64,000 nt of DNA. Origin: Methylomonas sp. ZR1. GTDB taxonomy: Bacteria > Pseudomonadota > Gammaproteobacteria > Methylococcales > Methylomonadaceae. Shown here piece after piece: positions 1-64,000 of the stretch (position 1 is the stretch's first letter; each line of letters opens with the position of its first letter). Under the pieces are notes generated by a model, which saw only the letters and a program-made list of their open reading frames with translations, had not been told where the DNA came from and ran no database searches. A program made the position numbers and the translations under genes. The DNA is taken from the NCBI RefSeq assembly GCF_013141865.1, contig NZ_RCST01000001.1, positions 1,798,001-1,862,000 on the forward strand, given 5' to 3'.

Positions 1-95
1 ATCTAAGTTTATTCAGACTTAAAACCCTCAGTAAACCATTAAGTATTATTCGGTTTTAAATATTAAATTAACTAACCATTTCCCAGGGGGATATT

Positions 96-431
96 ATGAA
101 AACGACCGTAGCGTTGATTACCAGCGCCTTATTAATTGCCAGCAGCGGCGTATTTGCCGAAGAACATGCTGCCGAATCGTTAAAACATGCCGAGCATGCG
201 GTAACCCACGGCAAAGCCGGCCATGCGGATCAATTGGTGGAGCATGCGGAAAAAGCCCTGGCTCACGTCGATAAAGCGGAAAGCGCCGCCACCGGAGAAG
301 CCAAAGCACACATCAGCGCAGGTAAAAAATCACTGGAAGAAACCATTGCGCATGGCAAACAAAACCATGCCGAAGTAGCCACCAAACATGCTGAAGAAGC
401 CGTAGGCCACTTCAAGGCAGGTAATGTTTAA
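96..431 (+). CDS. SmbP-like small periplasmic metal-binding protein
   Basis: A 111-residue exported protein. Residues 1-21 form a Sec signal peptide ending in VFA. The mature part is almost entirely alpha-helical in composition, with 12 histidines set in repeated HAE.A / H.GK units, the pattern of the SmbP four-helix metal-binding proteins known from ammonia oxidisers, which bind copper and other divalent metals. A strong ribosome site (CAGGGGG) lies about 7 nt before the ATG. It stands alone upstream of fae, with a hairpin terminator between them. Buffering of copper in the periplasm would fit a methanotroph with copper enzymes, but that role is inferred from composition and family only. Confidence 0.85.
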   Translation: MKTTVALITSALLIASSGVFAEEHAAESLKHAEHAVTHGKAGHADQLVEHAEKALAHVDKAESAATGEAKAHISAGKKSLEETIAHGKQNHAEVATKHAEEAVGHFKAGNV

Positions 432-469
432 ACTACCGTAACGCAATATATAACAGACAAAACGCAGCT

Positions 470-506
470 AATCGGTTATTCCGGATAAATCCCGGAATGG
501 CCGATT
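470..506 (+). terminator. Hairpin between smbP-like gene and fae
   Basis: AATCGGTTATTCCGG (470-484) pairs with CCGGAATGGCCGATT (492-506), giving a 15-bp stem with two G-U pairs and a 7-nt loop. It lies 39 nt after the smbP-like stop codon. There is no long T run, so efficiency is uncertain. A possible promoter for fae (TTGATA at 508, TATTAC at 530) follows directly. Confidence 0.55.
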
Positions 507-566
507 ATTGATATTCAATATTTCAAAAGTATTACTTACATATATTTGTAAAAAGGGACTATTAAA

Positions 567-1082
567 ATGGCAAAAATTACCAATTTGCGGGTTGGCGAAT
601 CCTTGGTCGGCGAAGGCAATGAAATCGCCCATATCGATTTAATTATCGGCCCACGCGGCTCAGCGGCGGAAACCGCTTTCGCGAATGCATTAACCAATAA
701 CAAAGACGGCTTTTCCACTTTATTGGCGGTGGTTGCACCCAATTTACTGGTCAAACCCGCCACCATTTTGTTCAACAAAGTCACTATCAAAGGCTCGAAA
801 CAAGCCGTACAAATTTTTGGACCTGCACAACGCGCGGTTGCGATTGCGGTAGCGGAATCGGTGGAAGAAGGCATCATTCCCGCCGACGAAGCCGACGATT
901 TGTTTATTTCCGTGGGTGTATTCATTCATTGGCTGGCGGAAGACGACGCCAAAATCGAAGAATACAACTACAAAGCCACCAAGGAAGCGATTGCCCGTGC
1001 AGTAGCCGGTTTCCCAACGGCGCAAGACGTAATCGCCGCGAAGAAAGACGCCAAACATCCTTTCGCAGCCAATAAGGTATAA
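567..1082 (+). CDS. fae: Formaldehyde-activating enzyme
   Basis: 171 residues, full length for Fae. The enzyme catalyses condensation of formaldehyde with tetrahydromethanopterin in the cytoplasm and is the entry step of the H4MPT-linked formaldehyde oxidation pathway of methylotrophs. The N-terminal block around NEIAHID carries the family's catalytic histidine (H22 here). The conserved [15 protein letters not shown] segment and the SVFIHW-like stretch (here [10 protein letters not shown]) are present. An AGGGA ribosome site precedes the ATG by about 9 nt. It appears monocistronic, with over 100 nt to the next gene. This is the strongest taxonomic marker in the window and points to a methylotroph. 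Confidence 0.98.
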
Positions 1083-1204
1083 GGCGGGTAATGACAGCAA
1101 TCAGCGGCTTTCTGGGGTTAGCAATACCCAGGCTTCGGTTATGCATAGTCAAGTCGCCAGCGAACGTTAACATGCCTGTAATTCAACCAAGCTAGGGTGC
1201 AAGC

Positions 1205-3316
1205 GTGCTGAATGTCTATCGCGTTATCCTCGGCATCACCCTGGTTTTAGGGATGCCATGCACCCAAGCCAGCCCCGGTCCGGAAGCTGCTACGGATCAG
1301 GTACGAGCCAGCCTGATTGCCTCTCATGCTGCCGTGCATCCTGGCGATGAGATCTTGATTGGCGTGCACCAGCAGATTATTCCGCATTGGCACACTTACT
1401 GGAAAAATCCTGGCGACTCCGGCCTGCCAACCAAAATTCAATACCAACTACCAACCGGCTGGTCGGTGGGTGAGATCCAATGGCCTACGCCCAGCAAAAT
1501 TGTACTGGGACCGGTCGTCAATTACGGCTATCACGATGCGGTCACACTACTCTCGCCGCTGCGGGTAGCCGAGGACGCGGAACCGGGTACAGCATGGCCC
1601 ATATCAGCGAAGGTGAAATGGTTGGTTTGCGAGGAGGCCTGCATTCCCCAGGAGGTGGAATTAGCAATCCAGTTGCCGGTGGTCGCCAAGGGCGTAGCGG
1701 TCGGGCCAACCCATCCTTTGATCACAGCCGCCCAAAATACCTGGCCTGTGGTATTACCCTGGCAAGCCAGCTTGCTTGAAGGTCCGGCCGGCACGCTCCG
1801 GTTACACCTGACTGGCGAGCAACTACATGCACTAGACCAGCACGCGCTGGCCTTCTACCCCGACCAATGGGGACCGATTTCCCATGCTGGCGAGCAAATA
1901 ACAAGCTTAGCCGACGATGGCCTGGACATCCGCTTGCCATCCGGCGACCAGCCATTACCCCCCGGACAAACACTAACCGGCGTACTGACGGTAGGCAGCG
2001 GCGACGCTTTGCGCGCTTATCAGATCAGTGCAGTGTGGCCTGGCACGGCAAATCCCGTCCAGGCCGCGCCGGCCAGCGCGTTGGCCGAGCAAACCTTGCC
2101 AACCGCCCTGTTACTGGCCTTGGCCGGTGGTTTGATATTGAATCTAATGCCTTGTGTATTTCCGGTATTGTCGTTAAAAGCCTTGGCATTAATAGAACAA
2201 GCCGCTCACGATCCCGGTAAAACGCGCAGACAGGGTTGGGCTTATCTGGCCGGGATATTGATTAGTTTCACCGCATTGGCCACTGTGTTGGTCGCGCTCA
2301 AAGCCGGAGGAGCTGGCATCGGCTGGGGTTTCCAGTTTCAGTCGCCGTGGTTCGTCACGATACTGGCCTACTTGATATTTGCGGTGGGCTTAAGCTTATC
2401 GGGAGTCTTCAATATCGGCACCGGCATCACCGGCTTGGGCCATAAACTGGCAACGCGGGACGGTTATGCCGGTAGTTTTTTCACTGGCGTGCTGGCCGCA
2501 GTCGTGGCCACCCCCTGCACCGCACCCTTCATGGGCGCAGCCATTGGCTTTGCCATCACCCAAGCGCCGGCGGCGATGATCGCCGTGTTCCTGAGTTTAG
2601 GCACCGGATTGGCCCTACCCTACTGGCTGCTTTGTCAGTGGCCGATACTCCAGCGCTGGCTACCCAAACCCGGGGCGTGGATGGAAACTCTGAAACAAGG
2701 GCTAGCCTTTCCGATGTACGCCACCGCTGCTTGGCTGATTTGGGTCCTCGCCCGACAGGCCGGCCCAGAAGCCGTAGCGGGTGCCTTGGGCGGCTGTGTG
2801 TTGGTTGCCCTTGCGGTCTGGTTATTGCAAATTAGCCGAAACGCCACCCAAATAAAGCGCCGCGTCATCCACACCAGCGCCGGCGTAACTTTACTGCTGG
2901 CCTTGCTGGCGGGCGAACTAGGCATCCAAACCTCGTCGCAAGCAAGCTATGCAACGGACAGCAACAATCAACACTGGCAAGCCTACAGCGCTGAAAAACT
3001 AGCCCAATTGCGCAGCGAAGGCAAACCGGTGTTCGTTAATTTCACCGCCGACTGGTGTATCACCTGTTTGGTTAATGAACGTGTTGCCTTGAGTAGCGAA
3101 GCGGTTCGCGGCGCGTTTCTCAACGCCGAGGTGACTTACCTGAAAGGCGACTGGACCAACCGCGATGCGGGTATCGCCAAGGTATTGAGCCAATTTGGTC
3201 GCAGCGGCGTGCCCCTGTATTTGTATTTCGGACCGGGAGCGCAGGAGGCGACGGTATTACCGCAAATCCTCACCCCCGATCTCGTTATCGGCGCCATTCA
3301 AGGCGCCCGTCTTTAA
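1205..3316 (+). CDS. DsbD/ScsB-like protein-disulfide reductase
   Basis: 703 residues with the three-domain DsbD plan. A signal peptide is followed by an N-terminal periplasmic domain with a cysteine pair (C142, C146 in CEEAC). A membrane part from about residue 300 has the paired motifs NLMPCVFP and ATPCTAPF. The C-terminal thioredoxin domain has WCITC (C618, C621). The family moves electrons from cytoplasmic thioredoxin across the inner membrane to periplasmic thiol proteins. The large N-terminal domain is closer to the ScsB (copper-tolerance) type than to classic DsbD. The start is GTG with a weak ribosome site. The next gene, a thioredoxin-like protein, begins 20 nt downstream and is the likely partner. 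Confidence 0.93.
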   Translation: MLNVYRVILGITLVLGMPCTQASPGPEAATDQVRASLIASHAAVHPGDEILIGVHQQIIPHWHTYWKNPGDSGLPTKIQYQLPTGWSVGEIQWPTPSKIVLGPVVNYGYHDAVTLLSPLRVAEDAEPGTAWPISAKVKWLVCEEACIPQEVELAIQLPVVAKGVAVGPTHPLITAAQNTWPVVLPWQASLLEGPAGTLRLHLTGEQLHALDQHALAFYPDQWGPISHAGEQITSLADDGLDIRLPSGDQPLPPGQTLTGVLTVGSGDALRAYQISAVWPGTANPVQAAPASALAEQTLPTALLLALAGGLILNLMPCVFPVLSLKALALIEQAAHDPGKTRRQGWAYLAGILISFTALATVLVALKAGGAGIGWGFQFQSPWFVTILAYLIFAVGLSLSGVFNIGTGITGLGHKLATRDGYAGSFFTGVLAAVVATPCTAPFMGAAIGFAITQAPAAMIAVFLSLGTGLALPYWLLCQWPILQRWLPKPGAWMETLKQGLAFPMYATAAWLIWVLARQAGPEAVAGALGGCVLVALAVWLLQISRNATQIKRRVIHTSAGVTLLLALLAGELGIQTSSQASYATDSNNQHWQAYSAEKLAQLRSEGKPVFVNFTADWCITCLVNERVALSSEAVRGAFLNAEVTYLKGDWTNRDAGIAKVLSQFGRSGVPLYLYFGPGAQEATVLPQILTPDLVIGAIQGARL

Positions 3317-3336
3317 CCATCAGCAATGGAGTATTT

Positions 3337-3954
3337 ATGATTTCTCAGCGTTTGTTCGGATTGATGACCCTTAGCTTAATGCTGTTAATGCCGGCCGCCG
3401 CCAAAGCAGAGCCAGTGGTAGGCCAGCCGGCACCGGCGTTTTCCGCGGCCGCAGCCGAAGGCGGCACCTTGAGTTTGGCAGCGCTGCGCGGCAAAACCGT
3501 GATTCTGGAATGGACCAATGCCGACTGTCCGTTTGTGCAAAAACATTACCAATCCGGCAATATTCCCAATTTACAAAAACAGGCCCAAAGTCAAAACATC
3601 GTCTGGTTGCAAATCATTTCTTCCGCGCCCGGCAAACAGGGCTTTGTCGACGCGGCAACCGCAAAAAAACTCAATCAAGAGCGTAACGCCACACCCGCCA
3701 ACACCCTGTTCGATGCGGACGGTGCCGTGGGTAAATTGTACGGTGCCACCAATACCCCGCATTTGTTCATCATCGATCCCAATGGCGTTCTGCTTTACAA
3801 AGGCGGCATAGACAGCATTGCCTCGGCAGACCAGGCCGACATCGCGACGGCTGAAAATTATATTTCTTCAGCACTAAAAGAACTGGCGGCCGGTAAACCC
3901 ATCAGCAAAGCCGTGACCAAACCTTACGGCTGTACCGTCAAATATGCCGGTTAA
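3337..3954 (+). CDS. Exported thioredoxin-like redoxin
   Basis: 205 residues with a signal peptide cut near AKA (residues 22-24) and an AhpC/TSA-type thioredoxin fold. The usual CXXC is replaced by a single peroxidatic-type cysteine (C64, in NADCPFVQ), and the cis-proline TPHLF segment is kept. A second cysteine lies near the C terminus (C199). Placed 20 nt after the DsbD-like gene, so probably co-transcribed and reduced by it. Peroxidase or thiol-repair function is inferred; the substrate is unknown. Confidence 0.88.
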   Translation: MISQRLFGLMTLSLMLLMPAAAKAEPVVGQPAPAFSAAAAEGGTLSLAALRGKTVILEWTNADCPFVQKHYQSGNIPNLQKQAQSQNIVWLQIISSAPGKQGFVDAATAKKLNQERNATPANTLFDADGAVGKLYGATNTPHLFIIDPNGVLLYKGGIDSIASADQADIATAENYISSALKELAAGKPISKAVTKPYGCTVKYAG

Positions 3955-4033
3955 TGCCTGCAGTAGCTGAAATTAGCTTTCATGAGTGGGACAGTGACGC
4001 AAAACCTTGTGTCGCTGTCCTAGTCACCGCCTT

Positions 4034-5284
4034 ATGAGCAGATTGCTGTTCGCCATGCTGATGCTGTTATCAGCTTGCGCTCCCCAAGAATATTTCCGTA
4101 CCAATATCAGTGTAAAACCTTGTCTAGCCAATGCCGGTGCGGATTGCAGCGCCGCCAATTTAGTCGTCAACCCGCAAGATGGTTACACCTTGGGTTTCGT
4201 GGAATTCGACGACGACGGCCGTTTCTACGATCAACGCCAAGCCGACGCATTGCTGAATAACTTACAAGCCAGTCAACAGCCGCAATATGTGGTGCTTTAT
4301 ACCCACGGCTGGCACCACAATGCCAAGGACAGCGATAACAACGTCCGCCGTTTCAAGGAAAGTTTGCGCGACATCAAACTGCGTAACCCACATTACCGGG
4401 TAGTCGGCATCTACTTGGGGTGGCGCGGCGAAACGGTGGAAACGCCCTGGCTGCGGGCTTTGACCTTTTGGGAGCGGCGGTCGGTAAGCGAACGCCTAGG
4501 ACAAAAGCAATTTCTAGATTTCTTGTTAAATGTCGAAGCTGTCGTCAAACACGACGCCAATCCGGATAACCGCTTGCTCACAATAGGCCACAGTCTGGGC
4601 GCGTCCGTGATGTTAAACGCCTTGCAACCGGTCTGGTTGCAACGCCTGCAACAGGAACGCGGCGACCAAGCCCGCTTCGGCGATCTGGTATTGCTGGTCA
4701 ATCCGGCAGTTGAAGCCCGCCGCTTTGCCGACCTGCGCGCCGCGGTTCGGCGAATTGCGGCAACGAATGGCCTTAAGCATGCCAACCCGCTGGTAGTGGT
4801 TGCCAGTTCGGAAGCCGATACCATCACCAAAAACATGTTTACCTATAGCCGGGCCGTGCCGGCCTGGTTCGAGTCGGTATTGGACCCGATTGAACAGGTG
4901 GATATACCGGGCGCTTCGCAATGGGATTTGGCCGCCACCGCCGTTGGGCATTTTCGCGGCTTTATTACCCATCGTTTGGAAGCGATAGATCCCGCACTGA
5001 AAACTCAAACCTGTCATCTCGATTCTGCCATAGCATCGAAGCCGACTGGATCAGACCGCAATATCGCTAGCGCTGCGGTGTTGCGAGTGGCGGACGGCTT
5101 GCAATTGCGTCCGGTAAAGGAGGCGTGGATGGCCGACCCATTATGGGTGGTGCAGACCGACAGATTTGTGCTGCCGAATCACGGTTTCATGGCACAAAAG
5201 CCGTTCTGGTGTTTTATCGAAGCTGCTTTGAGTCTTGCTGTTAGCCGTAGTCCGACGTTGGCACGAAATCAAGCACCTTTCTAG
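4034..5284 (+). CDS. Alpha/beta-hydrolase lipoprotein
   Basis: 416 residues from the ATG at 4034. An in-frame TTG at 4007 would put a Cys/Arg-rich extension before the signal, so the ATG is preferred. The lipobox LLSAC puts the acylated cysteine at position 15. The hydrolase core shows YTHGW (residues 89-93, oxyanion side) and the nucleophile elbow GHSLGAS with S187. Probably an envelope-anchored serine esterase or lipase of unknown substrate. It stands alone between the redoxin and a GNAT gene. Confidence 0.85.
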   Translation: MSRLLFAMLMLLSACAPQEYFRTNISVKPCLANAGADCSAANLVVNPQDGYTLGFVEFDDDGRFYDQRQADALLNNLQASQQPQYVVLYTHGWHHNAKDSDNNVRRFKESLRDIKLRNPHYRVVGIYLGWRGETVETPWLRALTFWERRSVSERLGQKQFLDFLLNVEAVVKHDANPDNRLLTIGHSLGASVMLNALQPVWLQRLQQERGDQARFGDLVLLVNPAVEARRFADLRAAVRRIAATNGLKHANPLVVVASSEADTITKNMFTYSRAVPAWFESVLDPIEQVDIPGASQWDLAATAVGHFRGFITHRLEAIDPALKTQTCHLDSAIASKPTGSDRNIASAAVLRVADGLQLRPVKEAWMADPLWVVQTDRFVLPNHGFMAQKPFWCFIEAALSLAVSRSPTLARNQAPF

Positions 5285-5367
5285 AGCCCGCCGAGAATAT
5301 TTTGTTGTAGGGTATATGCACCCCACTTACGGTATGTTTTAGCTAATAGATAGGTTGAGTTAAATAG

Positions 5368-5853
5368 ATGATTCTCACGAACAGGTTAGAAATCAGAAGT
5401 TTTGAAGAGGCTGACAGAGAAAAACTAATGTCAATGCTTCAAGATCCTGTTTTTATGGCGTATTCCGATTCCGGAGCCTTTAGTGCTGATGCCGCCGCAA
5501 TCAGGTTTGGCAATATTCTCGACAACTCGAAATTAGGATTGGGCAAAAAGGCTTTAGTTTTAAAGGACAAAAACGAAATTATTGGTTATTGCGGAATCGA
5601 GCCATTCGAACTTGATGGAAAGCGTGAATTAGAACTTGGTTATCGCCTGCTTGAATCATATCGCAATACCGGGTTTGCAACTGAAGCGGCGCAGGCTGTA
5701 ATTTCTGCGTTTACAGGGACTAAATTGTTCGCCTATGTTGAACCAGGCAATATTCACTCGATTAGAGTTTTACTTAAACTGGGATTTGAAAAATTGGGCT
5801 TGAGACAAATCAAAGACAAATCATGCCTGCTTTTTCTATATTCCCGAGACTGA
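5368..5853 (+). CDS. GNAT-family N-acetyltransferase (RimJ/RimL type)
   Basis: 161 residues. It opens with the TNRLEIRSF strand typical of RimJ/RimL-like acetyltransferases and has the acetyl-CoA-binding region LGYRLLESYRNTGFATEA in the middle. The C-terminal part NIHSIRVLLKLGFEKLG matches the last strand and helix of the fold. The likely role is acetyl transfer to an amino group of a protein or small molecule; the substrate cannot be told. The gene is visibly AT-richer than the genes on both sides, a hint of recent acquisition. Confidence 0.87.
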   Translation: MILTNRLEIRSFEEADREKLMSMLQDPVFMAYSDSGAFSADAAAIRFGNILDNSKLGLGKKALVLKDKNEIIGYCGIEPFELDGKRELELGYRLLESYRNTGFATEAAQAVISAFTGTKLFAYVEPGNIHSIRVLLKLGFEKLGLRQIKDKSCLLFLYSRD

Positions 5854-6022
5854 TCGCAGGCGTCGTAGACTCGTTCATTCAGACATTTTGGCTATGCACA
5901 CAAAGACAAGGCCCTGCTTCAGCTTTGGCGGGCAACTGTCGTGCCGTTGACGGGGGAATGTCGTCACGGAACAGGCTAAGCAAGCGCTAGACTGAAGGCC
6001 AGTGATAAAAAAGGAGTTCCAA

Positions 6023-6496
6023 ATGCTTATACAAAAACTGAGATTGCAACACGGCTGGTCGCAACAACAACTGGCCGATTTAAGCGGCATCAGCGTCCGC
6101 ACCATTCAACGCATCGAGCGCGGACAAACGGCAAGCGTGGAATCCCTGAAGTCACTGGCGGCGGTCTTTGAGATCGATTTTTCACAGTTAAATTCGGAGT
6201 CGGACATGAACGGCACTTTAAGTCAGGGCATTAGTAAAGAAGAAATTCTCGCGCTGGAACACGTGCGCAAATTGCGGCGGTTTTATACGCATTTGCTGCA
6301 ATATCTGGTCGTCATCGGCGCTTTGGCGATCTTGAATCTGGTGCAAACCCCGCGCCATCTCTGGGTGATCTGGCCGGCGTTGGGCTGGGGTGTAGGCCTG
6401 TTGATTCATGCCTCGTCGGTATTCGACATCCTGCCGTTCTTTGGTGCGGAGTGGGAGAAAAAACAAGTGGAGAAGCGTTTGGGGCGGTCGCTGTAA
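6023..6496 (+). CDS. XRE-family regulator with 2TM membrane domain
   Basis: 157 residues from the ATG at 6023, chosen because AAGGAG lies 7-12 nt before it; a GTG at 6002 lies upstream of that site. Residues 1-60 form a helix-turn-helix of the Cro/C1 type (WSQQQLADLSGISVRTIQRIE). Residues about 75-157 are a 2TM domain with two hydrophobic helices (YLVVIGALAILNLV and WVIWPALGWGVGLLI). Membrane-tethered regulators of this design are common, but their targets are usually unknown. It converges on the PhyH-type gene. Confidence 0.88.
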   Translation: MLIQKLRLQHGWSQQQLADLSGISVRTIQRIERGQTASVESLKSLAAVFEIDFSQLNSESDMNGTLSQGISKEEILALEHVRKLRRFYTHLLQYLVVIGALAILNLVQTPRHLWVIWPALGWGVGLLIHASSVFDILPFFGAEWEKKQVEKRLGRSL

Positions 6497-6510
6497 TTTG
6501 CCAAGACTCG

Positions 6511-6531
6511 GAGGCGTCGATCCGGCGCCTC
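6511..6531. terminator. Hairpin between convergent genes
   Basis: GAGGCG and CGCCTC, separated by 9 nt and followed by TTT, lie between the stop codons of the convergent regulator and PhyH-type genes. Probably a weak shared terminator. Confidence 0.4.
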
Positions 6532-6564
6532 TTTAACGCCTGTAGAAGTATCTCCAAATCTATT

Positions 6565-7365
6565 TCAACCAAGACCTTCCGCGGTTTGCCAGGCCCGTCG
6601 ATACCAGTCGTGATTTGCCAAGTGGCCCATCTCTGCCTGATCAGGCAATACGGCTTTGTTTAGAAACGCTGCCGTAAACGGGTGGTAGTTGCCGACACAT
6701 ATATCAAAGGCCAGCCGCGCCGAATTGCTTTGGTAATGGCCGCGATGCAACATTTGCGCATCGAACAATAACGCATCGCCCGGCTGCAAATCGATGAACA
6801 CGCTGCCTGGCAAATCTTCGTGTTTTTGATGGCCATTCAATTCAAAGCGCACTTCGCGTTCCAGATGGTTGTCCCAGCGGCGATGGCTGCCGGGTACTAC
6901 GGCCATGCCGCACTCGGACAACAGCGGCACCCGCAGATGCAGTGCCAACAAACTGCCTTGCTCGCTTTGCTGCGCCTCGTCTGTGACCGTGCTGTATTGC
7001 AGGTCCCGGTGCCAATAAGGCAATTGCTCGCGGTCCAGCGGATTGAAAAACAATTGGCTATTATGAAAATGCAGTTCGTCGCCGAATAAACCCGTCAGCC
7101 AACCGGTAATCGCTGGCTGGGTGATCCAAGCAAATAAAGCCAGACGTTCCGCGGCCTGTGCCTTGAAATACCGGCTATCGGTCAGGCTGTGCATGTTCAA
7201 CAGGCGATTGGCGCGGATTAAGTCGCCATTTTCCGCCGCCCATTGCCGATGTATCCGTTCGACCATGGCCTGTAATTCCGCCATGGCTTCCGGGCAAAAT
7301 AACTGCCTGGCGATTAGATAGCCTTGAGTTTGGTAGGTATCGAGATCGGGTAAATTGTGGGTCAT
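6565..7365 (-). CDS. Phytanoyl-CoA dioxygenase family protein
   Basis: 266 residues. Fe(II)/2-oxoglutarate oxygenase of the PhyH type. The iron ligands are H119 and D121 (YWHRD) and H207 (MLHRG); the 2-oxoglutarate-binding arginine is probably R217 in NSARLAF. The family hydroxylates small organic molecules or lipids, and bacterial members act on diverse substrates, including in compatible-solute and natural-product pathways. No neighbour names the substrate. Transcribed alone and convergent with the XRE regulator. Confidence 0.9.
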   Translation of the reverse strand: MTHNLPDLDTYQTQGYLIARQLFCPEAMAELQAMVERIHRQWAAENGDLIRANRLLNMHSLTDSRYFKAQAAERLALFAWITQPAITGWLTGLFGDELHFHNSQLFFNPLDREQLPYWHRDLQYSTVTDEAQQSEQGSLLALHLRVPLLSECGMAVVPGSHRRWDNHLEREVRFELNGHQKHEDLPGSVFIDLQPGDALLFDAQMLHRGHYQSNSARLAFDICVGNYHPFTAAFLNKAVLPDQAEMGHLANHDWYRRAWQTAEGLG

Positions 7366-7434
7366 GCGCGGCGATAGCCCAGGTCAAAAGGCCTACAGTA
7401 TGCAGCTTAGGCCGGCTATGTGCCAACGCCCCTA

Positions 7435-8016
7435 CTATTTTGGTCTGGCATCTCCGGGATACCAAAACTGGCTGTGGCATTGCTCGCAGGCTTGTTCGAC
7501 TTCGCCGCCGGCTTTTTCCAGTTCCTCGACGTTTTTGGCTCCTATCGCCACCAGTAAACCTTGCGCCGCGCTTTGCAGGCTTTGCGCGCGTTTTACAAAT
7601 TCCTGACGATGTTCGGTAATCAAGGTTTTGATCGCAGCAGGTGTCAGTTCCGCGCCACCGCTCGAGGTGACGGCATTGGCAGCGGCGATGGGCCGATCTT
7701 CGATCAACAACAGATTCGCGGCTTCAGTCACGGCCAGGGCGTGTTGCCTTAGCAATCGCCAGTCTTCATCGGTTCGCGGTTGGCGTTCTTCAGTGCCGCT
7801 GGCCGTGCTGACGGAGGATACCGAGTTCCAGACAAAATCGATATTCGGATCGATAATCGAGGTCATGATCTCTTGCAGCGTTGCCACCGGTTTGAAAGGA
7901 ATAGGCGGCGCAGCAGGTTCGGTAGTGGTCGGGTTACAGGCCATCAATAGGCTTAAAGACGCCATGCTGCCGACAAGCAGTTTTAAACGTGAATTAAATT
8001 GTTTGAACATCGGCAA
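7435..8016 (-). CDS. Cytochrome c'-like monohaem lipoprotein
   Basis: 193 residues. Lipoprotein signal with LLMAC, then an Ala/Pro linker and a helix-rich body. The haem site CEQCH (C177, C180, H181) sits 13 residues from the C terminus, as in class II (cytochrome c') proteins. The family's roles include NO or small-ligand binding and electron transfer. The C-terminal extension QFWYPGD after CXXCH is shared with a group of envelope cytochromes in Proteobacteria. The specific partner is unknown. Confidence 0.85.
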   Translation of the reverse strand: MPMFKQFNSRLKLLVGSMASLSLLMACNPTTTEPAAPPIPFKPVATLQEIMTSIIDPNIDFVWNSVSSVSTASGTEERQPRTDEDWRLLRQHALAVTEAANLLLIEDRPIAAANAVTSSGGAELTPAAIKTLITEHRQEFVKRAQSLQSAAQGLLVAIGAKNVEELEKAGGEVEQACEQCHSQFWYPGDARPK

Positions 8017-8109
8017 TCCTGTTGCGAATAAAGAAGACGTCGGCTCTGCCGGTGTCGGATCTTATGATTTATCAAAAGTTGATTTCTTTAATTTTCAATG
8101 AGATGCAGA

Positions 8110-8148
8110 AATTATGAGATTCTGATTTTCGTAAAAAATCTCATAATT
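8110..8148. repeat. 12-bp inverted repeat, AT-rich
   Basis: AATTATGAGATT (8110-8121) and its exact reverse complement (8137-8148) are separated by 15 nt. A 15-bp version of the second arm (8136-8150) recurs inverted at 8802-8816, just before the start of the P-loop gene, so the two copies face each other around that gene. Confidence 0.7.
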
Positions 8149-8219
8149 AAAGGTAAAAACTTAACGAAATCTCACAATTTGTGAAATCCTGAAAGGCAAG
8201 TCCAGGCCAGATTTTGAAC

Positions 8220-8270
8220 GATCGCAGTCGGCCAGTTTGCGTCATTCTTAAGCGCCTTGTTATATGCAAT
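8220..8270 (-). other. Integron attC-like half site
   Basis: Read on the minus strand just after the P-loop gene stop, the sequence runs ATATAACAAGGCGCTTAAG and then AATGACGCAAACTGG. The first block has the R''-L'' layout (YAAC, then AAGGCGCTTAAG) seen at the start of many attC recombination sites, immediately 3' of a cassette gene. A matching R' core (GTTRRRY) was not found at the other end, so this is at most a truncated site. Confidence 0.4.
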
Positions 8271-8271
8271 T

Positions 8272-8802
8272 TCACACGCCCAATTTTTCTACTAATTTTG
8301 TAAACGAAGCCTCGATATGTTGACCTGCTGTATCGATTTTAACTACTTCGGTTTTCCATGGTTCATAGTGACGATTTTGTACCTGCTGCCAATCTGGGAG
8401 CTTTAAATTGGCCACTTCGCTTTCACGTGAATTGACTCTGAATTCATGTTCCACACTATCTGAGCAGCTAACTTCGATGTTAACAAACTTTGCTCCAACA
8501 CTTTCCGCTACTGCCTGCCATTCATTTCGGGTCAGTTCAATAGGGTTACACGAATCCGAAATACAGCTAACACCAAGCTCTAGATTGTCTCGAATAATTC
8601 TGTAGCTAAATCTATAACCCTCGCCCTCGACTTTGAAGTTACATAGGTCTCTAAGTCCTTGTTCTACAGTATCGACCCGTACATACATTGAGCTTGTTTT
8701 AGCTGCTAGTAGCTTTGCAAGCGTAGATTTCCCCGACGCAGGGAGACCAGAAAAAATGTATAAAGTAGGAGTATTCAAAGCAACATCCTTTCCAAAGTTC
8801 AT
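8272..8802 (-). CDS. P-loop NTPase / kinase-like protein
   Basis: 176 residues. Walker A GLPASGKST (residues 19-27) follows a short N-terminal strand, as in the AAA_33 / zeta-toxin-like small kinases that phosphorylate a small molecule, tRNA or antibiotic. The lid region has FRVNSRESEVANLKLPDW. The substrate is unknown. Visibly AT-richer than its neighbours, followed by an attC-like half site and enclosed by 15-bp inverted repeats, it looks like a captured cassette gene. Confidence 0.85.
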   Translation of the reverse strand: MNFGKDVALNTPTLYIFSGLPASGKSTLAKLLAAKTSSMYVRVDTVEQGLRDLCNFKVEGEGYRFSYRIIRDNLELGVSCISDSCNPIELTRNEWQAVAESVGAKFVNIEVSCSDSVEHEFRVNSRESEVANLKLPDWQQVQNRHYEPWKTEVVKIDTAGQHIEASFTKLVEKLGV

Positions 8803-8816
8803 TAATTATGAGATTT
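8802..8816. repeat. 15-bp inverted repeat partner
   Basis: TTAATTATGAGATTT, an exact reverse complement of 8136-8150. The pair encloses about 650 bp holding the P-loop gene and the attC-like half site. It overlaps the start codon region of that gene, so it may also serve as its operator. Confidence 0.65.
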
Positions 8817-8877
8817 CATATCAACAATTCTGAGACTCGATAGCCGGGCGTCCTTACACTGAAGTTGGATGAAGACG

Positions 8878-9354
8878 TTAAGCGAAAAAGCCGATAAAAC
8901 GCCCGGCGAACGCCACGCCCAACCACAGGCTCAATGCCAGGCCGCCGGTGGCTTTTGCCAGCCATGTATGGCGAGAATTAGCGGCGACAACCCACCGATA
9001 GAGCGTGAAATACACCAGCAAGGCAAGGCCCAGCAGAATGAATTTGGCCCAAAAGAAATCGTTGGGATAGTAGCTGGTGGCGGCCGGGATGAATATCAGT
9101 AAGCCGGATACCACCAATAGCGTCAAACCGGTCCAGAACAATTTGCCGGTGCTGCGCTGGATTTGCGCCAACGGTACGCTGCTTAGGCCCAAGCCCAGCA
9201 AATTCAGACTGGTTAAAATCACCGAAGCGAGCAACAAGATCATGCCGGCGATATGCCCAAGTTCCAATAGCGCGCAGAACAAATGGTCCAGGCTGCCGAC
9301 GAAGCGGCCAAATCCGCTGGATTGCAAAGCTTTGAAGAGTTCGAGGACAGGCAT
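8878..9354 (-). CDS. Integral membrane protein, last gene of operon
   Basis: 158 residues with four hydrophobic segments (about 33-55, 72-90, 100-120, 135-155). No catalytic motif is seen. It resembles the next gene upstream in size and in its N-terminal ELFKALQSSGFG / LLNDSEFG pattern, so the two look like paralogous membrane proteins of the DUF6644-like type. Placed 4 nt after the upstream gene, it closes the operon that runs down from 12205. Function unknown. Confidence 0.8.
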   Translation of the reverse strand: MPVLELFKALQSSGFGRFVGSLDHLFCALLELGHIAGMILLLASVILTSLNLLGLGLSSVPLAQIQRSTGKLFWTGLTLLVVSGLLIFIPAATSYYPNDFFWAKFILLGLALLVYFTLYRWVVAANSRHTWLAKATGGLALSLWLGVAFAGRFIGFFA

Positions 9355-9358
9355 AAGG

Positions 9359-9856
9359 TTATTGGTAACTCAAATAAGGGATCAAACGCCCGGCGATGAC
9401 CACCAGGCTCCATAAAGTCAGCGACGTGAAGCCGGCAAACCGCACCGCAACCGGTAAGGTGGACTTGTCGCCCCAATGCCCGACGTCGCGGCCCCATTTC
9501 AATTCAAACCACAAGGCATTGATGCCGGCCAAGGCGATGAAACCCAGTTTGTAAAAAAATACCGGCAGCGTGATGATTTTGGCCGCCGTCGCCACGAACA
9601 GTAAAATCCCGGTCGCGAAGATAATTAAAAATCCGCCCAGCAACCAGGGCCGAAGCGGATGCAAAACTTGCGCAACCGGCAACTGCGGCAGAAACAGCCC
9701 GAGCAGGCGCAGGTCGACAAAAAACAGCAAGCCCAAGGCCAAAGCCAGGCCGATCAAATGCAGGCCTTCGATCAAGGGAAACATATACACCGACTCGCGG
9801 AGCGCGGTACCGAACTCGGAGTCGTTAAGCAGTTGGGCAAATTCGACTAATGACAT
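9359..9856 (-). CDS. Integral membrane protein (DUF6644-like)
   Basis: 165 residues from the ATG at 9856; a longer frame to 9919 would run into the upstream gene. About four membrane helices, starting near FPLIEGLHLIGLALALGLLFF with a conserved histidine in the first. Such small helical proteins sit next to exported proteins of unknown function in many Proteobacteria. Spacing of 7 nt after the upstream stop indicates co-transcription. Function unknown; a cytochrome b-like fold is conceivable because of the paired in-membrane histidine, but only one is obvious. Confidence 0.82.
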   Translation of the reverse strand: MSLVEFAQLLNDSEFGTALRESVYMFPLIEGLHLIGLALALGLLFFVDLRLLGLFLPQLPVAQVLHPLRPWLLGGFLIIFATGILLFVATAAKIITLPVFFYKLGFIALAGINALWFELKWGRDVGHWGDKSTLPVAVRFAGFTSLTLWSLVVIAGRLIPYLSYQ

Positions 9857-9863
9857 GACAGCC

Positions 9864-10904
9864 CTATTTTTTCGGTTCTTCAGCGGCGACCAGTCCGAAG
9901 CCGCCATTGTTCTCGGCACAGATGCGTTCGTATTGATCCAGGATAGGCTCTTTAAGCGCCACCTTGCCGGTGTAATTGGCCGGCTCCACCTCGAAGTGCC
10001 AGCCGTTGGGCTGATCCTTGGCGGTCCATTTGCGAGCCGGCACCGTCACGGTAAACGGTCGGGTATAAACGGTCGGGTCGGATAATACGGCTTCGTAGGT
10101 GTAGCGGTCGCCGTCGTTACTGAATATGTAACGCTCCTGGATATGGCCGTTTTCGCTGATAAATTCGCCGGAGCGGCCGAACAAGGCCTTGCCGTTTTGA
10201 TTGGTCACATCCACCACTAAAGTGTTTCCTTCCCAATGGCCGCGCGAATCGCCGTTCCACAGCTTGATGTTCTCCGGCAAATGCGGCTTGCCATCCAGGT
10301 GAATGATGCGGGTGCCGGAGTTAAACTGGAACAACACATAACCCGGATATTGGCTGATTTCGTAACCGTGCCAAAACAAGGATTTCGGAATGCCGCCCGG
10401 TGCGCAGCGGGCCAAGGGTTCGATGTATTCCGGTTTGACCGGGTCGTGGAAATGCGCTTGAAAATCCTTCACTTTTTCCAACGCCCAAGGCTGAAACGGC
10501 ACCTGGCCGTCGGCGGGGTCGCTGACCCGGCTGGGCGCGCGTTCCTCGCGCGGACCTTTGGCTACCCGGTTGGGATTGGGGTCGTTAAGGATGCCGCCTT
10601 GCGGGTCGGTAAAATTATTATGGTTGGCGATGGTATTGGACCAATGGCCTTGCACGTCCGGTTGGCCGTCGGCGGTTTTCGGACCGGTCCATTTGCCGGA
10701 GACGATCTTGGGAAAGCTTCTTTCCTGTTCGATGCCGGGGCCGCCCAATTTTAGCGGTTTGGTGGCCGGCTGAGCCGGTTTAGCTGCCGGTGCTTCCGAT
10801 TTTTTTGTTTCGTCAGCGGCGTATAGGCTGGGTGCGGCAGTGAGCATTACGCTGATTGCCAGCCCGGAAACTAGCGCCGAGCGACCTGGGTTAATTTGTG
10901 TCAT
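9864..10904 (-). CDS. Exported protein of unknown function, larger paralogue
   Basis: 346 residues. Signal peptide ends near SLYAADE, followed by a Lys/Ala/Pro linker (to about residue 50). The mature part has GQPDVQGHW near its N terminus and a C-terminal block with GHWEGNTLVVDV, a GRSGEF turn and SDPTVYTRPF. The same blocks occur in the next gene upstream (GKPDFSGIW, AHWDGDTLVVDV, EDPKVFSKPW), so the two are paralogues of a periplasmic family widespread in soil and methylotrophic bacteria. A GAGGA ribosome site precedes the ATG. No enzyme motif recognised. Confidence 0.85.
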   Translation of the reverse strand: MTQINPGRSALVSGLAISVMLTAAPSLYAADETKKSEAPAAKPAQPATKPLKLGGPGIEQERSFPKIVSGKWTGPKTADGQPDVQGHWSNTIANHNNFTDPQGGILNDPNPNRVAKGPREERAPSRVSDPADGQVPFQPWALEKVKDFQAHFHDPVKPEYIEPLARCAPGGIPKSLFWHGYEISQYPGYVLFQFNSGTRIIHLDGKPHLPENIKLWNGDSRGHWEGNTLVVDVTNQNGKALFGRSGEFISENGHIQERYIFSNDGDRYTYEAVLSDPTVYTRPFTVTVPARKWTAKDQPNGWHFEVEPANYTGKVALKEPILDQYERICAENNGGFGLVAAEEPKK

Positions 10905-10928
10905 AACGTCCTCGTCTGGTATCCGGCT

Positions 10929-11726
10929 TTAAGGTTTATTCGGCTTGGGCGGATAAGCGTCGTCGTAGTCCAGCGTAAAGCGGTAGTCCTCGATCAACTG
11001 AAAATCCTTCTCCCGGTGCCGGTGCAAAATCACCGATAGATTCCAGGGCTTGCTAAATACCTTGGGGTCTTCGACAGTGGCTTTATATTCGACGGTGTTG
11101 GGGTCAATAAACGCCCACTTTTCGATGACATGCAGGGCGTCGCTGTGATAATTGCCGGCCCGGTCGAACCAGGTTTTGTCATTAAAATGCTTGACGTCGA
11201 CCACCAGCGTATCGCCGTCCCAATGGGCGCGGGAGTCGCCGAGCCACCAGTCGTAAGGGTCTTTAGGGTGATCGGTTTCATCGGTGTGTATGGTCCTTAC
11301 CGAATGACCGAATTGGTGGACCAAGGTCAGGTCTTGTTTGCGCTGGAAGATTTGAAACGGCTCCGGGTAATAAATGCCGCGCGGCACACCCAAGGTGTAG
11401 CCTTTAAGCGCCGGGTCCAGGGTGTCGCGAGCGGCGAAGTTTTTCTTTTTCTGTTCCAGTGCGGCAGGTAAATAAGGCAGGTAGTGGCCTTCGACGATGC
11501 CGGCGCCGGGCGGGGCGTCCTTGCGGTTGCTGTGCGGTTCCAGGTCGTAATCGGCGGCGCTGGTGGTTTGCCAGATGCCGGAAAAATCGGGTTTGCCGTT
11601 GGCAAGCCGGGGGATTTTAGGGCCGGCCGCACCGGCGTCGCCGGTAGCCAGAAACAGCAATATCAAGCCGCTGGCCAGCATCAGCGCAATCTGTAGCGAT
11701 GACGGACCGTTATTGGGTGAACTCAT
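10929..11726 (-). CDS. Exported protein of unknown function, shorter paralogue
   Basis: 265 residues with an N-terminal signal peptide or anchor (IALMLASGLILLFLA) ending near AGAAGPK. It shares with the downstream protein an N-terminal GKPDFSGIW block and the C-terminal WDGDTLVVDV, NYHSDALHV and EDPKVFSKPW blocks. The two lie 24 nt apart in one operon. Function unknown; the repeated WXGDTLVVDV strand suggests a beta-rich periplasmic fold. Confidence 0.85.
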   Translation of the reverse strand: MSSPNNGPSSLQIALMLASGLILLFLATGDAGAAGPKIPRLANGKPDFSGIWQTTSAADYDLEPHSNRKDAPPGAGIVEGHYLPYLPAALEQKKKNFAARDTLDPALKGYTLGVPRGIYYPEPFQIFQRKQDLTLVHQFGHSVRTIHTDETDHPKDPYDWWLGDSRAHWDGDTLVVDVKHFNDKTWFDRAGNYHSDALHVIEKWAFIDPNTVEYKATVEDPKVFSKPWNLSVILHRHREKDFQLIEDYRFTLDYDDAYPPKPNKP

Positions 11727-11773
11727 TGAGGGTATATTCCGTAATATTCATATTCAAACAAATCCGATTCGGT

Positions 11774-12205
11774 TTATTGCGCCTGGCCGTTGGCTTGCGC
11801 CCCCGGCGCATCCTGAGCGCCGCCGGTTTTAACGCTACGGCCGTCGGATAGCACGGTGGTGACTGCGTAGCCGAAATCCTTGCCGTTCTTCGCGCGATAA
11901 CCCTGGATGGTGACTTCGCTGCCGACCGGCAGGCTGGCTTTGGTGATGCCTTTTTGTTTCAGGCTGAACGGCGCGCCGAATTCGAATCCCCAATTCTTGG
12001 CGCTGCCGTCGGTTTGCTTGACGTCCAGATACAGCCAGCTATGCGGATTGACCAATTCCAGTTTGGTGACCACGCCTTTTAACTCTATGGGTTGTTCGGC
12101 GTCGAATTCGGCGGAAAATGCGTGGTGGGCATGGGCTGGCGGAGCGGTCAGGGAAAGTAAGCCGCCAACAACTATCACGCTTACCAGTTTGCCTTTCGTG
12201 TTCAT
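11774..12205 (-). CDS. DUF6152-like exported protein, first gene of operon
   Basis: 143 residues. Signal peptide ends near APPAHAHHAF, and the mature protein begins with the HHAF signature of DUF6152 proteins, then KGVVTKLELVNPHSW and a C-terminal VTIQGYRAKNG strand. A small beta-barrel (OB-like) fold in the periplasm is likely. The ribosome site GGAGG lies 9 nt before the ATG. It heads a five-gene minus-strand operon ending at 8878. DUF6152 genes commonly sit with the two paralogues found here, so they probably act together, but no reaction is known. Confidence 0.85.
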   Translation of the reverse strand: MNTKGKLVSVIVVGGLLSLTAPPAHAHHAFSAEFDAEQPIELKGVVTKLELVNPHSWLYLDVKQTDGSAKNWGFEFGAPFSLKQKGITKASLPVGSEVTIQGYRAKNGKDFGYAVTTVLSDGRSVKTGGAQDAPGAQANGQAQ

Positions 12206-12337
12206 TCGATATGTCCTCCGCTAATTCGCTAAAAAATCAAGCGCGGAAAATGGTTTGCTTAACTTTCCACGTCATTGCCCGCATTCAGCAAAAACCAGGC
12301 CCATAATCGATAGCAACGGGATAACTAAGATTGCTTA

Positions 12338-12366
12338 TTTAGATAAGCCGTTGTTTTATATATAAT
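12338..12366 (+). promoter_or_regulatory. Sigma70-type promoter ahead of the structured RNA
   Basis: TTTAGA (12338-12343) and a perfect TATAAT (12361-12366) with 17-nt spacing. It would start a transcript near 12373 that runs into the GC-rich structured region beginning at 12420. Confidence 0.5.
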
Positions 12367-12419
12367 TACTTTACGAATGACGACCAAGTGACGATCAAAG
12401 GCAGGAGGACAATTTAACG

Positions 12420-12751
12420 GTGAAGACAACTGCTGTGCTGTTAACGCAGCAGCGGTACAACATCCTTCGAGCAATTCCGGCGGTATGCCCAAGCCGCGCA
12501 TGCGCACCGAAAATAGATCCAGCGGCAGCACCGAAAGCTTTGGCTGTGCCCCGCGGGGCTACAGGGACATCCACAACGTACTCGGCGGCACGCCGCAAGC
12601 GCCGGTGCGCACCGCTGCAAGCCTCGGCGGAATCTCCAGGGGATTGGGATGTGCCGACGCACCAGTCGGCGGTAACCACGAGAGGGTTTTGCGTGCCGCC
12701 CGGACACTCGGTAACCGGCCTGATCCCGGCTTGATCAACCACTTGATTTGA
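12420..12751 (+). ncRNA. Candidate structured RNA, HEARO / IscB omega-RNA-like
   Basis: About 330 GC-rich bases with no convincing protein in any frame but dense self-pairing. Stems: CTGCTGTG / CGCAGCAG (12430-12452); CTGTGCCC-CGCG-GGGC-T-ACAG (12544-12564); CGGCG / CGCCG (12583-12595); GGTGCGCACC (12604-12613); GCCGAC / GTCGGC (12653-12670). A long-range helix ACATCC (12567-12572) / GGATGT (12647-12652) encloses several of them. A good promoter points into it. The GTGAAGAC start, length and layout recall HEARO RNAs, the omega-RNAs of IscB nucleases, which also occur without an iscB gene. No iscB gene is in the window. Class assignment is from memory of the pattern and is tentative; the structured, non-coding nature is better supported. 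Confidence 0.45.
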
Positions 12752-13093
12752 CTGGTCGGTGCTGCCAACGCCGGCCCGAATGAATTCGACAGAAAACTAC
12801 CGGATTGGCGTGCGAATGGATTAGCCCGACAATCCGGATGGTTTGGCTGGCGAGGATGTTTCCAAGTTGGCGTGCTGGGTTCTTAGAATCTGAATGAGCG
12901 GCATGTCCGCAACTGAGCTGGCGACATCGACTAGCCAGTTCAGATGCAATTCTGGTCATCGATTCCGATAGGATTCTACTGGTAAAAAAATGTCGGACTT
13001 TGAGAGTGGCGAACTGTCACAATCGACCCTAAGTTGCCTGACGGGTAGATAATACGACCGACAGCTCAGTGTCTCATTGCCGGCGGACAAGAG

Positions 13094-13159
13094 ATGGCTT
13101 GTAAACCCAATCATATTTCTTGTCCTTATTGCTTAGGCAGTGGTTGTAATGGAAAATAG
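13094..13159 (+). CDS. Possible 21-residue cysteine-rich micro-ORF
   Basis: MACKPNHISCPYCLGSGCNG followed by K and a stop. Four cysteines, including CPYC and a GSGC turn, resemble a zinc-knuckle. It overlaps the next micro-ORF by 11 nt. No good ribosome site; it may be chance. Confidence 0.25.
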   Translation: MACKPNHISCPYCLGSGCNGK

Positions 13160-13274
13160 AATCGTTTTTTGGAATTCAGTGGAATGTCATATTTTTCAAC
13201 GTAGCTTCGAGCGTTTGAAAAAGAATGGATTTAAATTAATTGTTTATAACTGGAACCATGCTAAAAATGGCTAG
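13149..13274 (+). CDS. Possible 41-residue small protein
   Basis: A basic peptide starting MENRIVFWNSVECHIF and containing ERLKKNGFKLIVYNW, which reads like part of a real protein. It lies at the left edge of the AT-rich island, 86 nt before the phosphoesterase gene. No Shine-Dalgarno sequence is evident. It could be a truncated remnant of a longer gene. Confidence 0.28.
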   Translation: MENRIVFWNSVECHIFQRSFERLKKNGFKLIVYNWNHAKNG

Positions 13275-13359
13275 AATACATGACATCAGATTTTATATGT
13301 ATTGTGTTAGCCATATCTTTATGTTCCGACCTCCAATCTTATCAGCATAATACGGAATA

Positions 13360-15111
13360 ATGATAAACATTTTGCATATTTCAGATTCTCATTTTGGGAT
13401 TGATGAGTCCAATAACGAACAGAACTTGATTTTAAAGCGTCTTGTTAGCTTCGCACATAAAAATATCAAAGAAGTTGATATTTGTATATTTAGCGGTGAT
13501 ATTTCTCAGTCAGGACAGGAATGGCAGTACGAAGCTGCGTTCAGATGGCTTTTAGACTTGCTTATAAAATATCCAGAATGCCAGTTGTTTATAGTTCCTG
13601 GAAATCATGATATTGATCGTGTTTTAAAAAAAAGAAAAACCAATCGATTCGCAGAGCATCGTGATAGCTGTATTCAATCAGAGGAAAAATATAAAAAACA
13701 GAAATTACCTAAACACTATAAATATGGCCTGGACAAATTTATTGAATTCCACAAAAAAATACAATCTGATCCAAAATTAAAAGTAATTTCAAGTTGGGAT
13801 AATGTGTTTGGGTGTGCAGCCAGTATTGAAGTTGATAATACACAAATTCATATATGTGGACTAAATACTGCAATCATGTCTTTTGATGATGAAGACGAGG
13901 GTAAACTGATTGCAGATATTCCAACTTATAACGGTTTTATTGAAAAGACAAATCCTACCACTGATTTAATAATTGCTGTTTCACATCACCCGGTCGTTGG
14001 GGATAGTAATATTGAGCGATTTTTGATTGAATGGAATGATATAAAACTAAATGAGTTATTAATGCAGCGTTCAGGAGCGCACTTATATCTGCATGGGCAT
14101 TTACATACACAATCAGCTATAACTAAAATGATGGGAACTGGCCAATTTCTTACAACACTAGCAGGAGGTGCTACATACATATCAAAGTATCCAATGAGAT
14201 TTGGACTTTATCAGATTGATGTAAATGCTTCTGAAATTGAAATAAAGACATACAACTATAATGTACAACGGGGGGAATGGATAAATGACAATACCAAATC
14301 TGATAGGGTGGCGGCAGTTTTACCTAAAGTATTAGCAGATCAGAATCGCTTAAGAATGACTGAATCTCATTTATATGATGAGTTAAATTACTATATATCA
14401 AGCCAAGATGATGTATCAAATATTATTGATAAAATAATATTGTATTACTGTAGTAGTTTGAGCTCTTGCCTCAAATTCAAGGATTCAAAATCAATAAATG
14501 TCGATACAGCGCTTCTGTACAAGGAAATTCTTTCTGCCATGAAAGAAGGGATTAGGATTAATATTTTTGATCATGATATAAATAGATGGAACGAGCTAAT
14601 AAATGACGGGGATAAAATAGGCTATAACACATTTAATTATAGCAAGGATATAATCTCTTATTCTATTGCTGCGCTAGCAGAAAAGCCATTTTATTCGCTA
14701 AATAGAATTTTTGTGTTGAGTTTGAGTGAGGATATAGAAAATAAAGAATCATTGTTTAGAATACTCAAAATATTAAAGGCTATAAATGAAAGTACTTGCA
14801 AATATGATCGAATCACCACAAGGATATTTGTAGCAGATGAGCTTCCTGAGCACATCATTTTACGCGATAAGTTGATCAAGCTAAAGGATGTGGTTTATGT
14901 AGAATGGGAAAGCAATCATTTTTGTGTCTTTACTGAAAATATTGATTTTAAAAAAAGGCAAAATGCAAGAGACTCAAGCTCCGAAATCTCTACAGATAAA
15001 ACCAAGGCAGAGGAAGTCTTAGAAATTTACTCCAAAATAGAGCCGATATCTTACTCAATAGATCAATTCATTCATAAATACAACGGTGGTTATAATGAAG
15101 TTTATTCATGA
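13360..15111 (+). CDS. Calcineurin-like metallophosphoesterase with unknown C-terminal domain
   Basis: 583 residues. All metal-binding blocks of the calcineurin-type phosphoesterase family are present in the first 260 residues: HISDSHFG, FSGDISQSG, VPGNHDID, AVSHHP and LHGHLHT. Such enzymes cleave phosphodiesters in nucleic acids or nucleotides. Residues from about 330 to 583 form a second, helix-rich domain with no motif I recognise. It is the first of three overlapping genes in an AT-rich island; the next gene starts inside its last 17 nt, so translation is coupled. Codon use and base composition differ sharply from the surrounding GC-richer chromosome, indicating transfer. Confidence 0.92.
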   Translation: MINILHISDSHFGIDESNNEQNLILKRLVSFAHKNIKEVDICIFSGDISQSGQEWQYEAAFRWLLDLLIKYPECQLFIVPGNHDIDRVLKKRKTNRFAEHRDSCIQSEEKYKKQKLPKHYKYGLDKFIEFHKKIQSDPKLKVISSWDNVFGCAASIEVDNTQIHICGLNTAIMSFDDEDEGKLIADIPTYNGFIEKTNPTTDLIIAVSHHPVVGDSNIERFLIEWNDIKLNELLMQRSGAHLYLHGHLHTQSAITKMMGTGQFLTTLAGGATYISKYPMRFGLYQIDVNASEIEIKTYNYNVQRGEWINDNTKSDRVAAVLPKVLADQNRLRMTESHLYDELNYYISSQDDVSNIIDKIILYYCSSLSSCLKFKDSKSINVDTALLYKEILSAMKEGIRINIFDHDINRWNELINDGDKIGYNTFNYSKDIISYSIAALAEKPFYSLNRIFVLSLSEDIENKESLFRILKILKAINESTCKYDRITTRIFVADELPEHIILRDKLIKLKDVVYVEWESNHFCVFTENIDFKKRQNARDSSSEISTDKTKAEEVLEIYSKIEPISYSIDQFIHKYNGGYNEVYS

Positions 15112-15778
15112 TAAAAAAATTATAGATCGCTATAGCGACCACTATACAGTTCTGGTTTCCGTTAACAATGTTACAAATCATGCGCCACTTATAGAATTTA
15201 GCCAAAATCTTTCTTCAAAGATTTCAGAAAATTATTTGAAGGATAATATTTTCCCTTTAACTGAAAAATGGCAGGCCGTATTTAGTAACATGGGCGCGAA
15301 GCCAAAATACAAATCATCTCTAACCTCTTTATATGATTATTTTCAGAGTAAAAATAAGCTTTATAAGATAAATCCAATAGTCGATTTTTATAATTTATAT
15401 TCACTCTATATGGGAATGCCAATGGCGGCTTATGACTCTAATATGATAACTGGGACATTAAGCTTAACCGAGCCTGGCAAAGATTTTGAGTTTTCACCTC
15501 TTGGAAATCCAACCTCGCGCCAAAAAACTAAAGAACGAGAAATAGCTTATATAGACGAAGAGAAAGTTATATGTCGATATTGGAATCTGCAAGATTGCGA
15601 CGAAACAAAGATAACCGATAAAACGAAAAACATCTTATTTGTATTTGATGTTATTTCAAACCAAAACGAGGTTAACGAAATATTAAAAAAAATAATAGAT
15701 GATTATGGGGCTATTTTTTCAGGAAACATTCAGTCTGGAATTACCGGAATTGGAATTGGAAACGAATTGTCGCTATGA
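15095..15778 (+). CDS. Stand-alone B3/B4 domain protein (PheRS-beta editing-domain type)
   Basis: 227 residues from the ATG at 15095; a GTG lies 9 nt upstream. The central blocks WQAVFSNMGAKPKYKSSL, INPIVDFYNLYSLYMGMP and AAYDSN match the B3/B4 domain of the phenylalanyl-tRNA synthetase beta subunit, which in the synthetase hydrolyses mischarged tRNA. Free-standing copies are known, but their roles are poorly defined. It overlaps the phosphoesterase by 17 nt and the oxygenase gene by 4 nt (ATGA), so the three proteins are probably made together. An editing or amino-acid-binding role is inferred from the domain and from the amino-acid-oxygenase neighbour. Confidence 0.87.
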   Translation: MKFIHDKKIIDRYSDHYTVLVSVNNVTNHAPLIEFSQNLSSKISENYLKDNIFPLTEKWQAVFSNMGAKPKYKSSLTSLYDYFQSKNKLYKINPIVDFYNLYSLYMGMPMAAYDSNMITGTLSLTEPGKDFEFSPLGNPTSRQKTKEREIAYIDEEKVICRYWNLQDCDETKITDKTKNILFVFDVISNQNEVNEILKKIIDDYGAIFSGNIQSGITGIGIGNELSL

Positions 15779-16416
15779 GTTTTAATTTTAAACAATACGA
15801 TATAAATGACTTAGCAAAAGAGTTTAGCAACAAAAAAGTCATTAAATTATCTGGCTTGCTTTCAAAAGAAGATTTGATTTTCTTTAAGAGAAAAATACCG
15901 GAGATTATGTCTTACGCTTTACGAAAAGATTTTTTAATGCCTCAAACAAGTTACACTCCAAGGAAAATGACCGTTGTTAATGGATCAGTAACAAATAATC
16001 AAGCATGGCTAACTACCAAGTATGGAAATAAAGAATTAATTAAGACACTAACCAGGATTTCTGGTAGCAAGGTGCGTGAATGTGATAATCTTATTGAAAA
16101 TATCATTATTACTCGTCTTCATAAAAAAAATGACACGCACGGATGGCACTATGATGACTATCCATTTGCATTAATATTATGCATTGAGTCACCTCGAATT
16201 AAACAAGGAGGCTTTGTTGAATACATAAACAAAGGAAAGACTAAGAGAATATATTTAAAAGAAGGTGACGGTTATTTTATGAGAACTGATTTAGTTCATC
16301 ATCGAGTTACGCCGTTAAAAGATGACTGTGTTAGGACGATAATAAATTTTACCTATGCGATCGCTAACACCCTGGTTGTCCCAAATGGTTCGGCAGATTT
16401 GCTTCTTACAAATTAA
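15775..16416 (+). CDS. BesD-like Fe(II)/2-oxoglutarate oxygenase (HxD, hydroxylase type)
   Basis: 213 residues. The core THGWHYDDYPFALIL followed by QGGFVEY and a distal VHHRVTP with VRTIINF matches the BesD family of free-amino-acid radical halogenases and hydroxylases. Iron ligands: H125, D127 and H176. Arginine R187 is placed to bind 2-oxoglutarate. In BesD-type halogenases the aspartate is a glycine, leaving room for chloride; here D127 is kept, which predicts hydroxylation rather than halogenation. A free amino acid is the likely substrate by family. Third gene of the AT-rich coupled operon, with ATG overlapping the previous stop by 4 nt. Confidence 0.85.
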   Translation: MSFNFKQYDINDLAKEFSNKKVIKLSGLLSKEDLIFFKRKIPEIMSYALRKDFLMPQTSYTPRKMTVVNGSVTNNQAWLTTKYGNKELIKTLTRISGSKVRECDNLIENIIITRLHKKNDTHGWHYDDYPFALILCIESPRIKQGGFVEYINKGKTKRIYLKEGDGYFMRTDLVHHRVTPLKDDCVRTIINFTYAIANTLVVPNGSADLLLTN

Positions 16417-16770
16417 GTCCATAAGGTGCGCAGATTATAGGGTGCTGCCGTCAGGCGCACCGTTCGCGATTGTTGCTCCTCGCATGGCTCGGCACGACCT
16501 ATAGGTGGTCGCACCTTTGTGGGATTACGGCTGGCGGCTGTAGATCTATCAGCAGACCTTTGTCCAGAAAAACCATCTGTCTGCTTATGGCCGATAGGTT
16601 GAGATCGCCAACGGCGGCTTTGTGGCTCTGCGGCTCACAGAGTCTAACTTCGCCGACTGGCTGCCTTGGAGAGGTGCGAGAGGCAAAAATGGGCTGCTGC
16701 TGCCGACCATAATGCGGAGAACTACATTTCGGCTAGCAAAGTCCGGAGTGGGCTTTCGCTACTACCCGCA
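16417..16770. pseudogene. Non-coding stretch with a possible decayed reading frame
   Basis: No intact gene. One plus-strand frame from about 16520 to 16740 reads protein-like for about 70 codons (IYQQTFVQKNHLSAYG, then VEIANGGFVALRL and ESNFADWLPW) but is broken by two stop codons near 16541 and 16595. It may be a remnant of a gene lost at the right edge of the AT-rich island. I do not recognise the family. Confidence 0.25.
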
Positions 16771-17124
16771 TTAGCACTGCAAGCTTTCAATGGCTAGCTT
16801 CCTCGCAATTTCCTCAGCCTTACAAGCAGCCTCTAGTCTAGCCAGTTCACCGCTTTTCTCCATTAGCTCGTAAGAATATGCATCAACTGGTCCGTTATAC
16901 TTCATCTCGCGATGGGCTGCTAAACCGTCTTCTTTTGACCACAGCGCACCTTCAGTGTTGATCCCCCGGTCTTGGCTCATTTGCAAAATTGCCAGCAATT
17001 CTTTTGGCGACTTGTAAAAATAAGAACACTTGTCTTGCACCCATTCCAACGTATAAAAATCGGCATCTTCCGGGTCATGCCGTTTATAAATATCAGCTAT
17101 CGCCTGTAAAATTTCACGGGACAC
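16771..17124 (-). CDS. Small protein of unknown function
   Basis: 117 residues, rich in charged and aromatic residues, with a helical C terminus (ELARLEAACKAEEIARKLAIE). It starts with GTG; TTGGAG lies about 8 nt before it, which supports the start. No signal peptide, membrane segment or known motif. It stands alone, with about 350 nt without genes on one side and 540 nt on the other. Confidence 0.6.
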   Translation of the reverse strand: MSREILQAIADIYKRHDPEDADFYTLEWVQDKCSYFYKSPKELLAILQMSQDRGINTEGALWSKEDGLAAHREMKYNGPVDAYSYELMEKSGELARLEAACKAEEIARKLAIESLQC

Positions 17125-17661
17125 AATATTTACTCCAACTTATTTTGATCGGTTTTTTTCAAAGGCATAAATAAGGATAGCGTAACCCAACTCAGGCTAT
17201 GTTTACGTGCTATCGGAGAATCGCAGCTGATCAAAGGTTCGAACATAGGTACCGATAGCGACGACCATGGGCAGCGTCACCAATACAATGATTGTTCGAT
17301 GCCTCATGTCCGTGTGTGACGCCCAACGTAAAGCTAACCTGTTAACTGTCACCACATCCCTAAGTCAGGCGTTCGAGTCATCTTAATCTTACGTAATATT
17401 CCGTACATAACGCTTGGGCTTTCAATAATAGATTAGATTTTTGACCCAACACCAAGCCAAATCATTGGTGCCAATGAGCTAGTTTGCAGTCAAAGATCAT
17501 AGATTATTCTTCGGCAACTCTTGGCCTGCTGCCGGAGGCCTAGATAGATAGTCGTCTTCGAAGAAGCAAGACTCTTAGATGCTTGGGCTTGCGTCTGCAT
17601 TGGCGAAAAACGTATGTCGGGTGAGGATCGAAATAGCGCTTACAAATGCATAAGATTTTCT
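17125..17661. other. Intergenic stretch without recognisable gene
   Basis: About 540 nt with stops in all frames. No RNA gene, repeat or insertion-sequence end was recognised. Confidence 0.5.
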
Positions 17662-18942
17662 TCAAATTTGAACCGTCAGCAGTTCCTTGATATTGGTGGT
17701 GTAGGACGGCGATTTGAATTCCTGCCGCATCTGCCAGCGCTTGCTAAGCATTTCACTCGCATAGCAAACACTACGCTTACCATGTTTGCGGTTAATGTCG
17801 TCCAGTGCGGTCATCAGCTGATCAGATCGCAGGTTGTTTTCACCGCTGTCAAATAACGACAGCTGCGCGACATTTGCTGACCATAAGTCAGGCAATAGAA
17901 TACCGGCACGTTGATAAGAAAAGCCGCGTCTAAAAATCCGCTTCAAACCTTGTTGAGCGGCTGCATTCAACTGCGCGGTATCATTGGTTGGACGATCAAA
18001 CGCTATGGTCGCACTGTTGGAGTATTGCGGATTGCGGGTATCAAACGGACTGGTATGAATAAACACCGTCAATACGTGCGTGGTCAATCGCTGTTGTCGG
18101 CATTTTTCCGCAGACCGTGTGGCAAAGTGCGTGACCGCTGCGCGTAAATCATCATAATCAGTCAACCGTTCACCAAAACTGCGCGAGGTCAGAATCTGTT
18201 TTTTCGGTGCGGGCATTTCTTCTAAGGCAATACAGGAAATACCGTTCAACTCGGTCACAATCCGTTCCATCACTACACCAAAATGTTGACGTAGCTGTTT
18301 TGGATCAGATTGTTTCAGTGCTAGCGCATGATGAATACCAAGCTGATTGAGCTTATCTTTCCAGCGCCTGGAAATACCCCAAAGGTCATCCAGCGCAATG
18401 GTTTTTAACACTGCATCGGGATCAGCAATATCGCGCCAGTCCAGAGCGGGCCCATGTTTGGAATGACCTTTTTTCGCTAACCGATTGGCTAACTTCGCTA
18501 AGGTCTTAGTTGGCGCAACGCCAATGGAAATCGGTATACCTGTCCATTGCTTTACAATCGCACAAATATCTAAGCTATATTCCGTCAGGTTTTGTGGCAG
18601 TCCGGTAAAATCCAAAAAGCATTCGTCAATGGAATACACTTCAGATCGCGGTGCAAAGCTAGATAAAATCTGCATCACACGCTGACTCATGTCGCCGTAT
18701 AACGCATAGTTGCTAGAAAATACCGCAATGCCTTCTTGCTTGGCATACTGCTCAATCTTGAAATAAGCGGCACCCATTTTGATGTCCAAAGCCTTGGCTT
18801 CATTACTTCTAGCAATCACGCAGCCATCGTTATTAGACAGCACGACCACTGGTTTGCCGTTCAGTTTTGGCTGAAAGACTCTTTCACAGCTGGCGTAAAA
18901 ATTGTTGCAATCCGCAATCGCGAATATGGGTGCTGAAGTCAT
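17662..18942 (-). CDS. umuC: DNA polymerase V catalytic subunit UmuC
   Basis: 426 residues, the usual length. Y-family translesion polymerase. The first metal site is in FAIADCNNFYASCERVF and the catalytic acidic pair is in YSIDECFLDF. The little-finger region is present, and the C terminus has the UmuC-type tail. Working with UmuD', it copies past DNA lesions in the SOS response. Its ATG directly follows the umuD stop codon, so the pair is an operon. Confidence 0.97.
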   Translation of the reverse strand: MTSAPIFAIADCNNFYASCERVFQPKLNGKPVVVLSNNDGCVIARSNEAKALDIKMGAAYFKIEQYAKQEGIAVFSSNYALYGDMSQRVMQILSSFAPRSEVYSIDECFLDFTGLPQNLTEYSLDICAIVKQWTGIPISIGVAPTKTLAKLANRLAKKGHSKHGPALDWRDIADPDAVLKTIALDDLWGISRRWKDKLNQLGIHHALALKQSDPKQLRQHFGVVMERIVTELNGISCIALEEMPAPKKQILTSRSFGERLTDYDDLRAAVTHFATRSAEKCRQQRLTTHVLTVFIHTSPFDTRNPQYSNSATIAFDRPTNDTAQLNAAAQQGLKRIFRRGFSYQRAGILLPDLWSANVAQLSLFDSGENNLRSDQLMTALDDINRKHGKRSVCYASEMLSKRWQMRQEFKSPSYTTNIKELLTVQI

Positions 18943-19452
18943 CTATACCGGTAGCGAACGAATCACGTTTTTGACCACACCCCAAATATGCAACTCCATG
19001 CCTTCTTTAATCTGGAAATCAGGATAGTCGGGATTTTTTGATCGCAACCAAATTTCATCGGTAGAAGTATCCAACGATTTAACGGTCACTTCACCGTCTA
19101 TCACCGCAACCACGATACTATTGTTGTTAGGACGCAATGAACGATCAACGACCAACATATCACCATCGTTGATGCCTGCACCGGTCATGGAATGACCTTT
19201 TACTTTAACGAAGAAGGTGGCTGGTGGATTGCTGATGCAATGTTGATTGAGGTCTATCGTCGATTCCAAATGATCATCAGCCGGTGATGGAAAACCCGCA
19301 GGCACTTTAGACGTGAATAACGGCAATTCAATCGTACTCAATTGCTGTTTAGGTTCCAGAATCGGCAGTTCCAGATCGTCAGACCATAGTGCAGCACTAT
19401 TCAATGGCTTCGTATTGCGTGGTTGATAGCTTGATATAGAAATGACGCTCAT
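18943..19452 (-). CDS. umuD: UmuD, self-cleaving polymerase V subunit
   Basis: 169 residues from the ATG at 19452; an upstream ATG at 19488 would add 12 residues. The RecA-stimulated cleavage site is the A52-G53 bond in VPAGFPSP, and the serine-lysine dyad is S88 (GHSM) and K125 (VTVKS). The region before the cleavage site is about 28 residues longer than in E. coli UmuD. The intergenic region towards the divergent SRAP gene should hold the SOS control, but no convincing LexA box (CTGT-N8-ACAG) was found. Confidence 0.95.
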   Translation of the reverse strand: MSVISISSYQPRNTKPLNSAALWSDDLELPILEPKQQLSTIELPLFTSKVPAGFPSPADDHLESTIDLNQHCISNPPATFFVKVKGHSMTGAGINDGDMLVVDRSLRPNNNSIVVAVIDGEVTVKSLDTSTDEIWLRSKNPDYPDFQIKEGMELHIWGVVKNVIRSLPV

Positions 19453-19560
19453 GCTTATATCCCAAATTCGTGGTTCTGATGAGGGCAAGCAGTGTACCTC
19501 AAAAACGGAATTGTTTTGTATTTGTTCTTATTGCTCAATGAGTTTGGTTGTTACGCATTT

Positions 19561-19580
19561 CTGACGTTTAATAACGTCAG
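19561..19580. promoter_or_regulatory. Perfect palindrome upstream of SRAP gene
   Basis: CTGACGTT-TAAT-AACGTCAG, an 8-4-8 perfect inverted repeat in the umuD/yedK divergent region, 25 nt before the yedK start. The position suits an operator for a DNA-damage or other regulator; it has no T run as a terminator would. Confidence 0.5.
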
Positions 19581-19604
19581 TCATTTATCACGGAGGCATG
19601 GGCA

Positions 19605-20258
19605 ATGTGCGGTCGTTATCAGCTCACAGCAACCCCTGAAAGCATTGCTGAACATTTTGAGTTGCCACGCTTGCCTCGCTTTCAAGCTAGCTACAACATT
19701 ACCCCTGCGCAAAAAATCCTGTGCATCGTTGAGCTAGACGATAAATCGCTAAAATCGGTAAACCTGTTTTGGGGGTTAGTGCCGTCATGGTCTAAGGACG
19801 ATAAAAACAGCCATCATCTGATCAACGCCCGTGCTGAAACCATTAGAGAGAAACCCAGTTTTCGTGCTGCCTTCCATAAGCGACGCAGCTTAGTCGTCGC
19901 AAGAGGTTTTTATGAGTGGCAGAAATTGGAAACGCATAAACAAGCGTTTCATATCCACCGGCAAGACAATCAGTTATTTGCCTTTGCTGGACTCTGGGAA
20001 CATTGGGAACACGAAGCGCAAACACTCTATTCCTGTACTATCATCACGACCGCAGCAACGCAACTGATGCAACCGATTCATGAACGTATGCCGGTGATCA
20101 TGCCTGCAAACCATTACCAGGATTGGTTGGATAAATCCGCCACTGACGATGACGTGTTTCACTTACTGGATAATCAGGCGTACGCTGATATGACTACAAC
20201 ACCGATCAGCGATTATGTGAATAATCCAAGGCATGATGATGAGCGGTGTATTGAGTAA
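19605..20258 (+). CDS. yedK: SRAP-domain protein YedK/HMCES, abasic-site shield
   Basis: 217 residues. C2, exposed after removal of the first methionine, is the residue that crosslinks to abasic sites in single-stranded DNA. The other conserved blocks are INARAET, RGFYEWQ (active-site glutamate) and IHERMP (active-site histidine). A GGAGG ribosome site precedes the ATG. It is divergent from umuDC, so the locus pairs lesion bypass with abasic-site protection, a plausible DNA-damage module. Confidence 0.95.
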   Translation: MCGRYQLTATPESIAEHFELPRLPRFQASYNITPAQKILCIVELDDKSLKSVNLFWGLVPSWSKDDKNSHHLINARAETIREKPSFRAAFHKRRSLVVARGFYEWQKLETHKQAFHIHRQDNQLFAFAGLWEHWEHEAQTLYSCTIITTAATQLMQPIHERMPVIMPANHYQDWLDKSATDDDVFHLLDNQAYADMTTTPISDYVNNPRHDDERCIE

Positions 20259-20377
20259 CTTATGGTCATGTAGTTTGGCCGTTCAAAGCTGAACTTTATA
20301 GTTATACCCTGCTGTTATTAGCGGAGGAGTTAAAGGACGACGAAGAGGCTAATTTTTATATCTTAGGAGCCATTTAG

Positions 20378-21121
20378 ATGCTGAAAAGATGCTGGTTTGG
20401 TATTTATGTTGTATTGCTACCCAGTCTTGGATGGTCGAATGATTTCACGACTATCCAGGACAATATCAAACCCGGCAACATCGTCATCATCGGCGAAAGC
20501 CACCAAAAACCTGAATCAACACAGCTTTTCGCGCGTCTGGTTGATGCGACCCTGGAAAGACATCAATGCTTGACTGTCGGACTCGAAATTAACCGCAATC
20601 AACAACCCGTTATCGATTCTGTAATACAGGGTGAAGCACAGGTAGCTGAGATTAAAGTACCGCATGCCATCGATCATCCAGGACTGCGAAAACTGATTGA
20701 TTATCTGGTCACGCTCAAATCGAAATTTCCATGCTTGAGAATCGAGGCCATTGACGCCGATCAAGACCGCGACGTAAACATGGCCAATCGGTTGTCCGAG
20801 TTCTCGCGCGAAAAGCCGATATTGGTTTTGCTGGGTGGACTGCACACATTGAAAAAGGTTAAGTGGACGGTCAAAAGCGGAGAACCCTTTGTTGCCGAGA
20901 TACTGGCTAGCCATGGCTATCAAGTTAATTCCTATCCGCAAAATTGGCAGCCTGAGAGGTGCAAGAACGGACAGGGAAGATCAAGCCGATACGTTAATGC
21001 CGACGATCCGGAAGCATTGCAGATTCTGAATGAGTCCTTCATGTCGCTGATCAACGCCCAACGTCACCGATCAACGCAGGATGTTGTCGATGGGTTTTTG
21101 CTTTGGGAATGCGATCTTTAG
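20378..21121 (+). CDS. Exported ChaN/TIKI-superfamily protein
   Basis: 247 residues. Signal peptide about 1-20. The motif VIIGESHQ near the mature N terminus and LLGGLHT in the middle match the haem-binding-uptake / TIKI superfamily that includes ChaN, TraB and erythromycin esterase. ChaN-like members are outer-membrane-associated iron or haem proteins. AGGAG lies 11 nt before the ATG. It is unclear whether this gene belongs to the chromosome or to the mobile element that begins nearby. Confidence 0.72.
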   Translation: MLKRCWFGIYVVLLPSLGWSNDFTTIQDNIKPGNIVIIGESHQKPESTQLFARLVDATLERHQCLTVGLEINRNQQPVIDSVIQGEAQVAEIKVPHAIDHPGLRKLIDYLVTLKSKFPCLRIEAIDADQDRDVNMANRLSEFSREKPILVLLGGLHTLKKVKWTVKSGEPFVAEILASHGYQVNSYPQNWQPERCKNGQGRSSRYVNADDPEALQILNESFMSLINAQRHRSTQDVVDGFLLWECDL

Positions 21122-21351
21122 TTGTTTTTCCGACTAGTCAGTCATGATGCTTATGGCTGCAGCTCTCGAAGGCGCACTAATCGCACCACTGAGTGACTTT
21201 TTAACAAGCAATAATCCTCGCAGCCCGGCTTTTGACCATGACCGCGAGGGTATGCCAGCTGATTCAAGCCATTTCTTGTAAATTCTGGGCGCTACATCTG
21301 ACCCTCTTCCAGAGGTATCAGGCTGCCATCATCATGTTCAACCCAAATCAC

Positions 21352-22491
21352 TCAGCATATAAAGAACGTTTGAGGCTCCTCTGGTTCCAATTGTCTGGAC
21401 ATCGATTCACAATAGTGATGGAAATTCCCCGTGAATTCGATGGCAGGAAGAAGATTGTTGTCAATCACGTGGGGAATATTGAGATTGGTCAGTAGCCCGT
21501 TGATGTCTTCGAATTCCGACTTAGCGTCATCGGTTGTCAAGAGCGGCCAAACGTAAACGGTTGACAATTCTTTTTCACGATCAAAAAAAGCCGCCCGTAT
21601 TTCCGTGGGTATGCCATCGACACCGTGTTTACTGAGCAGGACTTTTGACACGGGATAATCTTGGGCTTTCATATTTAGCTTATAGAAGATATCAATCTCA
21701 TTGAGTAAATGAATCCCGCGCGAGGCGGCAATACTGAGTGGATTGGGTTTTTCAATCTCCCAGACGTTGTGACCGGTTTGTTCATCCATCTCCTCTTTAA
21801 AGGCCTCTGACCATTCTTCGGCAAATTCCCCAAAGTCATCCGATTTGGGCTGTTCACAAAAAAGAGGCGTTAATGCCTGATCGCTAATCACCACACCCAC
21901 CAGGAATCGCAAAATGAGGTCCCCCTCCGGATTCTCCGAGGGCTTCATAACAAAAGAACGGTGTGATTCCGATGTTGGAATTTCGCCTTCGGCTTGCTCG
22001 ATCAACTGCTGGTTGATCTGGCGAATTTGGCTAGGTAACCAGTTGATGTCTTCAAGGCTGAATAATTCGTCGTGAATGGCGATGGCTTGTCTATCGTTGA
22101 TCAGCCCATGGCTTTGAAGCAATTGTCTAATGCGTTCGGGATCTTCAATACGCTTAGGTAAAGCCTTTCCAAGATAGGGCTCGATGACCATCGGCATGGC
22201 GAATACGATCGACTCTGCATTCGGCATAGACGGCAATCTCACCCGAATCCGTTCGGCGAGCGAAACAATGCGCTCATTTAATAGCGAAAATACGTGCAAA
22301 CCTTCCGATTGTCGTAAAGCGCTTACCAAAATATCGTCCTGGCCATTTGCAATACAGGACTCAATAAACGCTCGAAAAAGTGAATCGAGCTCAGGCGACG
22401 TTGGGTTCAGGGCGACTGTCTTAGCGGTTAACGTAATGAATTTAACCAAAGGATCCGACGTAGCGGTGTCGTTAATAGAACGGTTTAACAT
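21352..22491 (-). CDS. Mobile-element protein of unknown function
   Basis: 379 residues from the ATG at 22491, which has AGGAG 9 nt upstream; an earlier ATG at 22533 lacks one. The protein is acidic, with no membrane segment and no catalytic motif I recognise. It is the last gene of the minus-strand transfer operon relaxase - TraD - DUF4400, after a gap of 110 nt. Genes of this size in this position occur in related conjugative elements, but no function is assigned. Confidence 0.75.
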   Translation of the reverse strand: MLNRSINDTATSDPLVKFITLTAKTVALNPTSPELDSLFRAFIESCIANGQDDILVSALRQSEGLHVFSLLNERIVSLAERIRVRLPSMPNAESIVFAMPMVIEPYLGKALPKRIEDPERIRQLLQSHGLINDRQAIAIHDELFSLEDINWLPSQIRQINQQLIEQAEGEIPTSESHRSFVMKPSENPEGDLILRFLVGVVISDQALTPLFCEQPKSDDFGEFAEEWSEAFKEEMDEQTGHNVWEIEKPNPLSIAASRGIHLLNEIDIFYKLNMKAQDYPVSKVLLSKHGVDGIPTEIRAAFFDREKELSTVYVWPLLTTDDAKSEFEDINGLLTNLNIPHVIDNNLLPAIEFTGNFHHYCESMSRQLEPEEPQTFFIC

Positions 22492-22601
22492 GATAATGCT
22501 CCTGGGTTGTGTTGAGGTTGAGGGGTAAAACAAGTTTGGGTTTATGCGCCGGATGTGTGTGGATCATGCCGTGCAGAAAACAGATGACATTCATGGAACA
22601 C

Positions 22602-23234
22602 CTAGACCCGCTTTTGCGTATTGGCCAACAGCATGTTGGAGGCGTAGGCGACGACAAAGACGCCTATCGGGACGGCTTGCGGTGGAATCGGAAACGGCAG
22701 TGTCAAGCTGACCAACAACAGATACAGCGCGCCCAGAATCAAATAAAGACTGTAGCGATGCGCCATGGGGCTGGGGTAATCGAAGTTGGTCTGGCTGATC
22801 TTGCGCCGCACCAGTCCGTCGACGACAAACGGCAGCAAGGCAGCTGCCAAGTACGGTAACCAGATACACGCCGTAGTCAGGCGCTTGATCATTTGAAAGA
22901 TCGTGTCCCACAGCACGTTGAGCCGGCTTTCGATAAAGGGAAACACATCGTTACGCCCTACATCCTCGAAGCCTTTGGACATCTGCCGTTCGCGTTCGGT
23001 CGGGATGAAGTAGCGGAACACGCTGTCTCGGATTCCGGTAGTAACGAACAAGCGATCAAACCAGCGCTGCGCGGTGTGGCTGATCTGCGATTCTTTATCG
23101 GCGCCAAAGTAGCCGATCATCATCTGATCTTCGGCGCGCTGCAGTTCGCGCGTCCAGCGGTCGGACACAAAACTGGCCACCAGGATCACTTCCAGTAGCC
23201 ACAACATCAGGCTGAACAACAGATTGCGCGTCAT
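22602..23234 (-). CDS. DUF4400 conjugative-element membrane protein
   Basis: 210 residues. One hydrophobic helix at the N terminus and about three in the C-terminal half (LPYLAAALLPFVV, YSLYLILGALYLLLV, IGVFVVAYASNMLLA). This matches the DUF4400 family always found beside the TraD-type coupling protein in SXT/R391, IncA/C and related elements. It overlaps traD by 4 nt. Its exact role in DNA transfer is unknown. Confidence 0.85.
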   Translation of the reverse strand: MTRNLLFSLMLWLLEVILVASFVSDRWTRELQRAEDQMMIGYFGADKESQISHTAQRWFDRLFVTTGIRDSVFRYFIPTERERQMSKGFEDVGRNDVFPFIESRLNVLWDTIFQMIKRLTTACIWLPYLAAALLPFVVDGLVRRKISQTNFDYPSPMAHRYSLYLILGALYLLLVSLTLPFPIPPQAVPIGVFVVAYASNMLLANTQKRV

Positions 23235-25075
23235 GAGCCGGCACCTTGGCGATTCTGTTGTCGGTCCAGTGCCGACCGCAGTATCGGCAAGCGACCTTTG
23301 ACGATACGGCCGCCGGATAACTTGGCGATGTAATGCAAGTCAGGCAGTTGTCCGAGTAACTGCGGGGCAAACAAATCGCCTTCTTCTTCCATCAAGCGTT
23401 CACCAACATTGCCGGAAAACACCGTAGGATTGGTTGCACTGGTGGCCACGCCTTGGGTGCGCATGATGTACTTCAAACGGGTTTTGGGCAGATTGTCGGT
23501 GATGTACTGCTGGGTTTCGCTGTCCATGATTCGCAGCGCGATCAGGTTGTTGACGTTGCCCAGTACCTGGCGGGCTTTGTCTTGTGAGCCCGTGCGGGCG
23601 GCAAAGTCGGCAAAGGTTTGGGTGGCGATGAATAGGCGAATCTTGGCGCCACGGCCTTTGTTCAACACCTGAATGAAGGGATCGTTGATGACTTCGGCGG
23701 CTTCGTCGACAAACACATTCACCGGTCGGTCCGAGACGCCGTAGTTGTAACGGTCGCCGGCGACCGCGGCCAAATCGGCCAACAGAATCGAGCCAATGGC
23801 ACTGCCCACCATGCCATCCGATAACGAGTCCAGGCCAATGTAAGCCACCTGGGCTTTTTCGATGATGTGACCGGTATTGGTGATCGGCCGCAGATCGTCC
23901 ACGTCGTGCGGATTGGGCGACAGCAAAGGTCCCAAGGACCCCGAGGTCAGCATATTCATGATCGGAATCAAGGAGGCGACCATCTTGCTGAAGTGTGCTC
24001 GGTCGTGTTCGAACAAGGACAACAAGCCTTCCAGATCCAAGTTCGGCAATTGATACTGCACGACCTCCCGATAAAACCGCACCAGACCCACGGCTTTGGA
24101 ATCGATGTCCTTGGCATTTTTCAGGTAAGGTCGCGCCTCTTGCCGCCAATGCCCCAGGTTATTGTCGAAATAGCGTTCCAGGGCTTGAATCACCAGCGTG
24201 GATGGTCCGCCTTCCAAGTAGCGGCGTAATTTCACCAGTGTTGGCCGTTCCTCGATCACCATCAATCCCTGAATGACGTTATCCAGCGATTTTTGGCCAA
24301 AGGCTTTGAACGGGTCGTTACTGCTTTCACTGGGCGAAATGGCGCTGATGCGGCTGGCGATTTCCGAAGGCCGGTTGAAATTGTGCAAGGGGTCGAGTCG
24401 GACGCTGGCTTCCGGAAACGCCGGGTGGAAATACACGAAACGATCCGGGCGCTTGGCCATGGCGCAAGCCCGTTTGGCGCAAGCCATCAAATCCTTGTCG
24501 CCTTTGGGATCGATGATGATCACCGCTTCGCCGCGCAACACAGCTTGTGTCACCAACATATCAAAGGCACGGGTTTTGCCGGCGCCGGTGGTACCGACCA
24601 GCAGCGTATGGCCGGCGGTATGCTGTAAGGGCTGGCGAATGTCACTTTCGGATACTTCCAAACCGTGAATCCAGGCTGAGCCCATGCGCTGATGATCGCT
24701 GGGAATCAGCGTCGAGACATCGCGTTTCAAAATCTCATAGGCCAATTGCGCATGCTTTTGCACCCAATCGAATCCCCAACCGAACCACAAGGCCTCAGGA
24801 TGCTGTTTCACCATCGCTACCAGCTTTTCGGCATCCAGGTATTGGAATCGAAACTGCCGCAACCGGCGTTTGCGGTACCAAAGACTCAAGGCCGGCGACA
24901 ATCGCCAACACGCCATCACCCCGCACGCGGTCATCAACCAGTCGAACGGCTCGCGCGGCAAGCCCGACCAGCGACTGGTGAAATGCGCCAATCCGGCACC
25001 GCCTAGCCAGCCCGAGATGGCATAGACCTCGAAGATGGGCCGCCAGGGAAACTGATAGTCGTAATCGGATTTCAT
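23231..25075 (-). CDS. traD: Type IV coupling protein TraD (SXT type)
   Basis: 614 residues. Two N-terminal membrane helices, Walker A GTTGAGKT (161-168), Walker B-type VNVFVDEAAEV, and the conserved VIIIDPKGDKD block. The VirD4/TraD ATPase brings the relaxase-DNA complex to the secretion channel. It overlaps both the relaxase gene and the DUF4400 gene by 4 nt, showing a tightly coupled operon of the SXT order traI - traD - DUF4400. Confidence 0.95.
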   Translation of the reverse strand: MKSDYDYQFPWRPIFEVYAISGWLGGAGLAHFTSRWSGLPREPFDWLMTACGVMACWRLSPALSLWYRKRRLRQFRFQYLDAEKLVAMVKQHPEALWFGWGFDWVQKHAQLAYEILKRDVSTLIPSDHQRMGSAWIHGLEVSESDIRQPLQHTAGHTLLVGTTGAGKTRAFDMLVTQAVLRGEAVIIIDPKGDKDLMACAKRACAMAKRPDRFVYFHPAFPEASVRLDPLHNFNRPSEIASRISAISPSESSNDPFKAFGQKSLDNVIQGLMVIEERPTLVKLRRYLEGGPSTLVIQALERYFDNNLGHWRQEARPYLKNAKDIDSKAVGLVRFYREVVQYQLPNLDLEGLLSLFEHDRAHFSKMVASLIPIMNMLTSGSLGPLLSPNPHDVDDLRPITNTGHIIEKAQVAYIGLDSLSDGMVGSAIGSILLADLAAVAGDRYNYGVSDRPVNVFVDEAAEVINDPFIQVLNKGRGAKIRLFIATQTFADFAARTGSQDKARQVLGNVNNLIALRIMDSETQQYITDNLPKTRLKYIMRTQGVATSATNPTVFSGNVGERLMEEEGDLFAPQLLGQLPDLHYIAKLSGGRIVKGRLPILRSALDRQQNRQGAGS

Positions 25076-27423
25076 GGCTTAACCCGTACTTTGATGCCTT
25101 GCCCACGTCCCAGCACTTGGCAGTCAGGATGCTGACTGATTTCGCGCAGGAATTCATAGCGTTTCAAGTCCGGATGTGCGTCGAGGTAGACCCCGAGTTC
25201 GTCATCAGAAACAGTGATCCAGTCGTCTTGCTGATCGGGATGGGTGCGCAGTGTCGAGATCCACGCGCTCACCGCCGGAAAATCTTGCCTAGGTTGAACG
25301 CTCTGAATGTCGTCATCAGCGCTTGGTTTGACTGAATCCATGACTGTTGTCGACGTTACTGGGGGTTCTGCTGGTTGCTTGTGACTGCGTGGTTTGGCTT
25401 TTGTGTTTCGCTGCTGGGTGGGCTTTTGAAGGGTCGATGGATTGACGGGATCGATACGATTGTCTGGTTTGACTTCGACATTTTCAGCAGGCAATGCAGT
25501 TGGTGTGGCATTCGATGATTGAACCGGTAAAGCGCCTATCATGCGCACTAGCCTCTGCGCAGGTTCCTCAGCCAGTTGTACGACGCGTTGCTGCCCTAGG
25601 GTTTGCACTTTCCGCATTGGAGACAACACATCGGTCACTAACCAGTTTTGATCGACCAAGCCTTGAATGAACACATCGCTTTCAACCTGAAGCTTTAGCG
25701 GAACGTCTGGAAACAGGCAGTACCATTTGCCTTGTTTTTCGAAGATGTCGCCGTTCCATGACCACTGACCCTGAGCGATGCGGGTTACGATCTCGAGAAG
25801 CCACGCGCCGGCCTGTCCATGATTGCGGAGCCATAAGGCTTCTGTATCTTGGATGGATTGGGATTGGGTTTGCTCAGTCACAATGTCCGCTTGGGGGGCG
25901 GCTGAAGACTTGGTATCGCCATCCACGCTCGGCGCGCATGCGTCCTCGACAAGGGTGGTGGGTTTGTCGGTATCACCGGTATCCGATTCAACTGGCATGG
26001 CTGGGGATAACGGGACCTGCTCTTGGCTATTGCCATCGGGAATGGCCGCCAAGGTTGGCATCTCGTGGTCGGTTGATGGTGACTGCGAAACCGGCTTGGG
26101 CTTGGTCGGTTTGCGAGATTTGACCGCTACTGACTTTTCAGGCAATGCCTGGTCGTTGGTTCCTGGTTGGGTTGGCGTATTAGATTCCTCGTCCTCAACT
26201 TCAACTCCTTCGATCGCGGCCGGCGGCTCATTGCTGAATATCGACTCCATCGATGCCAAACGCAGCATGTAAAACACTGCGTCCAAGCCATCCGGTCGCA
26301 TACGCCAATAGCGGTACTGGCGGCCTGCGGCATCGCGTTTGGGTATCGCCAAACCACGTTCGATCAAAATATCCGCCAAGGTATCTTCATCGCGCGGAAT
26401 ACCAGGCACTTTGTCTTTGGCTAGTAAACTAACGATGTCTTGCGCACCGATCCGCCAGACAATATGCACACCGGATTGAAATCGCCATACTCTGGCGCCT
26501 TTATCGTTGACCAGCCACTGGCCGGATTTAATCAAGCGCCGCATCGCATCGAACAGATAGCGCTCGACCGGCATACCTAATGCAGCATCGACTGAATGCG
26601 CATGGGTTTTCAAATCGCGTACCACGCTTTTGCAGTCAGCGGTAATCACTAACTCGTAGAGCTTGCTGCCGCGATCCAGACCATGCAAGGTTTCCAATAG
26701 CGCTTGCATGATTTCTGGCCCCGGCTCCAGCAGGTAAGCACGCGACTCACGCGTCAGCACCCGCTCGATAACCAGTGCCGAAAACTGTTGGTGGCGTTTA
26801 TGTCGGTTCTCTCGCCAGCGCAAAAAATAGCGATCGATACCGTGTTGTGCCGCCCAGTCGATCAAATTTTCGTCACAGGGATTCCAGGTGTGCAGCCCCT
26901 GACTGTCGGTGACAGCGATGTCGGAGACAGGTTTACCGATATCGTGCAATAAGCCGGCAAAACACACGGCCAATCGCCAGCGCGGCTCCAAGGTTTTACG
27001 GGATTTGGGTGTGGCGTCGCTTGCAAATAGGCAGCCGTGCGATGCCAGCGTTGCCCAATGTGCGACTTCAAGGCCGTGCCGAAACAAACCACCGGCGCCG
27101 CGATGGTGATGTGATTCGGAGGCCGGCAACAAATGACTGAATGCGGCATAGCGCGTAATGACCGGTAGCGCGATGGTCTGATATAGGGCATCCGGTAGTG
27201 CCAATGCCTGCTCTATCGATTGAATCAGCTCGCTTTGGGTAGCCAGAATACGCGCTACCGATGCCGCCGGCAGCCCCTTCATGAAGGGTGGATAACGTGG
27301 AATCTCCTCGCCAGACGATGCCGGCGGTGCACTGACCAAAGCCGGTTTATCGCCCCAAAGACGCTGACTGATACGTTGGATGAAAGATGACGTGGCGTTT
27401 TCCATGGCGCCGCATCGTGACAT
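25072..27423 (-). CDS. traI: MOBH-type relaxase (TraI of SXT/IncA/C family)
   Basis: 783 residues from the ATG at 27423; another ATG at 27405 would also give a plausible N terminus and neither has a strong ribosome site. The N-terminal third shows the MOBH signature: a histidine triad (H105-H107 in SHHHRGAGGLFRHGLE) and an HD motif (H160-D161 in LLHDIGKP), which nick the origin of transfer. A low-complexity Pro/Thr/Gln-rich linker follows. The C-terminal half has a winged-helix-like repeat of TraI_2_C type (NWLVTDVLSPMRKV). A large palindrome lies just upstream of the start. Confidence 0.92.
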   Translation of the reverse strand: MSRCGAMENATSSFIQRISQRLWGDKPALVSAPPASSGEEIPRYPPFMKGLPAASVARILATQSELIQSIEQALALPDALYQTIALPVITRYAAFSHLLPASESHHHRGAGGLFRHGLEVAHWATLASHGCLFASDATPKSRKTLEPRWRLAVCFAGLLHDIGKPVSDIAVTDSQGLHTWNPCDENLIDWAAQHGIDRYFLRWRENRHKRHQQFSALVIERVLTRESRAYLLEPGPEIMQALLETLHGLDRGSKLYELVITADCKSVVRDLKTHAHSVDAALGMPVERYLFDAMRRLIKSGQWLVNDKGARVWRFQSGVHIVWRIGAQDIVSLLAKDKVPGIPRDEDTLADILIERGLAIPKRDAAGRQYRYWRMRPDGLDAVFYMLRLASMESIFSNEPPAAIEGVEVEDEESNTPTQPGTNDQALPEKSVAVKSRKPTKPKPVSQSPSTDHEMPTLAAIPDGNSQEQVPLSPAMPVESDTGDTDKPTTLVEDACAPSVDGDTKSSAAPQADIVTEQTQSQSIQDTEALWLRNHGQAGAWLLEIVTRIAQGQWSWNGDIFEKQGKWYCLFPDVPLKLQVESDVFIQGLVDQNWLVTDVLSPMRKVQTLGQQRVVQLAEEPAQRLVRMIGALPVQSSNATPTALPAENVEVKPDNRIDPVNPSTLQKPTQQRNTKAKPRSHKQPAEPPVTSTTVMDSVKPSADDDIQSVQPRQDFPAVSAWISTLRTHPDQQDDWITVSDDELGVYLDAHPDLKRYEFLREISQHPDCQVLGRGQGIKVRVKP

Positions 27424-27438
27424 AAAAATTTTGGACCC

Positions 27439-27478
27439 TTCGTACAATAAAGGTCAAATTCGACCTTTATTGTACGAA
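27439..27478. promoter_or_regulatory. 17-6-17 palindrome, copy A
   Basis: TTCGTACAATAAAGGTC, then 6 nt, then its perfect reverse complement. It lies between the divergent relaxase and lipoprotein-trfA operons, 16 nt from the relaxase start. Two degenerate copies lie at 30082-30121 and 30141-30180. Likely operator of a dimeric regulator. Confidence 0.65.
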
Positions 27479-27533
27479 GAGCAGAAAAGTTTGTGATTAA
27501 TGTACTGCGCTTTCTGATTCGTCTGGAGGCAGC

Positions 27534-28007
27534 ATGAACATTGACACCATCCCCCCTCATATTCGCTCGTTTATCCCGATTGTAGGCTTGGCGCTGTGCA
27601 CGGCTTGCGCATCGCCGAGTGCAGTGGATGAACACATTCACGAAATCGTCATCGGATCGATGATGCTCGATTCCAAAAAGCCCTGGCACCTGGATAGTGC
27701 CTGGCAGGCTGGCGGAATAGGCGGTTCGGCGCTACGGACCGCGTCGATAGAGCATGTTGTCAGGCAAGTGGATCAGCCCTGGCGGGCCGTAAACGATACC
27801 GTTGCAAAGCCCAAACACCCTGACAACCGCCCTGCGGATTCAATCGAATTCACGCAGATCAACGACCCATCCCAGTTGGAACGCGCCTGGCGAAAATATT
27901 GCCATCATCAGCTCGACCTGTCGCTTGAGGAACGCGCGCTGATCGACTCGACAGCCATGCCGATTGCCTTACAGCATGCCTGCAATCCCAGTAGTTTGCT
28001 GAAATAA
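27534..28007 (+). CDS. Lipoprotein of unknown function upstream of trfA
   Basis: 157 residues. Lipobox ALCTAC at about residues 20-25. No catalytic motif; the C-terminal part (WRKYCHHQLDLSLEERALI) is helical. GGAGG lies 6 nt before the ATG. It ends 9 nt before the replication initiator gene, so the two are co-transcribed and divergent from the relaxase operon. Confidence 0.75.
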   Translation: MNIDTIPPHIRSFIPIVGLALCTACASPSAVDEHIHEIVIGSMMLDSKKPWHLDSAWQAGGIGGSALRTASIEHVVRQVDQPWRAVNDTVAKPKHPDNRPADSIEFTQINDPSQLERAWRKYCHHQLDLSLEERALIDSTAMPIALQHACNPSSLLK

Positions 28008-28016
28008 GGGGGCGTC

Positions 28017-28883
28017 ATGACTATCACAAGCAACGACGCGTTAGGCAATCTCGACAACCGCTTTCAAAAACTGGTGGCCCTTAAAAAATCCAAACCCACA
28101 AAAGTCGAACCCTTGGCGACTTTACCGCATTGGCCTGCCGGTATGCGCGGCACGCCGAATGCCTGTTTGCGCAGCGCCTTGTTTGCCGGGGTGCAGGGCA
28201 ATGAGCGGATAGCGTACAAAAAACGTACCCTATTGGCCGCAGTCGAGGGGATCGAAGTCCGTTATCTCGGCGTTCAGCTCAATCAGTCCGATCTGGACGT
28301 CTGGATGCAGATCGTGCATCTATCCAGAACGCAATTGCCGGGCTTTAGCGTGACCTTCAGTGCGCATGCGTTGCTGATGGCTTTAGGCCGATCGACCGGC
28401 AAAAGTCAGCACGAATGGTTGAAGGAATCCATGGCGCGTTTAGGCGGCGCCTTTGTGGAAATCACCTTTCAAGGCCGCGACACCTTTGGCGAAAAAGGGT
28501 TCTTACGGTATCACCGTGATGAAGTGACCCATCGCTACGTGGTGGAAGTGACCGAATCCATGCTGCGCTTGTTTGAAGACGGCTACACCTACATCGAGTT
28601 CGAGCAACGTCGTAAATTACGTAAACACCCCTTGGCACTCTGGTTACAGGGATTTATGTCGTCACATGCAGCGCCCTATCCGTTGAAAATCAACACCATC
28701 CACCGTTTGAGCGGCAGCAGTGCCACGACCCTGCGTGACTTCAAATACCGTTTACGCAAAGCATTGGAAGCCTTGGTCGACTGCGGTAGTCTGGAAAGCT
28801 TTGAGATCGGCGAGGATACCGTCAAAGTTAAAAAACACCCCACAGCGAGCCAGCAACGGTATTTACAGGGCAACAGCGGTTGA
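28017..28883 (+). CDS. trfA: TrfA-type plasmid replication initiator
   Basis: 288 residues. Blocks such as HWPAGMRGTPNACLRSALF, RTLLAAVEGIEVRYLGVQLNQ and FSAHALLMALGRSTG match the TrfA initiators of IncP-type plasmids, built from two winged-helix domains that bind iterons and recruit DnaA and DnaB. Eight iterons begin 10 nt after its stop codon, confirming the role. Presence in an integrated element implies that the excised form can replicate, as in SXT and SGI1 relatives. Confidence 0.9.
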   Translation: MTITSNDALGNLDNRFQKLVALKKSKPTKVEPLATLPHWPAGMRGTPNACLRSALFAGVQGNERIAYKKRTLLAAVEGIEVRYLGVQLNQSDLDVWMQIVHLSRTQLPGFSVTFSAHALLMALGRSTGKSQHEWLKESMARLGGAFVEITFQGRDTFGEKGFLRYHRDEVTHRYVVEVTESMLRLFEDGYTYIEFEQRRKLRKHPLALWLQGFMSSHAAPYPLKINTIHRLSGSSATTLRDFKYRLRKALEALVDCGSLESFEIGEDTVKVKKHPTASQQRYLQGNSG

Positions 28884-29213
28884 AAAAAAGCACGGCATTC
28901 GACCGACGCTATTTTGGCTCGGTCGATACGGCATTCGGCCGACGCACTAACGGCATTCGACCGACACGGACACGGCATTCGACCGACGGTGGCACGGCAT
29001 TCGGCCGACAGACACGGCATTCGACCGACAAAAAGCACGGCATTCGGCCGACGTTTTACACGGCATTCGACCGACGCTCAGTGCGTTTTTTGGAATCGCT
29101 GCAAGTCAAGAATGGCGTGGCCTACAGCGATTTTCAACGACCTAAAAAATCGGGTGCTAATCTATTTATAATCTTTTTTTAATCTAAATATAGGGCAGCT
29201 GCCCTGTGGATAA
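28884..29213 (+). other. Origin of replication oriV
   Basis: Contains eight iterons (28893-29075), an AT-rich stretch (about 29145-29190) that could open, a 12-bp palindrome GGGCAGCTGCCC (29193-29204) and a perfect DnaA box TGTGGATAA (29205-29213, complement TTATCCACA). The order initiator gene, iterons, AT-rich region, DnaA box is that of an IncP-like vegetative origin. Confidence 0.85.
28893..29075 (+). repeat. Eight iterons for TrfA
   Basis: Unit CGGCATTCGRCCGAC starts at 28893, 28929, 28951, 28973, 28995, 29015, 29038 and 29061. Apart from the first gap (36 nt), the period is 20-23 nt, close to two helix turns, so the units lie on one DNA face. The R position is A or G in the order A, G, A, A, G, A, G, A. 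A partial inverted copy (TCGGTCGA) lies in the first gap. Confidence 0.92.
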
Positions 29214-29253
29214 CTTTGAGCCTTGGTCTGCCCATCAGCAGCGTCATCGACAC

Positions 29254-29724
29254 TCAGTGCGAGCCCGTTGCCATGGCTTTTTGAAACTGCCAATAGGCAT
29301 CGCGCAGTGTACCCAGCAGGGCCACTTGTTTACGAATATCGGCGAATTCGTTTTCCAAGGTTTCCACCAGTTTCTGCTCCCAGTCGGGTTCACCCTTCAG
29401 GATTCGCTGCAGGGGATAGCGATAGCCAGGACCTTTTTTCAGGTATTGGCAAATCGGTTTAGTTTGACCCTTTTGGCGCAGGGTGGCCATCCGGTACCAC
29501 TCGATGCTAAACGACAAACGACTTTCACGACGACGAATCCGAACGCCAATATGCCCGCGCTCTTGGGTGGTCACGTGTTGATGTCGCTGATTCATTTGTC
29601 GCCAGTAATCATCCACCAACATCCGCGCGTGGGCATGCAATTGCTCGGCTTTACTCTCCAACCACACTGGGATGGCTGCATCAGTCGGCAGTAAGGATTC
29701 TTTCTCGCTATCGTCGCTTTTCAT
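29254..29724 (-). CDS. MobI-like transfer accessory protein (tentative)
   Basis: 156 residues, cytoplasmic. The middle has IGVRIRRRESRLSFSIEWYRM, and a helix-rich C-terminal half ends ETLENEFADIRKQVALLG. Size, layout and position fit the MobI proteins of SXT and IncA/C elements, needed with TraI and TraD to start transfer and encoded next to oriT. The assignment is by pattern and context, not a firm match. It is divergent from traF across a 488-nt region full of short repeats. Confidence 0.55.
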   Translation of the reverse strand: MKSDDSEKESLLPTDAAIPVWLESKAEQLHAHARMLVDDYWRQMNQRHQHVTTQERGHIGVRIRRRESRLSFSIEWYRMATLRQKGQTKPICQYLKKGPGYRYPLQRILKGEPDWEQKLVETLENEFADIRKQVALLGTLRDAYWQFQKAMATGSH

Positions 29725-29746
29725 GAATTTTCCTAATACTTAACTT

Positions 29747-29996
29747 CAGGGATTTAGAGTGGTCGTCCCTGAGGGATTTTGGGGGGGATTTTCCGGTTTG
29801 ACACAGGGCTGAGGCCAAAAACCTGTACAGACATTTAGACGCCGCGTCCCTGAATACTTAGGGATATGTTCTGCGAAACATGACCAGGTTGACATCGATG
29901 TTCCCTGATAACCGGTTTATCGGCCTGTCCCTGTTTAGACACGGCACATTGCCAATGACTGAAAATGTTCGCTGAATGTCCCTGATAGATCAGGGA
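29747..29996. other. Repeat-rich intergenic region, possible oriT
   Basis: The core heptamer TCCCTGA or its complement recurs: CAGGGA near 29747, TCCCTGAGGGA 29766-29776, TCCCTGAATACTTAGGGA 29847-29864, TTCCCTGATAA from 29901, GTCCCTG near 29927, and a perfect TCCCTGA-TAGA-TCAGGGA 29979-29996. In SXT and IncA/C elements oriT lies upstream of mobI, the same place. No nick site can be named from sequence alone. Confidence 0.4.
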
Positions 29997-30081
29997 ACCG
30001 CCGAACGGAAATCCTGCACAGGTTTATGCGCTGAGTCTGATCAAAACCTGTCGCGGATTCTAGGCGAGGTAAAAACCGATG

Positions 30082-30121
30082 GACTGACAATAAAGGCCAA
30101 AATCGGCCTTTATTGCAGCCA
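30082..30121. promoter_or_regulatory. 17-6-17 palindrome, copy B
   Basis: Inner arms CAATAAAGGCC and GGCCTTTATTG are perfect around a 6-nt centre; the outer parts are degenerate. Same geometry and central AATAAAGG motif as copy A at 27439. Confidence 0.55.
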
Positions 30122-30140
30122 AGGTAAAAAAAATTGCCCT

Positions 30141-30180
30141 GTCGTACAAATTAGGTCGAATTTGACTTTTATTGCACACG
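30141..30180. promoter_or_regulatory. 17-6-17 palindrome, copy C
   Basis: GTCGTACAAATTAGGTC, then GAATTT, then GACTTTTATTGCACACG. Outer arm GTACAA and inner GGTC / GAC are as in copy A, with several mismatches. It starts 59 nt after copy B and ends 32 nt before the traF start, so traF-traH-traG probably shares a regulator with the relaxase and trfA operons. Confidence 0.55.
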
Positions 30181-30212
30181 AATAGCCAGGTGACTGGTGT
30201 AACAATAGGGCT

Positions 30213-31229
30213 ATGAACCCATATCCCTTCGTACTGTTGATGTTAATGACGTTATTGCTGCAGGCATTGACCGCCTCGGCTGATGAGGCTGTCGACAGAC
30301 CGGTTGCGTCGTATTTCGAAGACAAACAACGCGGCTGGTTTTGGTATGAGGTGCTGCCGGAGCCGGTTAAAAAAGCCCAACCCGATATTCAAGCCGATCA
30401 GCACAAACCGAAGCCTGACATCAAACCGCCCAGCGTCGTTCAAGCTGACATTGAACCCAAAACACAAGCCAAGCCATCCGCAGAACCCCAACCCCTCTCT
30501 TCGGCCTGGTTGAAGCAAAACCTCGAGCATTACCTGAACCAGGCGATCGACGATCCGAGTCACGAGAATGTGGCGGCGTTCTATTACCTACAGCGGGTGA
30601 TGATGGATAAAGCCGAGCGTTTTACCAATGCAGCGCGTTACGTGGTGATGTCGGATCCGCAACTCGATGAAACGGTGCGCAGGCCAGTGGCTACCTATGC
30701 GGCCAATGAAGCCAATCATCAGGCCAGCGTGGTGGCTGAACGCGCCTTGAAGGCGATTGCCGCCCAAGCCGGTATTTTGTTTTTCTTCCGCTCCGATTGC
30801 CCGTATTGCCATGTGCAGGCGCCGATTTTAGCGATGCTGGAAAACGCTTACGGATTCAAGATTTATCCCGTGTCGCTGGATGGTTTACCGATGCCGAATG
30901 GCTTTTTCAATGAGTTCAAACGGGATAACGGTCAGGCGGCCATGTTGGGGGTTGAGCAAACCCCTGCGCTGTTTCTGATGAAACCGCCCAAGCAAATTGT
31001 ACCTTTGGCGCAAGGCGCCTTGTCGTTGGAGGAACTCACCGGACGGATTCTGCTGGCCGCCAAGGAAGCCGGTTGGATCGATGCCACGCAATACCAAACC
31101 ACCCAGGGCATTCGTAATACGCCCATGTTATTGCCGACGGCTGGAAGCATCAGCCCTGCGGTCACTCAAGATCCACTGTCACTGATCCAGGCATTGCAAC
31201 GCAGTGCGCAAAGGGGGAGTACACCATGA
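30213..31229 (+). CDS. traF: Conjugative transfer protein TraF
   Basis: 338 residues. Signal peptide about 1-23, a Pro/Lys-rich spacer (about 50-95), then the TraF core and a thioredoxin-like domain with CPYC (C196, C199) and a cis-Pro loop EQTPALF. TraF acts in the periplasm in pilus and channel assembly of F-type systems. Unlike F-plasmid TraF, this one keeps the CXXC. It overlaps traH by 4 nt. Confidence 0.92.
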   Translation: MNPYPFVLLMLMTLLLQALTASADEAVDRPVASYFEDKQRGWFWYEVLPEPVKKAQPDIQADQHKPKPDIKPPSVVQADIEPKTQAKPSAEPQPLSSAWLKQNLEHYLNQAIDDPSHENVAAFYYLQRVMMDKAERFTNAARYVVMSDPQLDETVRRPVATYAANEANHQASVVAERALKAIAAQAGILFFFRSDCPYCHVQAPILAMLENAYGFKIYPVSLDGLPMPNGFFNEFKRDNGQAAMLGVEQTPALFLMKPPKQIVPLAQGALSLEELTGRILLAAKEAGWIDATQYQTTQGIRNTPMLLPTAGSISPAVTQDPLSLIQALQRSAQRGSTP

Positions 31230-32677
31230 TGTCGTTTTCATTGTCTCTGCGCTATCGCCAGGTGCTGGTGTTGATTCTGTTGGTCGAAAGCGCCGTTCCG
31301 GCCTATGCCGACCTGCAACAGGAAATGGACAGCATGTTCGGCACCATGACCAATTTTACGGCGCCGACCGCGCATTTGGGACAGCGCCGTGGCGTGATTA
31401 CCGGCGGCAGCCTAGTGGCGCGGAACGGCATCACCAACACCAATCTAGTCTCCTTCGTGCCGCCCTCGTTCAGTGCAGGCTGCGGTGGCATCGATTTGTT
31501 TGCCGGCAGTTTTAGTTTCATCAACTTCAACCAGTTCGTGCAATTGATGCGCAACGTGGCCGGCAATGCAGCGGGATATGCGTTTCAGTTAGCCGTTGGT
31601 GCCATGTGTCCTTGGTGCGCGTCGGTGATGACCGATCTGCAAAAGAAAATCCAGGAGATGAACCAGATGTTCAGCAACTCCTGTCGCTTGGCGCAAGGCC
31701 TGGTCAACGATACGGTCAAAGCTTTCGATCTGCAAAGCAAAACCAATCTGTCCAATGCCTCGTTTACCCAAGGTATTTCGGATGTATTTTCCAGCTGGAC
31801 CAATACCAGCACTTTGGGCGATCCGGTACAGCAGATCAAACAGAACGATCCGACGGACATGACCAAGATCATCCAGGGTAATCTGGTCTGGCGGGCCTTG
31901 GTCAACCAAAACGCCGGTGGTTGGTTTCGGTTTGGTGGCAACAGTTTGCTGGAAGCGGCGATGAGTATTTCCGGTACCGTGATCGTCGATGCGCCGCAAG
32001 CCGCGCCGGACGGCAAAGGCGAAAACAATGCCATCAGCGCGCCGCCGCCGGTGTTGCGGATCAAGGATTTGATGTACGGCAACGACGCCGACAACAGCTA
32101 TCAAACTGTCAGGATGTACACCTGCAGTGATGGCCACGATGCCGATCAGTGTCTGAAACCTATGGTCCAGAATGTCAATCTGGTCGGCTTGAAGCAACGA
32201 GTGATGGACATCCTGCTGGGTTCTGCCAATAGCGGCAACGGCTTGATTTACAAATTCTCGACCAACAGCGGCCAAATCACCGACAGCGAGAAAGCCTTCA
32301 TGCAAACCGTGCCGGATGCCATCGGCGGCATGATCCATAACCTGGCAAGGGAGGATGCCGGCATTGCCAAACTGTGGGCCGAAGAAGCGGCACCGGTGAT
32401 TGCCCTGGAACTGGCGCAGCTAATCGTCAACGATTTGCTCACTGCCGTACAAACCGCGGCGCACATGAATGACCATGCCTACGCCAAGTTGCTGATGGAC
32501 GCCTTGAAAGATGCAAGGGAGCAAATCCAGGACGAATACATCACCATTGCCGGTCGTTATGGCAATCCACAAACCTTGATGGCGTTTTACCAGCAATTGA
32601 TGATCACCGTGAAGCCCAAACACTACGGCACCGTGGCGCAAATGCCGGCGTCTGGCACCGCTTGGCCGACGCCTTAG
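31226..32677 (+). CDS. traH: Conjugative transfer protein TraH
   Basis: 483 residues, typical length. Signal peptide ending near AYADLQ; conserved blocks SFSAGCGGIDLFAGSFSFI and MCPWCASVMTDLQ; coiled-coil segments near the C terminus. TraH is a periplasmic or outer-membrane-associated part of the F-type transfer machine. A GGGGGAG ribosome site lies inside the end of traF. Followed by a micro-ORF and traG. Confidence 0.94.
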   Translation: MMSFSLSLRYRQVLVLILLVESAVPAYADLQQEMDSMFGTMTNFTAPTAHLGQRRGVITGGSLVARNGITNTNLVSFVPPSFSAGCGGIDLFAGSFSFINFNQFVQLMRNVAGNAAGYAFQLAVGAMCPWCASVMTDLQKKIQEMNQMFSNSCRLAQGLVNDTVKAFDLQSKTNLSNASFTQGISDVFSSWTNTSTLGDPVQQIKQNDPTDMTKIIQGNLVWRALVNQNAGGWFRFGGNSLLEAAMSISGTVIVDAPQAAPDGKGENNAISAPPPVLRIKDLMYGNDADNSYQTVRMYTCSDGHDADQCLKPMVQNVNLVGLKQRVMDILLGSANSGNGLIYKFSTNSGQITDSEKAFMQTVPDAIGGMIHNLAREDAGIAKLWAEEAAPVIALELAQLIVNDLLTAVQTAAHMNDHAYAKLLMDALKDAREQIQDEYITIAGRYGNPQTLMAFYQQLMITVKPKHYGTVAQMPASGTAWPTP

Positions 32678-32690
32678 TGGAGTTAACCGC

Positions 32691-32801
32691 ATGAGGCTCT
32701 GTCCGAACAGCACTACAAGACTCGCTTACCGGTGCTTTCTATCAATCGTAGGCGTGTCTTGGTTTTACCCTATTTCTTTAAAGGCAATCGCCCATGTTTG
32801 A
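32691..32801 (+). CDS. Possible 36-residue peptide overlapping traG start
   Basis: It begins MRLCPNSTTRLAYRCF and has a hydrophobic middle (FLSIVGVSWFYPISL). A GTGGAG stands 9-14 nt before the ATG, and the stop overlaps the traG start by 8 nt. It could be a leader for translational coupling of traG or a tiny membrane peptide; chance is also possible. Confidence 0.3.
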   Translation: MRLCPNSTTRLAYRCFLSIVGVSWFYPISLKAIAHV

Positions 32802-35800
32802 AATCTTTTCCGTGGGCGATTCCGCCTATTTGCAAGCCGTACTGAATGCCATCGCGATGATTTCCGGGACGGGCGATTACCGCACCGCCGCAGCTGTCGG
32901 CGGCTTGATCGGTGTGATCATCGTCATGCTGCGGGCGTTGTTGCAATGGGATGGCCGCGGCATTCGTTATCAGGATTTATTGCTGGCCTACGTGTTATGG
33001 CTGATGCTGTATGCGCCATCGGTACGGGTGTCGATCGAGGATGCTTATACCGGCAGCGTCGTGGTGGTCGACAATGTGCCCTTGGGGCCAGCCGTTGTGG
33101 GCAGTGTGATGTCGAATATGGGTTATCGCACCACGCGATTGTTTGAGCAAGGCTTTGGCACGCCGTCGATGACCGGCAATGGCTTTGCCGACAGTTTGCA
33201 GACGTTGACGGCGGTGCGGAAGAATTTATTGTCGCGGGTGAATCTCGGCGCGGCCAATGTGCCGAATGCCGGCAGCGACATGGAAACCTCGTTTGCCAAT
33301 TACGTGCGCGAATGTACCTTGACCGGAGTCGATCTGAATCAGAAATCGGTGGATGCCATCTTGCGGGATGCCGACCCGTTGAATGCGATAAGGTTTGATT
33401 CCGACATCTACATGACCCAAATCTTTGTCGGCGGCCAACCGCAAACCAAAACCTGTACCGATGCCTGGGCCGATTTGAGTGTAGTGGCCAACGGTAATTT
33501 CGCGACGGCGCTGGAAGGGTTGTTGCAACCGACCTTAGGTGTGCCGGCGGCAGGCGACACCGTGCCGAAAATCCAGGATGCGTTTGATGCACTGGCCGGA
33601 CCCGGTGTGGTTGATGCCGCCGATTACATGCTGATGTCGGCGATCATGCCGATGTTCGAGAAAGGCGTGATCGGCCGCCATGAAGACGGCTTACATTGGA
33701 ACAAAGCGGCGATGGTCGAGCAAGCTATTCAACAACGCAACACCCAATGGGCCGCCGAACAAACCCTGTTTGCCAAGATCGTTCGGCCGATGATGGCGTT
33801 TATCGAAGGTTTGAGTTACGCCATCGCGCCGATCATGGCCTTTGTAGTGATGCTGGGCAATGTCGGCATCCGGATGAATATCGGCTACTTCTCGATGTTG
33901 CTGTGGATCCAATTGTGGATGCCGATACTGGCAGTGATCAATCTGTTCATCCAGATGTCGGCCGCCGGCAAAATGGCGGCGCTGACTACGGCTACCCACA
34001 ATCTGCCGTCAATGATGGGCATTTACCAGCTGGACATGGAGTTGCAGCAATGGCTATCGATCGGCGGCATGCTGGCGGCGTCGACGCCGGCCATCACCTT
34101 GATGCTGATTTATCGCGGTGCGGTGACAGCCACCCATTTCCTGGGACGGATGGACGGTGGCGATTACGTGAATGAAAAAATTGCCACGCCCGACGTGATC
34201 AGCCCGGCGCCGTTATTGAATGCTCAGGCGCAACATCAATACAGTCCGTTGTCGGCGATTACGCAAACCGGGGTCGACAAAGTGCTGCCGACGTTCACGG
34301 CCGGCAAGGATATGAGTGCGGCGGTGTCGTCGGCTTACAGTGCTTCAGAACAGGCGACCAGCAGTTTCATGCAGAGTCTGTCATCGACCGCATCCAAGTC
34401 GGCCAGTATCAGCAATGATGCGTTTGATAGCCGTTCGCTAGGTAATCAGATCGCCAGCAGTTCCAGTTATACGGATGCTTATAACCGCCAGTTCGGTGAA
34501 GCCTTTGCCAAGAAACATGCCGATACAGGCATCTCTGCCGATCACTTTTCGGCGCTGGTGGCTGGCAGTGCCAATGCCGGCGGCAAGACCTCAAACGATA
34601 AATTGAATGCAGCGATTTCGGGGCGACTACAAAATGATTTTAAAGTCGGTCAGGATAAGTCCGATGCCATCGCCGCCGACATCAGTCAAACCGTCAACGA
34701 CAGTCAGGGCTATCAAGCGGGCTTGGCCAAAAGCCTGGCGATGGATGCGCAAACCGGTACTCGTAATGTGGCATCCATGGGCTTACAAAACCAAGAGCTG
34801 TCTTCGTTGCAACATAGCGCAACCGACGCGGTATCCGCCAGCGAATCCTATCAACAAACCTTATCGGCCCAACAACGCTTCGGAACGCAAGCCAGTTTCG
34901 GCGCGGCGGAGACGGGATATAAAATCGCGCATGATCCTGGCTTGATGGAACGCCTGGATCGGACATTGGATCAATACGGCTTGCGCGGCGATACGCAACG
35001 ACTGGCCTCGCAATGGAAAGCCGCCGGCTGGATCAGCAATGCCGATCAAGCCTACGCCGCCGCCGGCATGTCGTTACTGACCGGCTTCTCGTCACCCAGT
35101 TACCGCACGCTGGATGATCAACAATCGCACCAAGCACACATCTCGGGTTACCAACTGTTGGGCGATGCCTTTAATGCGCCGCAGGCCGATCAATCCTGGA
35201 ATGCCAGCCGGAATGAAACCTTGAAAACCAATGCTCCGGAAACTGGTAAGGTTCAAGCGTCAATCGAACAGGCCAATCTCAAAGACCCAAGAGAGGAAAC
35301 CGAATCGTTAAATCAACGAGCACGGGCACAGATTGGTTCAGCGACGGGAAAAATTGCCGGTGGCGAAGCCCGTGTTGAAGCACAACACGATCGAAATCTG
35401 GCTGAGCGTGAACAAAATTCAAAAGAAGGCTTTGGGCAATTGGCGAATGTTAAAGCAGAGCATTTTAGGCAATCGATTGCGGCTGCGGCGAACGACACGC
35501 CTTCGGTAGCGGAGGCAACATACGATTACCTGGGAGGGAGTATTTATAATACCGCCAAGAATATCGAAGCTGTGGGTTCTTCTGGTGCTGAAAGCATTAA
35601 AGAATTTACTTCAAATACTACAGAAGCTTACTCGAACGGAGCAAGCTTTTGGGATTCCGTAAAATACGGAGCCTCTAAATCTTACTCCGGTTTTATTCAA
35701 ACTACCCAGGCTTGGGCAGACCAAAGAATTAATGAAATCGGTGACAAATTAACGCCAAGTCAAAAATCATATTACCGAGCAGCAATGTTTGAAGCATTCG

Positions 35801-35991
35801 CTGGAATATCAGTTGGTGGAGGATATAGCGGAAATTTGGCCGCAGCAAAACAACAATTGATCAAAGAGGAAGGAGACATTGATGGCAACAATATTTCAAA
35901 GTTATTGATGAGTGCAGCCGGCCAAAATCGCATGGATCTCATAGATCAGATTAGTAGCTTTAATCGAGCTAGAGGACTAATTAATTATTAA
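32794..35991 (+). CDS. traG: Mating-pair stabilisation protein TraG
   Basis: 1065 residues. The N-terminal ~450 residues are the membrane part of TraG (helices at about 25-45, 55-72, 325-375, 390-410, 430-450), the rest a long soluble periplasmic region rich in Ser, Ala and Gln. TraG stabilises mating pairs and, through its C-terminal part, recognises the entry-exclusion protein of the recipient. From about 35400 to the stop the DNA is clearly AT-richer than the rest of the gene, which suggests that the C-terminal domain was exchanged by recombination. Confidence 0.93.
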   Translation: MFEIFSVGDSAYLQAVLNAIAMISGTGDYRTAAAVGGLIGVIIVMLRALLQWDGRGIRYQDLLLAYVLWLMLYAPSVRVSIEDAYTGSVVVVDNVPLGPAVVGSVMSNMGYRTTRLFEQGFGTPSMTGNGFADSLQTLTAVRKNLLSRVNLGAANVPNAGSDMETSFANYVRECTLTGVDLNQKSVDAILRDADPLNAIRFDSDIYMTQIFVGGQPQTKTCTDAWADLSVVANGNFATALEGLLQPTLGVPAAGDTVPKIQDAFDALAGPGVVDAADYMLMSAIMPMFEKGVIGRHEDGLHWNKAAMVEQAIQQRNTQWAAEQTLFAKIVRPMMAFIEGLSYAIAPIMAFVVMLGNVGIRMNIGYFSMLLWIQLWMPILAVINLFIQMSAAGKMAALTTATHNLPSMMGIYQLDMELQQWLSIGGMLAASTPAITLMLIYRGAVTATHFLGRMDGGDYVNEKIATPDVISPAPLLNAQAQHQYSPLSAITQTGVDKVLPTFTAGKDMSAAVSSAYSASEQATSSFMQSLSSTASKSASISNDAFDSRSLGNQIASSSSYTDAYNRQFGEAFAKKHADTGISADHFSALVAGSANAGGKTSNDKLNAAISGRLQNDFKVGQDKSDAIAADISQTVNDSQGYQAGLAKSLAMDAQTGTRNVASMGLQNQELSSLQHSATDAVSASESYQQTLSAQQRFGTQASFGAAETGYKIAHDPGLMERLDRTLDQYGLRGDTQRLASQWKAAGWISNADQAYAAAGMSLLTGFSSPSYRTLDDQQSHQAHISGYQLLGDAFNAPQADQSWNASRNETLKTNAPETGKVQASIEQANLKDPREETESLNQRARAQIGSATGKIAGGEARVEAQHDRNLAEREQNSKEGFGQLANVKAEHFRQSIAAAANDTPSVAEATYDYLGGSIYNTAKNIEAVGSSGAESIKEFTSNTTEAYSNGASFWDSVKYGASKSYSGFIQTTQAWADQRINEIGDKLTPSQKSYYRAAMFEAFAGISVGGGYSGNLAAAKQQLIKEEGDIDGNNISKLLMSAAGQNRMDLIDQISSFNRARGLINY

Positions 35992-36001
35992 GAACCATGA
36001 A

Positions 36002-36595
36002 TTATTTGTTACGAAGAATTTGTCCAAAACCAACAATGAGCCCTCGCAGAACCATGGCAAATGAGAGCATGATAATTGGTACGGTAAGTTCACTGTTAAT
36101 ACTCCCAAGTACCCAGGCTACAAACACTAAGGTAGCCCAATAGTAATTACTTTCATGGGAAAGACGATTTGCCAATTGTTCAATACACTGAAAAACTAAT
36201 TCTGCTAATGCTAGAGTAGTAAAAGTAACGAAACCAAAAAGGGCAAATGTAGGAAGTGTTTCAGGCAGCATGTCTTTTGAACTGCCCATGAATGTAAATC
36301 CAAATAATCCAGCTGCCAAGCTAAAAAAATTAAAGTGCTTTGTAGTTAATGTGCGGGTATGAAAACGCTGCAAAAACTTCTGTAATCCACTCGGAAAACG
36401 CGCAAACGTTGCGCCGCAAAATGGGCAAATCGATTTCAGTGGCTGACCATAGTAAATGACGACCCTCGGCACCATTGCTCGGTTACATTCATGGCAATGT
36501 ACAGTGGCGTGATGTCCGCTAAACATTGTTTGGACGGATCCGGATTGCTGAATAGCGGTGCTGGCTTTAAATCGGTTTGATAGAGAGGATGACAT
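36002..36595 (-). CDS. Zinc-ribbon membrane protein next to traG
   Basis: 197 residues. The N-terminal soluble part has a zinc ribbon (C34, C37, C57, C60: HCHEC and CPFCG); the C-terminal half has about three to four membrane helices (FFSLAAGLFGFTFM, FALFGFVTFTTLAL, YWATLVFVAWVLG, IIMLSFAMVLRGL). It lies tail-to-tail with traG, 10 nt apart, and shares its AT-rich end composition. In related elements the gene after traG encodes the entry-exclusion protein, so that role is a reasonable guess, but no direct match is seen. Confidence 0.65.
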   Translation of the reverse strand: MSSSLSNRFKASTAIQQSGSVQTMFSGHHATVHCHECNRAMVPRVVIYYGQPLKSICPFCGATFARFPSGLQKFLQRFHTRTLTTKHFNFFSLAAGLFGFTFMGSSKDMLPETLPTFALFGFVTFTTLALAELVFQCIEQLANRLSHESNYYWATLVFVAWVLGSINSELTVPIIMLSFAMVLRGLIVGFGQILRNK

Positions 36596-36914
36596 TATTA
36601 GCTCCCGAATATCTTGGTGCGATTATCGTACGTCGATATTGCAGAATTTCCAAGTCATGATGTTGAAATTATTGGATTATTTTACCTTAAAGTTGATATG
36701 TTTACACCCTCAGTCTGACTCGGACTGAGAGCTCATTTATTTTGTCTGTAAGTGCTGAGAACGCCTTGCTTCATTTGCAATTTGTCAGAAACGAATTTAG
36801 ATTTCTGACACTCGATTTATAAATCAGAGTTTGCAAACAAACTCATCTTTAAGAATGGTACTTTGCTGTCCAAGGCTTGAGCATCATAATCTGGTCTGTT
36901 TCGATTTATGTCCA
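36596..36914. other. Intergenic stretch with two hairpins
   Basis: No gene seen. CTCAGTCTG-ACT-CGGACTGAG (36709-36729) and GTCAGAAA / TTTCTGAC (36784-36809) can fold. They lie downstream of fic on the minus strand and may end its transcript, though T runs are lacking. Confidence 0.4.
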
Positions 36915-38063
36915 TTAGCCCGCCAGCAAATCGATATAAGACTGGTAACTGTAACTGCGGTTTTTTTTAAGCCCGGTAAATTCCACTACGATACCCAGCT
37001 CCTCCAAAACCTTGACCGCCGCCGTGGCGGTTGGGAAGGTCGTGTTCAATTTCTGGCGCACCTGTTCAATGCTGAAGCGCGGCATCATAGGTAGAACCTC
37101 GAACAAACGATAACTGGCCGGGCCTACTTTCGTCGCAGCCAGCAGGCGCCGCCGATCCGCCGCGATCAGGCTGGCAATTGCCACAATATTGCGTTCGGCA
37201 TCGGTCGCGGCCACCGCCACCGCTTCCAAAAAGAACGACACCCAGCCTTCCCAGTCACCCTCGCTACGGATGGCCGACAAACGGCGGTAATACTCGCTCT
37301 GATGTTGTTTCAAGTAGCCGCTAAGATAGAGTAAGGGTTCTGGCAATAAGCCCCAATGCTCCATTAATGCCGCAATCAGCAAGCGACCAATCCGGCCGTT
37401 GCCATCCAGAAACGGGTGAATGGTTTCAAATTGGGCATGCACCAGGGCAATTTTTACCAATGGCGGCAAACCGTCAGACGGTGTTGCATGAATGAAACGT
37501 TCTACATCGGCTAACAAATCCGCTACTCGTTCTGCCGGTGGCGGTACAAACGCCGCATTGCCGGGCCGGGTACCACCAATCCAGTTCTGCGAGCGGCGCA
37601 ACTCGCCGGGTTGTTTACCCGTACCTCTCGCGCCATCCAGCAGTAATTGGTGCGCATTGCATAACAATCGTACGCTGATTGGCAGACCGTCGGTAGCGCG
37701 TAAGTTTTCCTGCACCAGACGGAATGCTTTGAGATAGTTGGTTACTTCCTCCACATCGTCGGTATTACTAACGGCAAAGCCCGCTTCATCATCAAACAAG
37801 TCGGTTAACGTCGCTTGTGTGCCCTCGATTTGTGAGGTCAGTAACGCCTCCTTTCGGATCGCGCTATACAACAACCAATCCACCGACGGCACAAGGCCGG
37901 AAACCCCCGATAACCTTGCCAAGGCTAACTCAGCGTTATGATTTAGTGAGTTTAAGCTTTCGATGGCCAAAGCAGGATTGATCGGCGGCAAGGCATGCGG
38001 GACAAACGCCTGCACCGGCTCGCCCAAAGTTGTAGAAGTGATGTAATCGCCAGTGCTGCGCAT
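36915..38063 (-). CDS. Fic-family protein (class II, self-inhibited)
   Basis: 382 residues. The catalytic loop HPFLDGNGR (216-224) is intact and predicts AMP transfer to a protein hydroxyl. An N-terminal helix carries the inhibitory motif T76-SQI-E80-G81, so the enzyme holds itself off without a separate antitoxin. The C-terminal part is a winged helix-turn-helix (FSIEQVRQKLNTTFPTATAAVKVLEELG). Likely accessory gene of the mobile element; the target protein is unknown. Confidence 0.92.
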   Translation of the reverse strand: MRSTGDYITSTTLGEPVQAFVPHALPPINPALAIESLNSLNHNAELALARLSGVSGLVPSVDWLLYSAIRKEALLTSQIEGTQATLTDLFDDEAGFAVSNTDDVEEVTNYLKAFRLVQENLRATDGLPISVRLLCNAHQLLLDGARGTGKQPGELRRSQNWIGGTRPGNAAFVPPPAERVADLLADVERFIHATPSDGLPPLVKIALVHAQFETIHPFLDGNGRIGRLLIAALMEHWGLLPEPLLYLSGYLKQHQSEYYRRLSAIRSEGDWEGWVSFFLEAVAVAATDAERNIVAIASLIAADRRRLLAATKVGPASYRLFEVLPMMPRFSIEQVRQKLNTTFPTATAAVKVLEELGIVVEFTGLKKNRSYSYQSYIDLLAG

Positions 38064-38288
38064 GATATTTAAATTCTTTTTAATTATTCGCCAACATATT
38101 AAAGCATTCTTTAATATAAGGCATGAATTTCAAAGAATTCTTGAGTTTGCAAAGTTTGCTTTACTGGGTTATCAAACGCTATAAAAACCTTACATCAGCG
38201 AAGGGTTGCGCCATAAGATAGAGAAGACGATCTCAAATCGATGTCCCAATGTCTCGAATGCTCATGCCAAGCATCATTCAAACGGTTG

Positions 38289-38825
38289 TCATGTACTTGA
38301 TACGTTTTTCATGGCACACACCTGGCAGATGGGCTGATAATTGCTGTCATAGAAGATCACGAAATCATGATGACATCGACTGCAGTATCGCAATTCTGCC
38401 ATGCCAGTTTGGATAGCCTCAGCAATCACCCAGGCCTCAGTGAAATTAGCGGGTCTGATTTTACTGAAAGGTCGTCGCTCACTAATATGACCAGGAAAGG
38501 TTTTACAGAAACAATCCCAGGCAAACATCACAGCATTGATATCAATGCCGGTTTTCACGTTACGTTGACTGGCGCAACGATAAATAGACGCAAATACGGC
38601 CACATACAAAAATGCTTCGCGGGACCGGGTGATCGAATCGAGGCTAGGGATCTTTCCGGGCAGAGGTCTTTCTCGGTGCAGCTTATAATAAATGTACTGT
38701 AAATCTTTGTCGCCCAGGCATGAAATGATTTTTTTGACGATCGAAGTGCGTAATTTTCGCTTTAGCAATTCATATAACAGCCAATGCTCGTACCACTGCA
38801 ATTGGTAAGGGTGCGAGCGCCTCAT
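38289..38825 (-). CDS. flhC: FlhC-like transcription activator (SetC/AcaC/SgaC type)
   Basis: 178 residues. FlhC fold with the C-terminal zinc site made of C148, C151, C167 and C170 (CSRC and CQVC). FlhC works with FlhD as a heterohexamer. In SXT, IncA/C and SGI1 elements FlhC/FlhD homologues are master activators of transfer genes rather than flagellar regulators. The position inside a transfer element, after flhD with a 4-nt overlap, supports that role. Confidence 0.9.
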   Translation of the reverse strand: MRRSHPYQLQWYEHWLLYELLKRKLRTSIVKKIISCLGDKDLQYIYYKLHRERPLPGKIPSLDSITRSREAFLYVAVFASIYRCASQRNVKTGIDINAVMFAWDCFCKTFPGHISERRPFSKIRPANFTEAWVIAEAIQTGMAELRYCSRCHHDFVIFYDSNYQPICQVCAMKNVSST

Positions 38826-39127
38826 GATGCGCCATCCTGGGCTAGTATCGATAATAATTCTTTGGCCCGATGTTCTGGAGAATCTGTGGCAAATGTTTGT
38901 ATTTCAATAAATTCTCGCCAGTGACTGGGATTGATTCGAGGACTAAATTTTAGATAGTCGCTTCCAGCCAATGCTTTCAGCTGTTTGATCGACATATTGC
39001 GGAGTATTTCAATGGCGTCTGTCGGCAAACCAAGATAAAACTGAGCCTTATACGCATCGCCGGCGGCAATCATCCCTTTGGCCACCAGCAAGTAATCCAG
39101 GTTGAGGTTATACAAATCATTGTCCAT
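38822..39127 (-). CDS. flhD: FlhD-like transcription activator (SetD/AcaD/SgaD type)
   Basis: 101 residues, helical, with the FlhD pattern NLDYLLVAKGMI and the SIKQLKALAGSDYLKFSPRI region. Partner of the FlhC-like protein; overlaps its gene by 4 nt. It lies 13 nt after the transglycosylase gene in the same operon. Confidence 0.87.
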   Translation of the reverse strand: MDNDLYNLNLDYLLVAKGMIAAGDAYKAQFYLGLPTDAIEILRNMSIKQLKALAGSDYLKFSPRINPSHWREFIEIQTFATDSPEHRAKELLSILAQDGAS

Positions 39128-39140
39128 TCAAATGACCTGT

Positions 39141-39788
39141 CTAAATGATCGTTCTGATATGCGCTGCTAGGTTAATGACATTTTGGCCATACTCGATGGC
39201 GGCAGGAATATTCTTCCAGTTGTAATAACGCCCTACACCCAAGGCGAAGTTATCTGGCGATGATTGAATCGCTTTGGCGAGCAACTCAGCGCCTATCTCG
39301 AGGTTGGTCGTTGGATCGAGCAACTGTTCGGGCTTATCAACCCGGTGGCCATGCCAGCGCAGATTGACTTGCATAATGCCGATGTCGACATTTCGGTTAC
39401 CTTCCTTCAGCAGCTGTTTAAGCTGGATAATAGCGTCTTGTTTATTCGTTGTAATGATGGCTTTGCCGGCATGATTTAGCGCCCAGGGCCAAGGTGTTAC
39501 TTTGTTTTTCTGATGATGATTTTTCGACTCGATCAACGCTACTGCATACAAGACATAGGGATCCAGTTGATGTCGTGCAGCGACGTCCCCCCATACCGTG
39601 GTTTGCAGTAAAGATTTGGCAGAAAGGATGCTGGCCGATCGCTCACTTGACTGGTTTTCAGCCGCCCAGCTTAACTCGTTTGAAAAACTGGATACGATGC
39701 CAATCAATAGCGCGATATGACTGGGTATAAGTGGTATTGGTCTGCCCCGACCTCGCGCCGGTGTGACTTTGGTTAAACTCAATAACAT
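39141..39788 (-). CDS. Lytic transglycosylase of the transfer element
   Basis: 215 residues. N-terminal membrane segment or signal (IALLIGIVSSFS), then an SLT-type domain: catalytic glutamate E87 in YAVALIESKNHH, then the DIGIMQVNLRWHG and YYNWKNIP blocks. Such enzymes open peptidoglycan for the transfer channel. First gene of the slt - flhD - flhC operon, as in SXT/IncA/C relatives where a transglycosylase gene sits near the activators. Confidence 0.9.
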   Translation of the reverse strand: MLLSLTKVTPARGRGRPIPLIPSHIALLIGIVSSFSNELSWAAENQSSERSASILSAKSLLQTTVWGDVAARHQLDPYVLYAVALIESKNHHQKNKVTPWPWALNHAGKAIITTNKQDAIIQLKQLLKEGNRNVDIGIMQVNLRWHGHRVDKPEQLLDPTTNLEIGAELLAKAIQSSPDNFALGVGRYYNWKNIPAAIEYGQNVINLAAHIRTII

Positions 39789-39994
39789 GACACGCTCTCA
39801 TTCAATGAAGATTAATGAAAGTGTAAAACCTGCAGCCGGAGAAAACTGGTTTAAAAAATCACCCGTAGGGTCGATATTCGTGGATTATGGATAGGGCATC
39901 ATCAACAAAGCGTTGGCAAACGCTTGGTGATTTCCGTGTGATCAACGCGATAGCATGACAATAAGTCTCCTTAAACAAGCATTAGGAGTTCGTC

Positions 39995-40624
39995 ATGAAT
40001 CAGGAAAATCCAAGCAATCGGAATCGGCACGCCCCTTGGAACAAAGGTAAGTTGATTGGCCAGAAATCGCCTTTAAAGTTGAAAGAAATCTGGGCCATAC
40101 GCATCCGTTTGCAGATGACCAAAAACACACGGGAACTAGCGTTATTCAATCTTGCCATTGACAGCAAACTCCGAGGGTGCGACTTGGTGAAGCTTAAAGT
40201 CTGCGATGTGGCTCAAGGCGGCCGGGTATCATCTCGCGCAATGGTCATGCAACAGAAAACCCATCGTCCGGTGCAATTTGAGATAACCGAACAAACCAGA
40301 GACTCATTAGCAAACTGGATTAGCCAGGCTCAATTGAAATCCGATGAATATCTTTTTCCTAGTCGAATTCATGAATCACCACACATTTCAACCCGGCAAT
40401 ACGCTCGCATTGTTGAGCATTGGGTGACGTCAATCGGTCTTGATCCAGCAGCATACGGAACCCATACGATGCGCCGGACAAAGGCAACCTTGATTTACCG
40501 TCGGACAAAAAACTTGCGGGCTGTCCAACTATTGTTGGGTCATTCGAAGCTTGAAAGTACTGTACGCTATCTTGGAATAGAGGTTGATGACGCACTAGAA
40601 ATTTCAGAGCAGACCGAAATTTAG
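39995..40624 (+). CDS. Short tyrosine recombinase/integrase
   Basis: 209 residues: catalytic domain with little or no arm/core-binding domain. Catalytic residues: R60 (LRGCDL), H157 and R160 (HTMRRTKA), H183 (LLGHSKLE) and Y192 (VRYLGI). About half the length of typical ICE integrases, but small ones of this XerC-like type occur widely in plasmids and islands. It sits at the right edge of the element and is the likely excision/integration enzyme, or a resolvase for multimers. Att sites were not found by eye. Confidence 0.88.
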   Translation: MNQENPSNRNRHAPWNKGKLIGQKSPLKLKEIWAIRIRLQMTKNTRELALFNLAIDSKLRGCDLVKLKVCDVAQGGRVSSRAMVMQQKTHRPVQFEITEQTRDSLANWISQAQLKSDEYLFPSRIHESPHISTRQYARIVEHWVTSIGLDPAAYGTHTMRRTKATLIYRRTKNLRAVQLLLGHSKLESTVRYLGIEVDDALEISEQTEI

Positions 40625-40637
40625 GGTTAAATAATGA

Positions 40638-40668
40638 GGTAGCAGTCGTTTATTTTTTGACTGCTACC
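40638..40668 (+). terminator. Hairpin after the integrase gene
   Basis: GGTAGCAGTC (40638-40647) and GACTGCTACC (40659-40668) pair perfectly, 13 nt after the stop. The loop holds a T run, and GATTTTGG follows. It serves as a terminator, or could be part of a recombination site at the element edge. Confidence 0.6.
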
Positions 40669-40898
40669 GATTTTGGGCCGGCTAATTCCAACCCATTTTT
40701 GAACATCACCTTCCACCAATACAATCAATAGTTGTTTAGCGGACGGAGCAAAGATCTATCTACGAAGAGTTAGATATCCAGTGAATCAGCCGAATGGCAG
40801 GTATTCGGCAAGCAAATCGGCATTATGGCCGAGTCACAACGGCCAAAAGCGGTCAGATAGATGTTGTAATTGAATGTACGTTACAAAAGTAACAGCAG

Positions 40899-42371
40899 TC
40901 ATTGGCAATTTTCCGCCAGCAAATCCCGGGCAATATCGCCAAGCTTTTTTAAGGCTTTTTCTACTCTGTCATTCCATGGCACCGCGCAACTCAAACGAAT
41001 GAAATTGCCGTATTTCTTTTGCGTGGCCGAGAATAAGGGGCCGGGGGCGATGATGATGTTTTCCAGGCTGGCCCGGCGGTGCAGTTCCATGGCATCGACG
41101 CCGGCCGGCAATTCCACCCACAAAGCAAAGCCGCCCTCGGGCTGGGTCACTCGGGTGCCTTCGGGGAACAACAGGCTGACGGCGTTCACGGTCAATGCCA
41201 CGTTGCGGGCATATTCCTGACGCACATGCCGCAGGTAGCGGTCGTAACCGCCTTGCTCCAACATGTGCGCGACTATCAATTGATTCAAGGTCGGCACCGC
41301 CTGGTGTTTCATGTATTTCAGGTTTTCCACCCGCGCCATGTAGCGGCCCGGCACCAGCCAGCCGACGCGCATGCCCGGTGACAGGGTCTTTGCGAAGGAG
41401 TTGCAATACAACACCTGGCCGTTCCGGCTCCAGGCTTTGCAAACCGAAGGCCGGCGAGAACCAAAGCCCAGGTCGCCGTAGACGTCATCCTCGACCAGAG
41501 GAATCTGATGTTTTTCCAGCAAAGCCACTAAGGCTTCCTTGCGCTCGTCGCTCATGCACGATCCGAGCGGATTGTTATAATTGGAAACGATCAAACAGGC
41601 CTTGATCGGCCATTGCTCGATGGCCATTTGCAAGGCATCCAGCGACAAGCCGTCGCGCGGATGCGTGGGGATCTCCAACGCCTCCATGCCGCAGGATTCG
41701 ATGACTTGCAACAAACCGTAAAAGGTTGGCGATTCGATGGCAATCAAATCACCCGGTTCGCAAACGGCCATTAACGCCAACCTGACCGCTTCGCGCGCGC
41801 CGTGGGTAATAACAATATCGTCCGGGCTGTCGGCGCATTGCAGTTCCACCATGCGCTTGGCGATTTGCCGACGCAGTTCCTGATTGCCTAGCAATTCGTC
41901 GGCGTCGAAACAGCGCTTACCAAAAGTGCGCGACACCTTGCCGGTGGCTTGTTGTAGCGCATGGGTGGGTAAAAAATCGGCATGCGGCACCGACGAACCC
42001 AGGTTGATCTGATACGGGTCTTTGGCGGCGCGGAGGATTTGCCGGGTCAGCGATTGACCGGTGACCTTGGCCGGGGTAACCGGCGCATCGGAGACTTCCG
42101 GTTCCACAATCGCCTGCCGACGAAAGCCGCTGACATAGTAGCCGGAACGCAAGCGCGCCTGAATCCTGCCGCTGTCTTCCAACAGTCGGTAGGCTTCCAG
42201 TGCGGTTGAGATGCTGACATGCAATTGCTGACTCAACTTCCTGACGCCGGGCAGTTTTTCGCCTGGTTTGTAAACACCCTGCTCGATATGCGCAATCACC
42301 GTATCCGCGACGGTTTCGTATAAGTGTTTCATGTATTTATCCAGGTTAATCGATGCGTCTGTGCCGAGCAT
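40899..42371 (-). CDS. MocR-type regulator: GntR helix-turn-helix fused to aminotransferase
   Basis: 490 residues (477 if the ATG at 42332 is used; neither start has a clear ribosome site). N-terminal winged helix of the GntR family (YKPGEKLPGVRKLSQQLHV), then a fold-type I aminotransferase domain with the PLP lysine in NSFAKTLSPGMRVGW. MocR proteins use PLP or an amino-acid signal to control amine, vitamin or nitrogen genes. It lies 75 nt downstream of the Nit1C cluster on the same strand and may control it; this is inference. Confidence 0.92.
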   Translation of the reverse strand: MLGTDASINLDKYMKHLYETVADTVIAHIEQGVYKPGEKLPGVRKLSQQLHVSISTALEAYRLLEDSGRIQARLRSGYYVSGFRRQAIVEPEVSDAPVTPAKVTGQSLTRQILRAAKDPYQINLGSSVPHADFLPTHALQQATGKVSRTFGKRCFDADELLGNQELRRQIAKRMVELQCADSPDDIVITHGAREAVRLALMAVCEPGDLIAIESPTFYGLLQVIESCGMEALEIPTHPRDGLSLDALQMAIEQWPIKACLIVSNYNNPLGSCMSDERKEALVALLEKHQIPLVEDDVYGDLGFGSRRPSVCKAWSRNGQVLYCNSFAKTLSPGMRVGWLVPGRYMARVENLKYMKHQAVPTLNQLIVAHMLEQGGYDRYLRHVRQEYARNVALTVNAVSLLFPEGTRVTQPEGGFALWVELPAGVDAMELHRRASLENIIIAPGPLFSATQKKYGNFIRLSCAVPWNDRVEKALKKLGDIARDLLAENCQ

Positions 42372-42446
42372 TCGCTGGTTTTGGTTGGATCAGGAACCGC
42401 CATTATAGAGTGAAGCCTATGCTCGCCGTGCCACACCGATTGACGA

Positions 42447-43718
42447 TTACACTTCAGCCACTGCCTTAGCCGCCAATTTACGCTGAATCACATCCGCCAA
42501 ATACCGGGCATCGTCGGCAATCCCCAGGAACCGCCCGGAACCCCAGGTATGCAACCAGGGCAAACCGATAAAATACAGACCATCCACGTTGCTGACGCCG
42601 CGATCGTATTGCGGAAAGCCGCGGCCATCGAAGGCGGACAACTCTATCCAGCGGTAGTTCGGTCTAAAACCAATCGCCCAGATGATGCTGGTGATATTTT
42701 CGGCATCGGCATCAATGCGGGTAGGATCAAACTCGGGTTCCCAGACTTTGCGGAACGGCGGCTCGACCGGTGCATCGATATTGTGTTCGGCGATGTAGCG
42801 GTCGATGTCGTTGCGGATATTGACGTAGATTTCGTCGGCGTCATCCAGGTTTTTGGTCAAATCGGGCAAGAACTCCAATGTGCTGCCGTCGATATTGGCC
42901 ATGCTGCCGTAAAGTTTTACGCCTTCCAAGGCAAACTGGCGCAAGTCGATTTCGTGACCACCAGCGCGCCCCGTCAGGTAATGATTGGTTTTATGCTTGG
43001 CTTCGTCGCCCAAGGGATGGCGGTCTATGGTCAATTGATAAAAGCCCAGGTCAAACAACCATTCGGTGGTTTCGCGGCCGCGATACAGGCGCGGCGAACG
43101 CGGGGCGCTACCGACCGCAAGATGCACCTTGCGACCGGCCAGGTGCAGGTCTTCCATTAACTGCACGCCGGATTGGCCTGTGCCCACCACCAGCACTTCA
43201 CCTTCCGGCAGTTGGTCTGGGTTGCGGTAATTGACCGAATGAATCTGGGTGATGTGTTTGGGCAGGCTGTGGGCATAGTCGGGCACGATAGGAATATCGT
43301 AGCCGCCGGTTGCTACGACCAGATGGTCGGCGGAAAACTCGCCGGCCGAGGTGCTGACATGCAATTTGCCTTGCTCGCCACGCCAGACCCGATTCACCGC
43401 GACACCTTCCATTACAGGCGCATCTACTTTTTTAGCGAAAGCTTCAATATAAGCGACGATTTCATCTTTCAGCATAAAGCCTTGCGGATCGTCGCCCTGA
43501 TAAGGAAAGTCAGGCAGTTGGCATTGCCAGTTTGGGGTGACCAAACAAAAACTATCCCAGCGGTCGTTACGCCAAGAGTGGCCGATGCGATTTTTTTCGA
43601 AGATGATGTGGCTGATGCCGTGCTTTTGCAGATTGTAACTGACGGACAAACCGGCCTGCCCGCCGCCAACGATAATCGTGTCATAGTGCAGACGGGTATT
43701 TTCTGATTTTTCTTTCAT
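42447..43718 (-). CDS. MSMEG_0569-family flavin-dependent oxidoreductase
   Basis: 423 residues. N-terminal FAD motif IIVGGGQAGLSVSY; second nucleotide motif VVGTGQSGVQL for NADPH; conserved IIWAIGFRPNYRW and LPWLHTWGSGRF near the end. This flavoprotein monooxygenase-like family is restricted almost entirely to the Nit1C nitrilase cluster. Its substrate is unknown; it presumably oxidises the product handled by the cluster. Last gene of the cluster, 40 nt after the MSMEG_0570 gene. Confidence 0.93.
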   Translation of the reverse strand: MKEKSENTRLHYDTIIVGGGQAGLSVSYNLQKHGISHIIFEKNRIGHSWRNDRWDSFCLVTPNWQCQLPDFPYQGDDPQGFMLKDEIVAYIEAFAKKVDAPVMEGVAVNRVWRGEQGKLHVSTSAGEFSADHLVVATGGYDIPIVPDYAHSLPKHITQIHSVNYRNPDQLPEGEVLVVGTGQSGVQLMEDLHLAGRKVHLAVGSAPRSPRLYRGRETTEWLFDLGFYQLTIDRHPLGDEAKHKTNHYLTGRAGGHEIDLRQFALEGVKLYGSMANIDGSTLEFLPDLTKNLDDADEIYVNIRNDIDRYIAEHNIDAPVEPPFRKVWEPEFDPTRIDADAENITSIIWAIGFRPNYRWIELSAFDGRGFPQYDRGVSNVDGLYFIGLPWLHTWGSGRFLGIADDARYLADVIQRKLAAKAVAEV

Positions 43719-43757
43719 GGCGTCCTCGTGGTTATGAGTTGGGTGTGTTGTGTTGGG

Positions 43758-44045
43758 TTATTCGATGAACTCGGTCACGCTGACCTGGGGATTATCACTT
43801 TCCAAAAATTGGCTGGCCTTGGCTTCGATTTCCGCCAATTGGCTCATCGCGCTGGAGCAGGTGTAGCCGTATTTCTTCCGCACCCGCTCGCTGGCTATTT
43901 CCAAGGCCTCACGACTATGCTTGACGAACTCCGGTAAGGGATAAGTTTGGCCAACTTGGAAATAATCCTTAATCACCAGTGACGGCGAATAACACAGGCT
44001 TTCGGTTTGGTCCGGCCAGCGGACGCGGAAGCGCATTTCAGGCAT
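43758..44045 (-). CDS. MSMEG_0570-family nitrogen starvation response protein
   Basis: 95 residues from the ATG at 44045; longer frames run into the upstream glycosyltransferase. Starts MPEMRFRVRWPDQTESLCYS, the typical opening of this Nit1C-only family, with a helix-rich C terminus. It overlaps the upstream gene by 8 nt. No catalytic motif; possibly a subunit or carrier protein for the cluster enzymes. Confidence 0.88.
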   Translation of the reverse strand: MPEMRFRVRWPDQTESLCYSPSLVIKDYFQVGQTYPLPEFVKHSREALEIASERVRKKYGYTCSSAMSQLAEIEAKASQFLESDNPQVSVTEFIE

Positions 44046-45213
44046 ATTGAGTTCCTTTGGCATTGATGAGTGAACGGTAAATTTCAAGATGGCTGTTGGC
44101 CGACTGCGCCCAGGAAAATTGCTCGCTTAAGCGCTTGGCGATTTTTGGCAAGTTATCCTTGGGGAAATCATCAATGGCAGCGTTCATTGCAATCGAAATT
44201 GCTGCGCTATCTTCTGGATCAGTCCAGATGCAGTCCTGAATATGCAAATAATCAGTAAACGGCGGCCGTAGCGAAACAATGGCCGGCGTGCCGGAGATAA
44301 TGGCTTCCAGTACCACCAGACCAAAACCCTCGGTCAGCGATGGAAACACCAGTGCATCAGCCAGACGGAACAAACCCGGCATGTCGTCATCGGGCAACGG
44401 GCCGGTGACGATCAAAGCTTGGCCGGGTCCATCCTGCAGACCGCTCTCGGTGACAGCGGCATTGAAGCGCTGGCGATACTCGTGATGATTCAACAAACTA
44501 GCGCCGCCGACGATGATCAACTGGGCATTGGGGCGCTGCTGCAAAACCTGGCGGAATGCGGCGAAGATGCTTAAGGTGTTTTTGCGCGCCTCAATGCCGC
44601 CGACCGCCAGAAAGATCGGCCCACCACGCGTCAAGCCCAACGACTGGCGCAGTGTTTCGTCATTGGCTTGTGGCATGGGGGAATAGCGCTGGGTATCAAC
44701 GCCGTTATTGACTTGCATGGCGGCGATACGATGCTGGTTGAGCAACTTGTCCTGCCAATCGCGGCTGACGCACAAGACTTGTTGCGCGGCCAGGAACGAG
44801 CGGCTTTGCCACGCTGCCAACGAACTATCGTCGAAAGGATCCAGATGATGCACGGTGCGGATGAAACCATCGATAATGCCGCGTTCGCCGAGTTGGGCCA
44901 TCGCGCAACCGCTGATGGCATCCTGAGCGTGGTAAATATCGAACGTGTCGGCATCGGATCGGCTGAAGTAATCGATATAAGCCTGAATGCGTTGACCGAC
45001 AGCGGCGACCAAATCGCCGCTCAATGTGGGTAGCGGTATCAGGGTTGTCTGACAGTGCGCGGCGCGAAAGAAGTTTTTGCCGGGTTCCGCTGCGGCTATC
45101 AAAGTCACGTCGTGCCCCAAATCCTGCAAGGCCTCCGCCAACTGCATCGCGTGTACCACACCGCCGCGCGGGTTGACGGAATGGGTCAGCATGGCAATTC
45201 GTAGTCTTTGCAT
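44038..45213 (-). CDS. MSMEG_0565-family glycosyltransferase
   Basis: 391 residues. GT4-type glycosyltransferase: N-terminal HSVNPRGGVVHAMQLAEAL (nucleotide-sugar-independent domain), mid VGGIEARKNTLSIFAAFRQV, and the C-terminal EGFGLVVLEAIISG donor-binding motif (E-X7-E). Member of the Nit1C cluster, suggesting that a sugar is attached to a cluster product. It lies 2 nt after the AIR-synthase-like gene. Confidence 0.93.
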   Translation of the reverse strand: MQRLRIAMLTHSVNPRGGVVHAMQLAEALQDLGHDVTLIAAAEPGKNFFRAAHCQTTLIPLPTLSGDLVAAVGQRIQAYIDYFSRSDADTFDIYHAQDAISGCAMAQLGERGIIDGFIRTVHHLDPFDDSSLAAWQSRSFLAAQQVLCVSRDWQDKLLNQHRIAAMQVNNGVDTQRYSPMPQANDETLRQSLGLTRGGPIFLAVGGIEARKNTLSIFAAFRQVLQQRPNAQLIIVGGASLLNHHEYRQRFNAAVTESGLQDGPGQALIVTGPLPDDDMPGLFRLADALVFPSLTEGFGLVVLEAIISGTPAIVSLRPPFTDYLHIQDCIWTDPEDSAAISIAMNAAIDDFPKDNLPKIAKRLSEQFSWAQSANSHLEIYRSLINAKGTQYA

Positions 45214-45215
45214 GA

Positions 45216-46184
45216 CTAGCCCTGCCGTTTTGGGCCGCAGCCGATCAAGGGTTCGCGGTTTAAATCCCAGAGTAGTTGTTCTTCGTCGCCGGCTTTCAGC
45301 GTTAGCCGGCGGCTATCGTCAGTTTTGCCGACTGCCGCGCAAGCGATGCCGCGCTGCTTAAACAGTTCGATCACGGCTACACAGTCAACCGCATCGACGC
45401 TCAGCACAAAGCCGTAGCTGGGAAAGCAGCGCAACCACCTTTCCAAATCAATCTCAGCTGGGCGCGGTATCGCGTTGATGTCGATCACTCCGCCTAAGTC
45501 GGAGCATTCCAGCAGCATCAACAATGTGCCGATGACACCGGCATTGCTGATGTCCTTGGCCGACGCGCATAAATCAGTTTCAGCCAGTGTTGGCAATAAC
45601 TCCAAATCCTGGCGCAAGCGTTCGGGTGGTGCGCCAGTGCTGGCATCCCACCATAGATACGGTTCGCGAAAGTGGCCGCGCAAATCAATCGCCGCCAAAA
45701 GAATCTGTTCGGGTTTGGCGGCAAAACTGCTCAGCAGCCGTTTGGCGCGACCTAGAATAGCTACCGACAATTGCGGGACATCGTTCCTTAAATTGGTATG
45801 GCCGCCGACCACCGGTACGCCGTAGACTTGCGCGGCGGTCGCCAGACCACCCAGAATCGGCTTGGCTTGGTTTTCGCCGTTGCTCCAGATCGCATCGAGG
45901 ACGGCGATAGGCCGACCGCCCATGGCATAAATATCGCTGACATTGACCATCACCCCGCAATACCCGGCAAACCAGGGTTGGCTGGCAACAAAGTCGTTCA
46001 GGTAGCCTTCGCAGGCCAGCAATAGATAGCCGTCAGCATCGGGGATGGCCGCGCAGTCGTCGCCTACGACGATCTCCGCTTCGGCATGCCGAGGTAAATG
46101 CTGCATGACGCGGGCAATATCGCGTTTATGCGCCAGTCCTGAGCCTTGGCGGATTCGGAGCGTCAAATCAGCCAGCCAGGTCAT
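45216..46184 (-). CDS. Sll0787-family AIR-synthase-like ATP-binding protein
   Basis: 322 residues from the ATG at 46184, which overlaps the upstream stop by 4 nt. PurM/ThiL-type fold: VVGDDCAAIP, MVNVSDIYAMGGRPIAVLDAI, GGHTNLRNDVPQLSV and KDISNAGVIGTLLML match ATP and Mg2+ binding regions of AIR synthase and SelD relatives. It probably activates an amide or carboxylate with ATP in the Nit1C pathway. Core member of the cluster. Confidence 0.93.
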   Translation of the reverse strand: MTWLADLTLRIRQGSGLAHKRDIARVMQHLPRHAEAEIVVGDDCAAIPDADGYLLLACEGYLNDFVASQPWFAGYCGVMVNVSDIYAMGGRPIAVLDAIWSNGENQAKPILGGLATAAQVYGVPVVGGHTNLRNDVPQLSVAILGRAKRLLSSFAAKPEQILLAAIDLRGHFREPYLWWDASTGAPPERLRQDLELLPTLAETDLCASAKDISNAGVIGTLLMLLECSDLGGVIDINAIPRPAEIDLERWLRCFPSYGFVLSVDAVDCVAVIELFKQRGIACAAVGKTDDSRRLTLKAGDEEQLLWDLNREPLIGCGPKRQG

Positions 46185-46723
46185 GCCGCAATCCGATTGG
46201 TGGTAACAAAACCGATAGCGCCGTCCGCATACGGTGGATACCAAGCCAGGTCTGCTTGCATCAGATAATGCGGCCGCCCATGCACCGAGATTTCCGCTAA
46301 GGATTTCCAGTGCAGGCGGCGAAATAGTAATTGGTTGCGGCTTTGCACCTGTGCCAGAAAGCTATTGCAGCCTTGAGCGTGTGCTGAAGTGACCGCCAAT
46401 TTGATCAACGCCGCGCCGAGACTGCCTTGTTTGCGATAGTCTTGATCCACCGCCAACCTCGAGCCCCACCAAACGCCGGGCTTTTCCTGATGAATCCGCA
46501 CGGTGCCCACAACCCGATCCGGCAGACCGGCGACGCAGGCGATGGCGACGATGGGCGTGGCGATGTTGTCAATGTCGTCCAGATCGTCGCCGGCAAAAAT
46601 ACCTTGTTCCTCACAGAACACCGCCTGGCGCAGCGCCAGCATTTGTTTGCGCTCCCAATCCTCGGTGACGAATTTGATCAGGTAGGTGTTGGCAAAAAAC
46701 GGTTTAAAGTTGGCTATCCACAT
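46181..46723 (-). CDS. MSMEG_0567-family GNAT N-acetyltransferase (nitrogen starvation)
   Basis: 180 residues from the ATG at 46723, with GAGGTG just upstream; an ATG at 46735 would overlap the radical SAM gene. The N-terminal FVTEDWERKQMLALRQAVFCEEQGIF and the SRLAVDQDYRKQGSLGAALI acetyl-CoA loop define this Nit1C acetyltransferase. It overlaps the AIR-synthase-like gene by 4 nt. Substrate unknown. Confidence 0.92.
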   Translation of the reverse strand: MWIANFKPFFANTYLIKFVTEDWERKQMLALRQAVFCEEQGIFAGDDLDDIDNIATPIVAIACVAGLPDRVVGTVRIHQEKPGVWWGSRLAVDQDYRKQGSLGAALIKLAVTSAHAQGCNSFLAQVQSRNQLLFRRLHWKSLAEISVHGRPHYLMQADLAWYPPYADGAIGFVTTNRIAA

Positions 46724-46724
46724 C

Positions 46725-47837
46725 TCACACCTCATAACTGGCCAGTGCCGAGCAGGCGGCGCACTTGGCGCAACCGGCTTTCATGTCTTGGGATAGCAAG
46801 TTTGCCTGCTTTAGCATCGTCCCCAATTGCGGCAGGATTTTCGCCATAAAGCCTGGCGTCGGCGCCGGATGGTTTGCCAAGGGCGTGCCGGTAATGGGTA
46901 CGAATGGCACGACGAAGGGGTAAACGCCTTTGGCTATCAACCGTTCGGAGACCGACAAAATCGCTTCCGGCGTGTCGCCCAAACCCACCAGGATGTAGGT
47001 ACTCACCTGGCCACGACCGAACACTGCAACCGCGGCGTCGAAGGCATCCATGTAACGTTCCATAGCAACACCGGCCTTGCCGGGCATGATGCGGGCACGA
47101 ACTTCGGGTGTAACCGCTTCCAGATGCATGCCCAAACTGTCTAATCCGGCGGCTTTCATGCGTTCGAACCAGATGTCGTCGTCCGGCGGCTCGCATTGGC
47201 CTTGAATGGGTAGATCGACTACCGCTTTAACGGCTTCAGCACTTTCGCAGAGCAGTGCCGCGCCCCTATCCGTTAGATTCGGCGTGCCGGTGGTCATGAC
47301 CATGTGCTTGACCTGATCCAGTTCCACCGCTGCTTTTGCTACCTCGGCCAGTTGTTCAGGCGTTTTGCGCAAAATGGTTTTGCCAGCTGCCAATGACTCA
47401 CCGATGGCGCAGAACTGGCAGGATGTCTTGCGGTTACTGTAACGGATACAGGATTGCAGCAGCGTGGTCGCCAACACATCCGCCGAATGCAGTGTGGCGA
47501 TTTGCGAATACGGAATGCCGTCGGCAGTCTGCAAATCGTAAAAACGGGGTTGGCGTGGAAATTCAATGTGGCTGACTACTACGCCGTCGCGGCGAATCGA
47601 GCTGATGCCGTGTGCATCCGGCCGGCTGGCGACGAACGGCGACTCACAAGCCGAGACCGTGGCAATCGGTATCATCACGGTTCGCCCAGCCAAATTTATG
47701 GCTTTGTGATCGGAAGGACCGGCGCCGCCACGGCGACCGGTTACGCCAACTTCGCAGCCTTCCAGGCGTAAGCCTAAGGATTGCAGATCGGCGATCAGCT
47801 CTGCCAGGCCGACGTTAGTTTGTATTGATAGCGTCAT
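46725..47837 (-). CDS. MSMEG_0568-family radical SAM protein
   Basis: 370 residues. The iron-sulfur site is unusual: C130, C140 and C143 give CX9CX2C instead of the normal CX3CX2C, with CQFCAIGE resembling biotin-synthase-type enzymes. A second set of cysteines closes the protein (C356, C359, C362). Both are suited to iron-sulfur binding. Together with the nitrilase it is a marker of Nit1C clusters. It overlaps the nitrilase gene by 23 nt. The reaction is unknown. Confidence 0.93.
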
Positions 47838-48810
47838 CGCGGTCGCTCTCTTGGATGGGTTGAGATGAAACGGCTGGTCGTTCGCTGAACATCGGTGCCG
47901 CCGGGCTGTCGTCGATGCGCAGGCTGAGCAGTTCAGGCCGGGCGTAATGGCCGACTGAATCCATCATGCGCTTACGCTTGGTGATTAAATTCATATCAAG
48001 ATCGGCGATCAATATGCCTTCGCCTTCACGCAAGGGTTCTACTACATGCTGACCTTCCGGCGAAATGATGGCGGTGCAGCAACCGCCGCGCAGGGCTTTC
48101 TGCAAGCTAGGGTCAGTAGTCACGGCGTCAATTTGCTCGTCACTGAGCCAGCCGGTGGCGTTGATGACAAAGCAGCCGGATTCCAAGGCGTGATGGCGGA
48201 TCGTTACTTCAATTTGCTCGGCAAAGATGGGGCCAACCAAGGAGCCCGGAAACTGGCTGCAATGAATTTGTTCGTGCTGGGCCATCAACGCATAGCGGGC
48301 CAACGGGTTGTAATGTTCCCAGCAAGCCAAGGCGCCGATGCGGCCGATGCCGGTTTCCACGACCTTCAAACCAGAGGCATCACCCTGACCCCAGATCATA
48401 CGTTCGTGATACGTCGGGGTAATCTTACGGCGTTTCAGCGCCAGACGGCCGGTTTCGTCGAATATCAGTTGCGTGTTGTACAAGCTGCCGTGGTCGCGCT
48501 CGTTAATCCCCAACACCACCACAATGCCGTGCGCCTTGGCTTGCGCCGCGACCGCGTCGGTGATTGGTCCCGGTACCGTCGGCGCGTAATCGTAAAGCTT
48601 CAAGTGCTCGCGGCCCTGGGTTACCGGCGGCAATACGAAGGAAAAATACGGGTAATAAGGCACAAAGGTTTCCGGGAATACCACGATTTGTGCGCCTTTC
48701 GCGGAGGCGTCGCTGATGGCTTGGCAAACCTTGTCGCCGGTGGCGGTGGCGGATTCGAACACCGGCGCGATCTGTACGGCGGCGGCTCTGACGATAGTGG
48801 GCATAGTCAA
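47815..48810 (-). CDS. Nit1-type nitrilase
   Basis: 331 residues. The catalytic triad is E47 (VFPETFVP), K129 ([12 protein letters not shown]) and C163 ([11 protein letters not shown]), with the nitrilase-specific CWEHYNPL rather than an amidase loop. It hydrolyses a nitrile to the acid and ammonia. In the Nit1C cluster, linked in Pseudomonas to growth on cyanide as nitrogen source, it would act on a cyanide adduct or derived nitrile. Preceded by a terminator-like hairpin after the first cluster gene. Confidence 0.96.
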
Positions 48811-48837
48811 AACAAAATCTCCTGCTGCGAGTCAAAA

Positions 48838-48859
48838 AAGCCCGAACCTGGGTTCGGGC
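48838..48859 (-). terminator. Intrinsic terminator inside the Nit1C operon
   Basis: GCCCGAAC-CTGG-GTTCGGGC (48840-48859) is a perfect 8-bp hairpin. On the minus strand it is followed by TTTTTT (48834-48839). It lies 22 nt after the MSMEG_0572 stop and 30 nt before the nitrilase start, so it should lower expression of the rest of the operon relative to the first gene. Confidence 0.8.
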
Positions 48860-48880
48860 GAGTGCTGATGGCTGGAGGAT

Positions 48881-49363
48881 TTACAGTGTCCAAGTATCCA
48901 TAATGAAAGCGTTGTCGCGCTGATGGATCAGCACAATGTCTAACACGTCTAATGGGCTGATCGGTCTAATGCCCGGCAACAAGCTGGGTTCGCCATGACC
49001 GTATAAAGCTTGCAAGGCAAAGCGGCACGCATAGACTTTGCCGCCTTCTTCGATAAATTTGCCGATTTGATTAGCGTAGTTTTGGTGGCCGGGGAAAGAT
49101 TCGTCGCCCAAACGCGGAAAGCCGCGTTGCAGCCCCAATGTCACACCCGGACCATACAGCAAGATGGAGGTTTCGAAGCCTTTGCGTTGCAAACGGGTAG
49201 CTTGCAACAAATTGACGAAACCTATCGATCCTTCAAATGCGACGGTGTGAAATTTGACCAAGGCCTTCTGGCCTGGCTCGGCTTTGACGTCTTCAAATAC
49301 TTTTTCTTCGAAATCGACAAAACAATCGCCTTTTTGATGGGCCGGTACGGTGACTGCGGGCAT
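48881..49363 (-). CDS. MSMEG_0572/Sll0783-family nitrogen starvation response protein
   Basis: 160 residues, cytoplasmic. Fully matches the family that opens Nit1C clusters ([39 protein letters not shown]). The fold recalls DsrE/peroxiredoxin-like small proteins. In cyanobacteria the homologous gene responds strongly to nitrogen starvation. AGGAG precedes the ATG by 8 nt. First gene of the minus-strand cluster, separated from the nitrilase by an intrinsic terminator. Confidence 0.93.
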
Positions 49364-49968
49364 GAAATTCTCCTGAATGTTAGTAAAAAATGTCCCGCAT
49401 CGGAGGGATGGATGCAGGGAGGTATTCTGTTCGTCAACCGTTACCTGATCGACGGTGAATACTTTACTAACCCGGGGAAAAGCGAAACAGATTCAGTTTA
49501 TCGCTTAATTATTAAGTACAGATTTAGCTAAAAGTGATCTGTATGGCTTGAAAATACGCACAACTGTTATGGTCAAATGTTGTCTGATCGGCATAGCTGT
49601 TGAACCTACCAATAAGTTCCTGCAGGCTTATTACCGATGTTGTTTACAAAACATAGAGGAAAATTGAAGGGCTTATTCCTTCTGATCAAGAGAGTTTTGT
49701 CCGCTTTGTATCTTAATGCAGCCAATTGACAACAAAGGCTGAGCGTCGAGTAGGGGTCGGTTGGGCTCAGTGACGAAAGACCGCTTTCAGGAATCGGAAT
49801 TCATTGGCAGCTTTCCGGCGATGAGTCTGAAGAGCGGACGGTCGCCGAGCGACCCAAACCCGCCACTCAACCACAAACAAACTCTATGTCTGCTTAGCTG
49901 CAGATAGCTGCCAAACCCCTTACAGGTTTGGCAGACTTATATTGATGCCTATCTATCTTGCAGTTTTT
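49364..49968. other. Intergenic region upstream of Nit1C cluster
   Basis: About 600 nt without a gene. It should contain the Nit1C promoter; I searched for a sigma54 element (TGGCAC-N5-TTGC) and found none. The part 49770-49860 (GAAAGACCGCTTTCAGG, GAGCGGACGGTCGCC) looks like a non-coding dispersed-repeat remnant. A 10-bp hairpin is listed separately. Confidence 0.5.
49908..49934 (-). terminator. Hairpin after the coiled-coil protein gene
   Basis: CTGCCAAACC and GGTTTGGCAG pair perfectly around a 7-nt loop, 35 nt after the stop of the minus-strand gene at 49969. No T run follows, so it may act only as a transcript-stabilising stem. Confidence 0.5.
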
Positions 49969-50316
49969 CTAAACAAAAAACTTCGCCGCCAGTTTTAGAG
50001 CTTCCTCTATGCCGTTGGCTACCTTGGTGGCTATTTTCACGGAATGAACGATTTGCTCGATATTTTCTTTTACTTGCTTCAAGCGCACGATGGTGTTTTC
50101 AGCAAGCTGCTTCAACTCTAGGTATTCATCCGATCTACTTTTTATGTCCTCCTGATTCAGTTCGGTCAGAATGTGATAACAGGCGTCGGCTAGTGCGGTG
50201 ATTTTATCGCCTGTAGCTTCATCTGCTGTCGACCAGTAGGCTTCGCGTAGTGCACCATGTAGATTGAAAATTGCGGTGTATAACGCTTGTTGTTCGTTTT
50301 CAGTATCGGTGGTCAT
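49969..50316 (-). CDS. Small helical protein of unknown function
   Basis: 115 residues, no signal peptide. Acidic and almost entirely helical, with a coiled-coil stretch (ELKQLAENTIVRLKQVKENIEQIVH). It ends with VANGIEEALKLAAKFF, an amphipathic helix that could touch the membrane or a partner. It lies 19 nt after the lipoprotein gene upstream, so probably co-transcribed with it; the pair may act together. Confidence 0.7.
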   Translation of the reverse strand: MTTDTENEQQALYTAIFNLHGALREAYWSTADEATGDKITALADACYHILTELNQEDIKSRSDEYLELKQLAENTIVRLKQVKENIEQIVHSVKIATKVANGIEEALKLAAKFFV

Positions 50317-50335
50317 CAGTGTCTCCTATCTGTTG

Positions 50336-51292
50336 TTATTTTTTCAAAGACTTATAACGGGCGCTCACTCGCTCGGCTTCGCTTTTCAGCAAACCAATCA
50401 AGCTATCCAATTCAGGTGCGTCATCATCGTAGGCTGTCAGCAATTTGCCGTGGGCAGCACGCAGGGTGCCCAGTGATTTATAAATACGTTCCAAGGTGTG
50501 ATCGGCTTGTTCCTGGTCTTTGACTAAGTCTAACCAAGCTACCACTTCAGCGCGTTGTTCAACACTTGAAAAGCCGTTGGTTGTAGTTTTACCGGGCTTG
50601 GATTGACGGGAAATCCAAATGAAACGGTCTGCTAGGCGCTTATCGTAAGCTGCATATAATTGACTACGTAAACCACTCACCTCACGTTTGGCGCCAATAT
50701 CTTTCTGCAATAAGGTCGTAATACGGGCAATTGAGGCATCGGCGTCACGGATGATCACTTTAGTTTCTTTAGTGCGTTTGTAGTCGATAAACAGTCTGGC
50801 AATTTCATTGATGCCGGTTGCCAATATACCGACATCGTTTTTGGTTAAGGGGCTACTTACCCCCAACAGATTTTGTAAGTCGGAGCTACTGGATAGACTG
50901 TTTAATGCGGCAGCAAACTTATCCACCTCGGCATCCAGATTTTGTTGCGGCGTGTCGCCCATAATTTCCGCCAGCAACCCGGCGTAATCGGCAAGGACAC
51001 GCAGAACCGCCGCGCGAGCTTCGTATTGGTCATTGTCCAGAAATGGTTTTGAAACTGCCTTTGGGTCGACTTTGCCGCCCTGGCTGATAATGCCAACCGC
51101 CTCATCGGTAGCGGTTGCAATGTAAGCCTGATTAACCTGTTTAAACGCATCGGCGACATTTTCGGAAACATCGGTAGTAGCCGTCGCAAATGCTGAAATG
51201 CGTTGCGCGGTGTTGGGCGGGGTACAAGCCGCCAAGCACATAATCGCGGAAAATGCCCACACCGCAGATTTTGAAAAAGTTGGTTTTCGCAT
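50336..51292 (-). CDS. Helical lipoprotein of unknown function
   Basis: 318 residues. Lipobox CLAAC (acylated cysteine at about residue 23). The rest is long helices without known motif (for example DADASIARITTLLQKDIGAK). It lies 40 nt downstream of the patatin-like lipoprotein gene on the same strand and 19 nt upstream of the small helical protein gene. The three may form an envelope complex, but no function is known. Confidence 0.8.
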   Translation of the reverse strand: MRKPTFSKSAVWAFSAIMCLAACTPPNTAQRISAFATATTDVSENVADAFKQVNQAYIATATDEAVGIISQGGKVDPKAVSKPFLDNDQYEARAAVLRVLADYAGLLAEIMGDTPQQNLDAEVDKFAAALNSLSSSSDLQNLLGVSSPLTKNDVGILATGINEIARLFIDYKRTKETKVIIRDADASIARITTLLQKDIGAKREVSGLRSQLYAAYDKRLADRFIWISRQSKPGKTTTNGFSSVEQRAEVVAWLDLVKDQEQADHTLERIYKSLGTLRAAHGKLLTAYDDDAPELDSLIGLLKSEAERVSARYKSLKK

Positions 51293-51332
51293 AGTCCTAT
51301 CCTTTTAAAGTAGTTTGATCAAAACCCTGGCC

Positions 51333-53501
51333 TCAGTTAGCTTTAGCATCGTAGGAAATCTTGTGTTGAGTTTGCTTAGCCAACTCAGCATCGAAGGCCA
51401 CTGGATCGTTGATTAATTTCATAGCCGCATTCATATGCCAGCGGCCCAATTCGCGGTAGGCGCCGTAACGTTTGGCATCGGAGTTGGCGGTCATGCCGGC
51501 GGTCGAATCCTGCGGGAATTTCCCCAAGCCATGATGCTCTTTATCGGTCGGATCGTAAGAATCGGCGATATAAGCCGCCACTTCGCATAAACCGGGGTTG
51601 TTTGTTTCATCACAAACGCCCTGCTTCACCAAGCCATCCTCGTTACATAATTCAGGTTCTCGGTTTTTGTCACACCTTTGTACTTTCACCTGTTTACGCT
51701 CTACATCGACATACTGTGTTTTGATTTCATCCAGATTAATGGCCGGTTTCAACAAAAACACTTTGGCGTCTATCTCACTATCCTGACTAGTGTCGCAAGT
51801 ATTGCCGGTGCCTTTACGAATACAGCCGACCAGCACTTTATGCTGCCAGTCATAAATCGAATAATGTCCGCTGGTTGCAGGTCCATTCACATTGCGTACC
51901 TTATCGCCTGGAGTATTGGCTGACTCGCCAACCAAGTTCAAACAATGATTTTCCAGGCCTTCCAAGCCTGGGATGATTAATTTTCGCGCGTCGTTAGGGT
52001 CTATTAAGCCCGACTTATCAACCTTGGCACCATATAAATTTCTTATCCTTATTTCGTTATGCAACAAGCACACATCCTCAAGATCGCCTTTTTCATCTTC
52101 GGCGCTATCGGCAATAAAAATATTCTTCATGCCGGCTTCAATCAGGCTGAATGCGCCCAAGTTGTCATTATTGCCGCCATCCATCAAATGCACGTATGAC
52201 GAACGGGTTTTATCCTCGGTTTGCCCACCCAAAATGCGTAAAGCACCATCGGTATAATACAAAGGAAACGGCAGTGTATTGTGCAGATAGCGCCAGCCTT
52301 CGGCGACATTTGGATTATCTATATCTTTCCCCCAATCCTGGCCGGCCAAGTGTAGAAAAATTGCCGAGAAAAATCTTAAACCCCACTTTTGCGAGAATAC
52401 CGATTCATTGGCGTCGGCAAATGCAGCGGAGGCGGTAACGGCGTCCAACAAATCCAAGTCGAAGCGGGCATCGCTCCCGGAATCTTTCATCTGAAAATCG
52501 CCGTATAAGCCAGTTCTAACCCCATAGGGCGACATTTGCATGGTGTACTGAGTAAAATCGCGCTGTCCGGGCAAAGACCAACCCAAGAAGCTACGTTTCC
52601 TGCTGGCAGTAGCGTTGATAAACCAGGTTGGGTATTTAATGTCTTTGGCTGAATTCAGCGTGTTTTCTAATTGTTGAAACGTCAGTTGACGGGCTTCTTT
52701 AGCTCGATCATTTGCTTGGCAATGCAGGAAATAGCAAGGTTGTTTATCGTCGGCAACGTCGTTGATGTCATCAATATCTTCCTCAAGATTTACGAATATG
52801 CTGTTTGTCGGATACCAGGCATAACTGCTCCAAATCCCCTCTTGATAGGCATGCCGGGTGCGAGACAAATTCACCGGCCAGTCGAATACCGTGCGGGCAA
52901 TAAAATTGGGCACAAAAATGGCGGCCGTTTCAGCAACCAGTTTCAAGCCGGTAGCAATCTCATTGTCATCCTCTTTACCGTCCATGCCTGGCTTGCAATC
53001 GCTTTGCAGAACATCTTGCCGGCAGCGAAGATACTGCTGGAATTTGAACTGCTCTTTTTGCTGTTGAGTGGCAAGGTTGCAAAAAGGCCTAGTTTGGTTG
53101 GCATAACCTGGCAATACTTGGCTGTAATGCTCCGGCATGCAATCGGCAAAATAGTCCGTGATTTGCGGATTGCCAGGGTCTTGATCATGCAACATCAACT
53201 TGCTGTACAAAAACAACGAGGCGTAGCTGCCGCCGGAGACGCTAGAGATGGCGTCGAATTGGCTCAGGCCTTTGCCGCCATTGCTTTGCACGGCAGCCGC
53301 CAACACCCCCATTGCGTAAGACGCCGCCTTGGTGCCGCCGCCGGAAAAGGCCAAGCCGATCTTTTGGGGGTTGCCTGCGGTTTGCTGAGGGCCTAACAAC
53401 TTTTCGGCGGGAAATTCCGGCGGCGTGACGGATTGATTCGCGCAGGCGCTGAGCAGCAAGGCCACGGCAATGCTCAAGACGGACGGGGTGATGGGCTTCA
53501 T
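51333..53501 (-). CDS. Patatin-like phospholipase lipoprotein
   Basis: 722 residues. Lipobox LLLSAC near residue 19. Patatin blocks: oxyanion loop FSGGGTKAASYAMGV, nucleophile SSVSGGSYAS and catalytic aspartate LMDGGNNDNLGA. The nucleophile elbow reads S-V-S-G-G instead of G-X-S-X-G, a cPLA2-like variation. Much longer than simple patatins owing to insertions after about residue 110 and a C-terminal extension of about 200 residues. Expected to cleave acyl chains of phospholipids at the outer membrane. Confidence 0.9.
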   Translation of the reverse strand: MKPITPSVLSIAVALLLSACANQSVTPPEFPAEKLLGPQQTAGNPQKIGLAFSGGGTKAASYAMGVLAAAVQSNGGKGLSQFDAISSVSGGSYASLFLYSKLMLHDQDPGNPQITDYFADCMPEHYSQVLPGYANQTRPFCNLATQQQKEQFKFQQYLRCRQDVLQSDCKPGMDGKEDDNEIATGLKLVAETAAIFVPNFIARTVFDWPVNLSRTRHAYQEGIWSSYAWYPTNSIFVNLEEDIDDINDVADDKQPCYFLHCQANDRAKEARQLTFQQLENTLNSAKDIKYPTWFINATASRKRSFLGWSLPGQRDFTQYTMQMSPYGVRTGLYGDFQMKDSGSDARFDLDLLDAVTASAAFADANESVFSQKWGLRFFSAIFLHLAGQDWGKDIDNPNVAEGWRYLHNTLPFPLYYTDGALRILGGQTEDKTRSSYVHLMDGGNNDNLGAFSLIEAGMKNIFIADSAEDEKGDLEDVCLLHNEIRIRNLYGAKVDKSGLIDPNDARKLIIPGLEGLENHCLNLVGESANTPGDKVRNVNGPATSGHYSIYDWQHKVLVGCIRKGTGNTCDTSQDSEIDAKVFLLKPAINLDEIKTQYVDVERKQVKVQRCDKNREPELCNEDGLVKQGVCDETNNPGLCEVAAYIADSYDPTDKEHHGLGKFPQDSTAGMTANSDAKRYGAYRELGRWHMNAAMKLINDPVAFDAELAKQTQHKISYDAKAN

Positions 53502-53558
53502 GCAAAAAACCTCAAAAGTGTGGTACGCCCAGCGTTTGGCTTAAAGGGCGTGGGTAGT

Positions 53559-53586
53559 AAAAAAAATCCGGCGCTAACGCGCCGGA
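53559..53586 (-). terminator. Intrinsic terminator of the SUMF1 operon
   Basis: TCCGGCGC-TAAC-GCGCCGGA (53567-53586) is a perfect 8-bp hairpin. On the minus strand it is followed by an 8-nt T run. It lies 29 nt after the SUMF1 gene stop and separates that operon from the patatin operon. Confidence 0.9.
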
Positions 53587-53615
53587 CGGTAAAGGGAAAA
53601 GCATAAAGCGTAAAG

Positions 53616-54494
53616 TTAAGGGTCCTGGGCGAGACGGAAGCCGAGGTAGTGAAGGCGGTAGTTGGCGTAGTACCCGTCGCGGTACGACGAACGTTGGTAG
53701 CTCGGTCCGCTATCACGGGAACCGCCGCGTAACACACGCAGGGAACAGTCGCCGTCATAGCACGAACTGGTCCACTCACTAACATTACCACTCATGTCGA
53801 ACAAGCCCCAGGCGTTGGGTTGCTTTTGCCCAACCGTGTGAGTGCTTCTACCCGAATTTTCATCATACCAAGCTACCGTGCCAATACTATCGGAGCCACA
53901 GTACTCGTGGCTGCTACCGGCCTGACAGGCGGCATACCATTCGTCCTCGGTCGGTAAGCGGTGGCGTTTACCGGTCTGTTGATTTAAGCGCTGGATGAAT
54001 TGCTGGACATCGTCCCAACCGACTTGTTCCACCGGGCAGTTGTTGCCGCAGGTACTGAAGTAAGATGGATTGTTGCCCATGATTTTTTGCCATTGGCCTT
54101 GGGTGACTTCGTATTTGCCCATCAAGATGCCGTTGGGCAGTTTGACCATTTCAATGCCCCTATCGTCGGCTTTGCCCAGCTGTTTGAGCATGGCTTGAAC
54201 TTGCTCGCTGTAAGGACCATTTGCACCGTATTGCGCCAGATAGGCTTCCAGTACCGGTTTGGCTTGCTCGAGTTTTTGTTGTTGAAACAGGCTAAGGCCG
54301 TACAGAAAACCGAACGATTGCGGCAACGGGCTGTGTTGGCTTTGCAGTTGTTCCAGATAGCGCTCGGCTTGGGCGTAGTTTTTAGCGGCCAGGGCTTGCG
54401 TGGCCTGGGTGGCGAGTTGTTCGGCGCTGCCGGCGTGGGCGTTACTGGCAAGCAGACTGCCGGCCAAGAGGAAGATAATCAGTCTGTTAGGCAT
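53616..54494 (-). CDS. Exported SUMF1/FGE-domain protein without catalytic cysteines
   Basis: 292 residues from the ATG at 54494, which begins a clear signal peptide (LIIFLLAGSLLASNAHA); a second ATG is at 54506. N-terminal TPR-like helices (about 25-105), then the FGE-sulfatase domain: MGKYEVTQGQWQKIMGNNPS, RLPTEDEWYAAC, WGLFDMSGNVSEWT, LRGGSRDS and YLGFRLAQD. True formylglycine-generating enzymes carry catalytic cysteines just after the LRGGS block; here serines and tyrosines stand there, so oxidation of sulfatases is unlikely. Probably a binding or structural version. Last gene of a three-gene operon. Confidence 0.9.
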   Translation of the reverse strand: MPNRLIIFLLAGSLLASNAHAGSAEQLATQATQALAAKNYAQAERYLEQLQSQHSPLPQSFGFLYGLSLFQQQKLEQAKPVLEAYLAQYGANGPYSEQVQAMLKQLGKADDRGIEMVKLPNGILMGKYEVTQGQWQKIMGNNPSYFSTCGNNCPVEQVGWDDVQQFIQRLNQQTGKRHRLPTEDEWYAACQAGSSHEYCGSDSIGTVAWYDENSGRSTHTVGQKQPNAWGLFDMSGNVSEWTSSCYDGDCSLRVLRGGSRDSGPSYQRSSYRDGYYANYRLHYLGFRLAQDP

Positions 54495-54543
54495 AGTGAT
54501 GCGCATCCATGTTGAAAATAAAACGGGGTAAAGATTAAAACCC

Positions 54544-55392
54544 TTAATCGCGCTTGCCACTGCCGGGGTTGGGCGGGGGCGGCTGGTTGGGGTCAATCGG
54601 GTTGGTTTGTTTGAGCGTGTCTTTACCGAACTCGCTGAGTTGTTTGGGTAAGCTAGGCTCAGGCGATGCTTGTAGGGTAGTGGCGCGGCAAACGGCAAGG
54701 TTGCCTTTTACTTCGCATTGGCAATCGGCATCAGCGGCGGGCAACTGGGCGCGGGCGGCGTTGCAGGCTTGATCAGCACTGTTGCCGGCGCTGGTGGCTG
54801 TTACGGTTTGCAGCGGGGCGTTTGAGGCAGCTGCGCCGTTGGTTTTGGCGGCAAATTCGCTGTCTTTAAAGGCCTTGGCCGGTTCCTTGGCGTTAGCCGG
54901 TAAGGCGGCGATAGCGATGCGGCATTGAAAGCCGACTGTGTCGGTCATGGGTTCGCATTGGCAATCCCCGCCATTGTTGGCAGCGACTTGGGCGCGGGTA
55001 CAGGCACTGGCTTCGGTTTCGCCGTTGGCGGTGGCGTAAATTTGAGCGCCCTGTTGTTTATAGCTGCCGTATGGGTCTGGGAAAGGTACTTTGGAATTAA
55101 CACTGCGGCCCCAGATTTTATATTGGCCAGTGCCTTCGCAAGTCCACCAGTTGTGTTTAGCCTGCAGGTTAAGCGCAATGCCAACGCCGCAGTTCCAATC
55201 GCCATTGCTCATTTGCAGGCAATAGCGGGCGTCCATCGGTGCATCGCAACGGTTGCTAAAGTTGATGCGAATTCCATTGGGTTTGGTACATTCCTTGCCC
55301 TGGATGATTTCGTCGACCACGAAGCAGGCATCGGGGTCGGCGGCGTAGAGCTTAGGCGTAAACAAATATAAGATTAAAATCAGATAGCGCAT
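54544..55392 (-). CDS. Exported cysteine-rich protein of unknown function
   Basis: 282 residues. Signal peptide ends near KLYAADP. The N-terminal domain (about 20-105) has six cysteines, presumably disulfide bonded. Two later segments share the pattern A-C-X3-R/A-A with CQCE and a following CR (around 131-160 and 208-240), an internal repeat. A Pro-rich tail ends the protein (NPIDPNQPPPPNPGSG). 37-49 nt upstream of the SUMF1 gene. Not recognised. Confidence 0.78.
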   Translation of the reverse strand: MRYLILILYLFTPKLYAADPDACFVVDEIIQGKECTKPNGIRINFSNRCDAPMDARYCLQMSNGDWNCGVGIALNLQAKHNWWTCEGTGQYKIWGRSVNSKVPFPDPYGSYKQQGAQIYATANGETEASACTRAQVAANNGGDCQCEPMTDTVGFQCRIAIAALPANAKEPAKAFKDSEFAAKTNGAAASNAPLQTVTATSAGNSADQACNAARAQLPAADADCQCEVKGNLAVCRATTLQASPEPSLPKQLSEFGKDTLKQTNPIDPNQPPPPNPGSGKRD

Positions 55393-55434
55393 TGCGGTAT
55401 TTCCCCGGGTGAATAGCCAAGTTTTATAAAACGC

Positions 55435-56610
55435 TTATTGCAGTTTTTTACAAATAGCGATCCCTTGGGTAATTTCGGCTTTCCAGGATTTGCCGTCTTT
55501 GCAGGCTATGGCTTGTTCATAACCTTCAAACTTGATTCGGTCAAAACGCCATCCGTCATCGCCATTGCATAGCTCATTGGCATAATGGTCACGCACCCTT
55601 TTTGCCCAACTGATGGCGCCAGATTTTTCAAATTCACAATCTTTCCATTGGCCGGCGACAGCGACTTCTTTGAAGATATACTCGGGCTTTTTGTTACTAT
55701 TTTTTTGCCCTGCGAGATTGTCACTGCCGGCGTCAGCGGCGGCTTTAGTGCTGGCTTGGCCAGGCAAACCTTTGATGTTGGCCTGATAAGAAGCCGGGCT
55801 TTCACGACAAGCTTTGTCAATCTCGGTTGTTTGGGAGCCGACGGCGCTGAATTGGAAGTTGTTCCAGTATGCCGGGTCCGGTTTGATGATCGAATACTTA
55901 ACCGCATCTCCGGGTTTGAGAATGTCGCAATTGGCATTCATTAACGAGCCATCGTAGTTTTTTTGTTTTATGCAGGCCTCTATCGTAAAACTGCATTGAT
56001 TCTGCACGGCTGCCACCGGCGAGAAGCCGGGTTGGTTATCTATGCTGGGCACAGCGCATCCGCCGACATTGGTGATACAGCTATTTCCGGCAGCGACGGC
56101 TTTACGCCCAACCAGTTGGTCGGCAAATTGATTGAGTATCTCGTCTACCGTAGGGGCTTTTGCCGCCGGTTGAGCGATGGCCACTGCTTGGCCAACTTGA
56201 GTAACAGCGGTTTGGGATTGGGCTTGCAGTTGTTTGGCCTCCTGTTGTAACTCTGCTTGTCTGCGTTGATTTTCCAGTTCCATTTCCGCCAGCATTTGTT
56301 GGCGGTCGGCTTCGGATTTTTTGTACATGGCCTCGGCTTCGCTAATGGTGACTGTTGATTCGTTGACTTGACCGTTGGCCGGTAGCGGTACTTCAACGGT
56401 CGCTATGACATGACAGGATTCGCGACCGCGTCGATCGACAGTACAATCTTCTATGGTTTCCGTCATTTGGCGGACTTTACGTTTTGCCGCTTTGCCCGGC
56501 TTGATGGTTTTGTATACCGCACCATCAGGCGTTTCAGCCACAGCGGGTTGGATGAGTTGCGCTACTGCGGCCAAAATAAACAGTAAGCGACGGGCAGGCT
56601 TTGCGGGCAT
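55435..56610 (-). CDS. Exported coiled-coil protein of unknown function
   Basis: 391 residues. Signal peptide ends near AVAETPD. Residues about 90-150 are a Glu/Gln-rich coiled coil (AMYKKSEADRQQMLAEMELE and on). The C-terminal half is cysteine-containing and globular (CSFTIEACIKQKNY, WKDCEFEKSGAISWAK). First gene of the operon with the Cys-rich and SUMF1 proteins. Not recognised; a secreted surface complex is the simplest guess. Confidence 0.78.
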   Translation of the reverse strand: MPAKPARRLLFILAAVAQLIQPAVAETPDGAVYKTIKPGKAAKRKVRQMTETIEDCTVDRRGRESCHVIATVEVPLPANGQVNESTVTISEAEAMYKKSEADRQQMLAEMELENQRRQAELQQEAKQLQAQSQTAVTQVGQAVAIAQPAAKAPTVDEILNQFADQLVGRKAVAAGNSCITNVGGCAVPSIDNQPGFSPVAAVQNQCSFTIEACIKQKNYDGSLMNANCDILKPGDAVKYSIIKPDPAYWNNFQFSAVGSQTTEIDKACRESPASYQANIKGLPGQASTKAAADAGSDNLAGQKNSNKKPEYIFKEVAVAGQWKDCEFEKSGAISWAKRVRDHYANELCNGDDGWRFDRIKFEGYEQAIACKDGKSWKAEITQGIAICKKLQ

Positions 56611-56811
56611 TTAAGTACTCCATGACGATTGCCGAAAAAAACCGGCGGGATACTAACATGAGGAATGCTGAATCTGCGAATAACTAAGGTGAGTTAAAGC
56701 ATTGGAAGATCAATCTGTTTTGGAAGTCAGCCAATTTTGACTTCTTGCGGTTTTTTGCCGCCACTGATTAAAATCGTTATATCCCTGAAACGATTGATTA
56801 CAAGGAAGACT

Positions 56812-58542
56812 ATGCCAACCCCTATTGAACCTAAATCACTGACCCGCTATGCCTCCTCCAGAAAGCTGGTGGTGCTGCTGCATGCATTTACCAATAGCGC
56901 CGATAGTATGAAATACGTCAGGGCCGTGGTTACTGAAAGTTATGGCATCAGTGTCGCGGATATTTTTATACCTGAGCTGCCGCTCGCGACATGGTCCTGT
57001 GCCAACCCGCTGGCGGTTTGCAATCAACTTCTTGAGCAAATCGATGTCTTGTGGGCCGAGCGCATCGAGAAATATCACAGCCCATACGAGAGCATCATGT
57101 TTGTCGGCCATAGCTTTGGGGCGTTGTTGTGCCGGAAATTGTATGTCTACGCCTGCGGGGAAACTGCTTTAGCCCCGTTTGAACCGGGCATTAGACTAAA
57201 AACACTACGTCCATGGGCCGGCAGCGTTGAGCGGATTATTCTGCTGGCCGGTATGAATCGCGGCTGGAGCATTTCGCATCATATGTCGCTGAGCAAGGCT
57301 TTCTATTTCAGTTTAGGGGTCGGCTTCGGTGGTGTATGGCAAGCCTTAACACGCAAAAAGCCGGCAATCATGCACATCCATCGTGGCGCACCGTTTATCA
57401 CCAATCTGCGTATTCAGTGGCTGAGCATGCGATATAACGCGAAACACAAAGGTGTCGGCAACGCTTTGACGGTGCAGTTATTGGGCTCTATCGACGATAT
57501 GGTTAGCCCGGAAGATAATATCGATTTGGTCAGCGGTAGTGATTTTGTTTATCTGGATGTGGCTAAAACAGGGCATGGCAACATCATAGATATGGATGAA
57601 AAACCGGATGCGCAAGACCGTAGGCGAAAATTCCGCGCGGCTCTGTTGAAGGATGAACAAACCTTAAAGCAGGAATATAACCAGTTGCCACGTGACGAAA
57701 GTTTGCTTGTTTCGCGTGACAAGGTCACCGACTTGATTTTTGTTATCCATGGCATCCGCGATCCTGGTTACTGGACACACAAAATCGCTCGTCGTGTTAA
57801 GCAGCTTGGCAAAGATCACCATAAAACATTCGAAACCGAGACCTCCAGCTATGGCTATTTCCCCATGCTGTCTTTTCTATTCCCGTGGCGGCGTCGTGAG
57901 AAAGTGGAATGGTTGATGGATCAATATACCGAGGGTTTGGCGCAATACCCCAACGCTGAGTTCTCTTATGTCGGCCATAGTCACGGAACATACTTACTAA
58001 CCAAAGCATTGAAAGAATACCCGTGCTGCCGCTTCAAGCAGGTGGTGTTGGCCGGTAGCGTGGTAAGAACAGATTACGCATGGGAAGCCTTGCTAAAGCA
58101 GGGACGGGTAGGAAAGGTTTTGAACTACGTTGCCTCTGGCGACTGGGTGGTGGCTTGGTTTCCAAATGCCATGCAGATGTTGAATTGGCAAGATTTGGGT
58201 GGCGCAGGCCATAGGGGGTTTGAATCCGACCAAGTCAATCAAATCCGCTATGCCAAAGGTGCGCACAGTGCTGCCTTGCACGAGGATAATTGGGATGAAA
58301 TTGCCAAGTTTGTGATTACCGGTAAAACAGATGGGCTACCCGCAACTATCAAGGTAGGTAAACAGTCGTTTTGGGTTAGCGCGGTCAGCAAAGTGGCCCC
58401 GCTGCTGTGGTTGGGCGTAATCTATTTGCTCTATCTGATTGGGCGCGAATTTTGGCCTGATTTGAGTGCAGAGCAATGGCGGAGTTTGGTGTTTAGCGGA
58501 TTGTATGTGGCTGGTATTTTGTTGGTCTTGACTAAGGTTTGA
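56812..58542 (+). CDS. Double alpha/beta-hydrolase protein with C-terminal membrane helices
   Basis: 576 residues from the ATG at 56812, which has AAGGAAG just upstream. Two hydrolase-like halves: the first with LVVLLHAFTNSADS and FVGHSFGALL, the second with LIFVIHGIRDPGYWTHK and YVGHSHGTYLLTKAL. Each has a GHSXG serine elbow. Two membrane helices end the protein (LLWLGVIYLLYLIG, GLYVAGILLVL). Duplication of a lipase-like domain in one chain is unusual. Divergent from the exported-protein operon at 56610. Substrate unknown; a lipid is plausible. Confidence 0.85.
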   Translation: MPTPIEPKSLTRYASSRKLVVLLHAFTNSADSMKYVRAVVTESYGISVADIFIPELPLATWSCANPLAVCNQLLEQIDVLWAERIEKYHSPYESIMFVGHSFGALLCRKLYVYACGETALAPFEPGIRLKTLRPWAGSVERIILLAGMNRGWSISHHMSLSKAFYFSLGVGFGGVWQALTRKKPAIMHIHRGAPFITNLRIQWLSMRYNAKHKGVGNALTVQLLGSIDDMVSPEDNIDLVSGSDFVYLDVAKTGHGNIIDMDEKPDAQDRRRKFRAALLKDEQTLKQEYNQLPRDESLLVSRDKVTDLIFVIHGIRDPGYWTHKIARRVKQLGKDHHKTFETETSSYGYFPMLSFLFPWRRREKVEWLMDQYTEGLAQYPNAEFSYVGHSHGTYLLTKALKEYPCCRFKQVVLAGSVVRTDYAWEALLKQGRVGKVLNYVASGDWVVAWFPNAMQMLNWQDLGGAGHRGFESDQVNQIRYAKGAHSAALHEDNWDEIAKFVITGKTDGLPATIKVGKQSFWVSAVSKVAPLLWLGVIYLLYLIGREFWPDLSAEQWRSLVFSGLYVAGILLVLTKV

Positions 58543-59308
58543 AGATGGTTACAGCATTTATTAAGGACTTACAGTAAGGCAACTCCTATTGGTTAAGTCG
58601 AATCTGAAAATCTTGAACTTCAATCGGCAGTCTGCTTTTGCATCCTTAGCCGTCTTTTAAGTAATTGAGGATTTGAGTTTGCGATTGATCGGTTATGGCC
58701 GAACTTGCTCTATTAGAATGTTCGGCTTGAAATGTTTCTGTATTAGTGGCGCAAAATCCGGAGTTTTCCCTTCTCGTGGCACCCGATCTAGGTTTGGACG
58801 CTGGGACAGGCGGGAAGCTTAGGAAGGACGATGAAGCCAGTTTATAGGCGGCAAAGTGCGGTGGGTATAGCTTGCAAGAGCTTTAAGTGACATATGTTGG
58901 TGCTTTTTATTATCGAGTGCCAATCATCTAATCGGCTTGCGTATTATCCAGAATGAAGGTACACAATGCGATCAACAATTTATTCTCTAGCTGGCCTGTG
59001 CAGAAAATCCGAACCGTGTTTTTCGCCTGACCTTGCTAGCCTGAGGCAAAGGCGTCAACGTATATCCAACAATTGCTAGCACTACCCCACGGAGTATCTG
59101 GCATTGCGGTAAAGCCCTGAATCCTGGCGGGCCGAAGAAAGTATCTACAAGCAGTTGCCAAAATGGAGCTGCTGCCTTTTCTGCAGTAGTGAATACCTCT
59201 TGGGGGTAAAGCCTTGAGCGGATAACGGGTGGCACCAGCAGGCCCAGACCAAAAACTCTACCTCAGTGCAACAACGCCAAAACCTTGCACAAAACCAGGA
59301 ACCAAAAT
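58543..59308. other. Intergenic stretch without recognisable gene
   Basis: About 770 nt between convergent genes. Short open frames on both strands show no protein-like pattern. No RNA gene, insertion-sequence end or clear terminator was found. Confidence 0.5.
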
Positions 59309-60925
59309 TTATCGGGAAAACGCCGCGATAAACCGCTCCCGTAACTTATCCATCCCCAACACGGGCGCATCGCTGGCCGGCAGCATACCGTCCGTCCATT
59401 GCCAATCCTTTATTGCATCCATCACCTTGCTATCGCGACTAATCAAATGCACCAGCACATCGTGGCTATCCGATTCGCCGGTCACAAACGGTGCCGGTTG
59501 GTGGTCGCCCAGCACCAGCAGTACCAGGTTATCGTCACCATAGTTAATCGCGTAGGAGACGATATTAGCCAGCGCATATTCGATGGATTTTCGATATTGT
59601 TCGCGGATGCGCTCGGTGTTCTGCCAAACCACTTCCGGGGTATCGCCGATGCGGGCTTGATTGAAAATGCTGCCGTCGCCGACCTGGTCCCAGTTCACCA
59701 ATTCCGGCAACGGCGTCCACGGCGCATGCGACGAAATCAAGGCCAGTTCGGCCATCAACGGTTGCCGGGCGCCGGGTCTGCGCTCCAAGACTTGCAGAGC
59801 CGAGAGCGTGTATTGGTCAGGCATGGTGATCCAGTTGAAGGTTTGGCCTTTGTAGCCCAAATCCTGTGCGGCATAGATGCGGTCGTAACCAAAGTATTCG
59901 CCTTGATGCCAGGCCATCGTATGTGCAGGTTGTACGGCCACGGTGCGCCAACCCGCCCTGTGGAACAGGCGATTCAACGACGGGCGCTGGCTCATCACCA
60001 AACGGTCGTAGCGGGTCTGGCTATTGATCCATAATCCCGACATCAAGGTGCCATGCGCCAGCCAGCTGATGCCGCCGTACGTCGGCGAGGTCAGGTAAGC
60101 GCTACGCGCCGACAAACCGTTTGCGGCCAGATCGACGCTGCTTTGCTGTAGTAATGGCCGGATATGCGCAGCGTAGTCTGTTCGATCCAGCACGGTTCGA
60201 CCATACGATTCGATGAACACCACCAGCACATCCTTGCCTTTCAATTTCTCGAACAATGCGTTGTCCGGCACGGCGGCATAAGGGTCACTATCGACGACAT
60301 TGTTGAAACTTTCCAGATCGGCCATGCCGCTACGGATGGTGGCAATGTGCTGGGCCATTAGGTCGTAAAACGGTTTGCTCGCGTATGACCAATCCGCGAA
60401 GGCGGAAGCGCTCCACACCAAAAGGCCGGCTACTATGCCTGTGCCGCTAATTTGCGCCGAACTTTGCAACAGCGTTTGTACCCGGCGCAGCAAGGTGTTG
60501 GTCAGCCAAAAAATACTCAGCAACAAGGCGATGAGCAAACCGGCGACGACGATGGCGCCAATTTGGCCAATGGCGCCTTGCAGTAGATTCATGCCGTCCG
60601 CCGGAAAGCGGGAATCGAGTACCGGGTTGAACGGCCGGTCGAAAACCTGGTACGCCGCCAGGTCGGCCATTTTAAAGATGATCCCCGTCGCCAGCAGCCC
60701 GGCGGCGCCTAGTCGAATCAGAAAGCCTACCCGGCCAGATACCAGCAGTGCCAGGCCAAGCAATAGCGCTTCCAACGGCAGGTAAGCAAAAGCCTCCAAC
60801 GAGATCGCGCTCAGGCGATTGGGAATAAGCAACGCCGTCAATACATAAATCACCGCGAAACCATTCAAACCGGTTGCGAGGTGAGCTGTCCGGTGGAAAT
60901 TGAAAATCCTGTTATCGCCTAGCAT
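59309..60925 (-). CDS. LtaS/alkaline-phosphatase-fold membrane sulfatase-like protein
   Basis: 538 residues. About five membrane helices in the first 190 residues, then a periplasmic domain of the sulfatase / phosphoglycerol transferase type: DVLVVFIESYGRT, in which a hydroxyl residue such as the final threonine could form the intermediate, YGGISWLAHGTLMSG, and a C-terminal VLLVLGDHQPAP metal site. Relatives transfer phosphoethanolamine or phosphoglycerol to lipids or glycans. It is divergent from a phosphatidyltransferase and flippase-like pair, which suggests joint work on envelope lipids. Confidence 0.9.
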   Translation of the reverse strand: MLGDNRIFNFHRTAHLATGLNGFAVIYVLTALLIPNRLSAISLEAFAYLPLEALLLGLALLVSGRVGFLIRLGAAGLLATGIIFKMADLAAYQVFDRPFNPVLDSRFPADGMNLLQGAIGQIGAIVVAGLLIALLLSIFWLTNTLLRRVQTLLQSSAQISGTGIVAGLLVWSASAFADWSYASKPFYDLMAQHIATIRSGMADLESFNNVVDSDPYAAVPDNALFEKLKGKDVLVVFIESYGRTVLDRTDYAAHIRPLLQQSSVDLAANGLSARSAYLTSPTYGGISWLAHGTLMSGLWINSQTRYDRLVMSQRPSLNRLFHRAGWRTVAVQPAHTMAWHQGEYFGYDRIYAAQDLGYKGQTFNWITMPDQYTLSALQVLERRPGARQPLMAELALISSHAPWTPLPELVNWDQVGDGSIFNQARIGDTPEVVWQNTERIREQYRKSIEYALANIVSYAINYGDDNLVLLVLGDHQPAPFVTGESDSHDVLVHLISRDSKVMDAIKDWQWTDGMLPASDAPVLGMDKLRERFIAAFSR

Positions 60926-61125
60926 CTATATCCCCGCAAGACGGTTAAATTTGGCCGGCAAAACCGTTGCCGATAAAGTGAGTTTAAGTTTGCTGAGGCG
61001 GGCATGCTAGACCGGATGTGATGTTGAGTGTTTAAGGTTGACAGTGCTTGTTAGCAAAAATAACGCCAAACTGGCACGGCATCTGCTTGCGCTTATCGGT
61101 CAATCCGACTCAATAACAGACACAC

Positions 61126-62232
61126 ATGCAACGAACCGAGAATGCCACCTTAAATTTCCTGCAGCAGGAATTGGGCGTAATCGCCCAATTGGGCTTGGGC
61201 GTGTTGCTGATCGGTTTTGGTGTATTCAGCGTTGCGGAAGATTGGCAGCTTGCCGGCCTCTGGCTGTTTCGCGCCAGTCTAATCTGGGCTTATGTCTGCC
61301 TATGCGCGTGGCGGCGATTACCATTAAACCGCGCCAGTTTGGACGCGCCACTTTACGGCAGACTCGGCTGGGGCAATCGTTTAACCCTCTTGCGCGGCGG
61401 ATTCATCGCGCTGACCGGCGGCTTTTTGTTTATGCAGCAAACGCTTGCTGCTTATCTTTGCTTGCCGGCGCTGTTTTACACGCTGGCGGCTATCCTCGAT
61501 AGGTTGGACGGCTTCGCGGCTCGCCGCAGCGGACAGGTCAGCCTGTTGGGTAATGAATTGGATATTACCTTTGATGCGCTGGGATTGGTGATCGTACCGC
61601 TATTGGCAATCGGTTTGGGCAAACTGCATAGCTCTTATTTGCTGTTGAGCGTGGCTTACTATGTTTATCGCTGGGGCTTGCAGCGCCGTAGTTTACTGGG
61701 CTTGCCCTTATACGACTTGCCGGGCAATCCTTTGCGTCGGACTTTGGCGGGCTTTCAAATGGCTTTCGTTGCCGTAGCGCTCTGGCCGCTGCTTGATCCC
61801 GAGTTGACCGCTATCGCCGGTATTGCCTTTATGCTGCCGGTGCTGTTCGGATTTACGGCGGATTGGTGGGTGGTGTGCGGTCGGTTAACGCCACAGGCCT
61901 ATCAGCGGTTGGCAAATTGGAGCGCGCAGTATTTTCAGCCAGGGCTGAGATTATTAGTGCCGTTGCTGCTGGTTTTGCTGATACCGGATGCCATCGACAC
62001 CGAGAGCAAACTGCTGGTGCTAGGCGCTGCGATGGTTTTGCTTGGTCTGGCCGGGCGTTTGGGAGCCTTGATCGTGATCGTCTCCTTGGGTTGGCATTAT
62101 CCGCACGATAGCAACCCAGTTGTGTCTTATGGTTTGATCTTCGCTGCCAGCTGGATTTTGCTGCTGGGCACCGGCCGTTATAGTCTGTGGCGATGCGGCG
62201 ACGAATGGCTTCAACGCTACGACGGGGCCTGA
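61126..62232 (+). CDS. CDP-alcohol phosphatidyltransferase
   Basis: 368 residues with about eight to ten membrane helices. The full signature D-X2-D-G-X2-A-R-X8-G-X3-D-X3-D is at residues 125-150 (D125, D128, G129, A132, R133, G142, D146, D150). It transfers a phosphatidyl or similar group from a CDP-alcohol to an alcohol acceptor. Longer than common 200-residue members, with extra C-terminal helices. The next gene overlaps its stop codon (TGATG). Confidence 0.93.
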   Translation: MQRTENATLNFLQQELGVIAQLGLGVLLIGFGVFSVAEDWQLAGLWLFRASLIWAYVCLCAWRRLPLNRASLDAPLYGRLGWGNRLTLLRGGFIALTGGFLFMQQTLAAYLCLPALFYTLAAILDRLDGFAARRSGQVSLLGNELDITFDALGLVIVPLLAIGLGKLHSSYLLLSVAYYVYRWGLQRRSLLGLPLYDLPGNPLRRTLAGFQMAFVAVALWPLLDPELTAIAGIAFMLPVLFGFTADWWVVCGRLTPQAYQRLANWSAQYFQPGLRLLVPLLLVLLIPDAIDTESKLLVLGAAMVLLGLAGRLGALIVIVSLGWHYPHDSNPVVSYGLIFAASWILLLGTGRYSLWRCGDEWLQRYDGA

Positions 62233-63215
62233 TGAACTGGTTTAAAGCGCATCCGGTTTTATTGTGGTTGCCGGCATTGCTGCTGGCCGGAGAGGTATTC
62301 AGTCAATTGCCTCTTGCCGCTATCACCTTGACTATTCGCACACTTTCTTTCAACCAATGGCTAGGCTGGATAATGCTGAATCTGCTTATTATCTTAATGG
62401 CGGCCCAGCGTTGGTGGGTGCTGAGTGATTTGCTGAAATTGCCGGTCGGCGTTGGTCAGTTATTGCTGATTCGCCAAGCCGGCCAAGCCGTCAGTTTCAT
62501 CACGCCCGGCCCGCAGTTCGGCGGCGAGCCTTTGCAGATTTTCTGGTTGTACAAGCGCTGCCATTTGCCGCTGCACGGGGCGTTGCTGAGTTTGGGCCTG
62601 GATAGGTTTTACGAGTTGTGGATCAACTTCAGCATCCTGGTCTTGGCGGTGCTGCTGCTGTTGATTTCGCAGGCCGGCGCTGCCGCCAACTGGCGAGAAA
62701 TCCTGCTGAGTCTGACCGCTATCTTGCTGACCTTGTCCCTATTTGGCTGGTTTATTTTAAAGCAGCCGGAACGGATATTGGCTTGGCTAAAGCGCCTGGC
62801 CCGGCGTTGGCAGCATCATCCGCGCCTACAAAACATCGAAACACATTGGCAGCGTTTGGGTAGCGACTTAAAGGCTGCTGTCGCGGCAGGTAAGCCTGCG
62901 TTATGCAAAGCCTTTCTATTATCTCTGTGTGGCTGGGCTGGTTTGCTATTGGAGTTATGGCTGCTGCTCGGCGTATTCGATTTTACCCTGGATTTGTCGG
63001 CGTTTCTGGTGGTGTTGGTGGCGATGCGCATGTCATTTTTGTTACCGCTGCCGGGCGGCGTTGGATCGTTGGAAGCAGCGCTGTTTTGGGCGTTTCACTA
63101 TTTGAGTTGGCCCGTCGAGGCAGCCATTGGCTTGATTGCGTTAATGCGTCTGCGCGACGCGATTATGCTCATCGGCGGTCTGGGTTGTTTGCGCGCGTTA
63201 CAGGCAAGACGGTAG
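62232..63215 (+). CDS. Flippase-like integral membrane protein (LPG synthase TM / UPF0104)
   Basis: 327 residues from the ATG overlapping the previous stop. About eight membrane helices, with RQAGQAVSFITPGPQFGGEP and a C-terminal LLPLPGGVGSLEAALFW, the two signature loops of the AglD/MprF-like flippase family. Translational coupling to the phosphatidyltransferase implies that it moves the lipid product across the inner membrane. Confidence 0.92.
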   Translation: MNWFKAHPVLLWLPALLLAGEVFSQLPLAAITLTIRTLSFNQWLGWIMLNLLIILMAAQRWWVLSDLLKLPVGVGQLLLIRQAGQAVSFITPGPQFGGEPLQIFWLYKRCHLPLHGALLSLGLDRFYELWINFSILVLAVLLLLISQAGAAANWREILLSLTAILLTLSLFGWFILKQPERILAWLKRLARRWQHHPRLQNIETHWQRLGSDLKAAVAAGKPALCKAFLLSLCGWAGLLLELWLLLGVFDFTLDLSAFLVVLVAMRMSFLLPLPGGVGSLEAALFWAFHYLSWPVEAAIGLIALMRLRDAIMLIGGLGCLRALQARR

Positions 63216-63401
63216 CACAAGTGCTTGTCTGAAGGCAGGGTATCAGCAAACCCTGTCTGTATCGCAACAGCTGGCGGGCATTAACTCTGTTCAACAACGG
63301 AATTTCCTGGCAATTAAATACGGCACGATTACTGCTGTTTTGGGAGCGGGAACCTTCCTCAAGGCATCCGTTTTGATAACCCATAACCAGAGAGAAAATG
63401 C

Positions 63402-64000
63402 ATGAAAAAAACTAGCTTTGTTGCCGGCCTGCTCGTTCTGAGCGCCAACACTGCCTTCGCTCAACAAGCCCCCGGCGACGCCCCCAAACCGCCGCTAGGC
63501 TTTTTCGTTACCAGTGTTGGCTCCGGCAAAGGCGCGGATTTGGGCGGCTTGGCGGGCGCGGATGCACATTGCCAAAAACTGGCGAGTGACGTCGGTGCTG
63601 GCAACCGTACCTGGCGCGCCTATTTGAGCACCCAGGCCACGGCCGACCAACCCGCCGTCAACGCTCGCGACCGGATCGGCAACGGCCCCTGGGCCAATGC
63701 TAACGGCGCGATCGTTGCCAACGATGTTGCCCATCTGCATGGCGATACCGTGGAGTTAGGTCAATTGGGCAACAACGTGCATCGCACCACCAACCTCACC
63801 GAAAAAGGCGCGCAAATCAATGGCGTCGGCGCTACCCCTAACCAGCACGACCTGATTACCGGCTCCAAACCGGATGGCCGCGCCTACACCGATGCCGCCG
63901 ACCACACCTGTAAAAACTACACCAGTAGCGGCGAAGGCAGCGTTCGCGTCGGCCACTCAGACCGCACCAACCGCGGCGCCACCGGCGGCAATGTCTCCTG
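63402..64000 (+). CDS. Exported lectin-like protein, cut by the window end
   Basis: At least 199 residues, open at the window edge. It begins with a signal peptide (MKKTSFVAGLLVLSANTAFA), then the lectin / endostatin-like pattern GFFVTSVGSGKGADLGGLAG, DAHCQKLA, TWRAYLS, ARDRIGNGPW and SDRTN. AGAGA precedes the ATG by 7 nt. Exported proteins of this type are common in Proteobacteria; ligand unknown. Confidence 0.85.
   Translation, partial: MKKTSFVAGLLVLSANTAFAQQAPGDAPKPPLGFFVTSVGSGKGADLGGLAGADAHCQKLASDVGAGNRTWRAYLSTQATADQPAVNARDRIGNGPWANANGAIVANDVAHLHGDTVELGQLGNNVHRTTNLTEKGAQINGVGATPNQHDLITGSKPDGRAYTDAADHTCKNYTSSGEGSVRVGHSDRTNRGATGGNVS

Follow-up and report, generated by a model that had tools for sequence, protein, structure and literature searches.

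An AT-rich cassette in Methylomonas combining an effector-type phosphoesterase, a stand-alone B3/4 protein and a predicted BesD-family hydroxylase

The two-part phage alarms CBASS, Pycsar and Thoeris signal through nucleotides or NAD derivatives in the accounts compared here. Their effectors in CBASS and Pycsar (the TIR-STING protein CAP12, PycTIR and the PADLOC 'Effector/Endonuclease' type) join an N-terminal killing domain to a C-terminal domain, and DS8 and PDC-S60 are single large anti-phage phosphoesterase proteins. TrmB and TrmBL2 are PLD-fold proteins, not lipases. The oxygenase family PF23169 includes BesD, HalA-HalB-HalD and the lysine hydroxylase 7jsd. Solved stand-alone B3/4 proteins include 9mkl and the canavanyl-tRNA(Arg) deacylase CtdA (9f7e), presented as a tRNA editor for a basic amino-acid analogue (PMC10018355).

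We analyzed a 64,000-nt stretch of the Methylomonas sp. ZR1 genome (the window), where three genes related to these systems stand together. No description of this combination was found in the open-licence PubMed Central literature. As in CBASS and Pycsar effectors, an N-terminal domain of a killing kind is joined to a C-terminal domain in the first gene, but here the C-terminal domain is predicted to be PLD-like. No nucleotide cyclase or CD-NTase was detected among the three genes (Pfam), and for that reason a classical CBASS or Pycsar system was rejected.

Layout of the cassette and its island

The features of the locus are as follows.

13030..16418, no strand: AT-rich cassette forming the left edge of an island of 46 kb (GC and genome comparison)
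13360..15111, + strand: two-domain effector-like protein, 583 aa, metallophosphoesterase plus PLD-like domain (Pfam, PADLOC, alignments)
13360..14376, + strand: metallophosphoesterase domain (Pfam 2.4e-16 over residues 3-250; PADLOC; motifs)
14377..15108, + strand: unannotated C-terminal domain with a predicted PLD-like fold (alignments, AF2, Foldseek/VIA-align)
15095..15778, + strand: stand-alone protein of 227 aa with a B3/4 domain of the aminoacyl-tRNA editing type (ATG at 15095; Pfam B3_4 1.1e-19)
15775..16416, + strand: BesD/HalD-family Fe(II)/2OG oxygenase of the HxD hydroxylase type, 213 aa, with an NGSA C-terminal tail (Pfam, alignment)
16419..16596, no strand: dispersed repeat of ~176 bp directly past the cassette, with copies in many genomes of the genus
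16579..40845, no strand: the island's mobile part, carrying TraI_2, TraG_N and Fic domains and, by eye, UmuC/UmuD-like genes

ORF calls place the three genes on the + strand at 13360-15111, 15095-15778 and 15775-16416. As the sequence-only reading had stated, they overlap by 17 nt (phosphoesterase and B3/4) and 4 nt (B3/4 and oxygenase) within an AT-rich island, with a GC content of 33.1% in the cassette against 53.6% in the chromosomal flanks within the window. Each gene has a GC content of 32-33%. Because the genes overlap, their sequence suggests a single transcript. Position 13094 was rejected as a gene start, as it lies in the leader past the island junction at ~13030. Promoter-like sites were not above chance (14 found, 16.5 in shuffles), and a known regulatory RNA was rejected since Rfam gave no match over 12700-17400 at E up to 1. 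Above curated cut-offs, Pfam detected only Metallophos (2.4e-16), B3_4 (1.1e-19) and HalD (PF23169, 1.1e-46) in the three genes. Neither the ORFs nor Pfam showed an exporter, a synthetase or another pathway gene among them.

The island is absent from a genome of the same species (G551), which runs collinear with the window as far as 13029, resumes at 59280 and has 872 bp of filler between these points. A genome of a different species in the genus (G547) has the island only from 16579 onward, and the mobile part is 92.5-98.7% identical to it except at 35990-36401. In a sister genome the same site holds a PDC-M23A/B pair (3.9e-103 and 0), a candidate defence pair, and G547 carries a Lit-like gene (4.3e-12) at a distance of ~2.5 kb from the mobile part that it shares with the window. 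The site carries different cargo across sister genomes.

The first gene and its C-terminal domain

The first gene had been read as a calcineurin-type phosphoesterase. This holds for the N-terminal domain, which carries the motifs D9-x-H11, GD46-47, GNHD81-84, H209/H210 and GHLH246-249, but not for residues ~340-583, a separate domain of 240 residues in the alignments. PADLOC matches to PDC-S60 (8.3e-34) and 'Effector/Endonuclease' (4.7e-19) identify the N-terminal half as an anti-phage effector type, by model matches. The DS8 and PDC-S60 profiles were matched only over the first ~290-325 of their ~1000 positions, and the score for DS8_antiphage (NF053861) was 100.5 bits against an NCBIfam cut-off of 790. 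We predict that the first gene probably encodes a regulated defence effector.

The C-terminal domain has conserved motifs (DHDINRWNEL...DKIxYNTFNYS) and no Pfam match over the cut-off. Its definition is based on three sequences and an AF2 model with a pLDDT of 73 (73.3 for the modeled piece, whose residues 1-36, 82-85 and 238-244 score under 50), and the model is weak inside one conserved motif. Foldseek/VIA-align on this model gave a PLD-like structural match across most of the domain, with a single Foldseek match at E <= 0.001. We also checked for SAVED, STING and cyclic-nucleotide receptor domains; Pfam gave nothing over the cut-off and the fold search returned PLD-like, a result still compatible with such a domain. 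The HxKx4D (HKD) motif is absent in P0053, P0054 and P0060, so a catalytic PLD enzyme was rejected. Where TrmB and TrmBL2 have a DNA-binding part, this domain has killing domains as its fusion partners, and a PDB profile search gave no sequence match to TrmB or TrmBL2; three rows of that search (E 0.19-0.22) were dropped as chance. Nucleases and DNA-binding proteins are among the folds nearest to the domain, so a small-molecule ligand role for it would be by analogy only. Other weak matches were likewise dropped: Pfam Rhabdo_matrix, MC7, XPD_arch, SPOC, CpeS, Ku_PK_bind and UPF0113 (E 0.025-0.11), NCBIfam PFL_1563 (0.074) and PADLOC '2OG' (0.015).

The oxygenase and the B3/4 protein

The third gene belongs to PF23169, by a Pfam score above the curated cut-off and a BesD fold. 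Alignment with BesD confirmed the earlier placing of H125-x-D127, H176 and R187 in a BesD-like frame, opposite BesD H137-x-G139, H204 and R215 (published numbering, assuming an offset of 3), and we assume the roles of these BesD residues. The HYD at 125-127 sets D127 opposite the halogenase glycine G139; the protein is therefore classed as a hydroxylase type, and a BesD-type halogenase was rejected. Residues R63, E108, H122, D128, N191 and T193 match BesD R74, E120, H134, D140, N219 and T221, which we take to be the substrate-pocket residues. They are invariant across nine small HalDs, all HxD, which form one clade (support 100/96) with an NG[ST]A tail in 9/9 members against 0/28 other rows. 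The cassette oxygenase thus resembles BesD, HalA-HalB-HalD and 7jsd in fold, Fe and 2OG ligands and lysine/ornithine pocket residues, and differs in having D127 in place of the halogenase glycine, in its shorter length, its NGSA tail, its clade and its position beside an effector-type gene. We predict with good confidence that it is a free basic amino-acid hydroxylase.

HalD matches at E <= 0.001 were found in 17 of 398 phylum genomes and 26 of 385 genomes of G687's class. Apart from the window's own protein (310 bits), only two matches in the phylum and five in G687's class were as strong as 1e-30. The scores of these seven do not exceed 146 bits, and all of them lack the NG[ST]A motif. The triad pattern was unmatched in 2 of 12 ordinary HalD loci (L084 and L005).

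The B3/4 domain stands without a synthetase, as had been claimed: a 227-aa gene scoring 71.1 bits against a Pfam cut-off of 29.3. Its best PDB profile matches are 9mkl (2.8e-20) and CtdA 9f7e (2.2e-18), and single-sequence comparison gave E values of 2.6e-7 to CtdA and 1.4e-8 to 9mkl. These best solved relatives are distant, and no canavanine genes lie beside B3/4 in the cassette. We propose, with a little less than even confidence, that the protein deacylates tRNA charged with the hydroxylase product.

Co-occurrence, a possible signal and its alternatives

Two further database proteins carry the C-terminal domain, which follows a phosphoesterase in P0054 and a TIR domain in P0060 (37% identity to the domain of the window protein; TIR matches to PycTIR at 3.1e-24, CAP12 at 1.3e-15 and PADLOC TIR effectors at 1.6e-45). 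Its presence behind TIR indicates that the killing part was swapped and the domain kept. Both proteins pair with a small-clade HalD, P0054 with P0003 (236,624 bases) and P0060 with P0002 (2,895 bases), as read from equal listed contig sizes and not from the contigs themselves. No effector partner is listed for P0004-P0009, which make up six of the eight small HalDs besides the window's own. The recurring core of swappable effector, PLD-like domain and hydroxylase resembles modular phage defence more than a pathway for an antibiotic.

Co-occurrence of all three families, as proposed in the sequence-only reading, was only partly recovered. HalD accompanies the C-terminal domain on the two other contigs (equal listed sizes), but among 21 other B3/4 relatives not one has a listed contig size in common with the 29 HalD or 11 effector matches, and the full trio was seen in this genome alone among those searched. 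B3/4 may therefore be a local addition to the cassette. The only locus from the contig scan with a B3/4 relative (L003, 38% identity) has no HalD or PLD-like domain. Searches of 369 genomes of the class and 311 of the order found the C-terminal domain in one genome each, in both cases the genome that the window comes from.

We tentatively interpret the locus as a mobile, modular, anti-phage cassette in which a hydroxylated amino acid would control the effector and B3/4 would keep it out of proteins; control by the hydroxylase product is the inferred step, possible but doubtful. The hydroxylase would convert a free basic amino acid, most likely lysine or ornithine, to its hydroxylated form. The PLD-like domain would read this product, or its loss during infection, and switch on the effector, which would cut nucleic acid (phosphoesterase) or destroy NAD+ (TIR), stopping both phage and cell. 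Hydrolysis of mischarged tRNA by B3/4 would allow the signal to be made without poisoning translation. The broadest form of this idea is unlikely: an immune system in which a modified amino acid takes the place of a nucleotide as the signal, with a BesD-type hydroxylase as maker, a PLD-fold receptor, interchangeable nuclease or NADase killers and a B3/4 safeguard. If true, a hydroxylated amino-acid alarm with a translation safeguard would bring a signal chemistry and a receptor domain that are both new, and would extend the roles of BesD-type hydroxylases and of free-standing tRNA editors to immunity. Independently of the signal idea, the C-terminal domain common to the two effector types, phosphoesterase and TIR, is a testable module that lacks annotation.

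The effector might instead defend alone, its PLD-like domain sensing nucleic acid or a phage protein, with the oxygenase and B3/4 as riders or in a side role. The translational overlap of the genes and the recurrence of a specific HalD clade alongside this domain on two further contigs (equal listed sizes) argue that the oxygenase is part of the system, and make this unlikely as well. The sequence-only reading, which is partly supported, had the oxygenase making a toxic hydroxylated amino acid, directed at phage or competitors, with B3/4 as self-immunity and the phosphoesterase as an accessory. In its favour, the oxygenase is a BesD-family hydroxylase whose pocket is of the free amino-acid type and B3/4 is nearest to CtdA, and some other HalD-family genes lie among biosynthesis or export genes (an NRPS in L007, a LysE-type exporter in L008, ATP-grasp and aminotransferase in L005). 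Against it, the first gene is of the effector type and shares its C-terminal domain with a TIR effector, the cassette's three genes lack an exporter, a synthetase or another pathway gene, and no B3/4 turned up in the examined flanks of 12 other loci of the HalD family; we consider this reading improbable. Alternatively, the three genes may share no function and have come together by chance at a site favoured by mobile cargo. This would fit a trio seen once among the genomes searched and a site whose cargo differs in sister genomes, but the uniform GC of the three genes, their overlaps and the HalD and C-terminal domain together on two other contigs (equal listed sizes) make this decidedly improbable. 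Hydroxylation of a protein side chain (in the effector or a ribosomal or phage protein), licensing or silencing the effector, is very improbable given the invariant BesD amino-acid pocket residues and the score of most BesD-family entries, which is ~10 Z units higher.

Searches of viral contigs found no relatives of B3/4, HalD or the C-terminal domain, and a DNA search of E. coli genomes found no relatives. Phage records had no HalD relatives, three weak B3/4 matches (26.5-28.7%) and one weak match to the TIR part of P0060 (33.8% over 18%). Plasmid records matched below 60% identity for B3/4 (55), HalD (35, of which five were examined) and the phosphoesterase (3).

An AT-rich cassette with an unplaced effector domain

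The sequence-only reading described three overlapping genes in an AT-rich stretch, and both the overlaps and the named families held up. ORF coordinates show that successive genes share 17 and 4 nt, and each product exceeded the curated cut-off of its Pfam family:

13360-15111, +, effector-like phosphoesterase (Metallophos)
15095-15778, +, stand-alone B3/4 protein (B3_4)
15775-16416, +, BesD/HalD-family oxygenase (HalD)

GC content is 33.1% in the cassette (13030-16418), 50.4% in the mobile part at 16579-40845 and 53.6% in the chromosomal flanks within the window. Every part of the cassette belongs to a named family except the PLD-like C-terminal domain of the effector, which had no Pfam match over cut-off and no match covering the domain in NCBIfam and PADLOC scans. 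Searches of open-licence PubMed Central papers gave no description of the combination. We rate the cassette as a variant form of the modular effectors; categorically new signal chemistry seems unlikely.

Insertion site and neighbouring cargo

In G551, a genome called the same species, collinearity with the window stops after 13029 and resumes at 59280; 872 bp lie in between. Therefore, 13030-59279 is a 46-kb island missing from this genome. The part at 16579-40845 is common to the window and to G547, a different species, at 92.5-98.7% identity (except 35990-36401), so it probably moved recently. G547 carries different cargo to the left of this common part, and a gene about 2.5 kb from it (L050:12860-13786) matches PADLOC Lit (4.3e-12). 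At the chromosomal site of the window's island, the sister genome G546 has a two-gene pair (L055:9155-13188) matching PDC-M23A (3.9e-103) and PDC-M23B (E 0), the latter gene also being HamB-like. Given the missing island, the different left cargo and this pair, the most fitting view is that the cassette is mobile cargo in its own right, sitting where a sister genome has a candidate defence pair.

Left of the Lit-like gene in G547 are an 874-aa gene with a weak Ppl match (3.2e-6) and then, by eye, transposase-like ORFs. Directly 3' of the cassette is a repeat of about 176 bp (16419-16596) with dispersed copies across many genomes of the genus. At 42447-48810, genes for an FAD oxidoreductase, a glycosyltransferase (also a GT4-conflict match), a GNAT-like protein, a radical SAM protein and a nitrilase-like protein stand in a row, some assigned by profile search and the rest by eye; the row resembles the Nit1C cluster.

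Probable linkage of the effector domain and the hydroxylase

The C-terminal domain was found in 1/369 genomes of the class and 1/311 of the order, each time the window's own. HalD searches of 398 and 385 genomes gave nothing above 146 bits besides the window's own protein (310 bits), and the seven best non-own matches lack the NG[ST]A tail motif. Profile searches of the flanks of 12 ordinary HalD loci (five plasmid, 6-kb flanks; seven genomic, about 1.5-kb flanks) detected neither B3/4 nor the PLD-like domain. Neighbours at three of the plasmid loci include NRPS, LysE-type exporter, and ATP-grasp and aminotransferase genes.

The protein database gives the longest contig per cluster, and linkage was read from equal listed sizes. 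Each of the two non-own proteins that carry the C-terminal domain shares a size with a small-clade HalD. The phosphoesterase P0054 and HalD P0003 are both listed at 236,624, with sources ncbi and lgn in both, a coincidence very unlikely by chance. The TIR protein P0060 and HalD P0002 are both listed at 2,895 (source lgn in both), which is a weaker sign. The six other small HalDs (P0004-P0009) had no effector partner listed among the 7997 top word-sharing candidates scored. None of the 21 non-own B3/4 matches, which reached close relatives only, was on a listed contig matching the size of the 29 HalD or 11 effector matches, and scanning genome contigs with B3/4 as query gave one locus, L003, without HalD. 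The effector domain and hydroxylase are thus supported as a core beyond this genome, and B3/4 may be a local addition.

In L003 (9100-10672, a Phycisphaerae MAG), the B3/4 relative (38% identical) overlaps by 14 nt an upstream phosphoesterase-like ORF of 301 aa, by eye of another type than the window's. In four further database proteins (P0056-P0059), a RelA/SpoT domain is fused with a phosphoesterase that shares 35-39% identity with the N-terminal half of the window's effector-like protein, a possible further defence architecture.

Possible mechanism and host

At the sequence level, we established the architecture, families, triad type, domain swapping and absence from a close genome. The B3/4 profile (window protein and 14 relatives) best matched two stand-alone B3/4 structures, 9mkl (2.8e-20) and CtdA (2.2e-18); phenylalanyl-tRNA synthetase came next (3e-3). 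CtdA, the canavanyl-tRNA(Arg) deacylase, is described as stripping a toxic basic-amino-acid analogue from tRNA (PMC10018355). By analogy, such editing would fit, without proving, a hydroxylated lysine-like compound as the B3/4 target. The window protein was the sole match to this profile in its own genome.

We tentatively propose that the hydroxylase would yield a hydroxylated basic amino acid, that this product or its loss would govern the effector via the PLD-like domain, and that the B3/4 protein would guard against misincorporation. Such a joint mechanism would give an amino-acid oxygenase, a tRNA editor and an effector a possible reason to move as one unit, and would account for the exchange of effectors. 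Direct sensing of phage by the effector, with accessory neighbour genes, is a rather unlikely alternative. The antimetabolite proposed in the sequence-only reading, with the B3/4 protein giving self-immunity, appears improbable.

The host is probably a methane oxidiser, as its genome has three PmoA/AmoA-family matches. One of these (G000:C1:2904249-2904950) contains an internal TAA.
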